Both the position numbers and the translations under genes were made by a program. From Sphingobium sp. WTD-1 (GTDB lineage Bacteria > Pseudomonadota > Alphaproteobacteria > Sphingomonadales > Sphingomonadaceae): a DNA stretch of 64,000 nt. Below are positions 1 to 64,000 of this stretch, piece by piece. How positions within the stretch are numbered: position 1 is the first letter of the stretch; each line of letters opens with the position of its first letter. Under the pieces are notes generated by a model, which had not been told where the DNA came from, searched no databases, and saw nothing but the letters and a program-made list of their open reading frames with translations. The DNA is taken from assembly GCF_030128825.1 (NCBI RefSeq), contig NZ_CP119127.1, positions 1,984,001 through 2,048,000 of the forward strand. Direction: 5' to 3'.

Positions 1-1419
1 GTCAACGGACGCGACGATATGGGCGAGGATCTGGTCATCAACGGCGACTATCTCGCCAACGGCGTCCGCGAACGGGCGAGCGAACTGGCGACGCTGGAAC
101 TCGGCCCCGTCACCGAGATCGAGCAGCGCCGCAAGCTGACCGCCGAGATCGACCAGGACCGCTTCACCCGCATCGACCGGGCGATGGTGAACGAGGCCGC
201 CGAGGATGGACGGCTCGACCTGCGCCATGCGCCGGAGAACATGCGAGGCCAGGAGGATCGGACGCTCCGGCTGCGCCGTCTTGGCAAGCTGGAGAAGATG
301 GGCCTCGCAACCGAACAGTCACCGGGCGTCTGGGAACTTGGTGATCGCCTGGAGTCGACCCTGCGCGACCTGGGCGAGCGCGGCGACATCGTGCGTACCA
401 TGCAGAAGGCGATGCGAGCCGAGGGCCATGACCGCGATCCGATAAGTTTCCAGATTTACGACACTGCGCCCGCAACGCCGGTCGTTGGCCGCGTCATCGA
501 CAAACACCTCTCCGACGAGCTGGGTGAGAACTTGACGCTTGTGATCGACGGCACCGACGGCCGCACACATCACATCTCCGGCGTCGATCAGGCGAAGGTC
601 GCGGATGTCCGCATCGGCAGCGTTATCGAGATCGGCGCGACCGACGCCGGATCGCGCCCGTCCGACCGCACGATCGCCAGCATGGTCGAAGATGGCATCT
701 ACCGGCCCAGCCGCCATCTGGAGCAGGCCCGGTTCAATGGTCGCGTGCCCGGCAGCGACTATGATGGCTTCGTCGATGCCCATGTTCGCCGCCTGGAGGC
801 GCTGCGCCGCGCCGGCATCGCCGAGCGAATCGACGCCGACCAGTGGCGCATCCCGCAGGACTTCGAGGCGCGCGCCGCTGCCCATGATGCGGGCCGAGGT
901 CGCCAGCTCAATATCCGTGTTCTCTCGACCTTCGATCTGGAGAAACAGATCATGGCGGACGGGGCGACCTGGCTCGACCGGAAGCTGGTCGGGCGCGGTC
1001 CTTCCGATATTGCGCAAGCGGGGTTCGGGCAGGACGTGAGCGAGGCTATGGGCCGCCGCCGCGAGCGCTTGGTCGAACAGGGTGACGCCACTCGCCAGCA
1101 GAACGGTCGCGTTCTCTATCGTCGCGATCTGCTCACCACGCTGGAGGCGCGCGAGGTGGCGCGCGCCGGGGCGGAGTTGACGGCGACAAAGCCGATACCG
1201 TTCCGTGCGGCCGGCGACGGCGAGACGGTCAGCGGCACCTTCACCGGGACGGTCCAGCTCGCCAGCGGCAAGTTCGCCATCGTCGAGAAGAGCCACGAGT
1301 TCACGCTGGTCCCGTGGCGGCCGGTCATCGACCGCCAGCTCGGCCGCGAGGTGATGGGTGTCGTGCAGGGCCGATCGGTGTCGTGGCAGCTCGGGCGGAA
1401 GATGCAATTGGGACTGTAG
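1..1419 (+). CDS. Conjugative relaxase, C-terminal part (VirD2-like with DUF3363), 5' end outside window
   Basis: The reading frame is open from base 1, so the gene begins upstream and only about 472 C-terminal residues are present. The sequence (two winged-helix-like segments, then a C-terminal beta-rich region ending RKMQLGL) resembles the DUF3363 region that follows the catalytic VirD2-like nuclease domain in relaxases of Trb-type ICEs. The catalytic tyrosine/histidine motifs are not in the window. The family nicks oriT and pilots the transferred strand. Its position upstream of traG/trb genes fits. Identification is from overall resemblance and context, not from active-site residues. Confidence 0.72.
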   Translation, partial: VNGRDDMGEDLVINGDYLANGVRERASELATLELGPVTEIEQRRKLTAEIDQDRFTRIDRAMVNEAAEDGRLDLRHAPENMRGQEDRTLRLRRLGKLEKMGLATEQSPGVWELGDRLESTLRDLGERGDIVRTMQKAMRAEGHDRDPISFQIYDTAPATPVVGRVIDKHLSDELGENLTLVIDGTDGRTHHISGVDQAKVADVRIGSVIEIGATDAGSRPSDRTIASMVEDGIYRPSRHLEQARFNGRVPGSDYDGFVDAHVRRLEALRRAGIAERIDADQWRIPQDFEARAAAHDAGRGRQLNIRVLSTFDLEKQIMADGATWLDRKLVGRGPSDIAQAGFGQDVSEAMGRRRERLVEQGDATRQQNGRVLYRRDLLTTLEAREVARAGAELTATKPIPFRAAGDGETVSGTFTGTVQLASGKFAIVEKSHEFTLVPWRPVIDRQLGREVMGVVQGRSVSWQLGRKMQLGL

Positions 1420-1484
1420 TCCTGTTCGGGCGACGTGCTGGCAACGCAGCGCACGCAGCGTCGTCGATTAACTAAACCAAACTA

Positions 1485-1496
1485 AATCATGTGATT
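1485..1496. promoter_or_regulatory. Candidate operator ahead of the TetR gene
   Basis: In the 190-base gap between the relaxase stop and the TetR start (1420-1610) the only notable structure is AATCA-TG-TGATT, a short inverted repeat in an AT-rich patch (1465-1510) that also carries TAATAT at 1501. It could be a regulator site or promoter area for the efflux operon. The arms are only 5 bases, so this is weak. Confidence 0.25.
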
Positions 1497-1610
1497 GATT
1501 TAATATCTTACCGGCGCTAAAGCTGGCCGTGGGATAGGGGTCAGCAAGCGCCGCGAGCAAGCGGATGGGCGGCTTCCGGCTCCCAGGATGAAGGATGGAG
1601 CACGGGCCTC

Positions 1611-2300
1611 ATGTCGGGACGAAGGATCGAGCGCGGCGATCAAACTCGCGAGAAACTGCTTATCGCAGCCATCGACGTTTTCGGGCGTGTCGGTTTTGAT
1701 GCCGCGACGACACGGATGCTTTCCGAGGGGGTCGGAGCAAACCAACAAGCAATTGCCTACTACTTCGGCAGCAAGGAAGGTCTATACCTTGCTACGGCCG
1801 CCTCCATCGCGGACGGCATAAACGATCACATCGCCCCGCTGCGAAGCCTCGTCTTCGCCCGTGTCGAAGCGGCCCGCTCGGGGACAGCGCCACTCAGCAC
1901 GGACGAGGCGCGTCGCCTGCTGTGCAAGATCATTCAGCGGATGGCGGCGCTATTCGCCAGCAGCCGCTCCGAGCCTTGGGCGCTCTTCATTATTCGCGAG
2001 CAGTCGCAGCCCACTGCGGCCTTCCGTCAGCTCTACGACGGCGTAATGGGGCCGCTTCTTCAAATATGTCACCATCTGGTCGGAATTCTGCTCGACGAAG
2101 ATCCCGCCTCCCAACACGTACGTCTCAGAACCGTCTCTCTGGTCGGAAGCGTCCTCGTGTTTAGGATGGCGAATGCCGCAGTCCTCTCGACGCTCGATTG
2201 GGAAGCGATAGACGACAAGGGCCTAGCGGCGATTGAGGCTCTGGCGGTCGAACTTGTCGCGTCCATTGCGCCTGTTTCTCCGATTGTGGGGACGCGATAG
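1611..2300 (+). CDS. TetR/AcrR-family regulator, CecR (YbiH)-like
   Basis: 229 residues. An N-terminal TetR helix-turn-helix is clear (about residues 8-55: TREKLLIAAIDVFGRVGFDA, then AIAYYFGSKEGLY). The C-terminal part with REQSQPTAAF looks like the CecR (DUF1956) ligand domain. In E. coli, CecR controls ybhG-ybhF-ybhS-ybhR; here the next four genes are the same set, which supports the assignment. The stop TAG overlaps the GTG start of the HlyD gene by one base, so the regulator is the first gene of its own target operon. An upstream frame starting at 1588 is possible but in another phase; ATG at 1611 gives a canonical TetR N-terminus. Confidence 0.85.
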   Translation: MSGRRIERGDQTREKLLIAAIDVFGRVGFDAATTRMLSEGVGANQQAIAYYFGSKEGLYLATAASIADGINDHIAPLRSLVFARVEAARSGTAPLSTDEARRLLCKIIQRMAALFASSRSEPWALFIIREQSQPTAAFRQLYDGVMGPLLQICHHLVGILLDEDPASQHVRLRTVSLVGSVLVFRMANAAVLSTLDWEAIDDKGLAAIEALAVELVASIAPVSPIVGTR

Positions 2301-3313
2301 TGTCCCGGCGCATCATCATCCTGGTGGTCATCATCGCCTGCGCTGCTGGCGCGGCAATCTACACCCGTGGGTTCGGCCTTTGGGACAAGCCCGACGAGGG
2401 GCTGGTTCTCTATGGCAATGTCGATATTCGTCAGGTGAATCTCGGATTCCGCGTCGGAGGACGCATTGCCGAGATGCCGGTTGATGAAGGAGCTTCGGTC
2501 GACGCGATGGCAACGCTGGCACAGCTCGACCGCCAGCCTTTCATCGACGCGCTGACGGGGGCGGAAGCGCAAGTCGCTGCCGCTCAGGCTGAACTCGACA
2601 AGCGGCGCAGCGGAAATCGACCTCAGGAGATCGCCCAGGCGGAGGCTGCGGTCGCCGTCCGAAGGGCTGACATGGTGCGGACTCGCGAAGCCTACGAGCG
2701 CCGCCGAGCGCTGGTCGCTACGGGCGCTGTGTCCCAATCCGTTTTCGAGGCCGCCGAGGCTGAATACCGCGCCGCCGAGGCTCAGCTTCGGGCGGCGGAG
2801 GAAGCATTATCGCTGCTTCGCGCTGGCTCACGCATCGAAGACATAGCGGCTGCGGAGGCGCAGCTCGCGGCAGCAATAGCGGAACGCGACAGGGCCAGAA
2901 CCAGCTTGGCCGATACGACGCTTCAGTCGCCGGACGCGGGCACAATCCTTACGCGAGCTGCCGAACCCGGAGCCATCGTCCAATCCGGCGCAACCATCTT
3001 CACGCTCACCATCAACCGGCCGATCCGGGTGCGCGCCTACGTCGCCGAACCTGACCTCGGCCGGATCGCTCCCGGCATGACCGTGCTCGTGACCACCGAC
3101 GGTAATCCCAAAGCCTATCGTGGTGTCATCGGCTTCATCTCACCAACCGCTGAATTCACGCCAAGGACCGTCCAGACCGAGCAACTGCGGGCCGATCTTG
3201 TCTATCGGCTGCGGATCAACGTCACCGATCCCGATGACCGTCTCCGTCAAGGTCAACCCGCAACCGTGAGGCTCGAACAGAGCTCGGAACCAGCGGCAGG
3301 GTCAGTGAAATGA
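2300..3313 (+). CDS. HlyD/EmrA-family periplasmic adaptor (YbhG-like)
   Basis: 337 residues, GTG start overlapping the TetR stop. An N-terminal membrane anchor (about residues 5-20) is followed by a barrel-sandwich/lipoyl half (GRIAEMPVDEGASVDAMATL), an alanine- and glutamate-rich coiled-coil hairpin (about residues 85-205) and the second lipoyl half (LQSPDAGTILTRAAEPGAIV). This is the layout of adaptors that bridge an inner-membrane exporter to an outer-membrane channel. Its stop overlaps the ATPase start by four bases (ATGA). Substrate cannot be read from sequence; E. coli YbhG homologues act in export of cationic drugs. Confidence 0.88.
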   Translation: MSRRIIILVVIIACAAGAAIYTRGFGLWDKPDEGLVLYGNVDIRQVNLGFRVGGRIAEMPVDEGASVDAMATLAQLDRQPFIDALTGAEAQVAAAQAELDKRRSGNRPQEIAQAEAAVAVRRADMVRTREAYERRRALVATGAVSQSVFEAAEAEYRAAEAQLRAAEEALSLLRAGSRIEDIAAAEAQLAAAIAERDRARTSLADTTLQSPDAGTILTRAAEPGAIVQSGATIFTLTINRPIRVRAYVAEPDLGRIAPGMTVLVTTDGNPKAYRGVIGFISPTAEFTPRTVQTEQLRADLVYRLRINVTDPDDRLRQGQPATVRLEQSSEPAAGSVK

Positions 3314-5037
3314 CGGAGGTAGTCGCTCGCGCTGTTCGTGTCACCAAGCGCTTCGAGGCCAATGCGGCTCCAGCGCTCGATGCCGTGAACATCGAGGTGA
3401 TGGCCGGCCTGATGACAGGCTTGGTCGGTCCTGACGGCGCGGGTAAAACGACTCTGATCCGTCTGCTCGCCGGATTACTCGACCCGGATGAAGGGGAAGT
3501 CACCCTTCTTGGCGAGCCCGCTGTCGCGGCCGACAGGTCAGCACTAGGCTATATGCCGCAACGCTTCGGACTCTACGAAGACCTATCCGTCATCGAGAAT
3601 CTGTCGCTCTACGCCGATCTTCGCGGCTTACCCCCAGGGGAGCGCGCAGAGCGGTTTTCTCAACTTCTGTCTTTCACCGATCTGGAGCGATTTCGGCCTC
3701 GATTGGCTGGCCAACTCTCGGGCGGCATGAAGCAGAAGCTGGGCCTCGCCTGCGCGCTGGTGCGGCCCCCTCGGGTGCTGCTGCTTGACGAGCCCGGCGT
3801 TGGCGTCGACCCCGTGGCCAGGCGCGAACTATGGGCCATGGTTCGCCAGCTCACGACTGAAGGCATGGGTGTCGTCTGGTCCACCGCCTATCTCGACGAA
3901 GCCGAGAAATGCGATACGGTATTTCTGCTGAACGAAGGCAAGTTGCTGTTCAGTGGACCGCCGAAGCAACTGACATCCCGCGTCGCTGGACGGACGTATC
4001 GCCTATTTGGTCCGACCGAAAGCCGGCGGTCTCTGCTCGCCAGCCTTGTTCTTCGAGATGAAGTAAGGGACGCCACCATCCAGGGCGCGTCCATTCGTGT
4101 GCTCATGGATGAAGGCGTTGCTGCACCGTCCCTCGAACTGCTCGGACTGTCGCGCGGCGACCGGATCGAAGCCGTGCAGCCGCGGTTTGAGGATGCGTTC
4201 ATTGACATCCTCGGCGGTGGGCCGAGAGGAGCCAGCCAACTCGCGGCAGGATATCGGCCCATCGAAAAGTCTGACGCACCGGCGATCGAGGCGCGAGGAC
4301 TTACCAAGAAGTTTGGAACGTTTACGGCGGCGGGCGACATCACCTTCTCCGTGCCGGAGGGGCAGATATTCGGCCTCCTTGGGCCGAACGGTGCCGGCAA
4401 GTCCACGACCTTCAAGATGCTTTGCGGCCTTCTCACGCCGACAGCGGGCGACGGTCGCGTTGCGGGCCATGATCTGCGCAGCGCTAGAGCGGAAGCACGT
4501 CAGTCGCTAGGCTACATGGCGCAGAAATTCTCATTGTATGGCGATCTCAGCGTCAAACAGAATCTGGACTTCTTCGCAGGAGCCTATGGCCTGGATCGAC
4601 GCGCACGGTCGGAGGCGGTGGCGCGCGTCGTCGATATTTTTCAGCTTGAACGGCATCTGCCGGTGAACAGCGGGACGTTGCCGCTGGGCTTCAAGCAGCG
4701 GCTCTCCCTTGCCTGCGCCGTGCTTCATCAACCGCCGGTGCTTTTCCTGGATGAGCCGACATCAGGCGTGGACCCCATCACCCGCCGCGAGTTCTGGCTA
4801 CACATCAACGGGCTCGTGCAACGCGGCGTGACGGTGCTCGTCACTACCCACTTCATGGAAGAGGCGGAGTATTGCGACCGAATAGCGTTGATCTATCGCG
4901 CACAGGAGATCGCCGAAGGCACGCCCGAAGACCTCAAGACCCGCGCGGCTGAAATCGGCGGTGGCACGGACCTGACGATGGAGGATGCCTTCATCGCACT
5001 GATCGAGGACTCGGATCGGAAGCGGAAGGCCGCATGA
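3310..5037 (+). CDS. ABC transporter ATPase with two fused nucleotide-binding domains (YbhF-like)
   Basis: 575 residues. Domain 1 (about 1-240) has Walker A GPDGAGKTT, signature LSGGMKQK and Walker B LLLLDEPGVGVDP. Domain 2 (about 330-560) has Walker A GPNGAGKSTT and Walker B LFLDEPTSGVDP, but its signature is the degenerate LPLGFKQR. Two fused domains match YbhF rather than single-domain DrrA-type ATPases. It would power the two ABC-2 permeases encoded next. Both gene junctions overlap by four bases, indicating translational coupling. Confidence 0.92.
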   Translation: MTEVVARAVRVTKRFEANAAPALDAVNIEVMAGLMTGLVGPDGAGKTTLIRLLAGLLDPDEGEVTLLGEPAVAADRSALGYMPQRFGLYEDLSVIENLSLYADLRGLPPGERAERFSQLLSFTDLERFRPRLAGQLSGGMKQKLGLACALVRPPRVLLLDEPGVGVDPVARRELWAMVRQLTTEGMGVVWSTAYLDEAEKCDTVFLLNEGKLLFSGPPKQLTSRVAGRTYRLFGPTESRRSLLASLVLRDEVRDATIQGASIRVLMDEGVAAPSLELLGLSRGDRIEAVQPRFEDAFIDILGGGPRGASQLAAGYRPIEKSDAPAIEARGLTKKFGTFTAAGDITFSVPEGQIFGLLGPNGAGKSTTFKMLCGLLTPTAGDGRVAGHDLRSARAEARQSLGYMAQKFSLYGDLSVKQNLDFFAGAYGLDRRARSEAVARVVDIFQLERHLPVNSGTLPLGFKQRLSLACAVLHQPPVLFLDEPTSGVDPITRREFWLHINGLVQRGVTVLVTTHFMEEAEYCDRIALIYRAQEIAEGTPEDLKTRAAEIGGGTDLTMEDAFIALIEDSDRKRKAA

Positions 5038-6161
5038 CCGATCGCTTCGACGCTCGACGCTTCGCCGCGCTGCTTCGCAAGGAGTCGCTACAGATTCTTC
5101 GCGACCCCTCTACCATGCTGATCGCCTTTGTGCTGCCGCTGCTCCTGCTCTTCCTGTTTGGTTACGGCGTGTCTCTCGATACGGCTAGGACGCGAATTGG
5201 CCTGGCTGTTCAGGACTCCAGTGAAGCAGCGGCCAGCCTGGCGGGTGCCTACCGATCATCCCGGTGGTTCGAGGTTGAAGCTCGGCGCGACGTGACTTCG
5301 CTAAAGGATGAGCTGATCGCGGGACGCACCCGGGGTATCGTGGTCATTCCGAGTGATTTCGGCCAAAGGATCGCAGCCGGGAGCGACGCGCCGGTCCAAG
5401 TCATCACCGATGGCTCGTTGCCGAACACGGCCGCCTTCGTTGCCGCCTATGCCGAAGGTGTGCGAGCCACCTGGGCAGAAGGCCGCGCATTGGAGCGTGG
5501 CGTGCGATTGCCTCCCTCGATCGTTCCTTTGCCCCGGTTCTGGTTCAATCCCGGTCTCGAAAGTCGTTTCGCCCTCATTCCGGGCTCGATCAGCATTGTG
5601 ATGACAATGATCGGGACGCTTCTGACCGCGCTCGTCGTCGCGCGGGAATGGGAGCGCGGCACCCTCGAAGCATTGATGGCGACGCCCATCAGCATGGGCG
5701 AATTCCTGGCGACGAAGATCATCCCCTATTTCGTGCTCGGGCTGGGCTCCATGACGCTCTGCGTCGTCGTGGCCGTCTTCCTGTTCGGCGTGCCGTTCAG
5801 GGGGTCGATTATCGGCCTGTATGCGCTCGGTGCGGCCTTCCTCATGCCAGCGTTGGGCCAAGGATTGCTCATTTCGGCGGCGACGAAGAATCAGTTTGTA
5901 GCCAGCCAGGTTGCGCTGCTGACGGCCTTCATGCCGGGTCTGCTGCTGTCGGGATTTCTATTCGAGATCGGCTCAATGCCGAAAATCCTTCAAGGGATAA
6001 CCTATGCAGTCCCCGCTCGCTACTTCATCCCGCCCCTGACCAGCGTGTTCGTCGTGGGCGATCTCTGGCCCATGTTCATTCGCAGCATTCTGGCGATGCT
6101 GGGTTTCGGTCTGCTGTTCTTCGGCCTCGCTTTTCGGGTGACGAGACGGAGGATTGCCTGA
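5034..6161 (+). CDS. ABC-2 type permease (YbhS-like)
   Basis: 375 residues. One N-terminal membrane segment (LIAFVLPLLLLFLFGYGVSL) is followed by a soluble domain of about 140 residues and about five C-terminal membrane segments, the usual ABC-2 exporter permease topology. The EWERGTLEALMATP motif after the soluble domain is typical. It probably forms a heterodimer with the next permease. Starts by ATGA overlap with the ATPase and ends TGATG into the next gene. Confidence 0.9.
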   Translation: MTDRFDARRFAALLRKESLQILRDPSTMLIAFVLPLLLLFLFGYGVSLDTARTRIGLAVQDSSEAAASLAGAYRSSRWFEVEARRDVTSLKDELIAGRTRGIVVIPSDFGQRIAAGSDAPVQVITDGSLPNTAAFVAAYAEGVRATWAEGRALERGVRLPPSIVPLPRFWFNPGLESRFALIPGSISIVMTMIGTLLTALVVAREWERGTLEALMATPISMGEFLATKIIPYFVLGLGSMTLCVVVAVFLFGVPFRGSIIGLYALGAAFLMPALGQGLLISAATKNQFVASQVALLTAFMPGLLLSGFLFEIGSMPKILQGITYAVPARYFIPPLTSVFVVGDLWPMFIRSILAMLGFGLLFFGLAFRVTRRRIA

Positions 6162-7282
6162 TGGGTTCCTCCAGTTTCGCGCGTCTTTCGGCGATCATCG
6201 TCAAGGAACTATGGGCGGTCTTTCGCGATCCCAAAGCCCGTATCACCCTTATTGCACCCCCCTTGCTTCAACTCGTCCTGTTCGGTTTCGCGGCGACGCT
6301 GGAAGTGCGCAACTTCGACGTAGGCGTCCTCGACCGCGATTCCGGCATCTGGAGCCATGAAGTTGTTTCAAGAGTAGCGGGCACCCCTAACGTCGGTCGC
6401 GTCGTGCCGCTCGCATCGCCTGCCGACATGCGGGAGGCAATCAACAATCAGCAGGTCATCGCCGTTTTGAATTTCGATTCCCGCTTCAGCGCGGCTATCG
6501 AGAGCGGACAGACTGGAGAGGTCCAGATCATCCTCGACGGGCGTCGCTCGAACGCATCGCAGATCGTTTCCTCATACCTGCAACAGATCGTTGGCCAGGT
6601 TGCTGCGGAAGCCCGTCCCGCCGCAATTGCAGTCCAGCCGACTTCCCGAACTGTCGTCACCAACTGGTTCAATCCCGCGCTGATCTACCTCTGGTTCGTG
6701 ATGCCTGCATTGCTTGTGACCCTGGGCGCAACCGGCACCTTGTCGATCACAGCGCAGTCCGTCGCGCGAGAGCGGGAGCTAGGCACTTTCGATCAGCTCA
6801 TGGTCTCACCTTTGAGGGTCCACGAAATCCTGATCGGCAAGATGGCGCCGCCTCTGCTGATCGGCTTTTTCAATGCCACGCTCTACATGATCCTTATCCC
6901 AACGGTCTTCGGAGTGCCGCTTACCGGCTCCGTGACCGCGTTCTATTTCTCTCTGTTCTTCTATCTGGTTTCGCTGATCGGCGTCGGGATGCTGGTATCC
7001 ACGTTGTCGCAAACCCAGCAACAAGCCTTCCTCGGCATGTTTCTGGTGACGGTGCCGCTCATCCTGCTGTCTGGATTCGCCACTCCCGTCGACAACATGC
7101 CCGGCTGGCTACAGGTCATCGCCTACGCCAATCCCTGTCGGCATTTTCTCGTCGTCTCCGAGGGCGTGTTTCTCAAGAACATGCCGGCGGCGGTCATTCT
7201 CGCCAACACTTGGCCGCTGGCGGTTATCGCGTCCGTCACGCTGACCGTCTCGGCGATTCTATTCCGCGCGCGGATGGAGTAG
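6161..7282 (+). CDS. ABC-2 type permease (YbhR-like)
   Basis: 373 residues from the ATG at 6161, which shares one base with the preceding stop; the frame is open further upstream but that part only shadows the YbhS-like gene. Topology repeats the previous permease: N-terminal membrane segment, soluble domain, then five segments, with RERELGTFDQLMVSP as the coupling-helix-like motif. Expected partner of the YbhS-like protein in the inner membrane. Confidence 0.9.
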   Translation: MGSSSFARLSAIIVKELWAVFRDPKARITLIAPPLLQLVLFGFAATLEVRNFDVGVLDRDSGIWSHEVVSRVAGTPNVGRVVPLASPADMREAINNQQVIAVLNFDSRFSAAIESGQTGEVQIILDGRRSNASQIVSSYLQQIVGQVAAEARPAAIAVQPTSRTVVTNWFNPALIYLWFVMPALLVTLGATGTLSITAQSVARERELGTFDQLMVSPLRVHEILIGKMAPPLLIGFFNATLYMILIPTVFGVPLTGSVTAFYFSLFFYLVSLIGVGMLVSTLSQTQQQAFLGMFLVTVPLILLSGFATPVDNMPGWLQVIAYANPCRHFLVVSEGVFLKNMPAAVILANTWPLAVIASVTLTVSAILFRARME

Positions 7283-7285
7283 CCC

Positions 7286-8695
7286 ATGCAACGATCACCG
7301 TTTCCCGCATTGCTTGCATCTATGAGCGTCGCTGCCTGCACTGTCGGACCAAGCAATGTCGAACTGCGCCCGGCGGTAGCGCCCGGCTGGATGTCCGCTG
7401 CAAATCCGCATCCAATAGATGACGACTGGTGGCATTCGTTCGACGATCCGCAACTCGTCGAACTCGTTGAGCTGGCAGTAAGGAACAACCACGATGTTAG
7501 AGAGGCCGAAGCGCGCCTACGCGAGGCTCGCGCATTGCGTGACGCCGCACGCGGCCGTGCCGGCCCAGATGTAGCATTCACCGGCGCGGCCACCGAGAAC
7601 CGGGTCAGCGAAAACGGTCAGTTGCCGGTCGCCAGCGTTCCGGGGTTGGATCCTCGATTTTCCCTTTTCGATCTCGGATTTGATGCGTCGTGGGAAATCG
7701 ACCTGTGGGGCCGCGCACGGCGTAGCGTCGAGGCGGCCGACGCACGTGCAGAGGCCATGCGGGAAGCGCGGCACGGCGTCATCCTACAGGTGATCGCCGA
7801 GGTCGTCCGAAGCTATGTCGATCTACGCAGCGCCCAAACTCGGCTGGTGATTGCGCGCGCGGACGCCGACGCGCAGCAAGGCATTGCAACCCTGGTCGAA
7901 GAACGATTCCGATCCGGTGAGGCATCGCTCTTCGACTTTGCCCGTGCCGATACCCAGGCGAAGGCGACAAGCATAAGTCTTGACGGCATCGAGGCGGACG
8001 CGCACGCGGCAGCCTACCGTTTGTCCTTGCTAACTGGTCAAGCACCGGGAGCGACCGCGCTCCGGCTGTTGAGCCCTGGACCGCTTCCATCTGATCCATC
8101 ACAGGTCACGGCTGGGCTGCCATCGGAGCTTCTGAGGCGACGCCCGGATATCCGTCAGGCGGAGCGCGAATTGGCGGCCTTCACCGCCGACGTTGGCGTG
8201 GCGACGGCCGATCTCTTCCCGCGACTGTCGCTCATTGGTTCGATTGGTCAGCAAGCGCAGAACGCGGGTGATCTCGCCTCGGGGACGAGCACACGATTTC
8301 AGATTGGGCCTAGCCTGCACTGGCCCATATTCTCCATGGGACGCATCCGGGCGCAGATTCGAGCTGCCGATGCCCGCGCCGAAGCGGCGCTAGTGCGCTA
8401 CGAGCGGACCGTGACGGGTGCGCTTACCGACAGTGAAACAGCGCTCAATCGGTATGCCGCAGCGCGAAGCATGCGTCAGAAAGCGGATGGAGCAACAGCA
8501 CAGGCGGCCGTCGCGGTCGATCTTGCGCGACAGCGCTACCATGCTGGCGAGGACGCCCTGACCATCTTGCTGAACGCACAATCCGCATACAGCGTTGCGG
8601 AGCGCGCGAGCCTTGATGCCCGCGTCGGTGAGTTGATGGCCGTCGTCGCTCTCTACAAGGCGCTAGGGGGTGGGTGGGAGGCCGTCATCGCATGA
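7286..8695 (+). CDS. Outer-membrane efflux lipoprotein, NodT/OprM family
   Basis: 469 residues. The N-terminus carries a signal peptide with a lipobox ending AAC (MSVAACT), followed by ...WWHSFDDPQL, typical of RND-type outer-membrane factors. Two outer-membrane-factor repeats follow (about 60-260 and 265-460), with the recognisable PSELLRRRPDIRQAE segment between them. It provides the TolC-like exit duct for the preceding ABC exporter. E. coli ybh genes lack a dedicated channel gene, so this operon is a self-contained tripartite version. Three bases separate it from the permease stop. Confidence 0.92.
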   Translation: MQRSPFPALLASMSVAACTVGPSNVELRPAVAPGWMSAANPHPIDDDWWHSFDDPQLVELVELAVRNNHDVREAEARLREARALRDAARGRAGPDVAFTGAATENRVSENGQLPVASVPGLDPRFSLFDLGFDASWEIDLWGRARRSVEAADARAEAMREARHGVILQVIAEVVRSYVDLRSAQTRLVIARADADAQQGIATLVEERFRSGEASLFDFARADTQAKATSISLDGIEADAHAAAYRLSLLTGQAPGATALRLLSPGPLPSDPSQVTAGLPSELLRRRPDIRQAERELAAFTADVGVATADLFPRLSLIGSIGQQAQNAGDLASGTSTRFQIGPSLHWPIFSMGRIRAQIRAADARAEAALVRYERTVTGALTDSETALNRYAAARSMRQKADGATAQAAVAVDLARQRYHAGEDALTILLNAQSAYSVAERASLDARVGELMAVVALYKALGGGWEAVIA

Positions 8696-8878
8696 TCGGT
8701 CTGCCACTCTTACGATCACAGGTTTATCGCGTTTCCGCCATCCGGCGCGAAGGTTGCCGCCGAACGACCGAGCGCGGGTAGAGCGATGCGGCGGCGGCGT
8801 TCGGCACCAATAATCGACCGCCAACCCAAGAGTGCGGCTGTAAACCAGCCACCTCAACTGCTGGGCGGTCGAATTCCG

Positions 8879-9769
8879 ATGACATCTCTTCTTCAAACGC
8901 TCGCCGTTGCCGAGTATCTGAACTTCCGCCATGCGGCGAATGCCATGGGCGTCAGCCAGTCCAGTGTCAGCGCGCGCGTAAAGGCGCTGGAAGAAGACCT
9001 TGGCGTCCAGCTGTTCGAGCGCCACGCGCGCGGTGTGCGGCTGACGGAAGCCGGCCGGCATTTCGTCGAGCGGGTGACGACCGGCATCGACCAGCTCGAC
9101 CACGCAGTCAGGACGGCTGGAATGGTGGCGCGCGGAGAGCACGGCCGGCTGCGCGTAGGTATCCATGCCCTCATCCCCGGCAGCTTTCTCGCCATGCTGA
9201 TCGAACGCTACCGGGAGCAATATCCTGGCATAGAGGTCGAGATCGCCGAAGGCAGCGCCCACGATAGCGTCATGCGGCTTCGGGCCAACAGACTGGACCT
9301 GACGTTCGTGGCGGGCTCGCCCGAGTTTCCCGACTGTCATGCACGGAGGATATGGAGCGAACGGCTTCTGGCCGCGCTGCCCTCGCGCCATCCGCTCGCC
9401 GATGGCGTGGGCGTGACCTGGGCCGATCTGGCAGGCGACACCTTCATAGTTCGTGAAGGCGGCAGCGGGCCACAGGTGCATGACCACATCGTCATGCGCT
9501 TCGCTGGCAGTTCGCCGGACCTGTCGATCCTGCGTTTCGACGTTGAGCGCAGCACGCTGCTGTCGATGGTCGCGCAAGGTTATGGTGTCACCATTGCCGG
9601 CGAGGCGACAATGCTTCTGCACGTGCCCAGCGTGACGTTTCTGCCGATCCTCGACGAGTTCGAACCTTTTGCGTTTTCTGCCGTCTGGTCCCCGCACAAT
9701 CGCAGCCCAGCGCTCAGGAACCTCCTCGACCTCGCAGCCGAGATGGGTAGGTCAGCGCGATCCGGCTGA
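8879..9769 (+). CDS. LysR-family transcriptional regulator
   Basis: 296 residues from ATG 8879 (MTSLLQTLAVAEYLNFRHAA); an in-frame ATG at 8786 would add 31 atypical arginine-rich residues. The winged helix-turn-helix (about 1-60, SVSARVKALEEDLGVQLFER) and the periplasmic-binding-like effector domain (about 90-290) are standard. LysR genes are often found between cargo and traG in this ICE type, so it may regulate transfer or cargo; the target is unknown. Its 3' end overlaps the convergent XRE gene by 18 bases. Confidence 0.88.
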   Translation: MTSLLQTLAVAEYLNFRHAANAMGVSQSSVSARVKALEEDLGVQLFERHARGVRLTEAGRHFVERVTTGIDQLDHAVRTAGMVARGEHGRLRVGIHALIPGSFLAMLIERYREQYPGIEVEIAEGSAHDSVMRLRANRLDLTFVAGSPEFPDCHARRIWSERLLAALPSRHPLADGVGVTWADLAGDTFIVREGGSGPQVHDHIVMRFAGSSPDLSILRFDVERSTLLSMVAQGYGVTIAGEATMLLHVPSVTFLPILDEFEPFAFSAVWSPHNRSPALRNLLDLAAEMGRSARSG

Positions 9770-9973
9770 CGATTTTAGAAGCTCGCCCGGTTCCACGCTC
9801 AAGGCGTCGGCAATCTGCCCGAGAACCGTAACGCTAGCCGACACGTCGGCACGCTCGATCGCCCCGATATAGCGCGCGCTCAGGCCGGAGCGATCCGCCA
9901 GTTCCTCCTGCGTCAGTTGCTTGCCATGACGTATCCGACGCAGATTGACCGCCATGACCTCTTTGAGATCCAT
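9752..9973 (-). CDS. Small XRE-family (Cro/CI-type) regulator
   Basis: 73 residues, a single helix-turn-helix: NLRRIRHGKQLTQEELADRS followed by LSARYIGAIERADVSAS and a helix with LGQIADALSVEPGELL. No effector domain. A 17-base palindrome 28 bases upstream of its start is the likely autoregulatory operator. The convergent overlap with the LysR gene suggests antagonistic transcription. Probable repressor of the rightward transfer genes. Confidence 0.85.
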   Translation of the reverse strand: MDLKEVMAVNLRRIRHGKQLTQEELADRSGLSARYIGAIERADVSASVTVLGQIADALSVEPGELLKSSAGSR

Positions 9974-10000
9974 GACGTGAGCGGAGCCTGAGTAGGAATG

Positions 10001-10017
10001 ATCGTTCCAGGAACGAT
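10001..10017. promoter_or_regulatory. Operator palindrome between XRE gene and transfer genes
   Basis: ATCGTTCCAGGAACGAT has perfect 8-base arms around one central base. It lies in the divergent gap (9974-10179) between the minus-strand XRE regulator and the plus-strand DUF2285/traG genes, the right place for a dimeric repressor to control both directions. The rest of this 206-base gap shows no other clear structure. Confidence 0.6.
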
Positions 10018-10179
10018 AATTCCGATTCGTTGCGCGATGTGATATTTACCGGATAGCTTCGACTATCGGGGCGGTTGAATGCTTGGCGGAACTACACCGC
10101 CAGACATCAACGGTCTCACCTGAGAAGCAAAAGTGAGGTAATTATCAATCCGAGCCGCGGTGCCGGAAGGAGGCCGCAG

Positions 10180-10479
10180 ATGCGCGTCAAACCCGAACTC
10201 GATCCCCATGTCGATGATTTGGCTCCGATGGAGCCGGACATAACCCTCTACGACGAGGCGCATTTCGTCACCTATCTGCGCCTGCTGGATGCCGAGACCG
10301 ATGGCGCGGACTGGATGGAGGTGGCGCGGATCGTGCTGCATCGTGATCCGCTGGCAGAGCAAGACCGAACGCGGACGTGCTGGGAAAGCCATCTCGCCCG
10401 AGCGCAGTGGATGACGAAAATCGGCTACCGGCGCATTCTGGAACAAGCCGTCGAAGAAGCCCGCAACACACGGCACTGA
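10180..10479 (+). CDS. DUF2285-type small DNA-binding protein
   Basis: 99 residues from ATG 10180, which has a strong AGGAGG site 7 bases upstream; in-frame codons further upstream lack one. The segment WMEVARIVLHRDPLAEQD and then CWESHLARAQWM resembles DUF2285 proteins, which are common in Trb-type ICEs of proteobacteria and are thought to bind DNA. Acidic N-terminus, helical C-terminus. Family assignment is by recollection of the motif. Confidence 0.65.
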   Translation: MRVKPELDPHVDDLAPMEPDITLYDEAHFVTYLRLLDAETDGADWMEVARIVLHRDPLAEQDRTRTCWESHLARAQWMTKIGYRRILEQAVEEARNTRH

Positions 10480-10596
10480 CCCGTCCGATTTCTACGCCAT
10501 GGTATCCGGCAGCACGCTCGCTGTTCTTTCCTGTTGCCTATCGTGAAACCGCCTATTCTCTGATCGGCTCCGCCTCTTTTGCCGATTGGAGCCTGT

Positions 10597-12588
10597 ATGT
10601 CGGGAAGCCGTGTCCTCTGGGGCCAGATCACCATCGTCGTCGTCATCGTGCTGGCGGCGATCTGGGGCGCGACCGAGTGGACGGCGTGGAGGCTCGGATT
10701 TCAGGGGCAGCTTGGCACACCATGGTTCGAGCTGGGCGGCTGGCCGTTCTACTATCCGCCGGCCTTTTTCTGGTGGTGGTACTCCTACGATGCCTATGCG
10801 CCCGCGATCTTCGTCGAAGGAGCGATCATCGCGGCTTCGGGCGGTTTCCTCTCCATCGCCGTCGCCATCACCCTGTCGATCATCCGCGCGCGTGAGGCCA
10901 AGAACGTCGCCACCTACGGTTCGGCGCGTTGGGCCTCGGCCGAGGAGGTGAAGGCGGCCGGATTGCTCGGCCCGGATGGCGTGGTGCTGGGCAGGCTGGA
11001 CCGCGACTATCTCCGCCACGATGGGCCGGAGCATGTGCTGTGCTTCGCGCCGACCCGTTCCGGCAAGGGCGTCGGCCTTGTCGTGCCGACATTGCTGACC
11101 TGGCCGGGCAGCGTCATCGTCCATGATATCAAGGGCGAGAACTGGGGCCTGACGGCGGGATTCCGCGCCGGGCATGGCCGCGTGCTGCTGTTCGATCCGA
11201 CGGATGCCAAATCCTCCGCCTACAATCCGCTGCTGGAGGTCCGGCGCGGCGACTGGGAGGTCCGCGACGTCCAGAACATCGCCGACATCCTGGTCGATCC
11301 CGAAGGCGCGCTCGACAAGCGGAACCATTGGGAGAAGACCAGCCACTCGCTGCTGGTCGGCGTGATCCTGCATGTCCTCTATGCCGAACCCGACAAGACG
11401 CTGGCCGGGGTCGCCAACTTCCTCTCCGATCCGAAACGTCCCATGGAGGCGACGCTGCGCGCCATGATGTCTACGCCGCATCTGGGCGAGGTCGGCGTGC
11501 ATCCCGTCATCGCCTCGTCGGCCCGCGAGTTGCTCAACAAATCCGACAACGAGCGATCGGGCGTACTGTCCACCGCCATGTCGTTCCTCGGTCTCTACCG
11601 CGATCCCGTGGTGGCGAAGGTGACGGCGCGCTGCGACTGGCGCATCGCCGATCTGGTCGCGGGCAACCGGCCCGTCAGCCTCTACCTCGTCGTGCCGCCT
11701 TCCGATATCGCCCGCACCAAACCGCTCATCCGCCTGATCCTCAATCAGGTCGGGCGACGGCTGACCGAGGAGTTGAACGCCGCCAATCGCCATCGGCTGC
11801 TGCTGATGCTGGACGAGTTTCCGGCGCTGGGGCGGCTCGACTTCTTCGAGTCCGCGCTGGCCTTCATGGCCGGCTACGGCATCAAGAGTTTCCTGATTGC
11901 GCAGTCGCTGAACCAGATCGAGAAAGCCTATGGCGCGAACAATTCGGTGCTCGACAATTGCCATGTCCGCGTTGCCTTCGCTACCAATGACGAGCGCACC
12001 GCCAAGCGCGTGTCGGACTCGCTGGGCACCGCGACCGAGATGCGTGATTCCACCAACTATGCCGGCCACAGGCTATCGCCCTGGCTCGGCCATCTCATGG
12101 TCTCGCGGCAGGAGACGGCCCGGCCACTTCTGACCCCCGGCGAGGTGATGCAGCTTCCACCGACCGACGAACTGCTGCTGGTCGCGGGCGTGCCGCCAAT
12201 CCGGGCGAGGAAGGCGCGCTACTACGAAGACGCGCGCTTCAAGGAGCGGCTGCTGCCGCCGCCGGACCTGTCCACCGGGGCCAAAGCCTCGAAAGCGCCA
12301 TCGGGTGACGACTGGTCGGCCCTGACGACACCAACGCCCACCGCACCATCCGCGCCGCCAACGCACGACGCCGCCGCGACCGATCCCGCCAATGCAGGTA
12401 TCCGCCGCGAGCCGGAACTGCCCGAGCATGAGGAGATCGTGCCCGACGCACATCCGGTGGTCCGCGAGTTCGATGTGCTCGACGACGAGCCGGACGTGGA
12501 CGCCGCCAAGGCCCGCACCATCCGCCAGCAGGTCAGGTCCGTCGCACGCCAGGCGACGATGGACCCGTCCGACGGCATCGAACTGTAA
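10597..12588 (+). CDS. traG: Type IV coupling protein TraG/VirD4
   Basis: 663 residues from ATG 10597, preceded by GGAG; a TTG at 10579 is a less likely start. Two N-terminal membrane segments (about 7-25 and 70-90) precede the ATPase: Walker A APTRSGKGVGLVVPT and Walker B LLLMLDEFPALGRL. The C-terminal 120 residues are proline- and acid-rich, as expected of a cytosolic tail. The protein carries the relaxase-DNA complex to the Trb channel at the inner membrane. 12 bases separate it from the RHH gene. Confidence 0.95.
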   Translation: MSGSRVLWGQITIVVVIVLAAIWGATEWTAWRLGFQGQLGTPWFELGGWPFYYPPAFFWWWYSYDAYAPAIFVEGAIIAASGGFLSIAVAITLSIIRAREAKNVATYGSARWASAEEVKAAGLLGPDGVVLGRLDRDYLRHDGPEHVLCFAPTRSGKGVGLVVPTLLTWPGSVIVHDIKGENWGLTAGFRAGHGRVLLFDPTDAKSSAYNPLLEVRRGDWEVRDVQNIADILVDPEGALDKRNHWEKTSHSLLVGVILHVLYAEPDKTLAGVANFLSDPKRPMEATLRAMMSTPHLGEVGVHPVIASSARELLNKSDNERSGVLSTAMSFLGLYRDPVVAKVTARCDWRIADLVAGNRPVSLYLVVPPSDIARTKPLIRLILNQVGRRLTEELNAANRHRLLLMLDEFPALGRLDFFESALAFMAGYGIKSFLIAQSLNQIEKAYGANNSVLDNCHVRVAFATNDERTAKRVSDSLGTATEMRDSTNYAGHRLSPWLGHLMVSRQETARPLLTPGEVMQLPPTDELLLVAGVPPIRARKARYYEDARFKERLLPPPDLSTGAKASKAPSGDDWSALTTPTPTAPSAPPTHDAAATDPANAGIRREPELPEHEEIVPDAHPVVREFDVLDDEPDVDAAKARTIRQQVRSVARQATMDPSDGIEL

Positions 12589-12600
12589 GGAGCCGTCGCC

Positions 12601-13035
12601 ATGCAGACCAAATCCCGCATGAATGTCTATTTCGAGCCAGACCTTCTGAAGAAGGTCGAGGCGTTGGCGCTGCGCCGCAACGTGTCCAAATCAGCCGTGA
12701 TCGAAGCGGCGGTCGCGTCCTTCTTGTCCGCCGACGCGTCCGAACGGCTGGAGGCGGTCTTCGCTCGCCGCATGGACAAGCTCGGCCGACAGGTCGAAGG
12801 ACTGGACGAGGATCTGGCCATTCTCGGGGATACGCTCTCGCTGTTCATCCGCTTCTGGCTGACCGTGACGCCACCTTTGCCCGACAGCGCGCAGGCGTCG
12901 GCACGGGCGAAGGGCGCGGAGCGATTCGACGGCTTCCTGCAATCGCTCGGGCGGCGGCTGGCGACCGGCGATCGATTTCTGAAGGAGCTGTCGCGGGACA
13001 TCGACGCAGCACGAAATAGTAGCGATACGCAATAG
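12601..13035 (+). CDS. Ribbon-helix-helix (CopG-type) protein of the transfer operon
   Basis: 144 residues. The first 45 residues form an RHH fold (SRMNVYFEPDLLKKVEALAL, then VSKSAVIEAAVASFL). The C-terminal part is helical (RMDKLGRQVEGLDEDLAI) with a short hydrophobic stretch. A CopG-like gene between traG and trbB is typical of this ICE family. Likely role: operon autoregulation or relaxosome accessory binding at oriT. Confidence 0.82.
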   Translation: MQTKSRMNVYFEPDLLKKVEALALRRNVSKSAVIEAAVASFLSADASERLEAVFARRMDKLGRQVEGLDEDLAILGDTLSLFIRFWLTVTPPLPDSAQASARAKGAERFDGFLQSLGRRLATGDRFLKELSRDIDAARNSSDTQ

Positions 13036-13063
13036 GACGGACGCCGCTGATCGTCCTCACGAC

Positions 13064-13393
13064 CTATGATCGGTCGATCGCGACATAGCTTTTCGCGAAC
13101 TCGCCCTCCAGCGCCTGCGATTCCTCCCATGTCATCGGGTTCTTGTTCGCCTTCTCCCAGATGCTGACCGCCTTGTCGGCGTGCTTCATCGACTGGCCGA
13201 TGCCCGACAAGCCCGGAAACAGGACTTCCGCCTCAGCACGCGCTTTCCTGCCGACTTCGCCACGCGCCTCACGCCATGTGCGATAGGCGGGATGATGCGC
13301 CTGCTTATACTCGTCCAGCGCTCGATCTCGATCTTCGCGCTCCCGCTTGACCCATGGAGCAGGCTTGCCCTTTTTGCCTGGATTATTGCTCAT
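13064..13393 (-). CDS. Hypothetical charged protein inserted antisense between copG and trbB
   Basis: 109 residues from ATG 13393 (MSNNPGKKGKPAPWVKRERE); a start at 13429 is possible. Very rich in Lys, Arg and Glu, predicted helical, with no membrane segment or known motif. It sits on the opposite strand inside the otherwise collinear transfer operon, with about 200 bases before trbB. Function unknown; nucleic-acid binding is possible from the charge only. Confidence 0.6.
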   Translation of the reverse strand: MSNNPGKKGKPAPWVKREREDRDRALDEYKQAHHPAYRTWREARGEVGRKARAEAEVLFPGLSGIGQSMKHADKAVSIWEKANKNPMTWEESQALEGEFAKSYVAIDRS

Positions 13394-13594
13394 CGCGCTG
13401 CCTTTTCTGATTCCATTCAAGATGGGCATAGCTGATCACTATCGATCGCGGGCTTTTCAATCCCGCCGATTGCCGCCTTTTCTTCGCCATGGCCGTCGGC
13501 TGTTAGATACTTGTTGAATCAGCCAAACTTCCGGCTCTTTTAATCATCCCGGTCCGGGAGCGTCTGTTTTGTCCCTGGCGAGATCGGGGATCAG

Positions 13595-14611
13595 ATGGCG
13601 GCTTCACACCAGATTTCGGAGAGCTTGACGCGGGGCGCGCGGATGCTGCGCACCGCGCTCGGCCCCGCCATCGCGCGATTTCTGGAAGACCCGGCCGTCG
13701 TCGAGGTGATGCTAAACCCCGACGGGCGGCTCTGGATCGACCGACTGTCCGAAGGTCTGTCGGATACGGGCGAGCGGCTGTCGCCCGCTGATGGCGAGCG
13801 CATCGTTCGCCTGGTCGCGCATAATGTCGGCGCGGAAGTCCATGCCGGTGCGCCGCGCGTCTCCGCCGAACTCCCCGAAACCGCCGAACGGTTCGAGGGG
13901 TTGTTGCCGCCCGTCGTCGCCGCGCCGGCCTTCGCCATTCGCAAGCCCGCCGTCGCCGTATTCACGCTCGACGACTATGTCGCCGCCGGGATCATGTCGG
14001 CGACACAGGCCGAAGCGCTGCGTTCCGCCGTCGCGTCGCGCGCCAACATCCTCGTCGCCGGAGGCACGTCCACCGGCAAGACGACGCTGACCAATGCGCT
14101 GCTGGCCGAGGTAGCGAAAACCGCTGATCGCGTCGTCATCATCGAGGATACGCGCGAGCTGCAATGCGCCGCGCCCAACCTCGTCGCCATGCGCACCAAG
14201 GATGGCGTCGCCTCGCTGTCCGATCTCGTCCGCTCGTCGCTGCGGTTGCGGCCCGACCGCATCCCGATCGGCGAGGTGCGCGGCCCCGAAGCCCTCGACC
14301 TGTTGAAGGCTTGGGGCACCGGCCATCCGGGCGGCGTCGGCACCATCCATGCGGGCAGCGCCATCGGCGCGATCCGCCGCCTCGAACAGCTCATCCAGGA
14401 AGCCGTCGTCACCGTGCCTCGCGCGTTGATCGCCGAGACCATCGATCTCGTCGCCGTGCTCGCCGGACGCGGTTCGCAGCGCCGGCTCGTCGAACTCGCC
14501 CGCGTCGAAGGCCTCGGCCCCGACGGCGATTACAGCGTCGTGCCTGCCGTCACCGACGGCGGCGACATCCAGTCCGTCCTCAGTCTTGAATCCAAAGGAG
14601 ATATCCGATGA
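13595..14611 (+). CDS. trbB: Conjugative transfer ATPase TrbB (VirB11-like)
   Basis: 338 residues. VirB11/PilT-type secretion ATPase: Walker [12 protein letters not shown] (about residue 155), Asp box/Walker B region VIIEDTREL, and the His box [16 protein letters not shown]. It acts as a hexamer at the cytoplasmic face of the mating channel. The last four bases overlap trbC (ATGA). Confidence 0.95.
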
Positions 14612-14940
14612 TCCGCACGTTTTCGCGCGGTTGCCAGCACATGGCGACCGCAGCCCTTGCCGTATCCATCAGCATGATGCTGGCGCCCGCCGCCCATGCT
14701 TCCGGCTCTTCCATGCCGTGGGAAGCGCCGCTGCAATCCATCCTCCAGTCGATCGAAGGCCCGGTCGCCAAGATCATCGCCGTGATCGTCATCATCTCGA
14801 CCGGCCTGGCGCTGGCCTTCGGCGACACGTCGGGCGGATTCCGTCGTCTGATCCAGATCGTCTTCGGTCTGTCGATCGCGTTCGCCGCGTCGAGCTTCTT
14901 CCTGTCGTTCTTCTCGTTCGGCGGGGGGGCGCTCGTCTGA
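14608..14940 (+). CDS. trbC: Conjugal pilin TrbC (VirB2-like)
   Basis: 110 residues with an N-terminal signal peptide ending near AHA, then two hydrophobic helices (KIIAVIVIISTGLALAFGD and the C-terminal VFGLSIAFAASSFFLSFF), the VirB2 pilin layout. Stop and trbD start share a TGATG junction. Confidence 0.92.
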   Translation: MIRTFSRGCQHMATAALAVSISMMLAPAAHASGSSMPWEAPLQSILQSIEGPVAKIIAVIVIISTGLALAFGDTSGGFRRLIQIVFGLSIAFAASSFFLSFFSFGGGALV

Positions 14941-15221
14941 TGGCCGGCCTTGTCGAACAGGGCGGTGACGTGCCGGGGTATTCCGTGCCGGTCCACCGGG
15001 CGCTGACCGAGCACATCCTGCTCGGCGGCGCGCCGCGTGGCCTCGCCATCCTCAACGGCACATTGGCGGCGGCGCTTGGCCTCGGCCTGCGGCTCTGGCT
15101 GGTCGGTCTCGCCATCTGGGCGGTCGGCCATCTCGCCGCCGTCTGGGCGGCCAAGCGCGATCCGATGTTCGTCGATGTGGTGCGCCGCCATCTGCGCATC
15201 CCCGGCCATCTCGGCGTTTGA
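14940..15221 (+). CDS. trbD: Conjugal transfer protein TrbD (VirB3-like)
   Basis: 93 residues from ATG 14940; the frame is open upstream but that part overlaps trbC. One long hydrophobic region (GLAILNGTLAAALGLGLRLW then LVGLAIWAVGHLAAVWA) spans the membrane, followed by VVRRHLRIPGHL, a typical TrbD/VirB3 end. Confidence 0.92.
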   Translation: MAGLVEQGGDVPGYSVPVHRALTEHILLGGAPRGLAILNGTLAAALGLGLRLWLVGLAIWAVGHLAAVWAAKRDPMFVDVVRRHLRIPGHLGV

Positions 15222-15234
15222 GGAGGCCGATCCC

Positions 15235-17673
15235 ATGATGAACCTCACCGAATATCGCCGCACCGCCACCCGCCTCGCCGACTTCCTGCCCTGGGTCGCG
15301 CTCGTGGGTGAAGGCGTCGTCCTCAACAAGGACGGCAGTTTCCAGCGAACGGCGCGGTTTCGCGGCCCTGATCTGGACTCGGCCGTGCCCGCCGAGCTGG
15401 TCGCCGTCGCCGGGCGATTGAACAACGCCTTCCGCCGCCTCGGATCGGGATGGGCGATCTTCGTCGAGGCGCAGCGCCATGAGGCGGCGTCCTATGCCGT
15501 CAGCCGCTTTCCCGATGCCGCCTCCGCGCTGGTCGATGCCGAGCGCAAGGCGGACTTCAAGGAAGCGGGTTCGCATTACGAATCCAGCTATTTCCTGACC
15601 TTCACCTACCTGCCGCCGGCCGAGGACGCGGCACGCGCCGAGACCTGGCTGTACGAGGGTCGCGAGCGCTCCGGCGTCGATGGGCGCGAGATGCTCGCGG
15701 GCTTCGTCGATCGCACCGATCGCGTGCTGCAACTGGTCGAAGGCTTCATGCCGGAATGCGTCTGGCTCGATGACGCGGAGACGCTGACCTATTTGCATTC
15801 CTGCGTTTCGACGCAGCGTCATCGCGTCCGTGTGCCCGAGACGCCGATGTATCTCGATGCGCTCGTCGCCGACCAGCCGCTGATCGGCGGTCTCGAGCCA
15901 CGATTGGGATCGTCGCATCTGCGCGTCCTGACCATCGTCGGCTTTCCGACCGCGACCACGCCCGGCCTGCTCGACGAGTTGAACCGGCTCGCCTTTCCCT
16001 ATCGCTGGTCCACCCGCGCGATCCTGCTCGACAAGACCGATGCGACGAAGCTGCTGACCAAGATCCGGCGGCAATGGTTCGCCAAGCGCAAGTCGATCGC
16101 CGCGATCCTGAAAGAGGTGATGACCAACGAGGCCTCGGCCCTCGTGGACACGGACGCCGCCAACAAGGCGGCCGACGCCGATCTGGCGTTGCAGGAGCTG
16201 GGCGCGGACTATGCCGGTCTCGCCTATGTCACCGCGACGATCACGGTTTGGGACGACGATCCGCGTATTGCCGACGAGAAGCTTCGGCTGACGGAAAAAA
16301 TCGTCCAGGGCCGCGATTTCACGGCGATGGCCGAGACGATTAATGCGGCGGACGCCTGGCTCGGCAGCTTGCCGGGCCATGTCTATGCCAATGTCCGACA
16401 GCCGCCGATTTCGACTTTGAACCTCGCCCACATGATTCCGCTTTCGGCGGTATGGGCGGGTCCGGAACGGGACGAGCATTTTGCAGCGCCCCCACTGCTC
16501 TTCGGTAAGACCGAAGGCTCGACCCCGTTCCGGTTATCCCTTCACGTCGGCGATGTCGGCCATACCCTCGTCGTCGGGCCGACTGGTGCCGGCAAGTCCG
16601 TGCTGCTGGCGCTCATGGCGCTTCAGTTTCGGCGCTACCCGCAAGCGCAAGTCTTCGCCTTCGACTTTGGTGGCAGTATTCGCGCCGCCGCGCTGGCGAT
16701 GGACGGCGACTGGCACGATCTCGGCGGTGGCTTGAGCGACGGCAGCGACGAGAGCGTGTCGCTCCAACCGCTGGCCCGCATCCATGACGTGCCGGAGCGC
16801 GCCTGGGCGGCCGACTGGATCGTGGCGATCCTGACCCGCGAAGGCGTCGCCATCACCCCGGAGGTGAAAGAATACATCTGGACCGCGCTGACCTCGCTCG
16901 CCAGCGCGCCCGTCGGCGAGCGCACGATCACCGGCCTTGCGGTCCTGCTTCAGTCCAATGACCTGAAACAGGCGCTCCGGCCTTATTGTGTCGGCGGCGC
17001 CCATGGCCGGCTGCTCGACGCCGAGGCCGAGCACCTCGGCTCCGCCACGGTCCAGGCCTTCGAGACCGAGGGGTTGATCGGCACAGAGGCAGCGCCCGCC
17101 GTGCTGGCCTATCTGTTTCACCGCATCGGCGACCGGCTCGACGGTTCGCCAACGCTCATCATCATCGACGAAGGGTGGCTGGCGCTGGACGACGAAGGGT
17201 TCGCCGGCCAGCTCCGCGAATGGCTGAAGACGCTGCGCAAAAAGAACGCCAGCGTCATCTTCGCCACGCAGTCGCTGTCTGACATCGACGGCAGCGCCAT
17301 CGCGCCCGCCATCATCGAAAGCTGCCAGACCCGGCTTCTGCTCCCCAACGAACGGGCGATCGAGCCGCAGATCACGGCCATCTATCGCCGCTTCGGCCTC
17401 AACGACCGCCAAATCGAGATCCTCGCACGGGCGACACCGAAGCGCGATTATTACTGCCAGTCGCGGCGGGGCAACCGGCTGTTCGAGTTGGGTCTGTCCG
17501 ATGTGGCGCTGGCGCTCTGCGCCGTCTCGTCGAAGACCGACCAGACCGAGATCGCCCGCATCGTCGCCGATCATGGCCGCGACGGCTTCCTCACCGACTG
17601 GCTGCGCCATCGCGGTCTCGCCTGGGCGGCCGACCTTATCCCCGACCTTACCAACCTGGAGATCCCATCATGA
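15235..17673 (+). CDS. trbE: Conjugal transfer ATPase TrbE (VirB4-like)
   Basis: 812 residues from ATG 15235 with GAGGAGG 8 bases upstream. N-terminal CagE/TrbE domain, then the ATPase with Walker A VVGPTGAGKSVLLAL (about residue 445) and Walker B TLIIIDEGWLALDD. It energises pilus assembly and substrate transport at the inner membrane. Ends with a four-base overlap into trbJ. Confidence 0.95.
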   Translation: MMNLTEYRRTATRLADFLPWVALVGEGVVLNKDGSFQRTARFRGPDLDSAVPAELVAVAGRLNNAFRRLGSGWAIFVEAQRHEAASYAVSRFPDAASALVDAERKADFKEAGSHYESSYFLTFTYLPPAEDAARAETWLYEGRERSGVDGREMLAGFVDRTDRVLQLVEGFMPECVWLDDAETLTYLHSCVSTQRHRVRVPETPMYLDALVADQPLIGGLEPRLGSSHLRVLTIVGFPTATTPGLLDELNRLAFPYRWSTRAILLDKTDATKLLTKIRRQWFAKRKSIAAILKEVMTNEASALVDTDAANKAADADLALQELGADYAGLAYVTATITVWDDDPRIADEKLRLTEKIVQGRDFTAMAETINAADAWLGSLPGHVYANVRQPPISTLNLAHMIPLSAVWAGPERDEHFAAPPLLFGKTEGSTPFRLSLHVGDVGHTLVVGPTGAGKSVLLALMALQFRRYPQAQVFAFDFGGSIRAAALAMDGDWHDLGGGLSDGSDESVSLQPLARIHDVPERAWAADWIVAILTREGVAITPEVKEYIWTALTSLASAPVGERTITGLAVLLQSNDLKQALRPYCVGGAHGRLLDAEAEHLGSATVQAFETEGLIGTEAAPAVLAYLFHRIGDRLDGSPTLIIIDEGWLALDDEGFAGQLREWLKTLRKKNASVIFATQSLSDIDGSAIAPAIIESCQTRLLLPNERAIEPQITAIYRRFGLNDRQIEILARATPKRDYYCQSRRGNRLFELGLSDVALALCAVSSKTDQTEIARIVADHGRDGFLTDWLRHRGLAWAADLIPDLTNLEIPS

Positions 17674-18443
17674 CCACTCGTCGTTCCCTTGGCCGCCGCT
17701 TCGCCGCTGTCTTGCTGGCCGCACCCATCGCGCTGTCGCCGATCCTCGTGACGACGCCCGCCCAAGCGCAGTTCGGCGGGATCGTGTTCGACCCGCGCAA
17801 TTACGTGGAAAACGTCCTGTCGGCCGCACGCTCGCTCCAGCAGATCAACAACCAGATCACCTCGCTTCAGAACGAGGCCCAGTCGCTCATTAATCAGGCT
17901 CGTAACCTTACCAGCCTGCCATATTCATCGCTGCAACAGCTTCAGCAGTCGGTCCAGCGCACCCAGCAGCTTCTGCAACAGGCGCAGAACGTCGCCTATG
18001 ACGTCCAGCAGATCGACCGGATGTTCAGCCAAAAATACGGCAACGTCTCGCTATCGGCCTCCGACAGCCAGCTTGTCTCCGACGCCCGCTCGCGTTGGCA
18101 GAACACCGTCGGCGGTTTGCAGGACGCGATGAAGGTGCAGGCCGGCGTCGTCGGCAATATCGAGACCAACCGGTCGCAGATGTCTGCGCTGGTCGGATCG
18201 AGCCAATCCGCGACCGGCGCGCTTCAGGCAACGCAGGCGGGCAACCAGCTTCTCGCGCTCCAGGCCCAGCAGCTCGCCGATCTCACCGCCGTAGTCGCCG
18301 CCAACGGCCGCGCGCAAGCGCTGACCGAGGCCGAGCGCGCGGCAGCGGCCGAACAGGGCCGCGAGCAGCGCCGCCGCTTCCTGACGCCGGGCACCGGCTA
18401 CCAGCCCGGCAGCGCGCAGATGTTCAATAACGGCAACAACTGA
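17670..18443 (+). CDS. trbJ: Conjugal transfer protein TrbJ (VirB5-like)
   Basis: 257 residues with a cleavable signal peptide (ending PAQAQ) and a glutamine-rich helical body (QQINNQITSLQNEAQSLINQ) typical of TrbJ/VirB5, a minor pilus-tip or periplasmic component. Immediately downstream of trbE as in other Trb clusters. Confidence 0.93.
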   Translation: MTTRRSLGRRFAAVLLAAPIALSPILVTTPAQAQFGGIVFDPRNYVENVLSAARSLQQINNQITSLQNEAQSLINQARNLTSLPYSSLQQLQQSVQRTQQLLQQAQNVAYDVQQIDRMFSQKYGNVSLSASDSQLVSDARSRWQNTVGGLQDAMKVQAGVVGNIETNRSQMSALVGSSQSATGALQATQAGNQLLALQAQQLADLTAVVAANGRAQALTEAERAAAAEQGREQRRRFLTPGTGYQPGSAQMFNNGNN

Positions 18444-18458
18444 GCGGGGAGACGCGCC

Positions 18459-18797
18459 ATGGAAGGCAAGACGCTCGCCCGCATCGCAGCCGCCGTGTTC
18501 GCGGGCGTCGCCATCACCGCGACCGCGATCGAGATGACCCGCGAGGAAGAGACGTCGGCAGATCCGACGGCGGCCGTGATCGCGCCGGCCGCGCCAGACC
18601 CGCTGCGCGAGGGGCAGCGCCGATGCCAACGTCTCGGCGAGGCAGGTACGCGCGACGCGGAATGCCTTCGTGTCTGGGCCGAAAGCCGCGACCGCTTCCT
18701 TGGTCTCGATAGGCAACGCCCCTCCGTACCGTCGAACGACGATCCCGCGACCAAGCAGACCGCGCCGGCCGAGCCGAGCACGACCGAGGAACGATAA
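18459..18797 (+). CDS. Putative entry-exclusion protein TrbK-alt
   Basis: 112 residues. N-terminal hydrophobic anchor (LARIAAAVFAGVAITATAIE) then a short periplasmic domain with two Cys (RCQRLGEAGTRDAECLRVWA) and a disordered Pro/Ser/Thr tail. The RCQ...ECLRVWAE pattern between trbJ and trbL is that of TrbK-alt proteins. Family members are proposed to block redundant transfer between donors; this is inference here. Confidence 0.8.
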   Translation: MEGKTLARIAAAVFAGVAITATAIEMTREEETSADPTAAVIAPAAPDPLREGQRRCQRLGEAGTRDAECLRVWAESRDRFLGLDRQRPSVPSNDDPATKQTAPAEPSTTEER

Positions 18798-18798
18798 T

Positions 18799-20103
18799 AT
18801 GGGCGGCACCGGCGTCATCGACCAGTTCCTGGCCGTCTTCACCCGCTACATCGACAGTGGCTTCGGCTTGCTGTCGGGCGAGGTCGCCTTCATCGCAACC
18901 ACGCTGATCGTCATCGACGTGACGCTGGCCGCGCTGTTCTGGTCGATGGGTGGCGAGGACGACATCATCGGCCGCCTCATTAAGAAGACGCTGTTCGTTG
19001 GGGTGTTCGCCTACATCATCGGCAACTGGAACAACCTCGCGCGCATCGTCTTCGAGAGCTTTGCCGGCCTCGGCCTGAAGGCATCGGGCACGGGGTTCAC
19101 GACCGCCGATCTCCTGCGCCCTGGCAAGGTGGCGCAGGTCGGTCTCGACGCGGGGCGACCGCTGCTCGAATCGATCTCCGGCCTGATGGGCTGGATTTCC
19201 TTCTTCGAGAATTTTATCCAGATCGCCTGCCTGCTGTTCGCCTGGGCGCTGGTGCTGCTCGCCTTCTTCATCCTCGCCATCCAGCTCTTCGTCACCCTGA
19301 TCGAGTTCAAGCTGACGACGCTCGCCGGGTTCGTGCTCATTCCGTTCGGCCTGTTCGGCAAGTCCGCCTTCATGGCCGAACGGGTGCTGGGCAACGTCAT
19401 TTCCAGCGGCATCAAGGTGCTGGTACTCGCCGTCATCATCGGCATCGGCTCGACGCTGTTCAGCCAGTTCACTGCCGGGTTCGGCGGGACCGCGCCGACG
19501 ATCGACGACGCGATGGCGATCGTGCTCGCCGCGCTGTCGCTGCTGGGCCTCGGCATCTTCGGTCCCGGCATCGCCAACGGTCTCGTCTCCGGCGGACCGC
19601 AGCTCGGCGCGGGCGCAGCAATCGGCACCGGTCTCGCGGCGGGTGGCATGGTGGCCGCCGGAGGTGCGGCCATCGGTGCCGTCGCATCCGGCGGTGCAGC
19701 TCTCGCCGGAGGGGCCGCCGCTGCCGCCCGCGGCGGTGCGACCCTGGCGGGCGGTGCGACCGCCGCCTATCGGGCCGGAGGCGCATCGGGGGTCGCCAGT
19801 ACCGGCGCGTCCCAGGCCGGGTCTGCCATCGCCAGCCCGTTCAAGCGCGCCGCCGCCTCCATGAAGGACAGCTTCCAGACCGGCGAACGGACCGTCGCTG
19901 GCGAAGCCGCGTCGAACGAGGCTGCTGATGCCACGTCTGACTCTTCGTCGTCCGCCGCCAGCAACGGCCCGCCTGCCTGGGCCAAGCGCATGAAGCGCGG
20001 CCAGCAAGCCTCCCACGGCATTCAGGCCGCCGCCCATGCCGTCAAATCCGGCGACAGCCATGGCGGCGGCTCTTCCGTCAACCTCTGCGAAAGCGACCGC
20101 TGA
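18799..20103 (+). CDS. trbL: Conjugal transfer protein TrbL (VirB6-like)
   Basis: 434 residues from ATG 18799 (MGGTGVIDQFLAVFTRYIDS); the open frame upstream of it shadows trbK-alt. Several membrane segments between about 25 and 270 (for example FAWALVLLAFFILAIQLFVT), then a Gly/Ala-rich low-complexity C-terminus. Polytopic inner-membrane channel component. Confidence 0.93.
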   Translation: MGGTGVIDQFLAVFTRYIDSGFGLLSGEVAFIATTLIVIDVTLAALFWSMGGEDDIIGRLIKKTLFVGVFAYIIGNWNNLARIVFESFAGLGLKASGTGFTTADLLRPGKVAQVGLDAGRPLLESISGLMGWISFFENFIQIACLLFAWALVLLAFFILAIQLFVTLIEFKLTTLAGFVLIPFGLFGKSAFMAERVLGNVISSGIKVLVLAVIIGIGSTLFSQFTAGFGGTAPTIDDAMAIVLAALSLLGLGIFGPGIANGLVSGGPQLGAGAAIGTGLAAGGMVAAGGAAIGAVASGGAALAGGAAAAARGGATLAGGATAAYRAGGASGVASTGASQAGSAIASPFKRAAASMKDSFQTGERTVAGEAASNEAADATSDSSSSAASNGPPAWAKRMKRGQQASHGIQAAAHAVKSGDSHGGGSSVNLCESDR

Positions 20104-20786
20104 TGTTCAAACGACCCTCAACCCATTACGGCAAGACGCCGCAACCCGAGACGCCATACCAACGCGCCGCCCAGGTCTGGGACGACCGCATCGGCTCGGC
20201 CCGCGTCCAGGCCAGGAACTGGCGGCTGATGGCGTTCGGCTCGCTGATCCTATCGGCCGGGCTGTCCGGCGCGCTGGTCTGGCAATCCGCCAACGGCTCG
20301 ATCGTGCCGTGGGTGGTGCAGGTCGATAAGCTCGGCCAGGCCCAGGCCATCGCACCCGCCATCGCCGACTATCGCCCGACCGATCCGCAGATCGCCTGGC
20401 ATCTGGCCCGCTTCATCGAGCAGGTCCGCTCTATCGCGGCCGATGCGATCATCGTGCGGCAGAACTGGCTCCGCGCCTACGAGTTCACGACGGATCGCGG
20501 GGCGATGGCGCTGAACGACTATGCCCGCGTCAACGACCCTTTCACCAAGGTCGGCAAGCAGCAGATCTCTGTCGAGGTGTCGTCCGTGATCCGAGCCTCA
20601 CCCGACAGCTTTCGCGTCGCCTGGGTGGAGCGCCGCTATCAGGACGGGAGCCTCGCTTCCACCGAGCGCTGGACCGCCATCCTCACCATTACCGTCGCGC
20701 CTCCGCGTGACGCCGAAAAGCTCCGGGCCAATCCGCTCGGAATCTACGTTAATGCCATCAACTGGTCGAAGGAGCTCGGACAATGA
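20103..20786 (+). CDS. trbF: Conjugal transfer protein TrbF (VirB8-like)
   Basis: 227 residues. Cytosolic start, one membrane segment (about 40-60) and a VirB8-type periplasmic domain with YARVNDPFTKVGKQQISVEV and WVERRYQDGS. Stop overlaps the trbG start by four bases. Confidence 0.94.
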   Translation: MFKRPSTHYGKTPQPETPYQRAAQVWDDRIGSARVQARNWRLMAFGSLILSAGLSGALVWQSANGSIVPWVVQVDKLGQAQAIAPAIADYRPTDPQIAWHLARFIEQVRSIAADAIIVRQNWLRAYEFTTDRGAMALNDYARVNDPFTKVGKQQISVEVSSVIRASPDSFRVAWVERRYQDGSLASTERWTAILTITVAPPRDAEKLRANPLGIYVNAINWSKELGQ

Positions 20787-21859
20787 TCCGGCCGTCTCAA
20801 CTGACCGCCGGACATCCGGCGAACCCTGTTCACACCATTACGCCTGCACGGAGAGTTGGAAAGGCGGGTTTCCGTAAAGTCGGACTTGCGGTTTTGCTGC
20901 TCTCAGCAACGGCGCTGGCCGGCTGCGCCACGACGCAGAAGCCGCCCGAGATCGCCTATGACGATGCCGCACCCGCCGTGCGGACGGTCGATGCGCCAGC
21001 GCCCGTCACTGTCGTCGAACTGCCGCGTCCGTTGCCGTTGCCCGGCCAGATGAAGCCGGTGGAGCAATCCCGCCGTGCGCCCGAGCCGACCGATCCGGCC
21101 GCCCGCGTCAATCAGGCGAACGCCGCCGCCCGCATTCAGCCTGTCCGCGACGGCTTCATCAACGCCATGCAGGTCTATCCCTACACCGGCGGGGCGCTCT
21201 ATCAGGTCTATACCGCCGTCGGGCAGATCACCGACATCGCGCTCCAGCCCGGCGAAACCCTCGTCGGCTCCGGTCCCGTCGCTGCCGGCGACACCGTGCG
21301 CTGGATCATCGGCGACACGCTCAGCGGTTCGGGGGCGACTCAACAGGTGCATATCCTGGTCAAGCCGACGCGCACCGAGCTGATGACCAACCTCATCATC
21401 AACACCAATATGCGCACCTATCACATGGAGCTGCGCTCGACCGAACGGACCTATATGGCGTCGGTATCCTGGCAATATCCGCAGGATCAGCTCATCGTCC
21501 TACGTCGTCAGAACAGCCAGGCCGAGGCCGCGCAGCCCATCGCCAGCGGCGTCGATCTCGCCAACGTCAACTTCCGCTATGCGATCGAGGGCGACCGCGC
21601 CCCGTGGAGGCCGCTTCGCGCCTTCGACGACGGCCGCCAGGTCTTCATCGAATTCCCGCGTGGCATCGCGCAGGGCGAGATGCCGCCGCTGTTCGTCGTC
21701 GGCCCTGAAGGCAACACCTCCGAGCTGGTGAACTACCGGGTGCGCGGCCGTCATATGATCGTCGATCGGCTGTTCGCTGCCGCCGAACTGCGCTTCGGCA
21801 CGGGCGATACCCAGCGCCGCGTCCGCATCACCCGCACTGACGGGAGGCCGGCATCGTGA
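20783..21859 (+). CDS. trbG: Conjugal transfer lipoprotein TrbG (VirB9-like)
   Basis: 358 residues. A lipoprotein signal peptide (VGLAVLLLSATALAGC) is preceded by about 30 extra N-terminal residues, so translation could start later, although no better start is obvious. The body is VirB9/TrbG-like (periplasmic, with YPYTGGALYQVYTAVGQITD and a C-terminal FAAAELRFG). It joins TrbI in the outer-membrane core complex. Confidence 0.93.
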   Translation: MIRPSQLTAGHPANPVHTITPARRVGKAGFRKVGLAVLLLSATALAGCATTQKPPEIAYDDAAPAVRTVDAPAPVTVVELPRPLPLPGQMKPVEQSRRAPEPTDPAARVNQANAAARIQPVRDGFINAMQVYPYTGGALYQVYTAVGQITDIALQPGETLVGSGPVAAGDTVRWIIGDTLSGSGATQQVHILVKPTRTELMTNLIINTNMRTYHMELRSTERTYMASVSWQYPQDQLIVLRRQNSQAEAAQPIASGVDLANVNFRYAIEGDRAPWRPLRAFDDGRQVFIEFPRGIAQGEMPPLFVVGPEGNTSELVNYRVRGRHMIVDRLFAAAELRFGTGDTQRRVRITRTDGRPAS

Positions 21860-23109
21860 GCGAGATCGATCCCGATAAGAGCGCGAAGCCAGAACCGACG
21901 CCGGAGCCGTCTGACGACGATGCCCGCCCGCTGACCGGCGAACCCGTCGTACCGATGCGGCTGCGCGCCGAACCGCCGCGCGTCACCCGGTTGTCGCGGA
22001 AGGTTCTGGCCGGTCTCGGTCTGGTCAGCAGCCTCAGTATTGGCGGCGCGTTGATCTATGCGCTCCAGACCCGCGATGGCGGCGGCGGAAACACCGAACT
22101 CCATTCGACCGAGAATCGCGCGACCGCCGATGGTCTCGCCGGCCTGCCCAAGGACTATACCGGTCCTGTCCTCGGCCCGGCTTTGCCCGGCGATCTCGGT
22201 CGGCCGATCCTCGATGCGCAGAACCGTGGCCAGCCCGTGCCCGGGCCGGGTATCGGCACACCAGCCGCGACACCGCCGGGCCTCAGCGCCGAGGAACAAC
22301 GCAGGTTACAGGAGATCGAAGCGGCGCGGACCGGGCGGCTCTTTGCATCGACGGAGACGCGGAATACCGGACAGCCAGCCACCACGACCCCCAATGCCAC
22401 AGCGCCCATGCCGGACCTGACCAGCCTAGGTCTCGCGCCGCAGCCGACGACGCCCACAGCTCAGGACCGGCAAACAGCCTTTCTCGACCAGGGGGCCGAT
22501 CGGCGCACCGTTGCGCCGGATCGCGTTGCCGCGCCGGCGTCGCCGAACATCCTTCAAGCCGGCGCGGTCATTCCGGCCGCGCTCATCACCGGCATCCGTT
22601 CCGATCTGCCGGGCCAGATCACCGCCCAGGTCACGGAGAACGTCTATGACAGCCCCACGGGCCGCATCCTGCTGGTGCCACAGGGCACGCGGTTGCTCGG
22701 CCAGTATGACAATGGCGTCGGCTTCGGTCAGCGCCGCGTCCTGCTGGCCTGGAACCGCCTCATCATGCCCGACGGCCGCTCGATCGTGCTGGAACGCCAG
22801 CCGGGTGCGGACGCCGAAGGTTATGCCGGGCTGGAGGATGGCGTCGATTATCATTGGGGCGAACTGTTCAAGGCGGCGGCGCTTTCGACATTGCTCAGCA
22901 TCGGCGCCAACACGGGATCGTCCGGTGACGAGAGCGATCTCCTCAGCGCCATCCGCGACGGCGCATCCGACAGCATCGGTCAGACCGGCCGGCAGATCGT
23001 CCAGCGCCAACTCAACATCGCCCCGACACTGACCATCCGGCCGGGTTTCCCCGTCCGCGTCATCGTCACCCGCGATCTTGTGCTCGAACCCTATGGAGCC
23101 ACGCCATGA
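21856..23109 (+). CDS. trbI: Conjugal transfer protein TrbI (VirB10-like)
   Basis: 417 residues with GTG start overlapping the trbG stop (GTGA). Proline-rich cytosolic N-terminus, one membrane segment (about 50-68), proline-rich periplasmic linker, and a C-terminal VirB10 domain (TGIRSDLPGQITAQVTENVY, LLVPQGTRLLGQYDNGVGFG, then IRPGFPVRVIVTRDLVL). Energy-transducing core component spanning both membranes. Confidence 0.95.
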   Translation: MSEIDPDKSAKPEPTPEPSDDDARPLTGEPVVPMRLRAEPPRVTRLSRKVLAGLGLVSSLSIGGALIYALQTRDGGGGNTELHSTENRATADGLAGLPKDYTGPVLGPALPGDLGRPILDAQNRGQPVPGPGIGTPAATPPGLSAEEQRRLQEIEAARTGRLFASTETRNTGQPATTTPNATAPMPDLTSLGLAPQPTTPTAQDRQTAFLDQGADRRTVAPDRVAAPASPNILQAGAVIPAALITGIRSDLPGQITAQVTENVYDSPTGRILLVPQGTRLLGQYDNGVGFGQRRVLLAWNRLIMPDGRSIVLERQPGADAEGYAGLEDGVDYHWGELFKAAALSTLLSIGANTGSSGDESDLLSAIRDGASDSIGQTGRQIVQRQLNIAPTLTIRPGFPVRVIVTRDLVLEPYGATP

Positions 23110-23348
23110 CGAAGCTGAAGCTCGGCCCGATCACTGAGACCAAGCCGGTGAAGGTGACGGTGGAACTACCCGCTGACCTGCATCGGGATCTAACCGCCTA
23201 TGCCCACGTGCTCGGCCGCGAGAACGGCCATCCGCCGACCGATCCCGTCCGCCTGATCGTGCCGATGCTGGAGCGGTTCATCGCGACTGATCGGGCATTT
23301 GCGAAGGCGAGGCGGACCACGCCGTCGGCCGCAGGCGGGCAATCATGA
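23106..23348 (+). CDS. DUF2274-domain protein of the trb operon
   Basis: 80 residues (MTKLKLGPITETKPVKVTVE...). The pattern TVELPADLHRDLTAYA looks ribbon-helix-helix-like. DUF2274 genes directly follow trbI in many alphaproteobacterial ICEs. Start overlaps the trbI stop by four bases. Probably a small DNA-binding regulator; unproven. Confidence 0.82.
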   Translation: MTKLKLGPITETKPVKVTVELPADLHRDLTAYAHVLGRENGHPPTDPVRLIVPMLERFIATDRAFAKARRTTPSAAGGQS

Positions 23349-23516
23349 TTCCGACGCTCGCCGTTCTTCGCCGGACCGATAGCCAAACACGATCATGGTT
23401 TCGGATCACGCCGTCTTCACAGTCCGCGCGATCCGTTGATGCTGGAAGAATTGCGCGGCGTCGTGGCGAAGGATCGAGCGTCTTTACGGTTGGTCATTTC
23501 ACAGAATGCGGTTCCC

Positions 23517-23780
23517 ATGTCCCGGCGCAGCACTGATCGCCCGCGACGCCGGCTCCGTGTCGTGTCCGGCGCTCTGCCCGACGACCTCTACGACTATATC
23601 CCGCCGGACGAGATCGGGACGCCAGCCCCACCCATCGGCCGCCCGCCCAAGCACGATGTCGAATCCTGGACCGTGACCGACGACTGGCCGGAGCGCGTTC
23701 CAGTGACGGAGGCCGAGATCGACTTGTTCGAGGCATGGTTCGGCGACATCTTCGACGAATTGTTCGGGCCGTCCCGCTGA
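23517..23780 (+). CDS. Conserved hypothetical acidic protein
   Basis: 87 residues from ATG 23517; an in-frame start at 23436 is possible but less natural. A basic N-terminus (MSRRSTDRPRRRLRVV) is followed by an acidic body with DDLYDYIPPDEIGTPAPPIG and EAWFGDIFDELFG. No membrane segment. I associate this motif set with the 3' end of sphingomonad trb clusters but know no function. The 168 bases between it and the DUF2274 gene show no convincing gene. Confidence 0.6.
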   Translation: MSRRSTDRPRRRLRVVSGALPDDLYDYIPPDEIGTPAPPIGRPPKHDVESWTVTDDWPERVPVTEAEIDLFEAWFGDIFDELFGPSR

Positions 23781-23926
23781 GCCGTGATCGGTTTCGGTGA
23801 AACTCATACGAACATGATCCGTTTGATTTAGTTGCGTTGTGATGATAACTATAAGCGGTGATTAGTCGATCCGCCGCCCGATGCTTTTGCCCGGCCCGGC
23901 GAATGCCAGGACGGAGGCAAAACGCC

Positions 23927-24325
23927 ATGACGACGCTGAAGGTTGGCATCGCCGATCCCGACGAAATGAAGGCCCGCTCGCAGCGGATCGCGCGCGGAGA
24001 GGAGAGGCCGCGCGAGGCCGACCCCAAGATCTGGTTCGCCTCGACCGAATCTTTCGCCCGCATTCTTTCCGCGCCCAATCGCGAGATGTTGCGCATTATC
24101 GCAGAGCAGGCCCCGGGCTCGCTCGACGAACTAGCGGTGCTAACCGATCGGGCCAAATCCAACCTCTCACGCACCCTGAAGACGATGACCGGCTACGGCC
24201 TGATCCGCATGGAGCGCAGCGGCCGAAAGCTCGCGCCGAAGCTCGTCCACGATCGCGTCGTCCTGGACCTGCCGCTGAGACAATCGCGGAAGCGGAACAT
24301 CACGGCAGAGGGAGACCCATCATGA
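23927..24325 (+). CDS. Winged-helix (MarR-like, COG4190-type) regulator
   Basis: 132 residues from ATG 23927, with ACGGAGG upstream. The core FARILSAPNREMLRIIAEQ, SLDELAVLTDRAKSNLSRTL and TGYGLIRMERSGRK is a winged helix like that in HVO_A0114/COG4190-type regulators, which elsewhere often pair with a small toxin gene. No toxin gene is beside it; instead its stop overlaps the serine recombinase start by four bases. It may regulate recombinase expression or act as a directionality factor. Confidence 0.78.
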   Translation: MTTLKVGIADPDEMKARSQRIARGEERPREADPKIWFASTESFARILSAPNREMLRIIAEQAPGSLDELAVLTDRAKSNLSRTLKTMTGYGLIRMERSGRKLAPKLVHDRVVLDLPLRQSRKRNITAEGDPS

Positions 24326-25983
24326 ACGCTGAAACACCCAGCATTGCCACGCGCGCCGCCCTCTATCTCCGCGTCTCGACGACCCGGCAGGCCGAGCATG
24401 ACGTCTCGATCCCCGACCAGAAGCGCCAGGGCGAAGCCTACTGCGTTTCGCGTGGCTACCAACTTATCGATACCTTTGTTGAACCCGGCGCGTCGGCCAC
24501 CAACGATCGCCGTCCCGAGTTCCAGCGCATGATCGAGGCGGGCACGTCCAAGCCCGCGCCCTTCGACATCGTCGTCGTCCACTCGTTCAGCCGCTTCTTC
24601 CGCGATCATTTCGAGCTGGAGTTCTACGTCCGCAAGCTGGCCAAGAACGGCGTCAAGCTGATCTCCATCACCCAGGAGATGGGCGATGATCCAATGCACG
24701 TCATGATGCGCCAGATCATGGCGCTGTTCGACGAGTATCAGTCCAAGGAGAACGGCAAGCACGTCATGCGCGCCTTGAAGGAGAACGCCCGGCAGGGCTT
24801 CTGGAACGGCGCGCTGCCGCCGATCGGCTACCGCATCGTCGCGGCCGAACAGCGTGGGGCCAAGACCAAGAAGAAGCTGGAGATCGATCCGCTGCACGCC
24901 GACACCGTGCGGCTGATCTACCGGCTGGCGCTGGAAGGGAACGGCACCTCCGGCCCGATGGGCGTCAAGGCGATCGTGTCCCATCTGAACGCGCGCCGCA
25001 TCTTCACCCGCGACGGCGGGCGCTGGGGCATCGGCCAGCTTCACCGCATCCTGACGCGGCGCACCTATATCGGCGAGCACGAGTTCAACAAGCGCTCCAA
25101 GACCAAGGAACTGAAACCGATCAGCGAGATCGTCACGGTTCCTGTGCCGCCGCTGATCGACCTTGAGACTTTCGACGCCGTTCAGACGCATCTGAAAGCC
25201 CGCAATCCCAAGGTCACGCCGCCGCGCGTGGTCAGCGGGCCGACCCTGCTCACCGGCATCTGCTTCTGCGCCAAGTGCGGCGGGGCCATGACGATCCGCA
25301 CCGGCAAGGGCGGGCGCTACCGCTATTACACCTGCTCGATCAAGGCGCGGCAGGGCGAGACCGGATGCTCGGGCCGTTCGATCCCGATGGAAAAGCTCGA
25401 CACCATCGTCGCCGGCCATATCGAGGATCGGCTGCTCCAACCCGATCGGCTGGAGGAGGTGCTGTCGTCCGTCCTCGACCGCCGGCACGAGCGGGCCGAA
25501 CGTCGGCAGGAGCATATCGGCGAGTTGAACCGCCGGGCGGCCGAGACCGACCTTCGCCTCAAGCGCCTCTATGACGCGATCGAATCAGGCGTCGCCGATA
25601 TCTCCGATCCGGCGTTGAAAGACCGCATCGCCGGGTTGAAGGCGCTTCGCGACCAGGCGCAGGTGGATGCCGAGCGGGCGCAAGCCACGCTTGAAAGCTC
25701 CGGCAATCAGGCGGTCACGCCGGCTACCGTGCGCCGGTTTGCCGACGTGGCGCGCCAGCGCCTCCGCCTCGACGGGGGCGGTTATCGGCGGGATCACTTG
25801 CGCGCCTTCGCCCAGCGCGTCGAGGTCGCAAAGACCGAAGTTCGCATCATGGGATCGAAAGGAGAGCTACTCCGCACGCTTGCGGCCGTTTCCGGAGGGA
25901 AATCGGCGGGAATCGGCGTGCCCAGCTTGGGACTGAAGTGGCGGAGCGGGAGCCAGCTAAATCAATCGATCAATTGCTTGTAA
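24322..25983 (+). CDS. Large serine recombinase (probable ICE integrase/excisionase)
   Basis: 553 residues from ATG 24322 with GGGAG upstream. Resolvase-type catalytic domain with the nucleophile in LYLRVSTTRQ (Ser19) and the active-site region VVHSFSRFFRD; a recombinase domain (about 175-285); a zinc ribbon (CFCAKCGGAM ... YTCSIKARQGETGC, about 314-350); and a C-terminal coiled-coil (about 375-465). This is the layout of large serine integrases. Its place at the end of the trb cluster suggests it mobilises the ICE and that an attachment site lies close by. Confidence 0.92.
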   Translation: MNAETPSIATRAALYLRVSTTRQAEHDVSIPDQKRQGEAYCVSRGYQLIDTFVEPGASATNDRRPEFQRMIEAGTSKPAPFDIVVVHSFSRFFRDHFELEFYVRKLAKNGVKLISITQEMGDDPMHVMMRQIMALFDEYQSKENGKHVMRALKENARQGFWNGALPPIGYRIVAAEQRGAKTKKKLEIDPLHADTVRLIYRLALEGNGTSGPMGVKAIVSHLNARRIFTRDGGRWGIGQLHRILTRRTYIGEHEFNKRSKTKELKPISEIVTVPVPPLIDLETFDAVQTHLKARNPKVTPPRVVSGPTLLTGICFCAKCGGAMTIRTGKGGRYRYYTCSIKARQGETGCSGRSIPMEKLDTIVAGHIEDRLLQPDRLEEVLSSVLDRRHERAERRQEHIGELNRRAAETDLRLKRLYDAIESGVADISDPALKDRIAGLKALRDQAQVDAERAQATLESSGNQAVTPATVRRFADVARQRLRLDGGGYRRDHLRAFAQRVEVAKTEVRIMGSKGELLRTLAAVSGGKSAGIGVPSLGLKWRSGSQLNQSINCL

Positions 25984-26012
25984 TTGTGAGATAAAATCTT
26001 AGCTGTTCCGCT

Positions 26013-26096
26013 AGATACCATGGATTATACCATGCGGATTATTTTTACCCTCCAGCTGGTCCAAAATGGGATTCGAACCCCACGGTCAGATACCAT
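26013..26096. other. Candidate attachment/junction region with tRNA 3'-end-like remnant
   Basis: After the recombinase stop there is an AT-rich patch with CATGG-ATTATA-CCATG (26019-26034). Then bases 26055-26085 read on the minus strand like a tRNA 3' end: T-stem GTGGG, loop TTCGAAT, stem CCCAT, then TTTGGAC. The rest of a tRNA cannot be traced further right. AGATACCAT occurs at 26013 and again at 26088, bracketing the remnant. I read this as the ICE/prophage junction, with a truncated tRNA left by prophage integration. Which element owns which repeat is not settled. Confidence 0.4.
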
Positions 26097-26107
26097 ATGA
26101 TGGCGCC

Positions 26108-26314
26108 ATGCATCTGAACGACTGGACCCTATGGGCCTCAGCGCAAGAGGTCATAAAGCGGCGGGGCGCCAAGGCGCCGAAATATGCCGCTGCCCAGATC
26201 GCGGAGGCGGAAGCGGCTGGCGATGATGCATCCGCTCGGGCTTGGCGCGAGATCGCCGAGCGGGTCCACCAGCTTATGGATTACAGGACCGGCCGGCCGC
26301 TTAGCCGGCAATAA
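26108..26314 (+). CDS. Small DUF6961-like protein
   Basis: 68 residues from ATG 26108 (MHLNDWTLWASAQEVIKRRG); an upstream in-frame ATG at 26066 lies in the tRNA-like remnant. The pattern W-LWA-A-EV...G..AP.+.A.QI...AGDDASARAWREIAERVHQL matches small DUF6961 proteins I associate with sphingomonads and their prophages. Function unknown. Confidence 0.6.
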   Translation: MHLNDWTLWASAQEVIKRRGAKAPKYAAAQIAEAEAAGDDASARAWREIAERVHQLMDYRTGRPLSRQ

Positions 26315-26362
26315 TGCCCAGCCCTTCTTGATCCCGCCAGCGATGATGCTATCGCCACGGTG

Positions 26363-26403
26363 GATCCTGACCGACGTTTGCAATCGGTTGGTCGGTCAGG
26401 GTC
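26363..26403. repeat. Strong hairpin with repeated arm GTCGGTCAGG
   Basis: CCTGACCGAC (26366-26375) pairs with GTCGGTCAGG (26391-26400) across a 15-base loop, extendable by three pairs including one wobble. The longer string TTGGTCGGTCAGG at 26388 recurs exactly at 26544, so two copies flank the microprotein ORF 26442-26528. Could be a terminator without a U-run, a regulator site, or the scar of a small element. Confidence 0.45.
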
Positions 26404-26441
26404 TCCCATTTCTGGCATAGGATAGGAGGCTCGACAGCCAG

Positions 26442-26528
26442 ATGTCCGAAGTAGTCTTGGACCTAGCAATTTACGTAGTGACCTTTGGCCTGATCATAGG
26501 CGCTTTCATGCAACTGCGCCGTGATTGA
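26442..26528 (+). CDS. Possible 28-residue membrane microprotein
   Basis: ATG 26442 opens a 28-codon frame (MSEVVLDLAIYVVTFGLIIG...) that is one hydrophobic helix with a basic end (QLRRD). AGGAGG lies 12 bases upstream, rather far. Otherwise the stretch 26315-26813 holds no convincing gene, only hairpins. It could be a membrane-active peptide or chance coding. Confidence 0.35.
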   Translation: MSEVVLDLAIYVVTFGLIIGAFMQLRRD

Positions 26529-26765
26529 TAGATAATTCGGCTTTTGGTCGGTCAGGATCGACCTTTCGTGGTTCCCCTTATTGTTGGATCGGATGATCAG
26601 GGATATTTTAGGCTGACCTCAGTGCTGATGACTGCGACGCCCTTTCGAAGTGGAGCGCTGGGGTCACCGCCTCATTCTTTGAGATATTCCGCTTCCTAAG
26701 CGGTGACAGAGTGCCTACCCAAAGCCGTCCCGCGATTCGGTTTTAGACTGCCCGGCTCGTTGGAT

Positions 26766-26814
26766 ACCCCGTCTGCAGTTCAGTTGATTGCGGCCCGCCT
26801 GAGGCAGACGGGGT
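26766..26814. terminator. Hairpin closing the late (lysis) operon
   Basis: ACCCCGTCTGC (26766-26776) and GCAGACGGGGT (26804-26814) are perfect 11-base complements around a 27-base loop. The stop codon of the last minus-strand lysis-region gene abuts the right arm. There is no T-run on the minus strand, so it is either a non-canonical terminator or an RNA-stabilising 3' hairpin. Confidence 0.45.
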
Positions 26815-27002
26815 TACCCTTGAATGTCTTCTTCACGCTTATCCTGCGGCAGCTCCTGGCGAAGTTCAACGTCATCGCGGCGCGCGCCAGGGGCACCACG
26901 AACCGCGCGCACCAGTGCCTTAGCGCCAGCCGCCACATAGCCCAAAGCCTCGAACGCGAGGCCGACCTTGCCGAGCCCGCGCGTGATCTTGCCCAGACCC
27001 AT
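26814..27002 (-). CDS. Small protein of the lysis region, unknown function
   Basis: 62 residues from ATG 27002 (MGLGKITRGLGKVGLAFEAL...), overlapping the preceding stop as TGATG. A weakly hydrophobic N-terminal half (ALGYVAAGAKALVRAV) and a charged C-terminal half (RQELPQDKREEDIQ). Last gene of the leftward late operon. Amphipathic or spanin-like role is conceivable from position only. Confidence 0.6.
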   Translation of the reverse strand: MGLGKITRGLGKVGLAFEALGYVAAGAKALVRAVRGAPGARRDDVELRQELPQDKREEDIQG

Positions 27003-27100
27003 CACCGCACCCTCGTCAGATAGTTCGCCAGGATGCAGGCGCCGAAGCCTGCCACCGCGACGGTGATCCAGAAGACGGTCATGATGTCGATCGCGGTCAT
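27002..27100 (-). CDS. 32-residue single-pass membrane protein of the lysis cassette
   Basis: ATG 27100 overlaps the endolysin stop (ATGA) and its own stop overlaps the next start (TGATG). The peptide (MTAIDIMTVFWITVAVAGFG, then ACILANYLTRVR) is one membrane helix with a basic C-terminus. Tight coupling between endolysin and the 62-residue gene supports that it is translated. Candidate pinholin/antiholin-like accessory. Confidence 0.55.
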   Translation of the reverse strand: MTAIDIMTVFWITVAVAGFGACILANYLTRVR

Positions 27101-27660
27101 GCGGCAATCCCCATCCGCACCTGGCGCGCGATCCATCCGTAGCTGAATTCCTCATTCGCCGGCCGCGCCAGACTGATCTCCTCATAGCGCCCGGTGCGGA
27201 AGCTATGAATGGTCCAGAGCAGCACCTGCAGACCTTCGCCGGTCGCGCCCCGGCGCTGCTGATAGCTGGCCAGCGCCTGCCGCGTCATCGGCCCGCAGGC
27301 ACCATCAACCTTGAGATCGGGATAGAGCGAGGCCCCCCGATTGAAGAGGTTGAGCGCGCGCTGGAGGAACTGGCCGGCAATGGCCTGACCCATGTTGATG
27401 CCGGTGTCGAATAGCAGTTCGCCGACAGACGCCGACATAGCGAGGATCTTATCGAATCCCGGCTCGATGAGATAGCGCTTGCGGTAGATCGCAACAGCCG
27501 TCTCGCGGGGCAGAACCCGCATATCACCGGTATAGCCATAGGCACGGGCTACCTGCTCGGTAACCCCCCACCGTGTCGGGCCGCCCTTGTCCTTGGGGTT
27601 GTTCACATAGTCGCCCTCGCGGCCGATCGCTTCATCAATGAGCTGGTCGACGTTCATCAT
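27097..27660 (-). CDS. Phage endolysin, glycoside hydrolase family 108
   Basis: 187 residues. The N-terminal GH108 lysozyme motif is clear: GREGDYVNNPKDKGGPTRWG, with the catalytic Glu (residue 15) in GREGDY. The C-terminal half (about 95-180) has the peptidoglycan-binding PG_binding_3 pattern (VDGACGPMTRQALASY, then LLWTIHSFRTGRYEEI). It cleaves peptidoglycan during host lysis. No signal peptide, so it needs the holin. Strong GGGAGGTGA site lies inside the end of the holin gene. Confidence 0.92.
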   Translation of the reverse strand: MMNVDQLIDEAIGREGDYVNNPKDKGGPTRWGVTEQVARAYGYTGDMRVLPRETAVAIYRKRYLIEPGFDKILAMSASVGELLFDTGINMGQAIAGQFLQRALNLFNRGASLYPDLKVDGACGPMTRQALASYQQRRGATGEGLQVLLWTIHSFRTGRYEEISLARPANEEFSYGWIARQVRMGIAA

Positions 27661-28100
27661 TCACCTCCCAAGGGCCGCTTGCCCGTTGCGATGTCTTGAA
27701 GGGTTCGTTCCGCGCTCAGTTCGGCCTGCACCTCCTCGCGGATGGCGGCTTTGCGGCGCGTCGCTTCGTCGGTGATCACGTCGCCCACCTGGCGGACAAA
27801 GCGATCCGTGTAGAGCTTGACGACGCGATCGGCGCCGACGGTCGCGCCGGCCGTGATGAGGGCGGCGCCTTCACCGTCGACGCCGGCGCGGCTGATCATC
27901 CAGTAGGAGATCAGCGCCACCATCGGGAGGATGAGGATGTCTGCCAGCACCAACCCCGGCTTGATCTTCACCCCCTTCTTGATGAGCAGCGCATATTTCG
28001 CGGCGAAGCCGAACGTGAGGCCGACCCAGATCCAAGCATATTTGGCGATCAACGCCTCACTCCATGGCGTCATCGCCGCGGCTCCCTGTTGTGTGTTCAT
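27657..28100 (-). CDS. Holin-like membrane protein
   Basis: 147 residues (or 138 from ATG 28073). Two hydrophobic helices (YAWIWVGLTFGFAAKYALLI and VLADILILPMVALISYWMIS) plus a weaker third (ALITAGATVGADRVV), then a charged coiled C-terminal tail. Directly upstream of and overlapping the endolysin, the usual holin position. No close named family recognised. Confidence 0.72.
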   Translation of the reverse strand: MNTQQGAAAMTPWSEALIAKYAWIWVGLTFGFAAKYALLIKKGVKIKPGLVLADILILPMVALISYWMISRAGVDGEGAALITAGATVGADRVVKLYTDRFVRQVGDVITDEATRRKAAIREEVQAELSAERTLQDIATGKRPLGGE

Positions 28101-28109
28101 CGTCCGCGC

Positions 28110-28907
28110 TCAAGCGATACCGTAATAGCTGGCCACCATGCCGCGCGCGGCCGCTAGGATGCTTCCGTACCCCGAAGAGAGGATGGGGACGTTGAACTGC
28201 AGCAGTTCAGCGAGTGCGCCGCCGTCGATTTCGGAGGTGAATGTGGTTCTGGGCGTGCCGGCTGCGCCCACCACCAGCATGTCGGAATCTGTCGGCACCA
28301 CGCCGGCTGAAACCACCGTCGGCGTCGTTTCGAGATGGGCCATGATCTTGAGCTCGCCGGTGATCACGTCATAGCTGACGATGATCATGGTCGAACCAGC
28401 CGAAGGCGGGCGGACGGTCGCCGCATTGACGGTGCCGGTGCCAAGCTTCGCGGCCAGCCCCCCCGCCGAAGTCTGACGGATCCAGAATGGCGTCGCGCCG
28501 TTCGGGTCGGCACCCGAACCAAGCTCATATGCATTTTCACCCGGTCCGACCATGCCAACGAGGATGAAGCTGAAGCTGGCGTTCAGCGGCAGAAAGCCAG
28601 GACCGACCATGGCCCCTTCCTGACCAGTGGCGGTGCCATAGACCAGCGCGGCACGGTTATTGAACGCTGCATGTGCCTTGGTGCGGGTCGGAAGATAGGC
28701 GCCGAACCCCGGACGCATGATCGCGTCCGTCTTGCGGCACCGCCAGCCGATGTCGGCGCCGGCCGTCTCGAAGCCACTGTTTGCGCGGAAGGCGCGCACC
28801 AGCTCGGGCGCCTGATAGAGCAGGCGCTCGCGCACGTCGGGACGCTCGTCGGGCAGGCCGACGCTGTCCGCGCTGACGGTGTCGAGAGTTCTGATGATGG
28901 ATGGCAT
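28110..28907 (-). CDS. Phage structural/adhesin-like protein, unknown
   Basis: 265 residues. N-terminal about 70 residues (MPSIIRTLDTVSADSVGLPD, then VRAFRANSG) followed by a beta-rich lectin/LamG-like domain (FSFILVGMVGPGENAYELGS, TMIIVSYDVITGELKIMAHL). Lies between the giant fibre and the holin. Probable receptor-binding or decoration protein; the fold guess rests on pattern only. Confidence 0.6.
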   Translation of the reverse strand: MPSIIRTLDTVSADSVGLPDERPDVRERLLYQAPELVRAFRANSGFETAGADIGWRCRKTDAIMRPGFGAYLPTRTKAHAAFNNRAALVYGTATGQEGAMVGPGFLPLNASFSFILVGMVGPGENAYELGSGADPNGATPFWIRQTSAGGLAAKLGTGTVNAATVRPPSAGSTMIIVSYDVITGELKIMAHLETTPTVVSAGVVPTDSDMLVVGAAGTPRTTFTSEIDGGALAELLQFNVPILSSGYGSILAAARGMVASYYGIA

Positions 28908-28920
28908 GTCTGAGAGCTCC

Positions 28921-31900
28921 TTAAGCGAGGATCGAGTTGTCGTAGGTCAGGGTCGAGCCGGCATCCGCCAGTCCAATCGTCCCGGAGAAGCTGGATAGTT
29001 TGCGCAGATCGCGGGATATGACGGCCGCCCCATCCTTGACGCGAATGCCAGCATAGCCTGCGTTTGAAGGCTCTTTCAGCGCGCCCATGACCAAGCGTTC
29101 GACAAACATCCGGTTGGTGGCTCCAGTATCGCATTTGACGTGCATGAAATTGTCTTCAGCAAGGCAGTCGATCACCTCGCAGAAGCCGGTAGCCCCACCT
29201 TCATTCGCGGCAAGCGTGCCTGTGTAGCCGAAGCCAGCGCCCTTGCCGGCCGAAGGCCCGGTACCGACACCACCGACACCCCAGGCGCCGCCGTTGTTAC
29301 GGGCCGTCGCGCCGACGATGCGGCCACTCGCGCCGAATGAATAGACGATGCCATCACCCCCATTCATTTCGAACAGACCGCCGCTCACATCGCCCTGACA
29401 AACTTCATGCGGGCTGAAGCCATCGTCCCACGCGCCAATCGAGAGCGCATTGATGACCCTGAACAGGAAGCCGCGATCAGGCGTCCCGAGGGTTGGCGCC
29501 TGGTGGATGTTGATGTTGTCACCGCCAGCGCCGATCGCCTCAGGATGATCGAGTAGGAAGTCGCTGACCCCATCGCCGACAAAGCCGAGGGTCCGCCCGC
29601 CAATGGAGCGGCAATTGGTAAGGTGCGCTTTCATCGCATAGCGCGGACGCGGCCCCGTGTAGCCGTACATGTCGGTGATCCCGAGCATTTCGACTTCGCG
29701 AAGTAGGCCGCGATCGTTCGTCGCGTTCGCGCCATCTGGGTAGATGATCCCGGCAAGGGTGTCCGGGAGATAGAAGGTTCGCGAAGGCGCGCCGCCGTCG
29801 ATCGTCTTGACGTAGACATAGGTCGCATCACTGGTCCAGGCGCCGGCCACCAGAGAAGCAGCGTCAGGCACGAGATAGTATGGGCTGGCGAGCGGCGAGC
29901 GATGGGTGCGGCCGCGATAGAGCGTATGGTCGTAGCTACCGAGCGGCGAAAAGGCCCTTCCATCCTCCCACAGATATTTGGCATCCGTCAGTGATGCGGG
30001 GATCGCGACCCGCCACACATCGGGATAGCCCGGCGCAGCCGCCCAGGTGCCGGGCGCGATCGCCGTCCCGAACTTGAAGATCGGCTGGTCGTGCGGCTGA
30101 GCCAGTATTTTGAGCGAGCGCAGACCCTTGAGGTTGATGCCCGCACCGCCCGCATAAACGCCTCCGCTGGCCAGGATCACCAGCTTGCCATTTGGCGCCT
30201 TGATCCGGGCGCCCGCCAGCGTGGCAACAGGGCGGGCGAACGATCCGCTGTCCGCGTCGGCGCCGGTGGTAGCGAGATAGACTTCCGCATGTCGATCGGT
30301 CTGGACCGCAGGGGCCTTGGAGTAGGCGATCGGGCCGTTGCAGAAGGTCAGGTCCGAGAAGGTGGCGCCCGAGCCCAAAGTCGCCATCGAGATGTAAAGG
30401 CCGATTTCCACCGTGGCGGGGTCCGCCGTGAAGGTCGGTATCTCAATCGCCTGGTCCATGCCATTGCTGGCGGGGATTGCCAGCTCATAGGTACTCAGGG
30501 GCGACGTGCCGCCGGCGTTGGGATACTGGTAGAAGCGAATACGTGACGCCAGCTGCTGCGGTCCGACACGGTCGCGCATCATCATCGAAACGCTGATCGG
30601 CTTTGACCGGTCCAGACCAAAATCCTCCAGCGATCCACGAATGACGATGCTCGTCTCAGACGCGCCGCTGGCTTCAATCCTGAACCCCGGCGCGCCATCG
30701 ACCGTGGCGGTTGAGAGCACGGGCGCGGTGCTGGAGCGGGAGAAAAGTATGCGATCCTTGAACCGCGTGCCGGGCGTCGCAGCGGCAGCGACGATCCGCT
30801 CATAGGTCGGATCAGGCCAGACGTTAGGGGCGACGCCCTCAGAAAGGCGCCCCAATGCGCGACGGTTGGAGGTGGCGAACTTTCGCGGAAAACGCTCATC
30901 CACCGCAGCAGCGTCAAAGTCCACCATGTCGCGAACTTCAGTCGACGCCCAACGGTAGATCGGGAAATTGTCGAGTGCGTCCGTGATGACCGGATCGAAG
31001 CTGCGAATGCCACTGCGCGCGCCCGTTAGTCGGCCCATGCCGCCGTCGCCGGTGGTGCGGGATGCGATGCGCAGCTTGCGTCGCGATCCGGTGGGATGGG
31101 TGTCGAACGTGATCCTGACGCCGTTCGCGCCGCTTCTCGAAATGCCGACAAGCGCCCCGCTGCCGCCGCGTTGGGTGAAATCGATACCCTTGCCCGCACC
31201 CAGCGTGGATATGGCGATCTTGCTGTCATCAGACTCTATGTCGATGGCATCACTGTAGACCAGGACGTAATTGAGAGCGTCCTCCCAATATTCTTCAACG
31301 ACACTGAGGTTTTGATCGTAAGCGCCGAACAGGTCGTTCGCGATATAGGTACCGTGGAGAAGCCCTATGCGGCGATAGCCGATTGCGTCGGGGTGATCGC
31401 CGTCGCCTGCAGCGTGGTCCACGAAATAGATCGAACCGAGGCAGCGGATCAGCGGGTTGCTGCGCTCAGCCATCAGCTGAGCCTGCGCGATCATGTTCGT
31501 CGCACCCGCACCGCTGGACCCACGATTGACCTGGCTAACATACATCCGGACTGGGTCAGCCTGTCCGGTGATGGCCCCGATATCTGCATTGAGATCGAGG
31601 CACCACTGGTCAAGCGCTCGGGCATAACGACCAGCGCTCAGGCCGTTGGCAAAATCTTGCTCGCCGTGCATCACCACAACACCTGGCACGATCGCGCGCC
31701 GACCTTCGCGGCGCGAAATATCGACGCCCGCTCGAACCGTGTTGAGCAACTCATTGTTGATCAGCGAACCGCGCTTCATCCCGTTGCGGGCACCAGCGCC
31801 GCCGAAATAGGCGTTGCCACCCAGACAGACCGAAGTGAAGATGATGCGTGGCATAAAACCAAGTCGAGCTTGGAATGTCGGCATCATCGCCAGCGCCATG

Positions 31901-34900
31901 CCAGAGTTAATCGTCTCCTTCGACCCAGTTGGGTTCGCCGTCTCCGTGACCTCGCACAGGTCCGAATAGTGGAGCGATAGCTTTCCGGTTGCCCACCAGG
32001 GACTGTCACCGATCATCTTGGCATAGCCAGGAAACGGCGGGACGGTCGTGATGGCTACCGCCTCCGGGTCGTTATTGTTGCCCTTTCCAAGGGACTGGCC
32101 GACTACGGGAATCAAGATGTCGACGCCGTTGGCGGGTGTAAGAACGGTCGTGCCATAAAGACCGTTGAACCCATAATTCTGGCGCAGCGAGGGAAGGCGC
32201 AGATCCTCGATGATCTGACCATTCTCCGCACGCCAGGCAGACCGGTCGCGACGGATGCCGCTGCGGAATGAGCCGTCCAGGTTCAGCGTCTCTTCGTCCC
32301 AATCGGCATTGCGCATCTCGGTCGCGGGGACGCCCGGAGCGTCATCGCGGACCAGTCCAGCCGGCGTTCGCCGCCAGACATGCTTGCGCAGGTCGGTGGC
32401 GGTTTTGAATGCGCCGTTGGAGTGATAGGTCACATCATCGAAATCTTCGATGCGCAGCGTGGCCAGCCCCAGTTCCGGCGCCTCCTGCCGGTCCATCATC
32501 CCCTGACGCGCGCGCCAGCTGCGCGCCTGGCCGTCCTTGCCACGCACGCGGCGGCCGGCGATGTCAAACGTCTCCTCGTCCCAATCGGCGTTGCGCAGCG
32601 TCGGAAGGCCTGAGCGTTGTTCCACGAGCGCCACCATTTCGGTCTTGAGGGCATCGGCCGCGCTGTTTCCCATCAGGACGCGCTGGAGCATGTCCGACTG
32701 GATTTTGCCGCCGATCGCGTTGGGATGCAGATCGTCCGTTCCGAACAGATCGTCATAATCGGCAAAGCTGGCGCCGAAGGACGGCTGCATGTCGACAAAG
32801 GCGATCTTGAGCTCGCGGGCGGTCAGCCGCGCGGCGGTCGCGTAATTCCGCATCGCCGGCCCCGTGGCGAGGCCATTCTCGCAGGGCACGGCCCAGAGGA
32901 CCGAGGCGAGCGGCGAGACTGCGCGGATCATGCCCCGAACGAACACGATCATGGCCTTGCCATAGTCGCGCGGATCGGCGCTGACGCGCTGGTCGTTGGT
33001 GCCGATCAGCGCGATCCACTGGTCAATGCGCCCGCGATTGTCGAGCCGGCTGAAGGCTGCGATCAGGTCCGCGCGATAGCTCGCGCCGCTGGGGTGCAGA
33101 AGCGCGGACCACGAGCCGACCAGCCCGGAGCCGCTGACAGCCAGGTTGGACACGATGATCCCGGGCTGATCGTTCCGGGCAAACAGGCCGCCGAGCGTCA
33201 CGGTGCCGCTGACGACTTCGATCTCCAGTTGCCAGGCGCCTGCCGGCGCGCCGTTGATCGCCGCTTTCTGGCCGCCGGTCGCCGCCAGCGAAAGCGCTGC
33301 CCATGCGCCGCCGTTGAAACGATAGCGCACCGCCGCGCCGATCGCGCCGGTATAGTGAAGCTCCAGCAGGGCGATCTGCGCAGTCGAGAAATAGCCGACC
33401 ATGACCCGCGAGCCAGCCGTGCCAGACGTCGCGCTGCTGAGGTCGGGCGACTTGAAGTCGGTGCCATAGGTGCCGACCCAGCTACCCGAGAACGAGACCG
33501 CCATTTCGGCGGGATCGGCGCAGCCGCGGATTTCGCCATAGGCGTCATGATAGCCAAAGCCGCACCAGCCCGGCCCCGCATTGCCATAGCGCGCCTTCAT
33601 CGCCCGCGTGAAATCGGTCGACCATGCTTCCTTGATCGCGGTGAAACTATCGCACGGCGAGAGGACGATATGATGCTGGAGCGTAGTGCCATCCAGATCG
33701 GCCGTCTGCGCCGACGCCAGGCGCAGCAGGTTCATGCGCGCGCGGCCGAGATATGGATCGCCCTCGATCGCAGGCAGATTGTCCTGCACCGTGTAAGGCT
33801 GGACCGGATAATCATCGTCGGCCAGCGAGATCCGCGAGCCCGGTCCGGTGCCGATCTGGACGCCGAACACGCTATGCGCGGCGCCCGAGAAGCTGGGGCC
33901 CATGCCGACCATCACATAACTGGCAGCCTTGGCCGCAACCTGAATGAGCAGGCTGTAGAGCCGGACGTTCGGCGCAAGCTGCCGCACCATCCGGATCGCC
34001 GCGTTGTTGAACTGGCTGATTTCGGTCTGCGTGCCGTCGGGGTGGCCGATGTACGCCGACCCATATTCGGTCGACGCGAAATTGTTGGAGCTTTCGACAT
34101 ACCACTGCGCCAGCAGCCACTGGCCGATCGCCACCGGCTCGGCAAAATCGATGCCGGTCACGACGCGGCCATTCACCGCGCTCTTCCAGCCCGCCTCGAA
34201 GCCGGCGCCGGTCAGGATCGGGCTGACGGGCGCGACGCGGGTGATCGGGTCGGAAACGAAGGGACGCGCATTGTAACCGTCCGTGCCCTTGCCGTTGTAG
34301 AGCAGGTTCGGCACCATCTTGCGCATCGGCTCGATGAATTCGAGGTCGCTGGTGCGGTTGCCGCCGTACCAGGCCGCCAGCACGTAGCAGCGGCCCGGAT
34401 GCGCCGCATAATAGGCCTGCGCGCCGGTATATTCGACATAGGCGAACAGGCCATTGTCGGGCGAATAGGCCAGGGCGCCCGCGCTGCCCGTCCGCACGAT
34501 CTTGCAATAGCCAGCGAGCTCGGCGCTCTCGGCATTGCTGATGGTCGGATAGGTGATGTTCGCCGAATGATTGTAGAGCGGCGCGATCGGCAGATAGAGC
34601 GCGTTGCGCGTCCCATAATAGCCATCGGTATCATCGATCGCGCGCAGCCCGTCGGGCGTGACGATGTCCGTATTGGTCCGGTTGGTCCAGATGACCTCTG
34701 CGCCCGTGAAGGGCGTATAGGTGCGCGCAAAGGTGGTCCCCAGGCCGACATGCAGTAGGTCTTCCTCGACCACCGCACCCGACGACTCCCGCTTGACCGG
34801 CGAAACGCTGGTCTGCGCCGGCGCGATCGAGGCGACATCGATATAGTGATAATCGGCCAGCAGCCCGGTCTGGTAAGGCAAATCGAAGGTGGTCAGGCCG

Positions 34901-35112
34901 TAATCTGCCGGGTCCACGACCTTGTAGACCTCGTTCTCGCGCGCGATCAGCATCCGCCCGTAGCGGATCAACCCGGCAGACGCGTCCACGATGACCGGCG
35001 TCTGATAGGTGACGCGATAGGCATTCTGCCGGTCGATGAGGTCGAGCAGCTCTTGCGTGTTGTTCCCCGCCGGTCCGGGAGGGCCAGCGAAGTTCAGCGA
35101 CAGATCGTTCAT
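28921..35112 (-). CDS. Giant tail fibre with two SGNH/esterase-like domains and a beta-helix region
   Basis: 2063 residues. N-terminus with a GPPGPAG collagen-like turn; a first SGNH-type hydrolase region at about 480-800 (CDSFT as block I, IALIGTNDQ, DDLHPNAIGG); three linker repeats at about 840-960 (RNADWDEETFDIAGR, RIEDFDDVTYHSNGAF, RNADWDEETLNLDGSF); a sialate-O-acetylesterase-like domain at about 990-1250 (IPVVGQSLGKGNN, VVMHGEQDF, DGDHPDAIGYRR); a beta-sandwich segment; and from about 1600 a right-handed beta-helix region (VYLATTGADADSGSFARPV ...). Likely deacetylates and/or degrades surface polysaccharide during adsorption. Block I of the first domain is CDS, not GDS, so activity there is uncertain. 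Start overlaps the next gene's stop (ATGA). Confidence 0.85.
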   Translation of the reverse strand: MNDLSLNFAGPPGPAGNNTQELLDLIDRQNAYRVTYQTPVIVDASAGLIRYGRMLIARENEVYKVVDPADYGLTTFDLPYQTGLLADYHYIDVASIAPAQTSVSPVKRESSGAVVEEDLLHVGLGTTFARTYTPFTGAEVIWTNRTNTDIVTPDGLRAIDDTDGYYGTRNALYLPIAPLYNHSANITYPTISNAESAELAGYCKIVRTGSAGALAYSPDNGLFAYVEYTGAQAYYAAHPGRCYVLAAWYGGNRTSDLEFIEPMRKMVPNLLYNGKGTDGYNARPFVSDPITRVAPVSPILTGAGFEAGWKSAVNGRVVTGIDFAEPVAIGQWLLAQWYVESSNNFASTEYGSAYIGHPDGTQTEISQFNNAAIRMVRQLAPNVRLYSLLIQVAAKAASYVMVGMGPSFSGAAHSVFGVQIGTGPGSRISLADDDYPVQPYTVQDNLPAIEGDPYLGRARMNLLRLASAQTADLDGTTLQHHIVLSPCDSFTAIKEAWSTDFTRAMKARYGNAGPGWCGFGYHDAYGEIRGCADPAEMAVSFSGSWVGTYGTDFKSPDLSSATSGTAGSRVMVGYFSTAQIALLELHYTGAIGAAVRYRFNGGAWAALSLAATGGQKAAINGAPAGAWQLEIEVVSGTVTLGGLFARNDQPGIIVSNLAVSGSGLVGSWSALLHPSGASYRADLIAAFSRLDNRGRIDQWIALIGTNDQRVSADPRDYGKAMIVFVRGMIRAVSPLASVLWAVPCENGLATGPAMRNYATAARLTARELKIAFVDMQPSFGASFADYDDLFGTDDLHPNAIGGKIQSDMLQRVLMGNSAADALKTEMVALVEQRSGLPTLRNADWDEETFDIAGRRVRGKDGQARSWRARQGMMDRQEAPELGLATLRIEDFDDVTYHSNGAFKTATDLRKHVWRRTPAGLVRDDAPGVPATEMRNADWDEETLNLDGSFRSGIRRDRSAWRAENGQIIEDLRLPSLRQNYGFNGLYGTTVLTPANGVDILIPVVGQSLGKGNNNDPEAVAITTVPPFPGYAKMIGDSPWWATGKLSLHYSDLCEVTETANPTGSKETINSGMALAMMPTFQARLGFMPRIIFTSVCLGGNAYFGGAGARNGMKRGSLINNELLNTVRAGVDISRREGRRAIVPGVVVMHGEQDFANGLSAGRYARALDQWCLDLNADIGAITGQADPVRMYVSQVNRGSSGAGATNMIAQAQLMAERSNPLIRCLGSIYFVDHAAGDGDHPDAIGYRRIGLLHGTYIANDLFGAYDQNLSVVEEYWEDALNYVLVYSDAIDIESDDSKIAISTLGAGKGIDFTQRGGSGALVGISRSGANGVRITFDTHPTGSRRKLRIASRTTGDGGMGRLTGARSGIRSFDPVITDALDNFPIYRWASTEVRDMVDFDAAAVDERFPRKFATSNRRALGRLSEGVAPNVWPDPTYERIVAAAATPGTRFKDRILFSRSSTAPVLSTATVDGAPGFRIEASGASETSIVIRGSLEDFGLDRSKPISVSMMMRDRVGPQQLASRIRFYQYPNAGGTSPLSTYELAIPASNGMDQAIEIPTFTADPATVEIGLYISMATLGSGATFSDLTFCNGPIAYSKAPAVQTDRHAEVYLATTGADADSGSFARPVATLAGARIKAPNGKLVILASGGVYAGGAGINLKGLRSLKILAQPHDQPIFKFGTAIAPGTWAAAPGYPDVWRVAIPASLTDAKYLWEDGRAFSPLGSYDHTLYRGRTHRSPLASPYYLVPDAASLVAGAWTSDATYVYVKTIDGGAPSRTFYLPDTLAGIIYPDGANATNDRGLLREVEMLGITDMYGYTGPRPRYAMKAHLTNCRSIGGRTLGFVGDGVSDFLLDHPEAIGAGGDNINIHQAPTLGTPDRGFLFRVINALSIGAWDDGFSPHEVCQGDVSGGLFEMNGGDGIVYSFGASGRIVGATARNNGGAWGVGGVGTGPSAGKGAGFGYTGTLAANEGGATGFCEVIDCLAEDNFMHVKCDTGATNRMFVERLVMGALKEPSNAGYAGIRVKDGAAVISRDLRKLSSFSGTIGLADAGSTLTYDNSILA

Positions 35113-35474
35113 GCGGTCGGACCTCTTACTATGGTCAATTCAAGATCGGCGATGAAGAAGCGGTCGGCGCCGGGCGGCGTCGCCAGCAGATCGGCAAGCA
35201 TCGTGAAGCGGCCGGTGGTGTCGCTGATGCCGGCCAGTGTGGCGGGCAGGATCCTGCAGGTGATCTGCCGGGCCACCGGATTGAAAATGCGAAAGCCCTG
35301 ATCGGCGTCACTGGCCGCCATCTCCAGGGTGAAAGCCTCAGGGTCAGCCGCCCAGCGCTCGAAAGTCGCCTCGAATATCCATCCGCTGATGTTCAGCGGT
35401 TCGGCCAGGCGGGCGCCAAGCGTCCACGTGGCATAATAGCCAACGCTTTCCTTGGCGGCGAAACGGGAGGGCAT
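35109..35474 (-). CDS. Phage tail-region protein, unknown (beta-rich)
   Basis: 121 residues, beta-rich (SGWIFEATFERWAADPEAFT, GRFTMLADLLATPPGADRFF). Sits between two fibre genes and overlaps the giant fibre start by four bases. Resembles small baseplate-upper or fibre-attachment proteins in composition only. Confidence 0.6.
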   Translation of the reverse strand: MPSRFAAKESVGYYATWTLGARLAEPLNISGWIFEATFERWAADPEAFTLEMAASDADQGFRIFNPVARQITCRILPATLAGISDTTGRFTMLADLLATPPGADRFFIADLELTIVRGPTA

Positions 35475-35542
35475 GGCGCATGTCTCCTCGGGCGGCAGAG
35501 CCGTCCGGTCTGAAGATGATGAGAGCTTGGAGAGGGGCGCTG

Positions 35543-36340
35543 TCAGGCGCCGGGGAATACCTTGATGATATAGCCTTCGAGGGTCAGGCTATCGGCGCCG
35601 TTGGCGAGCTGGCCCCGAATGGTCAGCACCTTGTCCGTGCTGGTGTCGATCGCAGACGTCGCGTGAGCCACTGTGCCGACACCATATGGAGATGTGGTGT
35701 TGCTGCGGGTGATCAACTGGGATGCTTCGCTGTTTCGGTTCGCGATGCGCATGAGCGCGCCCGCTTTGCCATTGCTACCCAGCTGCCAGGACTGAACCAC
35801 CCCGCCATCCAGAACGATACTGACGGTCTTGACATTCGCATTGTCGGGGGCCGTCCAGAACGTCTGTACTTCCATCGACCCATTCGGACCCAGAGCACCG
35901 CCCGGCAATGTCAACGTCACAAAGTCATGCGTAGCCGTGCTGCCCGTCCATGCGGCCGACGCCGCACCATTCTGGGCCAGCATGTACGGCGCTTTCAACT
36001 CGGCCCGCAGCGCCGTCGCGCTGGCCATCGTCAACAGCGCCCGCCCCCATGACGTGGTCGCCAGTGCGGCGATGGCCGTCAGATCCGCGTCCAACGGCTG
36101 CTTTCCCGCCAGGGCGGCAGCCGTAGTCACGGCAAAGTTCGGGTCATCGCCCAGCGCTGCGGCAAGCTCATTCAGCGTGTCGAGCGTAGTCGGCGCGGAA
36201 TCCACGATCAGCGCCGTGATATAGGTCGCCAGTTGCGACGCCAGCCAGCTCTTGTTGACGCCGCCCTCCAGACCGAAAATCTTCTCCGGTCCCGCCAGCG
36301 GTCCACCCGCCGGCAGGGCCGAACCCTTTGCGTCCGCCAT
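35543..36340 (-). CDS. Tail fibre protein
   Basis: 265 residues from ATG 36340 (MADAKGSALPAGGPLAGPEK); the frame is open to 36418 but that extension only shadows the LLEDG repeats of the tail-tip gene. The segment APTTLDTLNELAAALGDDPN and FAVTTAAALAGKQPLDADLTAIAAL are classic tail-fibre repeats; the C-terminal half is beta-rich. Probable host-binding fibre attached to the tip. Confidence 0.85.
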   Translation of the reverse strand: MADAKGSALPAGGPLAGPEKIFGLEGGVNKSWLASQLATYITALIVDSAPTTLDTLNELAAALGDDPNFAVTTAAALAGKQPLDADLTAIAALATTSWGRALLTMASATALRAELKAPYMLAQNGAASAAWTGSTATHDFVTLTLPGGALGPNGSMEVQTFWTAPDNANVKTVSIVLDGGVVQSWQLGSNGKAGALMRIANRNSEASQLITRSNTTSPYGVGTVAHATSAIDTSTDKVLTIRGQLANGADSLTLEGYIIKVFPGA

Positions 36341-36344
36341 ATGA

Positions 36345-38303
36345 TTATCCCAGCAAAAGTTGCGAGCCGTCTTCCAGCAGGAACCGGCCACCATCTTCGA
36401 GCAACATCCGCCCGCCACCCGTTTCCGCCGCTGGCGTCGTCACCGGACCCAGTATCAGCCTGTCGGTTCGTTCCGCGCCAATCTGGTATGATACGGCAGC
36501 CCAATAGGTGGTGCCCGCCATAACCCCTGGGATCAGCATGTCAGTGGCCGATCCGGTCAGCGTTCCGGCACTTGTCCAGGCGGCGTCATCCTCCGCATCC
36601 GGCGATGCCGATCCAGCCGCATAATCGAACAGGATGCTGGTCACCGTATCGGAATCTGCCGCGCCGGTGATCCGCAGCGCGGGCGCGGCCAAGCCGTTGC
36701 CACTCACCAGTTCAGCCGTCAGGGTCCAGTCGCCCCCGCCTGGCGCGCCGCTGAAATCCGGCGTCGGATTGTCGATCGCCACCGAACCGTCATCCAGCTC
36801 GTCATCGACCGTCCAACCATAGACGTCGGTCCTGATCTCGCGCAGCGTAAGCTGGTTCTGCCACCCCTTGTCCTGGCTATCGCTTTCGACCCGATAGATG
36901 ATCGCCACCGGCTCATCGGGCACCGGACGGACGCCGTAACGCTTCGAGGTCCAGCGGATCCAGTCGCCATGTTCGACGCCAACCAGTCGCGGCGGCAGGG
37001 TCAGACTACGGGTGCGCCACAGGCGCCCCATTCGGCGCTTCATCTCGCCGACCCGCTGAGCCTGAGTGCCTGAGGTGCAGAGCGTCAGCGCGGGCTGCGC
37101 GACCTTGGCTTCTCCATCGGCCAGGATGTCCGCCGTGTCGCGCCGCACGGGCGCGCTGTGATCCTTCCACTGTTGTGTCGGCTCGATATATTTGACCGCG
37201 ACCGTGTTGACCCATTCTGCATCGGTCTGGGTGCGGAAATCGCTGCTGTTGACGCTCGATCCGACAATGAGGTCATCGTCGGTGATGTCCCACAGCACCG
37301 GCTGCGCGGCTCCGGGCACGATCTCGATCGCCCCCTCGCGCTCGACTGTGTATCCGCCGCAGGCCGATGCGATGTCATCGTCGGTGTCGATGTACTTATC
37401 GTCGCCGCCGAACACGCCGCCGATCCGATATCGCGGCTCGGTGCCACCGCCTTTTAGCGCGACGGGCTCATCGCACAGGTTGGCAGGCGCGAAGACATTC
37501 TCCGGCGGCTGCTCGATGTCGGACAGGCCGCGACCCAACAACAGCATCGCCGGATCATCGACATGATCGCCGGCATAAATACCGCGCGCCCAGGTGTACC
37601 GGCAGTCGATCGGATTGTCGGTCCACTCGCGGGTCGACGGATCATCCCAGCGGTGGGCGCCCGATCCGCCGACGCTGCTATCCTTGCGCGCCTGATAGCA
37701 GCGAAGCCCTTTGACCACCCACAGGAACGAGGACCATGGCGAGCCGCTCGTCCAAACAGGGTTCTTCGCGTCGGACTTGTCAGCCTTCCATGCCACATAG
37801 ACCTTGGCGACGCCGCGTCCGCGATCGTTCGCGGTCCATGTCGGCACGCCGCCAACCACTGGACAGTTCGCCAGCACCCAGGCCGGCACTTCATCGTCCC
37901 ATGCGCCCGGCCGCCAATCGACCCGCAACTGGTTCTTGTAGCCGGCGACCAGCCCGTCGCCGGTGAATGGCACCCACTTGTCCTGTACATAGAAGCCGGT
38001 CAGGGCCTCGCAGCGATGATCGGCCAGCGCATAGATCGCAACCGTCCAGTCGGTTCCATATTTGCCGCCATAGTTGAAGATGTCGACCAGGCTGCCGCCG
38101 GTCGAACCTTCGCCGAAAATCCCCTCACGCGCCGTCTCTCCGATCGTCAGCGTGTTCTTGCTGGCCGTGCGCGCCTTCATGCTGGGCGCCAGCAGGATAG
38201 TAGCAACGGTCATGATGCCTTGGGCAATCAGCACAGGGTTCATCTGTGCGATCCCGACGCCGATCATTACTACGCCCGTGGCGATTCCTACGACCTTAGC
38301 CAT
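36345..38303 (-). CDS. Tail tip / host-specificity protein (J-like)
   Basis: 652 residues. Two hydrophobic segments at the very N-terminus, then a gpJ-like tail-hub region (GSTGGSLVDIFNYGGKYGTD ... DWTVAIYALADHRCEALTGF). It closes with a fibronectin-III-like domain (GTTYWAAVSYQIG) and tandem RMLLEDGGRFLLEDGSQLLL-type repeats that also recur at DNA level. Position after the NlpC-like gene matches lambda K-I-J order. Recognises the host and closes the tail tip. Confidence 0.82.
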   Translation of the reverse strand: MAKVVGIATGVVMIGVGIAQMNPVLIAQGIMTVATILLAPSMKARTASKNTLTIGETAREGIFGEGSTGGSLVDIFNYGGKYGTDWTVAIYALADHRCEALTGFYVQDKWVPFTGDGLVAGYKNQLRVDWRPGAWDDEVPAWVLANCPVVGGVPTWTANDRGRGVAKVYVAWKADKSDAKNPVWTSGSPWSSFLWVVKGLRCYQARKDSSVGGSGAHRWDDPSTREWTDNPIDCRYTWARGIYAGDHVDDPAMLLLGRGLSDIEQPPENVFAPANLCDEPVALKGGGTEPRYRIGGVFGGDDKYIDTDDDIASACGGYTVEREGAIEIVPGAAQPVLWDITDDDLIVGSSVNSSDFRTQTDAEWVNTVAVKYIEPTQQWKDHSAPVRRDTADILADGEAKVAQPALTLCTSGTQAQRVGEMKRRMGRLWRTRSLTLPPRLVGVEHGDWIRWTSKRYGVRPVPDEPVAIIYRVESDSQDKGWQNQLTLREIRTDVYGWTVDDELDDGSVAIDNPTPDFSGAPGGGDWTLTAELVSGNGLAAPALRITGAADSDTVTSILFDYAAGSASPDAEDDAAWTSAGTLTGSATDMLIPGVMAGTTYWAAVSYQIGAERTDRLILGPVTTPAAETGGGRMLLEDGGRFLLEDGSQLLLG

Positions 38304-38311
38304 ATCCGCCC

Positions 38312-38707
38312 CTAGCTCTCGAAGGTCCAGGCGGCGATCATCGCCGAACGGGGGCGGCGCAGGGTGCCACGCTCCCCCGGGCCGGCAAGCGTCTCGCCTT
38401 CCACCAGCATCAACATCATGCCGTGATCGGGGCAGAAGACCCCGGCAGCGTCGCCGCGACGGGCCAAGGCTGGCGCGATCGGGATCATATGAGCACTGAT
38501 CGCCGCTTCAAATCCGCCCAGCCGGGCAATTACCCGGGCGGCGCCCAGTTCGCTCGACCATTTGCGCCCGCGCATCAGATCAACCCCGGCCATCGCGCGC
38601 GCCGCGCCGGCATAGAAGCTCACGCAATCATTGGCCTTCGAGCCATAGGTGAAGGGCATGGAACGGCGCGCCGCCAGATAGCGGTCAAGGGCCTCGAAAT
38701 CGCGCAT
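38312..38707 (-). CDS. Tail assembly protein, DUF6950-like (NlpC/P60-related)
   Basis: 131 residues. The motif FTYGSKANDCVSFYAGAARA carries a Cys in the place of the NlpC/P60 nucleophile, and HGMMLMLVEG could hold the His. DUF6950 proteins occupy this slot, before the tail tip, in many sphingomonad siphophages. A shortened relative of lambda gpK. Confidence 0.7.
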   Translation of the reverse strand: MRDFEALDRYLAARRSMPFTYGSKANDCVSFYAGAARAMAGVDLMRGRKWSSELGAARVIARLGGFEAAISAHMIPIAPALARRGDAAGVFCPDHGMMLMLVEGETLAGPGERGTLRRPRSAMIAAWTFES

Positions 38708-38710
38708 AGG

Positions 38711-39283
38711 TCAGTCGGCCGACGAGGGCTTGCCGCCCTGATAGACGGTCTTGGTCCCGGCATAGCTGCAATGCTTGAAGAAGCCGTCAAGCGGGTCGAT
38801 GGTGCGCTGGTCAGCATCGCTCCGCATCCGCTTTCCCCTTCGCCCCATGCCGCGCGCCGACGTCTCGATCGAGATCGTAATGGTCGACGTGCCACCGATG
38901 ACATCTTCGACCGGGGCCGCATCGACCCTGCCCCGTCGGAAAACCCGGCTGTCCAGTCGCTGCCTGCCCGACCCGTCATAGATCATGCGATAGACCTTGG
39001 CCGGCGCCATCTGCACTTCGCTGGCGTCGAACAGGGCCGCAATATCCGGATCGATGCCGGACAGCGACAGGGTCATGGCCTGCTCGCTGGTGCCGACGCT
39101 GCCGCCAGTCGAAAGGCCGATACTGCCGTCATCGACGCCCTTATAAACGTCGCCGTCGATCTCCGTCGGGCCGATCCCGCCCCATACGAACACGGGTGGA
39201 TCGCAATAAATGGCCAGCGCGCCGGTTACGATCGCTTCCCCGCTCGCAAGCGCAGCCAGCGCCTCCGCACTGTAATTCTTCAC
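38711..39283 (-). CDS. Minor tail protein
   Basis: 190 residues, beta-rich (GALAIYCDPPVFVWGGIGPT, MTLSLSGIDPDIAALFD), with VYRMIYDGSGRQRLDSRVFR and ISIETSARGMGRRGKRMRSD; CSYAG near the end may bind metal. Its pattern resembles lambda gpL/DUF2163-like tail-tip proteins. Overlaps the upstream gene by four bases. Confidence 0.7.
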   Translation of the reverse strand: MKNYSAEALAALASGEAIVTGALAIYCDPPVFVWGGIGPTEIDGDVYKGVDDGSIGLSTGGSVGTSEQAMTLSLSGIDPDIAALFDASEVQMAPAKVYRMIYDGSGRQRLDSRVFRRGRVDAAPVEDVIGGTSTITISIETSARGMGRRGKRMRSDADQRTIDPLDGFFKHCSYAGTKTVYQGGKPSSAD

Positions 39284-39969
39284 GGCAATGTCACCTGCAC
39301 CGCGCTGATGACCCCACCGGCCTCCGCATGGCTTATAACGATGCGCGGCATCTTCGTGTCATCCAGCAGTTTCATGAGACACATCGGATTGTCGAGATGG
39401 GCGACGGCGCCCGCCGGCACCACATCATGGACGGACGGCTCCACCACGACGCTGATCGTGCCATCGGCATCGGCTTGGCTGCCGGTCGTGACAGCAACCA
39501 GAAATCTCCGATCGGCGCCGATATCATCAGGGTCGACGCTGTCCCATTTGAAGCCGATATAGTCGCCCCGTCCAAGCTTCAGACCGGATGGCACACCCTC
39601 CAGCGTCAGAACGGCGTCGCCCTGCGCATCCACTGACTGCGTCCATGCGCCGGCTGCGCCCATGAAGGGCGTGCCGCTGACGGTCAGCATATTGCGGAAC
39701 CCCTTGCAGTGCGCCGTCGGGTAAGGACGGGACAGGTCATAGCCCAGAAACATTCGCTGCGCCCCGCGCCGACTGCGGTAGAAGGCGATCCATTCATCGG
39801 CCACGGGGAATTCGAGATTGGCCAGGTTCATCGACAGGGACCAGCGCGGCCAGCCGATCTGCACGCCGCCCATCCGGCCGCTCGTTTCCGGCGCCACCAG
39901 ATCTTCGCGCTGGGGCTGGAAGGTCAGACCTTCCACGCCGATGGACGGCATTACGGCCAACTTCGCCAT
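39280..39969 (-). CDS. Tail protein following the tape measure
   Basis: 229 residues, beta-rich (WSLSMNLANLEFPVADEWIA, FLGYDLSRPYPTAHCKGFRN). Placed between tape measure and the gpL-like protein, corresponding to the distal-tail/gpM slot. Start shares one base with the tape-measure stop. Confidence 0.68.
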   Translation of the reverse strand: MAKLAVMPSIGVEGLTFQPQREDLVAPETSGRMGGVQIGWPRWSLSMNLANLEFPVADEWIAFYRSRRGAQRMFLGYDLSRPYPTAHCKGFRNMLTVSGTPFMGAAGAWTQSVDAQGDAVLTLEGVPSGLKLGRGDYIGFKWDSVDPDDIGADRRFLVAVTTGSQADADGTISVVVEPSVHDVVPAGAVAHLDNPMCLMKLLDDTKMPRIVISHAEAGGVISAVQVTLP

Positions 39970-42900
39970 CAGCGCTCTGCCTGCAACATGCGGCCATAGC
40001 TCCGCTGGTTGCCTTCCACGACCGACGCTGCACCCTTTGCAGCGCCAGTTTGCGCCGCCTGGTCGTTGCCCTGCTTTATCGTTTCCCAGAATTGGTCATT
40101 GGTCATGACGCCCTGCATGTAAATATGCGTGTCGCCTCGCGACCGATCGCCGCTATCATCGTTACCGCGACGCACATTGACCGTCTCCCCGGCGGTGCCC
40201 CAGAATTGCACGAGGTTGGTATCGATCCCCGGCTTCCCGCCGATTTCGAAACTGCCGCCAGTCGCGAAGCCCGGGAGACCGGCGAACGCGCTGGATACAG
40301 CATTACTGTTGAGAACGATGTCGCTATTGCCGGAACTGCTGGTGCTACCCAGAAAGCTGGTGGCGATACTGAGGATAGACCCCAGCAGCCCACTACCCGA
40401 GCCGCCAGCCGCCCCCCCTTGCCCCAATGCTTGGCGGAACAGGTTGAACAGCGTGTCGGCAAGATTGTTCAGCGCCTCTTCCATTCCACGCGAGACCTGG
40501 TCCTTCCACCAGTTTTTCGCAAAGCCCTTCAGATCGCCGTCCATGGCAGCGCGGAAGCCACCCCGGAAAACATCACGCCATTGACCCTGCTGCCGGGCGG
40601 TTTCTTCCTCGTCCATCTCACGCGCCGCACGGTCGCGGGCTTCGTCCTCGCCGACCTTGCCTTCACCCTCCCGATAATATTGTTCGGCGCGGCGATTGAG
40701 CTCCGCTGCTCGGGCAGTTGCCCGCTGACGATCGGCGCTATCATTGCGCAGGCGCGAAAGTTCTGCCTCTCTCTCCAGGGCCTGCGACTGCGCCAGCTTG
40801 GCAGCAGCATCTGCGCGGGCAATATCAACCTGGACAAGATCATCCGCCGCCCGCTTCTGCGCCTCCAGCAGCGTCAAGCCCTTACCCTGCCAGAAGGTGG
40901 TTCGCTCTTCGAGATAGGCCTTGTCGGCTGCCAACCGCGCCATCTGCTCGTCGCCGCGAATCTCGGCCAGTTGCTGATCAAGGGCGTTTTCGGCGCGAGC
41001 AACTTCCCGCGCGTCATATTCCGCCTCCGCGGCCTTGATCTCCGCAATGTCTTTTTCGGCCGCTAGCTTGGCAGCGCTGGCGCTCAGCCCGGCATCTTCA
41101 TAGTCACGCTGGCGCTGGAATATATCCAGCTTGTCCTGCAGCCGGCGCATCTCATCCTTGTCGTCGCGTGCGCGGGCAACCGCCATCTGCTGTTCGAGCG
41201 CCATCTGCTCGCGCCGGTTGGCCAGATCCTGCGCGGACGGGCCTTTCGCGCCCTTCGTCTTCTTCTTGTCGTCTTCGCCGAGATCGAGATCGACCGTCCC
41301 GAATTCGGGCGTATTGATCGAACGGCTATAGCCCTCCACCGTCTTGGCGATAGTTTCCAGCGTCTTCGCGCGGGACAGAAGGTCGGCTTCCGCCTGGTCG
41401 ACCGCCTTCATGCCGGGGGCCACCTTGGGACTGATCAGGTCGCCCCGCGCACCCATCTTCACTTCGGACTTCGACTTGGAAAGGTTCGTCTTTGCGCGCT
41501 CCAGCGCCGCACGCGCGGCAATGACGTCGGCTTTCGCAGTGGCCATAGCCTGGAGCTCGGCGGCACGGTCCGCCTTCATCTTGTCGATCAACGCCTTGCG
41601 GGCAGCGCCGGTCGCGGACACCAACTGCAGCGTGGCCGCCTGCTGTTTGTCAAAAGCCGCACTGGCCCGGGCAGCCGCCTCCCGGGCCGCGCTATTGGCG
41701 GTCGTGGCGCGCGTGGACCAGAGGACCAGCAACGTCAGAGCCGTCACAACAAGGCCGATCCAGCCTGCCCATACCGTCATAGCCAGACCCACGGTTCGCA
41801 AGGCGACACTGACCCCTGATAGCGCTATGGCGAGGCGGCCGAGCAGAGCGACCAGCGTGCCGATCGGATTGATGAGGCCGGCCAGTACCGCTCCGAACAG
41901 CCCGAAGCCGCCGCGCAACAAGATGATAGGCGCGAGGATTTTCCCGATGCCCATCAACGCCAGGATCATCGGCCCCACCGCCGCCGTCAGTCCCCAGATT
42001 GCGACGATGACTTGTCGCACGGCAAGGGGAAGTTCAGCAAACCAACGCGTAATGCTGGTCAGCGCATCCTGAACCGAGGTAAAGACTGCGAGGATGCCGG
42101 TTTCACCCAGGGCGATCTTGAGTTCATTGAACGCGTCGCTCAATCGGTTGGACGATTCCTCCACCCCCTTGAGCTGTATGGCCAGCTTCTCGCCCGCGTC
42201 AGTCTGGCCGATCGAACGTTGCAGATCATCAAAGGCTTGGCCACCCAGACGCATCAGGCCAATAGCCGTGCGCATAGCATCAGCCCCGAAAATCTCGTTC
42301 AGCACATTGGTACGCGATCGGTCGGAAAGATTTCCGAGTTTCTCACGGAGCATGTCGGAGATATCGGCAAGCCCCTTCATCTTGCCGGTGGCATCGTAGA
42401 AGTCGAGCCCGAGCTTCTCCATCATCGCCGCAGCCTCTTTCGACTTGGGCGTCAAAGTGGTGATGAAAGTCTTGAAGCTGGTGCCGGCATCGGAACCGCT
42501 GCCAAAAAGAGCGGCGGTACCGGCTAGCGCCGTATTGAAATCCTCGAAGCTGACGCCCGCCGCGCCAGCGACGCCGCCACCCTGCGCGATAGCATCCTTG
42601 AAGTCGTTGAAGCCCAGCTTCGACGCATCAAGCGAACCGGTAACCTGGTTGACTACCGCCTCCAGATCGGACGTCGACTTGCTGAACTGGGACATGACAT
42701 CAGTGACCAGCGCGGCCGAGGAACCGAGCTCAGCGGCATTGGCGGCCGCCAGGCGCAAGGTCTGTTCGAGCCCGCCGCCCAGAATGTCACGCGCGGACAT
42801 GCCGGCAAGCGCCAGCGTCTCGATCCCGTCCGCCGCTTCTTTTGCGCCGCGTCCAACCTCAGGCCCCAGTTTACGGGCCGCCTGCGAAAGCGCTTCCAGC

Positions 42901-43187
42901 TGGTCGCCACTGATGCCGCGTAGCGCTGCATGGACATTGTTCATGGACTTTTCGAAAGCGCCGGCGCCGCGCTTGGTTACGACAGTCATGCCAGCGAACG
43001 ATGCGCTGATCGTTGCCGTCATGCCGATCGCGGCATTGCGGATATTGCCCTCCAGTTCCTTGAACTGCGACATCACCTCTTTAGCGAAATCGGCCAGCAC
43101 TTCGCGTGCATCTTCAAAGCCATCAAACCAGCCGCGAACATCAAGGCCAAGCTCGCCGTGCATCCCGCCGATTTTCATGTCATCCAT
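39969..43187 (-). CDS. Tape measure protein (TP901-type)
   Basis: 1072 residues from ATG 43187, with AAGAGGT upstream; the frame runs to 43301 but overlaps the plus-strand lipoprotein. The conserved TP901 core (KSMNNVHAALRGISGDQLEA ... GVSFEDFNTALAGTAALFGS) is at about 75-330, then hydrophobic segments (about 385-500), then long charged coiled-coils (about 560-930). Sets tail length and is ejected with the DNA. Length predicts a tail of roughly 160 nm by the usual 0.15 nm per residue rule. Confidence 0.93.
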   Translation of the reverse strand: MDDMKIGGMHGELGLDVRGWFDGFEDAREVLADFAKEVMSQFKELEGNIRNAAIGMTATISASFAGMTVVTKRGAGAFEKSMNNVHAALRGISGDQLEALSQAARKLGPEVGRGAKEAADGIETLALAGMSARDILGGGLEQTLRLAAANAAELGSSAALVTDVMSQFSKSTSDLEAVVNQVTGSLDASKLGFNDFKDAIAQGGGVAGAAGVSFEDFNTALAGTAALFGSGSDAGTSFKTFITTLTPKSKEAAAMMEKLGLDFYDATGKMKGLADISDMLREKLGNLSDRSRTNVLNEIFGADAMRTAIGLMRLGGQAFDDLQRSIGQTDAGEKLAIQLKGVEESSNRLSDAFNELKIALGETGILAVFTSVQDALTSITRWFAELPLAVRQVIVAIWGLTAAVGPMILALMGIGKILAPIILLRGGFGLFGAVLAGLINPIGTLVALLGRLAIALSGVSVALRTVGLAMTVWAGWIGLVVTALTLLVLWSTRATTANSAAREAAARASAAFDKQQAATLQLVSATGAARKALIDKMKADRAAELQAMATAKADVIAARAALERAKTNLSKSKSEVKMGARGDLISPKVAPGMKAVDQAEADLLSRAKTLETIAKTVEGYSRSINTPEFGTVDLDLGEDDKKKTKGAKGPSAQDLANRREQMALEQQMAVARARDDKDEMRRLQDKLDIFQRQRDYEDAGLSASAAKLAAEKDIAEIKAAEAEYDAREVARAENALDQQLAEIRGDEQMARLAADKAYLEERTTFWQGKGLTLLEAQKRAADDLVQVDIARADAAAKLAQSQALEREAELSRLRNDSADRQRATARAAELNRRAEQYYREGEGKVGEDEARDRAAREMDEEETARQQGQWRDVFRGGFRAAMDGDLKGFAKNWWKDQVSRGMEEALNNLADTLFNLFRQALGQGGAAGGSGSGLLGSILSIATSFLGSTSSSGNSDIVLNSNAVSSAFAGLPGFATGGSFEIGGKPGIDTNLVQFWGTAGETVNVRRGNDDSGDRSRGDTHIYMQGVMTNDQFWETIKQGNDQAAQTGAAKGAASVVEGNQRSYGRMLQAER

Positions 43188-43214
43188 GGGTGACCTCTTA
43201 TGGAAGGATTCTTT

Positions 43215-43733
43215 ATGCGGGCGAGATTTGCATTGGTCGCCATGTTGGCCTTGGCCAGTTGCGGACAATCGCCCAAGGCCGAAAGCTTCCAAACAGCCCA
43301 AACAAAATGTGATCGCTTCCCCGGCGTCGGGAAGGATCCTATTCCGTTAGAGTTTCAGGTCTCTCTAACCGGCGGTAGGCGACCACAAGTCAATATTGTC
43401 ACGAACCTCCCCGAAGGTACGGAAGTCAATGCGACCTTGAAATCGCCCGGTTTTCCGCCGAATTATATTGCCCAAGACGAGGGCTCGGTAGCCTGCGGAA
43501 AGCTGCTTTTCGGACCATTCTCGAAGCAGGGAAATGAACTGCCATCCGGTTTATTCGAGCTGTCTGTAACGGCACCATTAGTGATTGTGCAGCCAAAGCC
43601 CGTGCAAAAATACCTCGGGACTGACTACAATGTGTTTCGTTCGGAATTAATCACTAAGAGGAAATCGCCGAGCGAACTAGGCGGATCGACTATAGAATGG
43701 AAAACCACCTTAAACTTTAGGCAACCTTCCTGA
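43215..43733 (+). CDS. Plus-strand lipoprotein inside the tail module (moron candidate)
   Basis: 172 residues from ATG 43215, with GAAGGA 6 bases upstream (an ATG at 43200 adds five residues). A lipoprotein signal peptide with lipobox LASC (ALVAMLALASCGQ) and a beta-rich periplasmic domain. It is on the strand opposite to all surrounding late genes and is visibly richer in A/T than they are. Its 3' end overlaps the end of the tail chaperone extension by 17 bases. Such insertions are typical morons expressed from the prophage, often for superinfection exclusion or host fitness; the specific role is unknown. Confidence 0.75.
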   Translation: MRARFALVAMLALASCGQSPKAESFQTAQTKCDRFPGVGKDPIPLEFQVSLTGGRRPQVNIVTNLPEGTEVNATLKSPGFPPNYIAQDEGSVACGKLLFGPFSKQGNELPSGLFELSVTAPLVIVQPKPVQKYLGTDYNVFRSELITKRKSPSELGGSTIEWKTTLNFRQPS

Positions 43734-44393
43734 TCTTGATCGGCGCTCCCGCTGCCTTCATTGCTTGGAAGGCGGCAAGCATTTCGTCGGTAGACTGTTT
43801 TTTGTTGGCCCTCGCCGGCTTCGTTAGTTCGTCGAGCGAAGGTAGCGGCTTGTTTTTGGGATAGCGGTGGAGGGCGGCGGTCAGTCGAGCCTGAAACGTC
43901 GCTACATCATGCTCCCGGCGGCAAGCGGCGCGATACCCGCGCAGCGTTGCCGCCAGGATGCGAGGGGTTTGATGCCAGAACGCGTCCGGGTCGCGCCCCG
44001 ATTGCGCCCAAAGCGTCAGGAGCTTGAGCCAGTCCCAGCCCTTTTCCTCCGCGCCTTTCCCTCCGCACTCTCGTCTTGGTCGCTGTCAGCTTTGCTGGGC
44101 ATGGCTGCCTGCAAGGCGGAACGGAGAGCATTTTTGATGCCCTCCAAACCGGCGTCGGACATGATTTCGCCCGCTTCGGCAAGCGACGTCTTGGGATGGT
44201 GGGTTTGGAGGCCGGCGCAGAAGATCGAGCGGAGCAGCCTGAAGCTCGGCTTGTCCTGGATCTGCTCGATCAGCTCGGCCACGCCAAAACCGGTTTCGTC
44301 TTCCAACTCGCAGAAGGCGTTGACGTCGAAGACGAGGGTGAAGGTGGAGACGCCGGCCTTGAACGACGCCTCCCCACGCAGCGGGTTATTCAC
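43717..44393 (-). CDS. Frameshifted tail assembly chaperone, long form (gpGT-like)
   Basis: A -1 slip at 44055-44061 joins 113 codons of the short form to a 112-codon frame with no start codon of its own, ending at TAA 43719-43717; product about 225 residues. The extension is plainly coding: GWDWLKLLTLWAQSGRDPDA, FWHQTPRILAATLRGYRAAC and a lysine-rich end. The long form would bridge tail-tube subunits and tape measure during tail assembly, as in lambda. This gene would be missed by a start-codon search. Confidence 0.85.
44016..44393 (-). CDS. Tail assembly chaperone, short form (gpG-like)
   Basis: 125 residues, GTG start at 44393 with GGAGG upstream. Sequence FTLVFDVNAFCELEDETGFG and LRSIFCAGLQTHHPKTSLAE matches the gene-transfer-agent/TAC-type tail chaperones. 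It lies between tail tube and tape measure, as lambda G does. Its last residues (RRKRAGTGSSS) follow the slippery site and would be replaced in the frameshifted product. Confidence 0.87.
   Translation of the reverse strand: MNNPLRGEASFKAGVSTFTLVFDVNAFCELEDETGFGVAELIEQIQDKPSFRLLRSIFCAGLQTHHPKTSLAEAGEIMSDAGLEGIKNALRSALQAAMPSKADSDQDESAEGKARRKRAGTGSSS
44055..44061 (-). promoter_or_regulatory. Programmed -1 ribosomal frameshift site GGGAAAG
   Basis: On the minus strand the zero-frame codons read G GGA AAG, a canonical X XXY YYZ heptamer, and the same one used by lambda for gpG-gpGT. It lies 15 codons before the zero-frame stop. The alternative frame is open and protein-like from here to 43717. 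Confidence 0.85.
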
Positions 44394-44823
44394 CGGCCGC
44401 CTCCGTTTCCTCGCTCGACCATTTCACCCGCAGAGTGCCGGTGCGGCGATCGAGCATCGGGTTCGAGCGCACATAGTTGCGCACGATCAGTTCGCCGGAG
44501 ATTTCCCAGGTGCCGTCGCCGTTCACCAGCACGATCTTGTATTCGAGGGGCCGGCCATAGGCTTTCGCTTTGCGGCAAAGGATATCGGTCGGCGAGCCGG
44601 GGATGTAGTTCATCACCAGGTCGGCTTCCTCGCCGTCCTTCAGCGGAGCATTGATATAGCTCTTGTAGCCGATCGTCTTCATGTGGCTGGTTTCGACCAG
44701 ATCGGCCGTGCCCTCGGGCAGCGGGACCTCGGTCAGTTCGCCCAGCTCCACCAGGGCCGGGGTGCCGAGCGTCGGATCCCACAGCCAGAATTCGGTCAAA
44801 TGACCGGTTTCAACGTCACTCAT
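44386..44823 (-). CDS. Major tail (tube) protein
   Basis: 145 residues, beta-rich (TEFWLWDPTLGTPALVELGE, KSYINAPLKDGEEADLVMNY, WEISGELIVRNYVRSNPM). Length and position just before the tail chaperones match the gpV-like tail tube subunit of HK97-type siphophages. Confidence 0.85.
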   Translation of the reverse strand: MSDVETGHLTEFWLWDPTLGTPALVELGELTEVPLPEGTADLVETSHMKTIGYKSYINAPLKDGEEADLVMNYIPGSPTDILCRKAKAYGRPLEYKIVLVNGDGTWEISGELIVRNYVRSNPMLDRRTGTLRVKWSSEETEAAGE

Positions 44824-44837
44824 GTCAGGAGCCTCCT

Positions 44838-45248
44838 TCAGGCCGGTGAAAAGCGGATGATAAAATCGGTGGACGTCCGGTAGATCGGGCCATTTGCCGC
44901 CGGCTCGCTCAGATCGCGCGAGCCGTAGATCGACGCCGGACGAAAATAGAAACCATGATTGCGATAACGAGGCTGCAGCGTCGCAATGGTGGCGTCGCGC
45001 AGCTGCTGGGCCGAGATCACCCTGTTGGCGTAGGTATCTACCTGCAAGCGCCTGAATTGTAGCGCCTGAAGACCTTTCATAGTCTCACCGACTGTCGCAG
45101 ACACCCAAGTCAGGACAACCGCCGGCAAGCCAGATCCCTGCGGCCGCAGAACCCAGAAAACAGCCTTGGAATTCTCATAATCCGCCAGCTTGGCGACGAC
45201 GGGTGCCGCCTCGACAAGACGAAGCCGCAGAACATCCTCAACGTCCAT
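44838..45248 (-). CDS. Tail completion/terminator protein (DUF3168/gpU-like)
   Basis: 136 residues (MDVEDVLRLRLVEAAPVVAK, VVLTWVSATVGETMKGLQAL, LQVDTYANRVISAQQL). This is the DUF3168-type tail completion protein pattern. Fourth gene of the head-tail joining block; caps the tail tube. Confidence 0.78.
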   Translation of the reverse strand: MDVEDVLRLRLVEAAPVVAKLADYENSKAVFWVLRPQGSGLPAVVLTWVSATVGETMKGLQALQFRRLQVDTYANRVISAQQLRDATIATLQPRYRNHGFYFRPASIYGSRDLSEPAANGPIYRTSTDFIIRFSPA

Positions 45249-45250
45249 GA

Positions 45251-45649
45251 TCAGGCAGCTTTCTTGATATCGGCCCAGAGGGAATGCCCCATCGCGCGGC
45301 GCACTTCCTCACGGCTATTGTCCAGTGCCGGGCGCATGAACGGATGGGCCGCCGAGTGAGACGTGCCGAATTCCACCATGTGACCGTAAAAGCCCTCGCG
45401 CCGCGACGGGCCGATATAGACCGTGGAGAAGAAGCGCCGCTGCGACACGGCGGACGAATTCAGCCCGCCGTCGAAACTGATTATGATGCTGTCCTGAAGG
45501 TTGCCCGTCAGAACCGGTACAAGCCGCCTTGCCTCCGCCTGGACGATTTCCGCGCCAGCCAGCAATGAGCGTTCGCGCGCCTCAGGGGACACCGCATCGC
45601 GGATCGCCACCAGCTTGCGGTCCATCGCGGCCAGGCCGACAAATTTCAA
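45251..45649 (-). CDS. HK97 gp10-family head-tail joining protein
   Basis: 132 residues. Contains the family core LVPVLTGNLQDSI ... HMVEFGTSHSAAHPFMRPAL. Connects the filled head to the tail. Start overlaps the adaptor stop by four bases. Confidence 0.9.
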   Translation of the reverse strand: MKFVGLAAMDRKLVAIRDAVSPEARERSLLAGAEIVQAEARRLVPVLTGNLQDSIIISFDGGLNSSAVSQRRFFSTVYIGPSRREGFYGHMVEFGTSHSAAHPFMRPALDNSREEVRRAMGHSLWADIKKAA

Positions 45650-46008
45650 TTTGGCACACTCTCCGCTGTAATGCGGAAACCCTCATTGGCACCCAGCGGC
45701 ACGATCGCGCGGATGTCCCACGCGGGCCACTTTTCTGGATCGGCACCACGAATAGGGAAATACAACCGATTTTGAACGGTCAGCGATCTGGTCATGCTGT
45801 TGTCCAGCACATCGAACGACGCCTTTTGCGTAGCCCCATCTTCAGCGGACGCGCGCTGCTCATCCGCGGAACCAAAGTAGATGCTGGCGCTGGCCTTACC
45901 GAGCAGCGCCCACTGTTCTCCGACCGTGGCATGTCCGCGTCCGTCTATGCCGGCAACCTTCTTCTTGAAGGCAATGCGCTTATTCCGACGCCCCGAATCT
46001 AGCGACAT
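45646..46008 (-). CDS. Head closure / head-tail adaptor protein
   Basis: 120 residues from ATG 46008 (MSLDSGRRNKRIAFKKKVAG); the longer open frame upstream shadows the connector gene. The pattern ALLGKASASIYFGSADEQRA fits SPP1 gp16-like phage head-tail adaptors. Start overlaps the connector stop (TGATG). Confidence 0.82.
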   Translation of the reverse strand: MSLDSGRRNKRIAFKKKVAGIDGRGHATVGEQWALLGKASASIYFGSADEQRASAEDGATQKASFDVLDNSMTRSLTVQNRLYFPIRGADPEKWPAWDIRAIVPLGANEGFRITAESVPN

Positions 46009-46607
46009 CAGACGTATACCCGAAAGGGCGACAGAAGGTTCTGCACTGTCGTCGACATCGGCACGGCCTGCATCGCGGTACCGGTCGCGATCGTGGCGCG
46101 CGCATGCCACATGTCCCCCACCATCAGCAGGACCGCCTGCTTGATCGGCTCGGGGACGTTGGGCACGACAGGATCGGCGCCGGGGTCGATGGCATAACCG
46201 GCGCGGTAGCGGATGCGCACGGTCTCGGCATGGCCGCGATAGGCACCCGGCGTCGGCCAGGACTTGCCCCAAGCGCAGCCGAGATCGCGACCGAAAAGTT
46301 CATAGGTGTCTGGATCGACCAGCACAGGCTGGCCAGCGCCGTCGAGATAATGGACCGACACGATGTCCACGATCGGCTGATAGGGCAGCCGAATCAGATC
46401 GCAGAAGCCGCACATGCGGGCTTCGAGCGTCTGGAGGCCAAGGGCCCGGCCAAGCCAGCCGTCAGGGCCGTCGATATGCTGGGTCGCAGCTTTCACCAGC
46501 CGCTCGACCATCTCGCGCTGCTCTTCATCGCCATCGAGGCGCAAATGCTGGTCGGCCTCCTCCCACGTCACGACGGGCGCGGGAGGGGTGATGACGATGA
46601 CGCGCAT
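46008..46607 (-). CDS. Head-tail connector protein (gp6-like)
   Basis: 199 residues (VTWEEADQHLRLDGDEEQRE, then IDGPDGWLGRALGLQTLEAR, IRYRAGYAIDPGADPVVPNV, IKQAVLLMVGDMWHAR). This is the gp6/DUF3199-type head-tail connector, forming a ring below the portal. Confidence 0.88.
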   Translation of the reverse strand: MRVIVITPPAPVVTWEEADQHLRLDGDEEQREMVERLVKAATQHIDGPDGWLGRALGLQTLEARMCGFCDLIRLPYQPIVDIVSVHYLDGAGQPVLVDPDTYELFGRDLGCAWGKSWPTPGAYRGHAETVRIRYRAGYAIDPGADPVVPNVPEPIKQAVLLMVGDMWHARATIATGTAMQAVPMSTTVQNLLSPFRVYV

Positions 46608-46921
46608 CAGGCGATAACCGTCGCCGTCTCCGCCGACACCGCCTTGACGATGTTGGCGGTGTTGAGGGTATTGGTGGCGGTCACCTCATAGGTGATCTTG
46701 GCACCGACATCACCAGCCTGAACGACGTAGGTGGCAGCGGTGGCGCCGGAGATTGCCGCGCCATTGCGCAGCCATCGACGGGCGCTGACCGTCCCGTTGC
46801 GGATCGTGCCGCTCGCCCCGGTCAGCGTCTGGCCCACCTGCGCGGTGCCGGTGATCGACGGCTTCACAGTGAAAGCCGGCGCGCACATGAAGCCGCGCGA
46901 GCGGCGAGCGGAACGGCCCAT
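46607..46921 (-). CDS. Ig-like domain virion protein (decoration candidate)
   Basis: 104 residues. After a basic start, one Ig/cadherin-like domain (PSITGTAQVGQTLTGASGTI, ... WLRNGAAISGATAATYVVQA, YEVTATNT). Such domains are common decorations of capsids and tails. Placed between capsid-linked gene and connector. Confidence 0.72.
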   Translation of the reverse strand: MGRSARRSRGFMCAPAFTVKPSITGTAQVGQTLTGASGTIRNGTVSARRWLRNGAAISGATAATYVVQAGDVGAKITYEVTATNTLNTANIVKAVSAETATVIA

Positions 46922-46923
46922 GA

Positions 46924-47187
46924 TCAGGCGTCCTTGTTCTTCGGATCGGCAGCCTTCTTGTTGCCGCCTTCCGCCGCCTGCTTTTCGCCACCCTCTTTCT
47001 TCGAGGGATCAGCATCGATCGAATGCTGGTCGCCGGCCTTTACCTCAGCCGGAGTCGCTTCGCGGACGAGGCTCTTCTTTTCCAGCTCGGCAAAGCGAGT
47101 GCTGGAAATGTTCTTCAGGATCATGCCGGCGGCGACCGAACCGTTATCGCCATAGTGATCATCCAGAACCATCGCGTTCTTGCTCAT
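46924..47187 (-). CDS. Small structural protein next to the capsid gene
   Basis: 87 residues from ATG 47187, preceded by AAAGGAG. N-terminal folded part (MVLDDHYGDNGSVAAGMILK, FAELEKKSLVREATPAEVKA) and a Lys/Asp-rich disordered tail. Possible head fibre or capsid-associated protein; family not recognised. Confidence 0.65.
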   Translation of the reverse strand: MSKNAMVLDDHYGDNGSVAAGMILKNISSTRFAELEKKSLVREATPAEVKAGDQHSIDADPSKKEGGEKQAAEGGNKKAADPKNKDA

Positions 47188-47277
47188 GACTTTCTCCTTT
47201 CGGGTCATCAGCGCGGGGGTGCGCCGATGATCGGAAAGGGGGTCCATCGGAATTACGATGGACCCACCTCCGTCAGG

Positions 47278-48534
47278 TCAGGCGATAACCAGCGAACCCT
47301 TCACCAGAGCCGCCGGGCGGCGCACGACGAGCGCCAGGCGCTTTTCCGCACGAACCGTGAGCATGTTCTTGATGAAGTTGTCGCGGTCCTGATCCGAGAT
47401 GCGGACCTCGGTATCCATGCGGTCGAAGATTTGGCCGGCCAGCTTGAAATTGCCGGTCAGGAAGTTGTTCGCGCCGATGCGCTTGGTCGACACGACCGGA
47501 CGGCCCCACAGGACCGGACCGGCCACGCCCTGCGGATTGGCGAAGATATAGCCGCCGGCCGCGTCCTTGGTCAGTTCGATGTTCGCCCACTGGGTGGGGT
47601 GGATGACGATACCGTCGGGGGCGAAGTCAGCCAGTTCGACCTGCAAGATGGCAAGGCGCAGGCGGTCGATCTTGGTTTCGCCCGAGATCGAGACGCCCGA
47701 CGGCTGCGCATATGCGGTCGCCTGGGTATAAAGGCCATTCAGGTGCTGGCCGGTGCCGTCGCCAAGCAGAAGCTCAGCATCTTCGACGTCGTCCAGGCCC
47801 CAGCGCAGTTCGCCGTCGATCAGGCTTTCCAGCTGCGGGATATCGTCCATGGCCTGGCGCGAAACAGGAACCCAGTGCGCGATCGTGCGCACCGGCGCGT
47901 CGTCCACGTCCCATTCGTAGACCGATTCCGGCTTCTGCGCACCTTCCGCGACCGGCGCGGCGTTGTTGGTGCGGGTCACCTGCTTGGCGAACTCGATCGA
48001 GTTGCCGTCGGTGCGGCCGGGCGTCAGCAGATCGCGAACGCGAAGGCCCATGCGGGGGATGCCCACGATGTCGGTCTGGCGATCGGGGCGGATCAGGCCG
48101 CCGGCAGAGCCGGCCGCCGTGGTGACCGCCTTGACGCTGAAGCCGATGGTGCCCTTGCAGCCACCGTCGACATAGGCGCGTACCTCGTCATGATTGGCGA
48201 CTTCGACGCCCAGGCTCTTCAGCGCGGGCTGGTCATCATCGCCACCACGGCGCGACTGGGCCAGCTTCTGCGACAGTTCGGTGATCTCGCCGCGCAGGCC
48301 TTCCAGTTCCGATAGGGCCTTGTCCGCCTTTTCCTTCGTTTCGGTCGAGACCTTTTCACCGGCCTCGCTCTTCGCCTTGAATTCCTTGGCGAACTCCTTC
48401 ACCTCGCCGAGCGTGTCGCCCAGCTGCTTCTGGAGGCCCTCCAGCGTCTTGTCATCGTCGCCTGCGGCCTTGCGGCCAAACTCAAGCGAACGGGCGCCAG
48501 CGGCCAGCGCCGTGGCGGAAGTCAGCATGTTCAT
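47278..48534 (-). CDS. HK97-type major capsid protein
   Basis: 418 residues. N-terminal delta/scaffold domain of about 110 residues with coiled-coil, then the HK97 fold starting near GGLIRPDRQTDIVGIPRMGL with WVPVSRQAMDDIPQLESLID and NPQGVAGPVLWGRPVV. The delta domain is expected to be removed by the adjacent protease. AAAGGA site upstream. Confidence 0.96.
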   Translation of the reverse strand: MNMLTSATALAAGARSLEFGRKAAGDDDKTLEGLQKQLGDTLGEVKEFAKEFKAKSEAGEKVSTETKEKADKALSELEGLRGEITELSQKLAQSRRGGDDDQPALKSLGVEVANHDEVRAYVDGGCKGTIGFSVKAVTTAAGSAGGLIRPDRQTDIVGIPRMGLRVRDLLTPGRTDGNSIEFAKQVTRTNNAAPVAEGAQKPESVYEWDVDDAPVRTIAHWVPVSRQAMDDIPQLESLIDGELRWGLDDVEDAELLLGDGTGQHLNGLYTQATAYAQPSGVSISGETKIDRLRLAILQVELADFAPDGIVIHPTQWANIELTKDAAGGYIFANPQGVAGPVLWGRPVVSTKRIGANNFLTGNFKLAGQIFDRMDTEVRISDQDRDNFIKNMLTVRAEKRLALVVRRPAALVKGSLVIA

Positions 48535-48546
48535 GGGAATATCCTT

Positions 48547-49266
48547 TCAGGCGGACTTCAGCGAGAAGCCGGCCAGGGTGTCCGAGAGGCCCTTGAGGGC
48601 CGGGGTGATCGTCATTTCGCGCTCGGACTCCCTCCGGCGCAGGTCGGTAAGGCCATGGCTGACGAGGCCAGCGGCCCGGCTTTTCGAGAAACCTGCCTCC
48701 CGCAGGAACTTCTCAAATTCGCGATCGGTGGGCAGTTCGCCGTGGGCGAGCTTGAATTTGACGGCTTCGATCCGCGCATCATCATTTGCGGGAAAGGTCA
48801 CGAGGCTGATCTCGACAAGGTCGAGCTTTGTCAGGGTGCGGATGCCGGTCTTTTCGTCATAGGACGATTCCCGCACCCAATAGCCGATGGACAGGCCGGT
48901 TACGGTGCGGGCCTTCATATGGGCATAGGCGCGCTTTTCCGTGTCGCCGGCATCAAGCAGGATCTGTCCTTCGCCGAACAGACCGTGATCGTCTTCCTTC
49001 AGGTTCGACCATGCGCCGATCGGCTCGCTGCTGCGATGCTGCCACAGCACGGGCACCGGGCGGCCCTTCGCAGCCAGTTCGGCCAGGCTCTCGGTGAAGG
49101 CCCCCTTGGCGACGACTTCCTGATAGCTGTCGACCACGTCCCAGACGGAACCATAGCCGTTGAACTTACCGTCTTCCGAGACCGCCTTGATCTCGAAATC
49201 GAAGTCGCGGACCTTGAGGGCGCCGCTGTGCTTGCGGCCATATTCAGGATGCAGGCGCATCGTCAT
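48547..49266 (-). CDS. HK97 prohead protease (U35 family)
   Basis: 239 residues. Catalytic region visible: VLWQHRSSEPIGAWS with the His, and MKARTVTGLSIGYWV with the Ser, followed by LDLVEISLVTFPANDDARI. Cleaves the capsid delta domain during prohead maturation. ATGA overlap with the portal stop. Confidence 0.95.
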   Translation of the reverse strand: MTMRLHPEYGRKHSGALKVRDFDFEIKAVSEDGKFNGYGSVWDVVDSYQEVVAKGAFTESLAELAAKGRPVPVLWQHRSSEPIGAWSNLKEDDHGLFGEGQILLDAGDTEKRAYAHMKARTVTGLSIGYWVRESSYDEKTGIRTLTKLDLVEISLVTFPANDDARIEAVKFKLAHGELPTDREFEKFLREAGFSKSRAAGLVSHGLTDLRRRESEREMTITPALKGLSDTLAGFSLKSA

Positions 49267-50621
49267 TCCTTTCTATGCGGCCGGGCGTTCAGCTTCGCGT
49301 CAAGGCGGCTATCGATGGCGGCGTCGAAGTCGCCGCCGAAAAGCAGGTTCATCAGCGCCGATCGGGCGCCCTGTTCTGGCGCGTTGACCTGGCCAAGCAT
49401 GTCGAGCGGGACGAGGTTCGATTGCACCGTCAGGAAATCGTCGCCCGGCAGCGAGGGCAGGTTTTCGCGGTTGCGCATCTCGCCGCGCGTCATCACGCCG
49501 TTCTGTCCGAAGGCCGAATACAAGGCGGCGCGGGCCGCACTGTCGGCGGCCATCAGCGCTTCGCGGTTAATCTCGGGATAGACCTTCTTGCGTTCGGCGG
49601 CAGGCAATAGCTGCTTCTTGACCGCCTGCTGGATGTTGGTCAGCAGCGGATTGAGCAGCAGCGTCTGCCAGCCGAGCAACAGTTGCTCGATACCACTGCC
49701 CCACATCGTCTGGCCCTTTGCCGCGTGCCCGATAAGCATCGGCAACACGCCGAACCAGCGACAGATTTCCTCGACATCCCAGCCGCGAGATTCCAGCAAC
49801 TGAACCTCGGCCGGGTTCATCTTGAGGCCGTGGAATTTGAAATCCTTCTCCAGCGGCACGACGCGACCGCGCATCGCCTCGCTGCTCCATGCATCAAAGA
49901 TCGCCATTAGGTCGGCGCGCTGATCGGGCTTCATGCTGACCGAAGCCGTCTCCATGAAGCCCGCGATCTGGAGCCCGCTGCGGAAAGTGTCGGCAGCCGT
50001 CTTGTTGGCAGCCATGGCGCTGCCCAGTGTCCGCCGCCCGAATTCGATCGCGGAAAGCCCGACATCGCCGCCCAGGGTCAGGCCGCGCAGGTGGAAAACC
50101 TTGTCCGCCGGCAACTCCTCGGCTTTGCCGCGATCCTGATAGATATAGACCCGCTCATTGAAGCGGTTCCGCTTGACGGTCACGAGGTCCGGCGCGATCG
50201 GCGTTAGCGCCGTCACCCGGCCGCCCAGCGTCTCCTTTTCGGCATAGGCGTTGCCCCAGAGATCCATCGCGGCGACCTGTCCTGCCCAGAATTCGGCGGG
50301 GGTCTGATCGCGGTTCGGCTCCTCATGGACGAGATCGTATAGCCAGTGATCCGGGCGCGATTTCCGGCCGCCGTCAGCGGACTTCTCGAACACGCCCATG
50401 CCCATCGAGCCGACGACATCTGATTTAAGCCGGACGCATGCCCAGGCGGCAGGAAGGCCCAAAGTCGTCTTGGCGGTGACCGACTGGCCCGCGCTGTCGA
50501 TGCGCGACCCATAAGCAATCGCCTTGCGCGACGGCTCATCCTCCGGTGCGCCGCTCAGCTTGCCGTTCTGGCCGGTGCCGAAAAGGCGAAGCGTGGACCC
50601 GACCCAAGTGCCGATACCCAT
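49263..50621 (-). CDS. HK97-family portal protein
   Basis: 452 residues. Portal signatures LGLPAAWACVRLKSDVVGSM, LYDLVHEEPNRDQTPAEFWA and GLKMNPAEVQLLESRGWDVE. Forms the dodecameric DNA gate at the head vertex. Shares TGATG with the terminase stop. Confidence 0.96.
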   Translation of the reverse strand: MGIGTWVGSTLRLFGTGQNGKLSGAPEDEPSRKAIAYGSRIDSAGQSVTAKTTLGLPAAWACVRLKSDVVGSMGMGVFEKSADGGRKSRPDHWLYDLVHEEPNRDQTPAEFWAGQVAAMDLWGNAYAEKETLGGRVTALTPIAPDLVTVKRNRFNERVYIYQDRGKAEELPADKVFHLRGLTLGGDVGLSAIEFGRRTLGSAMAANKTAADTFRSGLQIAGFMETASVSMKPDQRADLMAIFDAWSSEAMRGRVVPLEKDFKFHGLKMNPAEVQLLESRGWDVEEICRWFGVLPMLIGHAAKGQTMWGSGIEQLLLGWQTLLLNPLLTNIQQAVKKQLLPAAERKKVYPEINREALMAADSAARAALYSAFGQNGVMTRGEMRNRENLPSLPGDDFLTVQSNLVPLDMLGQVNAPEQGARSALMNLLFGGDFDAAIDSRLDAKLNARPHRKE

Positions 50622-52441
50622 CAGGCGGCGCCTGCGAGCTGAGCTTTCAGGCGGGCGATCGTGTCGTCCAGGCTCTCCTGCTCTTCCGGCAGCATCTTCG
50701 GCGCGAGCGAATGCACGGTCGCATCAACGCCATCGATCTTGCTCATCGACATTGGCGTCTCCTTCTTCGGCAAGATCGAGCCATCGATACGGCGGTCAAC
50801 GACCGCATTGCCGACGCACCATGTCATCACCGGATTGTTGTCGTGGCGGAGCAAATGCGGGCCGCCGATCACACGGTTTTCTAAGTTGCGCGCCGGGTCG
50901 GTGACGTTCTTGGCGTTCTTGGGCAGGATGGAGGCGAAGCCGTTGCCATCGTCCAGATCGTCATTGAGCCTCACGGCCATCTCTTCCGCCGCGGCGAAAT
51001 GGTCGAACACCGCTTTGTTGACCCGCAGGACCGATTTCAGCCGGCGGATCAGGCGCTCGACACGCTTCTGATCGACCCAGTCGCCCGGCGTGAGGATCAG
51101 CTTTCCCTCTTTGTGCCACTGGCGATAGAGCGTCACATTGTTGCGGTCGCTCTGCCCTTCTCGGTTCAGCACCGCCTCAGGCAGGAAGAACCATGTCTTG
51201 AGCAGCAACTGATCGTCGGCGGTGACAGCGGAAAGCGCCACCGCAGTGAGATCGCTCTTGTGCGCAAGGTCGGCGCCGATGTCGCAATCCAGCCCGGCGA
51301 AGTCGCGGAGCCGGAGACTGCTATCGCCGCATGCGATCCACTGCGGCACGCTCAGCCAAGCTGTCGCGGCGGACATCCACCGATTCAGGCGCTTGGTGAA
51401 GAATTCGCCCTCCTCGCCCGGCGCGCCCTTCGCCTTCACAGCCAGCCGTCGCATTGATGCGAGGCTGGGCGTGATCGGCATCAGCGGGTTGGCTTTGGGC
51501 CAGTTCTTTTCGTCGTAGGGATCGTCCCCGACCTTCCGCTCCGGGGTGAAATCCTTGGGGCCATCCAAGGTGAAGATGATGCCGAAGACGTGATCCGCGA
51601 TCAGCGACCGCTCCAGCATCTTCGTCGTGAAGGTCCGTTGCTCGAAGCAGACGCCGTCCAAAATATAGCCGGCCGTCGTGATCTTCCAATAAAGCGGGTT
51701 GCGCCGGGCGCCGTCGGCGGAATGAACCACGTCGTAGAGGCCGCGATCCTTATGGGCGTGCAACTCGTCCAGAACCGCCAGGTGGGGATTGTGCCCGTCC
51801 TGCGTCGCGGACTTGGAATTGATGGTCTGGATCGTCCCGCCGTTCATGTCGCAGGTGATCGCCCGCGCCCACGCTTTCAGCGCGAAGGCTTCCTGAAGGT
51901 CCGGCGTCTTCTGCACCATCAGCTTGGCGGGGTTGAAAACCTTCTGCGCCTGGGCGCCGGTGGTCGCGCCGATCAGAACAAGCGGCCCCGGTTCGTCCTC
52001 GCAGCATGTGCAGTAGAGGACGACACCAGCAGTCAGCGTCGACTTGGCGCCCTTTCTCGCCATCTCGATATAGGTGTCGGTGAAGCGGCGCAGGCCGGTC
52101 GCCTTTTCCCGCCAGCCGAACACCATGGCGAGGATGAAAATCTGAGCCGGCTCAAGCGTCAGCGTCGGCGTTTCCCAGCGCCCCTCGACATGGGGCAGGC
52201 CTTCAATGAAATCGCAGACGTCGTTCGCATACCAAGGGTCGAACTTGTAAGGCCAGTCCTTCTGCTTCGATCGCTTCAGATCGTCCAGATGACGCTGGCC
52301 CGCCAGGCGGACCCATTTGCAGTGATGGACCTGTTGCTTGTCTGCCGCCGCGCGCTTGGCATAGGCAAGCGCGATAGCGGCAAAGTCACGACCGGTTTCC
52401 GGCGCCGTTGCGGGCGAAGCGATTTGCTGGCTTCGCGCCAT
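50621..52441 (-). CDS. Terminase large subunit
   Basis: 606 residues from ATG 52441 with GGAGGTG upstream; a TTG four codons earlier is less likely. ATPase with Walker A ARKGAKSTLTA and Walker B LAVLDELHAH; nuclease region with GLDCDIGADLAHKSDLTAVA. Packages DNA through the portal. The start lies inside the small subunit gene (about 56 bases overlap). Confidence 0.95.
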   Translation of the reverse strand: MARSQQIASPATAPETGRDFAAIALAYAKRAAADKQQVHHCKWVRLAGQRHLDDLKRSKQKDWPYKFDPWYANDVCDFIEGLPHVEGRWETPTLTLEPAQIFILAMVFGWREKATGLRRFTDTYIEMARKGAKSTLTAGVVLYCTCCEDEPGPLVLIGATTGAQAQKVFNPAKLMVQKTPDLQEAFALKAWARAITCDMNGGTIQTINSKSATQDGHNPHLAVLDELHAHKDRGLYDVVHSADGARRNPLYWKITTAGYILDGVCFEQRTFTTKMLERSLIADHVFGIIFTLDGPKDFTPERKVGDDPYDEKNWPKANPLMPITPSLASMRRLAVKAKGAPGEEGEFFTKRLNRWMSAATAWLSVPQWIACGDSSLRLRDFAGLDCDIGADLAHKSDLTAVALSAVTADDQLLLKTWFFLPEAVLNREGQSDRNNVTLYRQWHKEGKLILTPGDWVDQKRVERLIRRLKSVLRVNKAVFDHFAAAEEMAVRLNDDLDDGNGFASILPKNAKNVTDPARNLENRVIGGPHLLRHDNNPVMTWCVGNAVVDRRIDGSILPKKETPMSMSKIDGVDATVHSLAPKMLPEEQESLDDTIARLKAQLAGAA

Positions 52442-52805
52442 TCCCACCTCCAACGCCGATCCGGCTCTTCGGACCGGCGATGCGCAACAGTTCTTCCATC
52501 TGGCGCAGGTTCGTCAGGTAGGCGGCTGAGGGCAGCTCTCCGCCCGACGCAAAGGCCACGCGCACTTCCGCTTCGAGCGAGCAATAGCGGGCGAACAGCG
52601 CGCTGTCGGCTTCCGTGATTCCGGCCGCCATGACGCGGCCAATTACCTCCTGCCAGACCTCGATCGCGCCAGCCGTCAGATAGTCCGGCTGGATCGGCGG
52701 GTCGCCGGGGACGATGATCTCTGTCTTGACGCCGTCGCGCACTGGCTGGAATGTGCCGCGCGCCAGTTTCGTGCTGGGCGTCTCCGCCTTCGGTCCGCGC
52801 TTCAT
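52386..52805 (-). CDS. Terminase small subunit (P27 family)
   Basis: 139 residues: MKRGPKAETPSTKLARGTFQ, WQEVIGRVMAAGITEADSAL, LRQMEELLRIAGPKSRIG, the P27 pattern. Recognises the packaging site, which may be the tandem repeats just upstream. Confidence 0.92.
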   Translation of the reverse strand: MKRGPKAETPSTKLARGTFQPVRDGVKTEIIVPGDPPIQPDYLTAGAIEVWQEVIGRVMAAGITEADSALFARYCSLEAEVRVAFASGGELPSAAYLTNLRQMEELLRIAGPKSRIGVGGGNGAKPANRFARNGAGNRS

Positions 52806-52818
52806 CGCCGGGCCTCCT

Positions 52819-52870
52819 GAAAATTAATCGGCACGCAAATTTAATTCGCACCGAAATTTTAATCTGCACG
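52819..52870. repeat. Three degenerate 17-18-base tandem repeats upstream of terminase
   Basis: Units beginning at 52819, 52836 and 52853 share an AAATTTTAAT-like core and a GCACG-like end, in an AT-rich island inside GC-rich DNA just before the terminase small subunit gene. Location and spacing fit terminase binding sites of a cos/pac region. Confidence 0.5.
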
Positions 52871-52932
52871 CGCAGAAAAAAGGCTCCACGCTCGGTCCCT
52901 GGCGGAGAGCCGGTGGACTTTGCCACCGCCCC

Positions 52933-53649
52933 CTACCTATGGACCCATCGGCGGGCCGGGTGGGCGTCGTCGCGGGTCAATCCATCACCCTTTTCAATGT
53001 TGCAGCGCCGGTGCGCACAGGCAACGTTGCTTTCGATGTGGCGACCGCCGCGGGACAGGGGTATGACGTGGTCGATCTCAGGGGCCTCCGCAGCGAATGT
53101 CCCGCGCAGTTCACGCGGGGCATCGCCGCCGCAGATGTGACACCGCCATCCATCGCGCTCCATGATCCGGATCGGATTGATGCTCGCGGGTGCTGCGTCT
53201 CCATAATCGCGGGCTCGCTCCTTGCCCTTTGCTGCCCGCTTATGATGCCTGGCCTTGCACGTATCCGAACAGAAGGCTCGACGCTTGTCTCCATACTCGG
53301 CAGTGAACAGGCGCTGGCACTCACCGCATGAACGCTCAGGCTTTGGCCCTTTCCGCATTTTATCGTGGTGCTGGCCTGAGCAGTGAGGGCTGCAATATTT
53401 CGCCGAAGGCTGAGCCTCGAATGCCACATTGCAGTTCAGGCACACATGCTGCCGTGCCGCGTGGCGCTGCGCCTGGATGAGTGCGGTACGCTGCTCACTG
53501 GCAGCTTGCCTGTCCCTGCGAAGGACCTCGAAGCCACAGGCCCGAGAACAGCAGCGATTGCTATCCTTGTTGCCGCGGCGACGGGGAGCAAAGGTTGAGC
53601 CGCAGCACTCGCATACGCAGGTGCTATCGGCTATAGCGGGTGAAGCCAT
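52933..53649 (-). CDS. HNH endonuclease with three N-terminal zinc-finger-like motifs
   Basis: 238 residues. Three successive Cys motifs: CECCGSTF...CCSRAC, CLNCNVAF...CSPHC and CGECQRLF...CSDTC (about 12-135), then an HNH nuclease with CHICGG, IDHVIPLSRGG and NVACAHRRCNIEKGD (about 165-225). HNH genes beside terminase assist cos cleavage in HK97-like phages. The triple finger array is unusual for that role. Confidence 0.85.
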   Translation of the reverse strand: MASPAIADSTCVCECCGSTFAPRRRGNKDSNRCCSRACGFEVLRRDRQAASEQRTALIQAQRHAARQHVCLNCNVAFEAQPSAKYCSPHCSGQHHDKMRKGPKPERSCGECQRLFTAEYGDKRRAFCSDTCKARHHKRAAKGKERARDYGDAAPASINPIRIMERDGWRCHICGGDAPRELRGTFAAEAPEIDHVIPLSRGGRHIESNVACAHRRCNIEKGDGLTRDDAHPARRWVHR

Positions 53650-53720
53650 AGCGATCCTCCCGTGATCGACTGGGGTGAGGCCCGGTCAAGTGTGTCACCA
53701 CTTGGTCGGGCCGAATTCAT

Positions 53721-54077
53721 TTAATCCAGAGGCCAGCCGTCTGGCGCAATGATCCGGCGCAGGCGCGGCGGCCGGGCGCCACGGGCGCGGGCCGCTTCCT
53801 CTGCTGTCTTGACGTCATGACAGGGCTTGCAGATGCCCTGATAGTTTTCACGCTCGCCTGTGCCGCCTTCGCTCAGCGGCTTGATATGATCGGCTATGGT
53901 CGCCGGGGTGATGCGCCCGCGTGCCTGGCATGGCCGGCACAGCGGCTCCTCCCTCAGCACGATCTCGCGCATGCGATCATGCTCGCGCCCATATCCGCGC
54001 TCATGCCTGCTCTTGCGGGTGCTGGCCCATGCCTTGGCCCGGGGCTTCTGCTTGAGGCTAGGCGGGCGGCTGGGCAT
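53721..54077 (-). CDS. HNH endonuclease (packaging-associated)
   Basis: 118 residues: very basic N-terminus, then YGREHDRMREIVLREEPLCR, CQARGR, ADHIKPLSEGGTG, NYQGICKPCHDVKT, a standard HNH domain. Like HK97 gp74, likely aids terminase. Start overlaps the stop of the small membrane protein gene (TGATG). Confidence 0.9.
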   Translation of the reverse strand: MPSRPPSLKQKPRAKAWASTRKSRHERGYGREHDRMREIVLREEPLCRPCQARGRITPATIADHIKPLSEGGTGERENYQGICKPCHDVKTAEEAARARGARPPRLRRIIAPDGWPLD

Positions 54078-54238
54078 CAGCGCGTCGGGCGGGGCGGAGG
54101 CGGTGCTCCGGGTGGCGGGGGCGGCGGCACCTTCGGTTGATGGACGCCATAACCGCCCCGCTGGCGTGGCGCGCCGCTATCGGCGATGACTAGGGCGGCG
54201 ATGATAATCGCGATGGCGAGGAGGGTGCAGTCGCTCAT
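54077..54238 (-). CDS. Small proline-rich membrane protein
   Basis: 53 residues from ATG 54238 (MSDCTLLAIAIIIAALVIAD) with one membrane helix and a polyproline tail (VPPPPPPGAPPPPRPTR). Stop overlaps the HNH start. First gene after the tRNAs in the late direction. Function unknown. Confidence 0.55.
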   Translation of the reverse strand: MSDCTLLAIAIIIAALVIADSGAPRQRGGYGVHQPKVPPPPPPGAPPPPRPTR

Positions 54239-54251
54239 CACGCCTCCGAAC

Positions 54252-54328
54252 TGGTTGCCACAGCGGGATTTGAACCCGCGACCTTCAGCTTATGAGGCTG
54301 ACGAGCTACCGGACTGCTCTATGCGGCT
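54252..54328 (-). tRNA. Phage-borne tRNA with CAT anticodon (Met or Ile2 type)
   Basis: 77 bases including an encoded CCA. D-arm GAGC/GCTC, anticodon stem TCAGC/GCTGA with loop CTCATAA, T-arm GCGGG/CCCGC with TTCAAAT. Acceptor pairs well except an A-A mismatch at 1-72. It lacks the three G-C anticodon-stem pairs of initiator tRNA, so elongator Met or lysidine-Ile are the options. Confidence 0.88.
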
Positions 54329-54329
54329 A

Positions 54330-54404
54330 TGGTGCTAGGAGAGGGAGTTGAACTCTCAACCGACCGCTTACAAGGCGGCTGCTCTACCGTTGAGCTACCC
54401 CAGC
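54330..54404 (-). tRNA. Phage-borne tRNA-Thr (anticodon TGT)
   Basis: 75 bases with encoded CCA. Acceptor GCTGGGG/TCCTAGC, D-arm GCTC/GAGC, anticodon stem GCCGC/GCGGT with loop CTTGTAA, T-arm with one A-C mismatch. One base separates it from the CAT tRNA, so both come from one transcript. Confidence 0.9.
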
Positions 54405-54446
54405 GATTTGTTATTCTGGCTCAGCAACGACTCAGCGGGAGGTGTT

Positions 54447-54623
54447 ATGAGCACACCGGATGACGTGAATTATCTGTTGCGGCGTGCGCAGCAGGAGGCT
54501 CGCAAAGCCAGAGAAGCCCTACAGAGGGGCGACCACATGATGGCCGTTTATGCCCATCGCGAACTGGCCACCCGATACGAGGCAGCTGCCGCCTGCATCG
54601 CTAGGGAATTAACGAAGCACTGA
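54447..54623 (+). CDS. Small helical protein on the plus strand, unknown
   Basis: 58 residues from ATG 54447 with GGGAGG upstream. Wholly helical and charged (DVNYLLRRAQQEARKAREAL, YAHRELATRYEAAAACI). It faces the tRNAs and the early operon terminator. Could be a separately expressed prophage gene. Confidence 0.6.
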   Translation: MSTPDDVNYLLRRAQQEARKAREALQRGDHMMAVYAHRELATRYEAAAACIARELTKH

Positions 54624-54627
54624 CACG

Positions 54628-54656
54628 AAAAAAGACCCACGCTGCGCACGTGGACC
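54628..54656 (-). terminator. Intrinsic terminator of the leftward early operon
   Basis: On the minus strand GGTCCACG pairs with CGTGGGTC (two wobbles) around a 7-base loop, followed by six T. It lies 67 bases after the last early gene and before the tRNAs. On the plus strand GGACC...GGTCC (54652-54676) then TTTTTT at 54683 may end the small plus-strand gene. Confidence 0.7.
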
Positions 54657-54722
54657 TTCTCCGGACACAATGGTCCTAGGGCTTTTTTGGGACATTTCGG
54701 GGCCACTTGCAAGCGGAAATCG

Positions 54723-55718
54723 TCATGCAGCCTCCTCTTCCTCACACCAGCCGAACCGGGCACGAATGATGTCGGCGATATCCGCCCAGTCCTTGAGGAT
54801 GCCGCGCTCGTCGAGGAACTCGGGGTCGATATCGCGGGGATCGGCATATGCGATATCTGCCTCAGCCTCCTCGATCGCCGCGACATGCTCGGTGTCGATC
54901 ACTGGCCTTGCCGCTCGGGATGGCCCGTCCAGCCAGACGGGATCGCAGGGCTGTCCAGCATTCAGCGCCGCAATGGTGTCGCGGTCGGCGACCGAGAACG
55001 CATGGGCGACGCACAGCGGCCACCGGTTGAGCGCTTCGATCAGGAAGCGCTTGGCCTTGCGTTTATGGACCCGATAGCGGCCAGCCGCGACCGAATAGCC
55101 GATCGCGTCGCCCACGATCATATCCAGCACCAACTGCTTGGGCATGGGCAGCATGTCGCGCCAATAGCCGTATGCCAGATGCAGCCGCACGCGCAGCACG
55201 CCTTCCGCCGCCCGGCCACCGCCCCGCGACTGGTCGACGCGCGCCTCAAGGCTGGCGACCTTGATGCCGACGTCCGCCTCCAGGCTGCGATAGACGTTCG
55301 CGATCTGGGCCGCCCATTCGAGCTGGTCTTTGTCGATCGTGCCATTGCGATGCAGCTGGATGAGCGCGCCGTCATGCGTGCTGGTCGAGCGCTCCCATGT
55401 CTCGGGCGTCCCGTAGGCCTTGTGGTTCCACGCCTCCCGGATCTGCACGGCCTCTTCAATGCCGGGCTCCAGACGCATGGGCCGGTCCACCATCTTTGGC
55501 TTGCGTCGTCCGGTGCGCTTGCCCTCCATCACACGCTCGACCGGACGCGGATGCCCGAGCACCAGATGCTCGATCCGCTGCTGTTCGCGCTTTCGCGCCG
55601 ACGCCAGCCGCGCCATGCGGGCATTGAACCGCTCGACGCCGGCCGGGTCTGCCGCATAGGCCGCCGCCAGATCGGCACGAGCCTTCGCGATCCGTTCTGC
55701 CCTTGTCATCGCACTCAC
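54723..55718 (-). CDS. Phage early-operon end protein, unknown (late-regulator candidate)
   Basis: 331 residues, GTG start at 55718 coupled to the previous stop (GTGA); ATG at 55709 is an alternative. N-terminal half charged (RAERIAKARADLAAAYAADP), middle helical (WAAQIANVYRSLEADVGIKV), then RYRVHKRKAKRFLIEALNRW. No known domain recognised. Being the last early gene, just before a terminator and the late genes, it occupies the slot of lambda Q; that is positional inference. Confidence 0.65.
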   Translation of the reverse strand: MSAMTRAERIAKARADLAAAYAADPAGVERFNARMARLASARKREQQRIEHLVLGHPRPVERVMEGKRTGRRKPKMVDRPMRLEPGIEEAVQIREAWNHKAYGTPETWERSTSTHDGALIQLHRNGTIDKDQLEWAAQIANVYRSLEADVGIKVASLEARVDQSRGGGRAAEGVLRVRLHLAYGYWRDMLPMPKQLVLDMIVGDAIGYSVAAGRYRVHKRKAKRFLIEALNRWPLCVAHAFSVADRDTIAALNAGQPCDPVWLDGPSRAARPVIDTEHVAAIEEAEADIAYADPRDIDPEFLDERGILKDWADIADIIRARFGWCEEEEAA

Positions 55719-55882
55719 CGCCTCAACCTCCCAATATCGTCAATCACGTCATCGATGCGCTCGACGGCCTCGCGTCGCATCTCGGCCGCCAGCGTCGGCA
55801 TGGCGCCGTTCATTCCTTTGATCAGCAGCTTCACCGCGCTCAGCGAGGCGACGATGTCGGCGGGCGTGGGACGGCGGCTCAT
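55715..55882 (-). CDS. Small helical protein, unknown
   Basis: 55 residues from ATG 55882 (MSRRPTPADIVASLSAVKLL...), helical with ERIDDVIDDIGRLRR at the end. Overlaps both neighbours by four bases, which supports translation. Confidence 0.6.
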   Translation of the reverse strand: MSRRPTPADIVASLSAVKLLIKGMNGAMPTLAAEMRREAVERIDDVIDDIGRLRR

Positions 55883-56127
55883 GGCATGAACCTCGCTGCC
55901 GGACCGCGCGAGCGCCCGCCCAGCCGGTCCCGTAGCGCCGCCTCATCAGCATCGGACAGGTAGCGGGACGGTTGCGTCTCGACCTCGTCAGCCATCCGCT
56001 CGCCCCAGATCTCCAGCCGCAGCGCCCGATATCGCCCCGCATAGATGACGGAGGCGAATGCCACGCCGCTGCATATGCCAGCCGCAAAGACCAGAACGAG
56101 GGCGACGGTTAGGGTCCAGTCGGTCAT
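55879..56127 (-). CDS. Small single-pass membrane protein
   Basis: 82 residues. One membrane helix at the N-terminus (WTLTVALVLVFAAGICSGVA) and a charged cytosolic tail. Four-base overlaps with the primase gene and the next gene. Function unknown. Confidence 0.65.
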   Translation of the reverse strand: MTDWTLTVALVLVFAAGICSGVAFASVIYAGRYRALRLEIWGERMADEVETQPSRYLSDADEAALRDRLGGRSRGPAARFMP

Positions 56128-57035
56128 TCAACATCCGCCCAATCTGTGCCGGGCTCAGGCGGAATATCCACCGAGACGGCAATGTGATCATTTTTGATGG
56201 CCATGCGGTTCGCCAACGCGAAGGCGGCGAGCTGGCCGGTGTAATTCAGGTCGTTGTCGCCGAATATGCGAAGCCGCTTCACGATCGGCGGCGGCGTGAA
56301 GGCCCTTAGACCGTCAGCGTTGATCAGCGACCACACCGGAACGCCGAAGCGCTGCTGCGCCCGCAATGCCGTCTCGATGCCCTCCGCTACGCCCATTTCC
56401 TCGGCCGCCGGCGACAGCTCAATGAAACTGCCGTGTGGGGTTTTTCCGGGCATCATCTTGCGCGAGCCGCCGTTCAGCTCGGCCTTTCGCCCTGCCGCCA
56501 AGTAAGTCCGGTGTAGCGTCAGCGGTTCCCCAAGCGGATCACGGACCATAGCGATCATGGCCGCGAGATGATCAACGGGCGCGCCAGTGACCTTGAGCTT
56601 CGGGATGAAGCGCAGAGCCGGACTGAACGGCGGATCGATGCGGCGCGACATCAGGTATCGTCCCGCATCGTCGGTCTCGGCAACAGGCGCACTCTGTCGC
56701 CACATTTCCCGCAGGATCTCGACCCGGCGCTCGTCCGACATTGCTCGAGGTGGGCGGCGCTGCTCAGCGTCCGGCGCAACCTCCCGGATCATATCGGCGG
56801 CTTCACGGAACGTTTTTCCATGAACCCGCATCACCAAATCGACACCGTTACCGGCCCCGCAGGCGTTGCAGTAGAACGTCCCACGCCCGTCCTTGTCATC
56901 GAAGCGGAAGCGATCCTTTCCGCCGCAAGCAGGGCATTTCGTGTGTTTGCCGGTCAGGAACTGGGGCGATATTCCTAGTCGCGGCAAGATGGCGTGCCAG
57001 CGATTGACGCATTGCTCTGAAATGCCCGTCATCAT
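56124..57035 (-). CDS. Phage primase with zinc ribbon and Toprim domain
   Basis: 303 residues from ATG 57035 (MMTGISEQC...). Zinc ribbon CPACGGKDRFRFDDKDGRGT then FYCNACGAG (about 35-65), and a Toprim-3 domain with MGVAEGIETALRAQQRF, INADGLRAF and RIFGDNDLN (about 210-280). Primes phage DNA synthesis together with the upstream helicase. Confidence 0.88.
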   Translation of the reverse strand: MMTGISEQCVNRWHAILPRLGISPQFLTGKHTKCPACGGKDRFRFDDKDGRGTFYCNACGAGNGVDLVMRVHGKTFREAADMIREVAPDAEQRRPPRAMSDERRVEILREMWRQSAPVAETDDAGRYLMSRRIDPPFSPALRFIPKLKVTGAPVDHLAAMIAMVRDPLGEPLTLHRTYLAAGRKAELNGGSRKMMPGKTPHGSFIELSPAAEEMGVAEGIETALRAQQRFGVPVWSLINADGLRAFTPPPIVKRLRIFGDNDLNYTGQLAAFALANRMAIKNDHIAVSVDIPPEPGTDWADVE

Positions 57036-58501
57036 GCCGCCCTGCTTTTTGCGTAGCGGATCTGCTGAGAGCGCACATAGGATCGAACTTCCGGCCCGGC
57101 GATTTCCATGGCCGCCCGATTGAGCTGGTTGGGCCAGACGCCGAACTTGCTGCGATACTGCTGGGAGGCCCACCCGGATTTATATCCGCGCTCCATGGCG
57201 AGATAGTTCAACTCCGCCAGCCACCGTTGCTTGTCGACCATAGTTGATTTCGCCCTCTTGGCCTTGCCCGGCGTGACTTCGACCAGCTCGCCATCCTCTT
57301 CCTCGATCTCGGATTGAGCGTTCGGCGTGAAACCGCAGACCGGACATTCCCGCACCTTGGGCGGCTTGATGAACCCGCAGCCTGGGGCGGAACATTCCTT
57401 GGGTAGCGCCTCTCTGCGCTCCGATGCCCCCCGTTCGCCGCGCTTGCCGGTGTCCAACTCGCCACGGCTAAGGTCGGTCACGAAACCCATGCGCAGCGTG
57501 TTGTCGGCGTGATCGAGGATGATGCAGTCGGGCATCGGCGGGTTAACTCGCAGGCCACGCCCAACCATCTGGACGTAGAGCATTTCCGAGCGGGTTGGAC
57601 GCGCCAGGATGACGCACCCGATCGCCCAATCAACGCCCTTCGTCAGGCATCCGATGTTGCAGACGACCTTGATTTCGCCCGCGTCGAGCTTGCGCCGGAT
57701 CGCATGGCGCTCACTGGCGGGCGTGTCCTTGTCGATGTACCCGGCCGGGATGCCCGCGTCCTCGAATCGCAGCTGAACCTGTTTGGCGTGAGCCCGATCG
57801 ACGCAGAAGCACAGGGTCGGGCGATTTTCCCCAAGCCGTGCCCATGTCGATACGATGTCCGCGATCAGTTGCCCATCGTTCATAGCGTCGGCGAGCTGGC
57901 CCTCGTGATAATCACCCCGCACGATCTTTACGCCTGACAGGTCAGGATGGTCGGCAGCGAAAACACGGAACGGGCAAAGATACTCGCGGTCGATCAGTTC
58001 CTGCATCCGCACCGGGGCGATTAGCTTCTGGTAGACGTTGCCCATGCCCTTTGCCCACGGCGTGGCGCTCAGGCCGATGAACGGAACCTTCTCCCATTCG
58101 GGCGAGGCCATCGTCTCGGTCATGAACTTGTACATGCAATGCGCTTCGTCGATGATGACGAGGTCGACTTGCGGCATGCCCCGGTTCTGCAGGGTCTGCA
58201 CCGAAGCGACCTGAACCGGACGCGACCAGTCAGTCATCGGGTGGTTCGCCTGGATCACGCCGATTTCGCAGATGCCTTCGGCGTAGAAGGCCTGCACGCT
58301 CTGGTCGATCAGCGAGATAGCATCGACCACGAACAGGACGCGGTTCCCTTTTTCCCTAGCCATGCGGATTATAGCCGCAGCGATCACGGTCTTTCCCGCG
58401 CCGGTTGGCAGGTCGAGCACCAGCCGCTTGATGCGTTCCCGCCCGATGGCCTCGCGGAGCATAGCGACGGCGCCGGTCTGGTGGGGGCGAAGCTCCTTCA
58501 T
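57032..58501 (-). CDS. SF2 DEAD/DEAH-box helicase
   Basis: 489 residues from ATG 58501 (MKELRPHQTGAVAMLREAIG); an ATG at 58531 is possible. Motif I LDLPTGAGKTVIAAA, motif II VDLVIIDEAHCM, motif III GLSATPWAKG, and the C-terminal helicase half with LYVQMVGRGLRV. A Cys4 zinc motif (CSAPGCGF...CPVCGF) precedes a helical tail. Likely unwinds the phage origin. Stop overlaps the primase start. Confidence 0.92.
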   Translation of the reverse strand: MKELRPHQTGAVAMLREAIGRERIKRLVLDLPTGAGKTVIAAAIIRMAREKGNRVLFVVDAISLIDQSVQAFYAEGICEIGVIQANHPMTDWSRPVQVASVQTLQNRGMPQVDLVIIDEAHCMYKFMTETMASPEWEKVPFIGLSATPWAKGMGNVYQKLIAPVRMQELIDREYLCPFRVFAADHPDLSGVKIVRGDYHEGQLADAMNDGQLIADIVSTWARLGENRPTLCFCVDRAHAKQVQLRFEDAGIPAGYIDKDTPASERHAIRRKLDAGEIKVVCNIGCLTKGVDWAIGCVILARPTRSEMLYVQMVGRGLRVNPPMPDCIILDHADNTLRMGFVTDLSRGELDTGKRGERGASERREALPKECSAPGCGFIKPPKVRECPVCGFTPNAQSEIEEEDGELVEVTPGKAKRAKSTMVDKQRWLAELNYLAMERGYKSGWASQQYRSKFGVWPNQLNRAAMEIAGPEVRSYVRSQQIRYAKSRAA

Positions 58502-58534
58502 GCCGAAGCCCTCGCGTGCGTGCGTGCGCATACG

Positions 58535-58555
58535 CGTAGGTAGTTCTCTCCTACG
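58535..58555. repeat. Short inverted repeat at the helicase leader
   Basis: CGTAGG (58535-58540) and CCTACG (58550-58555) around a 9-base loop, next to a GCGT microrepeat. Might shape translation of the helicase. Further right lies (CTCCATC)x3 at 58590-58610. Confidence 0.35.
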
Positions 58556-58630
58556 TAGGTCGCCCTACTGGCTAGGTTCTTTCTTCTACCTCCATCCTCC
58601 ATCCTCCATCTGGCGGAAGATTTCCCCATC

Positions 58631-58825
58631 GGTTCCGAACTGGTGGGGAAATGGTTCCGAACTGGCGGGGAACCAGTGGGGAAACGAGCGTCCTTAAGCA
58701 TCGGAAGGTTCTCCACCGTTGCGAGTTGAGCGCGCCCCAGTGTTTACCCAGTTCCGAACTTCGGATGTCTGAGGGTATAGCGAGTTCGGCTTTTTAGGGC
58801 GTTGAAACTGTTGGAAGTTCCGAAC
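58631..58825. repeat. Iteron-like GTTCCGAAC repeats (candidate phage origin)
   Basis: GTTCCGAAC occurs at 58632, 58654, 58751 and 58817. The first two are in exact 20-base repeats (GGTTCCGAACTGG.GGGGAA) with a 22-base period, about two helical turns. Two lie inside the O-like gene and two just beyond its stop, echoing lambda ori inside gene O. Confidence 0.6.
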
Positions 58826-59080
58826 CGCTCCGTAATTACGATCTAATATTTCGTATCGCATCACACAGCCAGCTTCGGCGAGTTCTTCTAGAAGCGAGGC
58901 AGGATCGACATTGTCGATCGGCATCAGCCTCATCTTTATCTTAAGCGGCGCCCATTCGAACGATCCCTGATCATCGCATTCATTCCAAATGCCAATGAAT
59001 AGCAGGCGGGCGAAAGGTGACAGGGAGACGAACCGCTCGTCTGTCCATAGGCCGGGATGGACCGATCGTATGCGGCTCAC
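58694..59080 (-). CDS. Phage replication initiator-like protein (O-like), possibly C-terminally truncated
   Basis: 128 residues: MSRIRSVHPGLWTDERFVSL, FARLLFIGIWNECDDQGSFE, VRNFQQFQRPKKPNSLYPQT. This is the DnaD/O-type N-terminal domain of sphingomonad and other phages. Relatives usually continue into a longer disordered tail; here the frame stops at 58694, and the following DNA in other frames still reads like that tail, hinting at a frameshift. Overlaps the upstream gene by four bases. Confidence 0.75.
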   Translation of the reverse strand: MSRIRSVHPGLWTDERFVSLSPFARLLFIGIWNECDDQGSFEWAPLKIKMRLMPIDNVDPASLLEELAEAGCVMRYEILDRNYGAVRNFQQFQRPKKPNSLYPQTSEVRNWVNTGARSTRNGGEPSDA

Positions 59081-59379
59081 TTGCGCACCCGCCCAGTCCG
59101 ATATTTCGGCTCAATAAAGTTCGGTTCGGCAAATTTGAGCTGGTAGAGATTTTTCCCGTTCCCAGCCCGGGAAATACGCCCCAAGTATCCGTCATATTCG
59201 AGATCGTTGAGCGCCCTCAGGATCGCGCTGCGAGACGCTTTCGTCCTCGCAACGAGGCTCGAAAGACTATGGTCTGGATCATGGCTAAGGCAGGCTAGAA
59301 CAGCCGTTTCCACCTTGTCGGTGCGGCGAGTGGCGAAGGCTACCGCCATTGCGCTCAGCGCTTGGGTTTCGTCTCGCAT
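59077..59379 (-). CDS. Winged-helix DNA-binding protein
   Basis: 100 residues from ATG 59379 (MRDETQALSAMAVAFATRRT). Core VETAVLACLSHDPDHSLSSL, VARTKASRSAILRALNDLEY, GYLGRISRAGNGKNLYQL is a clear winged helix. Second gene of the leftward early operon; probable replication or expression regulator. Confidence 0.78.
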   Translation of the reverse strand: MRDETQALSAMAVAFATRRTDKVETAVLACLSHDPDHSLSSLVARTKASRSAILRALNDLEYDGYLGRISRAGNGKNLYQLKFAEPNFIEPKYRTGRVRK

Positions 59380-59384
59380 CGGCG

Positions 59385-59591
59385 TTACTCCGCCTCGGCG
59401 AGATATGCAAGAGCTTCCGGGGGAAGCGTCTTGCCGCGTCTCCGAGCCATCTCCAGAAGGGGCGGACGGCGCCAACGTGGGATCGCCCCCTTTGCTTTCC
59501 AAGAATGGACTGTTTGGACAGGAAAGCCGGTGTCAGAAGCGATGGCGGTCGAGCCTCCAAGCGCCTTGAAAATAAGCAGCGTGACATTCAT
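59385..59591 (-). CDS. Cro-like regulator
   Basis: 68 residues: IFKALGGSTAIASDTGFPVQ, TVHSWKAKGAIPRWRRPPLL is a Cro/CII-like helix-turn-helix (carph-isopro type). First gene left of the repressor, transcribed divergently from it. The -10 box of its predicted promoter is only about 7 bases from the ATG, so the mRNA may be leaderless. Confidence 0.82.
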   Translation of the reverse strand: MNVTLLIFKALGGSTAIASDTGFPVQTVHSWKAKGAIPRWRRPPLLEMARRRGKTLPPEALAYLAEAE

Positions 59592-59597
59592 GCCGCT

Positions 59598-59625
59598 AAA
59601 ATATCCGATAAGCGGATTTTGTAAA
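59598..59625 (-). promoter_or_regulatory. Leftward early promoter with operator
   Basis: On the minus strand TTTACA (59625-59620), 16 bases, TATTTT (59603-59598). The imperfect dyad ATCCG-ATAAG-CGGAT (59603-59617) fills the spacer. The 11-base motif ATCGGATATTT is shared with the rightward promoter at 60290. Repressor binding here would block the Cro-like operon. Confidence 0.6.
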
Positions 59626-59672
59626 TGCCTCGTTATCTTTTTATCGAAATAGGCTGCAAATTAATCTTTCGG

Positions 59673-59678
59673 TATAGC
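59673..59678 (+). promoter_or_regulatory. -10 box for the repressor gene
   Basis: TATAGC ends 7 bases before ATG 59685 and there is no Shine-Dalgarno sequence, so the repressor mRNA is probably leaderless, like lambda cI from PRM. No strong -35 is seen, consistent with activation. Confidence 0.4.
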
Positions 59679-59684
59679 GAAGCC

Positions 59685-60263
59685 ATGAGCAATCACCTCT
59701 CTCCCCAAGAACTGCTGGCCCAACTCAAAGAGACGGGCGTTACCCAGAAGGATATTGCAAACTTCCTGGGCATTCCGCAGTCCGCCGTCTCTAACATCTC
59801 CCGCGGGCTGCGACGTATGCAGCATGACGAGTATGCGAGGTTGAGCAATCTCTTAAGGGGAAGCACGAAGCCCCGGACGCTCGAAATACCAATCATCGGG
59901 CTAAGCGGAGCCGGGCAATGGGTCGAGGCTATCGAGCAAGCCGATAATTTCCTTACGCTTCCCAGCGTCATAGGCAGCAACGAACTTCGGGCGTCATTCG
60001 CGGTCGAGGTTGTCGGTGACAGCATGGATCAGATCATGCCCGAAGGGACCTTTGCTGTGGTCGACACGGGGCAGGTCGACCTGTTTAGCAGCGCTTGTTA
60101 TCTGCTCATGAACCCGGAGGGAGAGGCCACGATCAAGCGCTATCGTAGCGATCCTGCACGATTTGAGCCTGTATCCAGCAATCCCGAGTACAAGCCGTTC
60201 AATGTAGGAACGACGGATTTCCGCGTTATCGGGAGAGTTGTGTACGCCCTCAGAAAATTCTGA
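59685..60263 (+). CDS. CI/LexA-like phage repressor with S24 domain
   Basis: 192 residues from ATG 59685 (MSNHLSPQELLAQLKETGVT). XRE helix-turn-helix (about 8-55, QKDIANFLGIPQSAVSNISR) and S24 peptidase-like domain with VEVVGDSMDQIMPEGTFAVV (nucleophile Ser) and the Lys region EGEATIKRYRSD. RecA-stimulated self-cleavage would induce the prophage. Divergent from the Cro-like gene. Confidence 0.93.
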   Translation: MSNHLSPQELLAQLKETGVTQKDIANFLGIPQSAVSNISRGLRRMQHDEYARLSNLLRGSTKPRTLEIPIIGLSGAGQWVEAIEQADNFLTLPSVIGSNELRASFAVEVVGDSMDQIMPEGTFAVVDTGQVDLFSSACYLLMNPEGEATIKRYRSDPARFEPVSSNPEYKPFNVGTTDFRVIGRVVYALRKF

Positions 60264-60273
60264 AAAACATATA

Positions 60274-60301
60274 TTGACGAATTCTTAAAATCGGATATTT
60301 C
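60274..60301 (+). promoter_or_regulatory. Rightward early promoter with operator
   Basis: TTGACG (60274-60279), 16 bases, TATTTC (60296-60301). ATCGGATATTT (60290-60300) overlaps the -10 and is the same 11-mer as in the leftward operator. It would drive the GcrA-HNH gene and the operon behind it. Confidence 0.55.
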
Positions 60302-60385
60302 TGCCTTCATCACCTGATCGCTGCGGCGAAAAGGATTCAGGCAGGAGCAATAAAGCTTTCCTGCCCTTGAGACAGGGAAACCGTC

Positions 60386-60952
60386 ATGGCGAGAGCCGAA
60401 CAAGGGTGGTCATCAGAATCTGTCGCCGCTCTTGGCGCGCTCTGGGACGCTGGCGTGCCGACCATGGAGATTGCCCGCCGGCTGGGCCGAACGCGAAGTT
60501 GCATATTGGGTAAATCTCGTCGCATCGGTCTTAGGCCACGTCATGAAATGACGGCGGCTCAAGCGGCTTCGATGGCAGAAGTTGGGGCGTTTATAGGACG
60601 CCCCGGGCAGATCATGTTTCGTCGCAACATGCTCGAAAACTACAACTTTTGCTGCCCAATTACCGGATGCTCAATTGAGCAGGTATTGCAGGCTGCCCAT
60701 GTTATCCCCTTTGGAAGAGGCGGTAGTTTCGAAATCTCCAACGGAATTGTCCTGCGCGCTGACCTTCATGCGATGTTTGACGCTGGGTTGATGGCAATTT
60801 CTCCTACAGATTTTACTATCCTCTGGTCGCCGAGAGTTGCTGACTTCGACTACACTAGGCTCAAGCGCGCGGCGTTTGAACGGGTGGAGCATCTTCCCTC
60901 TTGTGAGGGACTAACCTGGCATATCCGAAATGTCTTTCGCGCTTCCGGTTGA
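60386..60952 (+). CDS. GcrA-like DNA-binding domain fused to an HNH endonuclease
   Basis: 188 residues. Residues 8-52 match the GcrA DNA-binding domain (WSSESVAALGALWDAGVPTM, EIARRLGRTRSCILGKSRRI, GL). Residues 88-145 form an HNH_2 nuclease: CCPITGC, AAHVIPFGRGG (His105), SNG (Asn119), RADLHAMFDAG (His128). GcrA in alphaproteobacteria senses GANTC methylation by CcrM; whether this copy does is unknown. First gene of the rightward early operon under repressor control. Could be a methylation-linked nuclease, host take-over factor or exclusion factor. Confidence 0.82.
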   Translation: MARAEQGWSSESVAALGALWDAGVPTMEIARRLGRTRSCILGKSRRIGLRPRHEMTAAQAASMAEVGAFIGRPGQIMFRRNMLENYNFCCPITGCSIEQVLQAAHVIPFGRGGSFEISNGIVLRADLHAMFDAGLMAISPTDFTILWSPRVADFDYTRLKRAAFERVEHLPSCEGLTWHIRNVFRASG

Positions 60953-60998
60953 GGCGTCTGATCCACTTCAAATTCTAATTCCTTAGGGAGCATTCCAC

Positions 60999-61490
60999 AT
61001 GGCCGACGCCACCCAGGCGCGGAGCGACGACGCTTCGCGGAACGAAGAACTGCGCCAATCTGACATCGTCACGCTGTGTGGCCTGATCGGCAGCGCTGAC
61101 CGTTACTGCACGGCCGCCGAGCACGAGCAGTCCCGCAGCTTCTACGGCTTCAAGTCGATCTATCAGAAGTCCTACGACGCCCTTTGCGAAGGGCATCTGA
61201 AGATGCTGCAGGCCATCCCCGATGGCTCTGACCGGGATATCTTGATCTTGGCTGCACACGCCTCACTGATGGGTGACCAGATCCAGAGTCTGGATGTTGG
61301 CAACGACACCTATGCCGCCCGCCTTCTGGAGGGCCTCAACGCCGCCCTGATCAGCATCGCCGGATCGATCGGCAATCGCTTCCCCGAGCATGTCGAGGAA
61401 GTCGCCACCCTTTGGCCCGAGCTTGGCCAGTCCATTCGGAACGACATGGCGGTCGCCCGTCAGATGATTTCCGAAATGGAGGGCCGCTGA
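60999..61490 (+). CDS. Hypothetical helical phage early protein
   Basis: 163 residues, mostly helical (DIVTLCGLIGSADRYCTAAE, YQKSYDALCEGHLKMLQAIP). GGGAG upstream. No known domain recognised. One base separates its stop from the next gene. Confidence 0.65.
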   Translation: MADATQARSDDASRNEELRQSDIVTLCGLIGSADRYCTAAEHEQSRSFYGFKSIYQKSYDALCEGHLKMLQAIPDGSDRDILILAAHASLMGDQIQSLDVGNDTYAARLLEGLNAALISIAGSIGNRFPEHVEEVATLWPELGQSIRNDMAVARQMISEMEGR

Positions 61491-61491
61491 C

Positions 61492-61767
61492 ATGGCCGCG
61501 CCCGCAACCACCAACGCGTTCGGCGACACGCCTGACGCCCCGCTCTTCTACGCGAAGACGCTCATTTCGTTCATGTCTGCCGCATGGCTGGCCGAAGACC
61601 AGTTCCAGCGCGACGGTATGGCCGGATCGAAATCGACCGAATTTGCGGCCCTGATGCCTCGTGTCCACGCCGATGTTCTCGAGATCATCGGAGGGCTGAT
61701 CACGGTCGCCGGCGAGCTCGACGCGGTCGAGCGCTACGGGAGCAAAGAAGCGGGCGTTCAGCCGTGA
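61492..61767 (+). CDS. Hypothetical small phage early protein
   Basis: 91 residues, helical (TLISFMSAAWLAEDQFQRDG, MPRVHADVLEIIGGLITVAG). Stop overlaps the next GTG start. Function unknown. Confidence 0.65.
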   Translation: MAAPATTNAFGDTPDAPLFYAKTLISFMSAAWLAEDQFQRDGMAGSKSTEFAALMPRVHADVLEIIGGLITVAGELDAVERYGSKEAGVQP

Positions 61768-61931
61768 GCCGCCTCCGGCAGATCATCGCCACGATCGAGC
61801 CTTGGTATGACTGGGGCACGTGGGGCGCTGAATCCCTCAATGGCGGCTGGGGCGACGGCTGGCGGTTCCAGTTCGAGTGGTTCGGCTGCCAGATCCTCAT
61901 CGCTTTCACCCGCTTCCCGAAGGAGAAGTGA
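61764..61931 (+). CDS. Small tryptophan-rich phage protein
   Basis: 55 residues, GTG start overlapping the previous stop (GTGA). Rich in aromatic residues (IEPWYDWGTWGAESLNGGWG, then WRFQFEWFGCQIL). Function unknown. Confidence 0.55.
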   Translation: MSRLRQIIATIEPWYDWGTWGAESLNGGWGDGWRFQFEWFGCQILIAFTRFPKEK

Positions 61932-61932
61932 C

Positions 61933-62619
61933 ATGGCCACCCGCCGTGAAATCCTTGCTGCGGCCATCGCCGCGCCCGCTCTTGCCGCTCCGGCCGTCGC
62001 CTGCGCAGCGCCCACATTCGCATGCCTCCCGATGGCGGTAAGCCCGCAATGGCAGGATGCTATTGCCCGGATGGATGCCGCCAGCGCCGCCTATGACGCC
62101 TACTACGACGCGACCTATGAACCGGCATGGGAGGCTGCCAAGGAATTGGCCAGCCGGCCAGACGAGCAACTGCAGCGTCGGCTGGATGCGATCCCCCATT
62201 ACACGACGTCGCTGGCCCACGAGACGGCCGATGGCAATCTCGCACATATGACAACGGCCAACAGGCTCGACATCGGGCGCGCCATCGGGGGCGCTCAACT
62301 CACGGACCTGAGCGATTATGTGTCCTGCTGCCGCGAGATGGTCAGCCTGATCAACAAGCGCATGGATGAACAAGATAGGGTCAAGGCTGAGTTCGATCAG
62401 CCCAAGATCTACCCGGCGCAACTGATCTCGCCCGAGATCGCTCGAGAAGAAAAACGCCTTGAAGACGCGTCGCATGCGGCCTTCAAGGCCGTCTACAACT
62501 TCGCTGCCGCCACGCCGGCCGATCTCATCGCCAAGATCGAATTCCTGAAAGCTCGGGATATCGACATCGACCACGACCAGATGCTGGCGGATCTCCGCCG
62601 CGTGTTCGGGGAGGCCTGA
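61933..62619 (+). CDS. Hypothetical exported phage protein (Tat/Sec-like signal)
   Basis: 228 residues from ATG 61933. N-terminus TRREILAAAIAAPALAAPAV is a signal peptide with a Tat-like RRE motif, cleaved near ACA. The rest is helical (DAASAAYDAYYDATYEPAWE ... YPAQLISPEIAREEKRLEDA). An exported protein among early phage genes is unusual. No known domain. Confidence 0.6.
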   Translation: MATRREILAAAIAAPALAAPAVACAAPTFACLPMAVSPQWQDAIARMDAASAAYDAYYDATYEPAWEAAKELASRPDEQLQRRLDAIPHYTTSLAHETADGNLAHMTTANRLDIGRAIGGAQLTDLSDYVSCCREMVSLINKRMDEQDRVKAEFDQPKIYPAQLISPEIAREEKRLEDASHAAFKAVYNFAAATPADLIAKIEFLKARDIDIDHDQMLADLRRVFGEA

Positions 62620-62622
62620 GCC

Positions 62623-62958
62623 ATGGGCGAACAGATCACGGATCAGGGCCAGGCGTTTATCGCTGCTTGGGACCGCTTTGCTTCCGCTGCCTGGGAAACG
62701 CGTGGCGATCTCCCCAGCAGCGAACAGTCTCGCGCCGATGAAAACTTGTTGTCGATCGGCATCAGCGACGATCCGGCGGCGGTAGCGAAGAAACTGCGTT
62801 ACGCGATGTATCTGAGGGCGCAAAGCCCTTGGCTCGAAGCCGCGGCGCTCGGCGCCGTAGTGCCGGACATGGCGGAACGCCTCATAAAGGACGACACGAT
62901 CAATGAAGCGATCTGGTCGGCCATCGTAAGCCTCGAAGCGATGGAGGCACGGCCATGA
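62623..62958 (+). CDS. Hypothetical phage early protein
   Basis: 111 residues, helical (QAFIAAWDRFASAAWETRGD, AVAKKLRYAMYLRAQSPWLE). Stop overlaps the next start by four bases. Unknown. Confidence 0.62.
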   Translation: MGEQITDQGQAFIAAWDRFASAAWETRGDLPSSEQSRADENLLSIGISDDPAAVAKKLRYAMYLRAQSPWLEAAALGAVVPDMAERLIKDDTINEAIWSAIVSLEAMEARP

Positions 62959-63272
62959 GCATCCATCGCCTTCCAACGGCCGCGCCGCGTAAAGTCCATC
63001 AGCCTAGCATCCGCGCCGTGCGCCAGTTCAAGGCCGCAAATCCTTGGCCCGGTGAACATAAGCTGCCTCATGAACGCGAGGCCGTATCGTTGGTCGCCCA
63101 GGCTGGGCGGTCCCCAGAACTGCTGATCCTGCTCGCCATGATGAAGGTGATGGCGCCGGAGCAGCGACAGGCGGTGCAGGACGCCGTTCACCGCATCCAC
63201 TTCGCTGCCGGTGATGACGTCTCCCTGCTCGCGTCGAGCTTGATCGCGGGCATCGGGAGGGACGGTCAATGA
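62955..63272 (+). CDS. Hypothetical phage early protein
   Basis: 105 residues: basic N-terminus, helical C-terminus (LILLAMMKVMAPEQRQAVQD). Coupled by ATGA to both neighbours. Unknown. Confidence 0.62.
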   Translation: MSIHRLPTAAPRKVHQPSIRAVRQFKAANPWPGEHKLPHEREAVSLVAQAGRSPELLILLAMMKVMAPEQRQAVQDAVHRIHFAAGDDVSLLASSLIAGIGRDGQ

Positions 63273-63487
63273 GCACCTGTCTCCGCTGCGTCCACTTCCT
63301 CCAGGGCGGAGTGAACCCCAGCAGCATGTCGCCCGGTCATGCCGAGCGGGCCGACGACGTCGGCCTGTGCCGGCGATACCCGCCACGCTGGGCGCAGGAC
63401 ACTACCGACGACGGCGGTTCCTTCGACTTCCCCGCCATCCATCAGGATCATCGCTGCGGCGAGTTTCAGCCAAGGATTTCGATATGA
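63269..63487 (+). CDS. Four-Cys zinc-ribbon-like microprotein (first of a pair)
   Basis: 72 residues with CLRCVHF, GLCRRYPP and HRCGEFQP, a four-Cys pattern fit for one zinc. The same pattern recurs in the next gene, so the two are probably paralogues. Confidence 0.65.
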   Translation: MSTCLRCVHFLQGGVNPSSMSPGHAERADDVGLCRRYPPRWAQDTTDDGGSFDFPAIHQDHRCGEFQPRISI

Positions 63488-63813
63488 CTGACGTCCGCAA
63501 TTGCTCGACCTGCATCTATTGGCGAGCCGGCGCCAGCACCGACATGACCATGGCCGCCCGTGACGAAAGCTACGAGGACGTGGGCGCTTGCGAGAACTTC
63601 GCGCCGATGATCTACATCATCAACGAAGGCCCGGTGTCACTCCAGCCGACGACGCATGCCACGCGCTGCTGCGCGGAATGGCAACCGATCTGGGGCGGCG
63701 ACGGCCCGGATGATGATCCCGACGAGGAGCCGGCGCCCAAGCCCACTCCCGAACCGGACCGCGACAAGGTCCGCCGCCTTTTCCCCAATCCTCCCCGGCC
63801 GATCGCCGCATGA
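63484..63813 (+). CDS. Four-Cys zinc-ribbon-like protein (second of a pair) with acidic tail
   Basis: 109 residues from ATG 63484, overlapping the previous stop. CSTCIYW, GACENFAP and RCCAEWQP mirror the preceding protein; an Asp/Glu/Pro-rich tail follows. Function unknown. Confidence 0.65.
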   Translation: MTDVRNCSTCIYWRAGASTDMTMAARDESYEDVGACENFAPMIYIINEGPVSLQPTTHATRCCAEWQPIWGGDGPDDDPDEEPAPKPTPEPDRDKVRRLFPNPPRPIAA

Positions 63814-63827
63814 AGGAGCGTGGTCCC

Positions 63828-64000
63828 ATGACTTCCACCGATGCCAAGCGGAATTATACCGCCGAAGAGACGACGGCCTATGAGGCCTATCTGAGCGCGG
63901 TTGCTGAGCACAATATCACCTGCGCCCGCTCCGGCGCCACTACGCGCGAGAAGATGGACGCGGCATTTTCTGCCGATGCCGCATGGAAGCGCTTTTGCGA
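63828..64000 (+). CDS. Small phage early gene, cut by window end
   Basis: ATG 63828 with GAAGGAG upstream; 57 codons are visible (MTSTDAKRNYTAEETTAYEA ...). Helical, unknown. The operon continues past the window. Confidence 0.5.
   Translation, partial: MTSTDAKRNYTAEETTAYEAYLSAVAEHNITCARSGATTREKMDAAFSADAAWKRFC

Follow-up and report, generated by a model that had tools for sequence, protein, structure and literature searches.

Introduction

Among modification-dependent enzymes is VcaM4I, which has been described as a restriction endonuclease. In enzymes that combine a DNA reader with a nuclease, the reader finds the mark and the nuclease, whose domains pair, cuts at a distance from it with little sequence preference (PMC11037411, PMC6212794). 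The catalytic roles have been assigned in TagI, where the first histidine activates water, the second binds the metal and Asp258 seemingly serves as a further ligand; mutants demonstrate that the histidine, asparagine and histidine of the motif, as well as Asp258, are required for activity (PMC6212794). A virus-encoded enzyme, HhiV4I, is found among the wH-HNH endonucleases, which comprise proteins of 224-283 aa expected to read N6-methyladenine (m6A), and the number of domains known to read this DNA modification is considered surprisingly small (PMC11037411). Neither GcrA nor GANTC nor CcrM is mentioned in the main text of that article.

GcrA is itself a reader of m6A that recognises promoter DNA in its methylated form through residues 1-45, its DNA-binding domain (PMC7403470). 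Fully methylated GANTC probes are bound best by the GcrA proteins of Caulobacter, Brucella and Sinorhizobium (PMC3667746). Both phages with GcrA homologues and phages with CcrM analogues are known (PMC9437464).

Here, we describe a gene that joins a GcrA-type domain to an HNH nuclease in a stretch of 64,000 nucleotides from Sphingobium sp. WTD-1 (the window). A sequence-only reading had proposed this fusion, had placed the gene at the head of the rightward early operon of a phage and had considered a methylation-guided phage nuclease to be new. These proposals are examined below by domain and structure searches, comparison of related regions and analysis of the control region.

Results

Domain architecture

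The fusion of a GcrA-type domain to an HNH_2 nuclease in a single open reading frame is real, and the frame lies where the sequence-only reading had placed it (Table 1). Both exceed the Pfam-A cut-offs, GcrA (PF07750) with 35.0 bits versus 26.9 (E 2.4e-8) and HNH_2 (PF13391) with 45.5 bits versus 21 (E 6.9e-12). An AlphaFold2 model computed from an alignment of 44 rows is confident in both domains (mean pLDDT 89, pTM 0.62), weakening around aa 51-70, where block means fall to 63 and 55; the linker between the domains spans approximately 20 residues.

Table 1. Positions of the fusion gene, its domains and the surrounding prophage features in the window
Feature	Position	Strand	Basis
Prophage part in the window	25939..64000	.	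Phage genes, integrase, tRNA, 14-bp copy of the tRNA end at 25939
Small divergent gene in Cro position, carph-isopro domain	59385..59591	-	NF046037, E 2.9e-13
Palindromic putative operator between Cro-position gene and repressor	59599..59619	.	Overlaps minus-strand promoter-like site
Repressor, Peptidase S24 domain	59625..60263	+	PF00717, E 4.9e-17; likely start ATG 59685
Putative early promoter: -35-like TTGACG (60274-60279), overlapped by operator-like half copy (60280-60300)	60274..60300	+	
5' leader homologous to early-operon leader of related prophages	60300..60385	+	Alignment with 7 related regions
Gene for GcrA-type domain and HNH_2 nuclease	60386..60952	+	188 aa, ATG to stop; Pfam and structure model
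GcrA DNA-binding domain, aa 8-63	60407..60574	+	PF07750, 35.0 bits; 5yiu, E 1.3e-4
HNH_2 core, aa 90-138	60653..60799	+	PF13391, 45.5 bits; 41 relatives; Foldseek VcaM4I/TagI
Codons of H105, N119, H128 and D132	60698-60700, 60740-60742, 60767-60769, 60779-60781	+	
Next early gene, no assigned function	60999..61490	+	Directly after repressor and leader in relatives
Remaining rightward early genes, several small	61492..63487	+	ORFs; no Pfam match at 0.01

The GcrA-type reader

The solved structure closest in sequence is the DNA-binding domain of Caulobacter GcrA (5yiu), and the Pfam assignment places the N-terminal domain in a family whose members include readers of modified DNA. When a leave-one-out GcrA-domain profile built from 11 other GcrA-type domain sequences was run against the 722 ORFs of the window, the fusion protein was the sole match (64.1 bits, E 3e-19); this profile is not fully independent, because its sequences came from searches with the window protein, whereas the Pfam result is. 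The NCBIfam GcrA equivalog model matches aa 7-53 with 25 bits versus a cut-off of 280. Searched against phages, residues 1-55 obtained their best, albeit weak, E-values (3e-3 and 4e-3) with phage cell-cycle regulator (GcrA) proteins of Brevundimonas phages.

The framework positions of the GcrA family are retained: in 55 other GcrA-type rows, W8 and G34 are found in 100%, I29 and G42 in 96%, W20 in 95%, R46 in 94%, G48 in 91% and K43 in 85%. The recognition helix is atypical. S38 is shared by 4%, and C39, S44 and R45 by 0%, of 53-54 other GcrA-type domains, in which the usual residues are N at position 38 (87%), A at 39 (80%) and H at 45 (83%); the typical N, A, V/A, H pattern is thus not that of the window protein. 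With a changed recognition helix, the DNA site of the fusion cannot be deduced from GcrA, and its methyl preference may differ. Judging from these residues, the reader is GcrA-derived yet altered.

The PF07750 match stops at profile position 60 of 155 (profile 3-60), so that the sigma-interacting half of GcrA is missing. A motif taken as the mark of this half is absent from the window protein and present in 45 of the 56 domain rows; the 10 other GcrA-type rows that also miss it are mostly viral. Lacking the sigma-interacting half, the fusion protein can hardly work as a sigma cofactor. The reader is modelled by AlphaFold2 as helices only (residues 10-21, 26-33 and 37-46), and no winged-helix domain was named by Pfam in the protein.

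The HNH_2 nuclease

The HNH residues, which had been described as intact-looking, are present at the proposed positions and conserved in homologues: in 41 aligned relatives, H105, H128 and D132 are each found in 41 and N119 in 36, the remaining five having H (four) or R (one). By numbering, the N-H-D spacing of the fusion (119-128-132) equals that of TagI (245-254-258), and D132 matches by this spacing the extra metal ligand of TagI. In a Foldseek search of the AlphaFold2 model against the PDB, VcaM4I occupies ranks 1 and 2 (E 1.2e-4 and 1.9e-4, TM about 0.45-0.47 by query length) and TagI rank 3 (E 1.0e-3), with EcoKMcrA (0.17) and ScoMcrA (0.5 and up) lower down and Cas9 HNH domains mixed in from rank 4. 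Among viral models, the highest ranks are taken by HNH proteins from giant viruses and from Salmonella phage SE131, eight matches having an E of up to 0.001.

Two HNH models of PADLOC, both of restriction type, match the protein (E 9.3e-13 and 1.2e-8), and the NCBIfam models that match, all far below their cut-offs, include one for a phosphorothioate-DNA restriction endonuclease (aa 77-185) and IscB. For HNH_3, Pfam gave no match to the window protein up to E 1. In a scan of 42 proteins, HNH_2 was found in all 42 and GcrA in the window protein only, the other families being DUF3427 (3 proteins), DUF7669 (3), MTaX1 (2) and DUF7662 (1). Across these proteins, a constant HNH_2 nuclease is combined with a variable N-terminal half, which points to a modular group. 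The fusion protein is very probably active as a nuclease.

Occurrence of the fusion

The protein was searched against overlapping genome sets (100 relatives, and 385, 396 and 398 genomes of the class, order and phylum, respectively). Among the matches listed, few reach, by query range, beyond the reader into the linker or the HNH domain; for the class, order and phylum, listing was restricted to matches below 1e-9 or 1e-12, with at most 30 loci read per search, so that diverged fusions may be missed. In L041 and L047 the match is a short GcrA protein standing alone, L165 (match at aa 23-156) has the HNH domain only, and the open frames that contain two further such matches among the 100 relatives measure no more than 98 and 138 aa. 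Fourteen phage records contain a match, two of them covering 80% of the query with identical alignments, and the one of these that was examined is devoid of a GcrA domain. The same holds for the sole match covering 80% (Mesorhizobium) among those listed for plasmids, where 40 of the 1,804 matching records were listed and six examined. IMG/VR yielded 63 HNH loci and 11 GcrA-type loci. With the whole protein as the query, no relative was found in viral contigs, and genome contigs contained one relative with the HNH domain only.

When 253 loci were pooled, some of them duplicates, 123 ORFs with this HNH domain and 60 with a GcrA-type domain were counted at a profile E of up to 1, the window gene contributing four copies to both totals; the two domains occur together in the window gene alone. 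The fusion is therefore a single example in these 253 loci, without a homologous fusion showing selection on both halves.

A second kind of GcrA-like/HNH fusion was encountered in viral sequence, at L127 (L127:1989-2600), where HNH_3 is joined to a helix-turn-helix that resembles GcrA but stays below the cut-off (17.4 bits). L127 is matched by 192 phage records, 91 of which cover 80% of it or more. Scored against a GcrA profile, the N-terminus of L127 reaches 32.1 bits, those of five L127-like phage records (from six taken out of the 91) at most 8.6, and that of the window protein 67.0; with a profile of six HNH_3-linked N-termini, the window reader obtains 13.4 bits.

Two longer frames also contain GcrA-type domains, one of 492 aa at its C-terminus (L020, 1492-1665) and one of 519 aa on a viral contig in its interior (L125). 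The genome that carries the fusion gene additionally encodes a 432-aa protein (L114, region of C1:3575370-3575516) with up to six GcrA-like helix-turn-helix stretches, mostly weak.

Prophage and the slot occupied by the fusion gene

The fusion gene lies in a prophage whose minus-strand genes include those for terminase, portal, major head protein, tape measure, tail fibre, endolysin, primase and helicase. The prophage extends past the window to a tRNA-Ser gene near 68.6 kb, with the integrase at about 67112-68470, and from the copy of the tRNA end at its other side its length is estimated at about 42.6 kb. As had been proposed, the fusion gene is the first gene rightward of the repressor and heads the rightward early operon, and the region in front of it aligns with the leader of related prophages.

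Homologues of the next early gene were found in seven other regions, namely in six other genomes of the 94 in the genus and in a sibling prophage. In all seven, an ORF resembling a helix-turn-helix repressor, judged so from its sequence and not from a domain search, is directly followed by the next-gene homologue, with gaps of 139-179 nt, and 122 nt upstream of the fusion gene align with the leader of these relatives. Three IMG/VR contigs (L221, L222 and L223) carry a 19-base string of this leader. In L221, which there looks identical to L149, and in L223 the leader runs straight into a next-gene homologue identified by tblastn; in L222 it runs into an ORF that, by eye, resembles the next gene in the first residues only. 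The bases just 5' of the next gene in the window resemble those of L145. Hence, the slot filled here is empty in nine related regions (the seven, L221 and L223) and, by eye, in a tenth (L222), which indicates that the fusion gene is accessory. Occupancy of a site empty in relatives fits a homing endonuclease and is equally expected of any cargo gene. The GC3 of the fusion gene (0.54) compared with that of the next two genes (0.79) suggests a fairly recent arrival; the repressor has a GC3 of 0.64. An origin of the two halves from different sources found no support in base composition, the GC3 of the halves being 0.545 and 0.556 (permutation p 0.61).

A separate HNH protein is encoded beside the terminase gene (window 52933-53649, minus strand), which makes a role of the fusion in packaging unlikely; the neighbouring ORF (53721-54077, minus strand) is also HNH-like by eye. 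Genes for tRNA-Met and tRNA-Thr are adjacent to each other in the prophage (54252-54404, minus strand). The sibling prophage of the same genome (L175/L176, C1:1700410-1735409), compared with window 39969-52453, has terminase, portal and head proteins that are 100% identical and a tape measure that is 93-97% identical, has a different repressor and is without the GcrA-HNH gene.

Control region and leader

Besides its Peptidase S24 domain, the repressor matches a lexA-like model below the cut-off (E 3.3e-10). The operator-like sequence AATATCCGAT occurs exactly only at 59600 and 60290 in the 64 kb and, with one mismatch, six times versus 2.8 expected; looser patterns occur twice versus 0.15 expected and three times (two overlapping) versus 0.30 expected, all of these patterns having been drawn from the candidate sites themselves. 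Compared with 60 local shuffles, the similarity between the left and right operators is rare in L145 (1/60) and in L148 and L149 (0/60), borderline in L150 (8%) and not beyond the shuffles in the present window (20% reach it), L146, L147 and L151. TTGAC is found in the gap between the repressor and the early gene in six of eight regions. A sigma-70 scan of 7 kb detected one site (2.2 expected), directed leftward over the left palindrome, and no rightward promoter. By its layout, the fusion gene is likely to be controlled by the repressor.

The leader has conserved stretches common to L145-L151 and L221-L223, and its folding (60300-60385) has a z of -1.5. Rfam reported no family over threshold in it, one match being at chance level (E 0.69). 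The shared leader might be a regulatory RNA or an antitermination site. A GANTC in the leader (60334) was considered as an autoregulatory site and rejected, being not conserved in the aligned relatives. A 14-base string of the leader was likewise discarded as a marker of prophages in the genus, given that no more than two (L230 and L235) of 30 loci examined represent this leader.

Host methylase and GANTC sites

The host encodes a CcrM-type methylase (E 4.4e-185, 614.5 bits to the Caulobacter CcrM model, below the strict cut-off of 830) and a full GcrA. The window contains 72 GANTC sites versus 332.6 expected, and 33 lie in 41.5 kb of the prophage. The observed/expected ratio is 0.20 in the prophage and 0.41 and 0.32 in its two flanks; three parts of the prophage give 0.18, 0.19 and 0.28 (second order), and the 735 nt with the fusion gene give 0.57 (2 sites). 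Ratios of 0.17-0.31 were obtained in eight stretches beside related early genes, seven of which have a phage-gene match, and 0.15-0.39 in eight stretches of the host. Special avoidance of GANTC by the prophage was therefore rejected, as sibling prophages without the gene and host stretches are depleted alike. Since GANTC is no rarer in this prophage than in its siblings and the host, self-cutting is not visibly avoided and no purge of sites can be traced to the fusion gene.

Discussion

Proposed function and alternatives

Our preferred explanation, held tentatively and at somewhat less than even chances, is that the gene encodes a two-domain reader-plus-HNH endonuclease that is repressed in the lysogen, expressed early and aimed at GANTC-like sites. 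The fusion gene would be accessory cargo of a temperate phage, and its product would be built as modification-dependent restriction enzymes are, with an N-terminal DNA reader connected through a flexible linker to a C-terminal HNH domain of the VcaM4I/TagI type. In this scheme, of which we infer the activity, the repression and the kind of site, the GcrA-type helix-turn-helix most likely directs the enzyme to sites resembling GANTC, and the HNH domains would pair and cut near the bound site. In the lysogen, the repressor would cover the promoter and keep the gene silent, with expression following early after induction or infection. Such gating by a repressor fits an enzyme harmful to a CcrM-positive host. 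The methyl-dependence, the target DNA and the sparing of the phage itself are speculative parts of the scheme: the reader might prefer N6-methylated GANTC made by the host CcrM, the enzyme might nick or break fully methylated parental DNA of the host or of a rival, and newly copied phage DNA might outrun CcrM. The strongest form of the proposal, in which the protein would be the first nuclease to read the CcrM mark, cutting N6-methylated GANTC in the DNA of the host or a rival prophage and sparing its own unmethylated copies, we regard as rather unlikely.

Distinctly less probable than our preferred explanation is a free-standing helix-turn-helix-HNH endonuclease of selfish or homing-like spread, which would read plain sequence and for which methylation would be irrelevant. 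In its favour, the fusion gene sits alone in an intergenic slot that stands empty in the related regions and differs in GC3 from the next genes; the union of a GcrA-like helix-turn-helix with HNH_3 in L127, with its numerous phage matches, and the giant-virus and Salmonella phage HNH proteins at the top of the viral Foldseek search speak for it as well. The nuclease here, however, is HNH_2 rather than HNH_3, its best folds in the PDB are restriction enzymes, and the reader is far closer to GcrA than to the HNH_3-linked N-termini, while the five phage N-termini scored come nowhere near the GcrA profile.

A much smaller chance is given to the opposite preference, by which unmethylated GANTC-like sites would be cut, CcrM would protect the cell and incoming unmethylated rival DNA would be restricted. 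Host CcrM would then shield both host and prophage, the altered recognition helix permits an altered preference, and the PADLOC models that match are of restriction type; but the GcrA proteins tested bind methylated GANTC better (PMC3667746), the gene appears from its layout to be silent in the lysogen, just when rivals would have to be excluded, and rivals arriving from CcrM hosts would presumably be methylated too. Least probable of all is a decoy regulator whose GcrA-type domain would sit on the GcrA sites of the host and alter its cell-cycle transcription, with a secondary or weak nuclease, since the HNH positions, which a decoy would not need, are all kept, even though the sigma-interacting part is missing and stand-alone GcrA homologues exist in some alphaproteobacterial phages (PMC9437464).

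If the preferred reading of a GANTC-directed endonuclease extends to the methyl mark, the protein would provide a tool for mapping CcrM methylation and would exemplify a phage strategy that turns a cell-cycle mark of the host into a target. A natural GcrA-nuclease fusion makes a possible role of GcrA as a portable reader of m6A in GANTC testable by cleavage. Were the enzyme blind to methylation, the DNA-binding domain of a cell-cycle regulator would still have been recruited as the guide of a nuclease.

Comparison with known systems

The expectation that a methylation-guided nuclease of this kind would be new holds in part. The plan of a reader joined to an HNH nuclease is already known, and m6A-guided wH-HNH enzymes have been published (PMC11037411), but neither a GcrA-type reader nor any GcrA-nuclease fusion was found in the openly accessible published papers searched. 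Like the fusion, the wH-HNH m6A endonucleases carry a reader of helix-turn-helix type and an HNH domain in one chain; in them a GATC-specific winged helix does the reading (PMC11037411), whereas the reader of the fusion is GcrA-type. TagI, VcaM4I, EcoKMcrA and ScoMcrA share with the fusion the reader-plus-nuclease build and supply the best matches to its HNH fold, but the marks read by these SRA-HNH and related enzymes are modifications of cytosine or of sulphur type (PMC6212794, PMC6224610). The L127-type phage proteins also combine an N-terminal helix-turn-helix with a C-terminal HNH in about 200 aa; they differ in belonging to the HNH_3 family and, as a group, in N-termini far from the reader of the fusion. 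With the GcrA regulator, finally, the fusion has in common the DNA-binding framework of W8, W20, G34, G42, K43, R46 and G48, and it departs from that regulator in the loss of the sigma-interacting half, the changed recognition helix and the addition of a nuclease.
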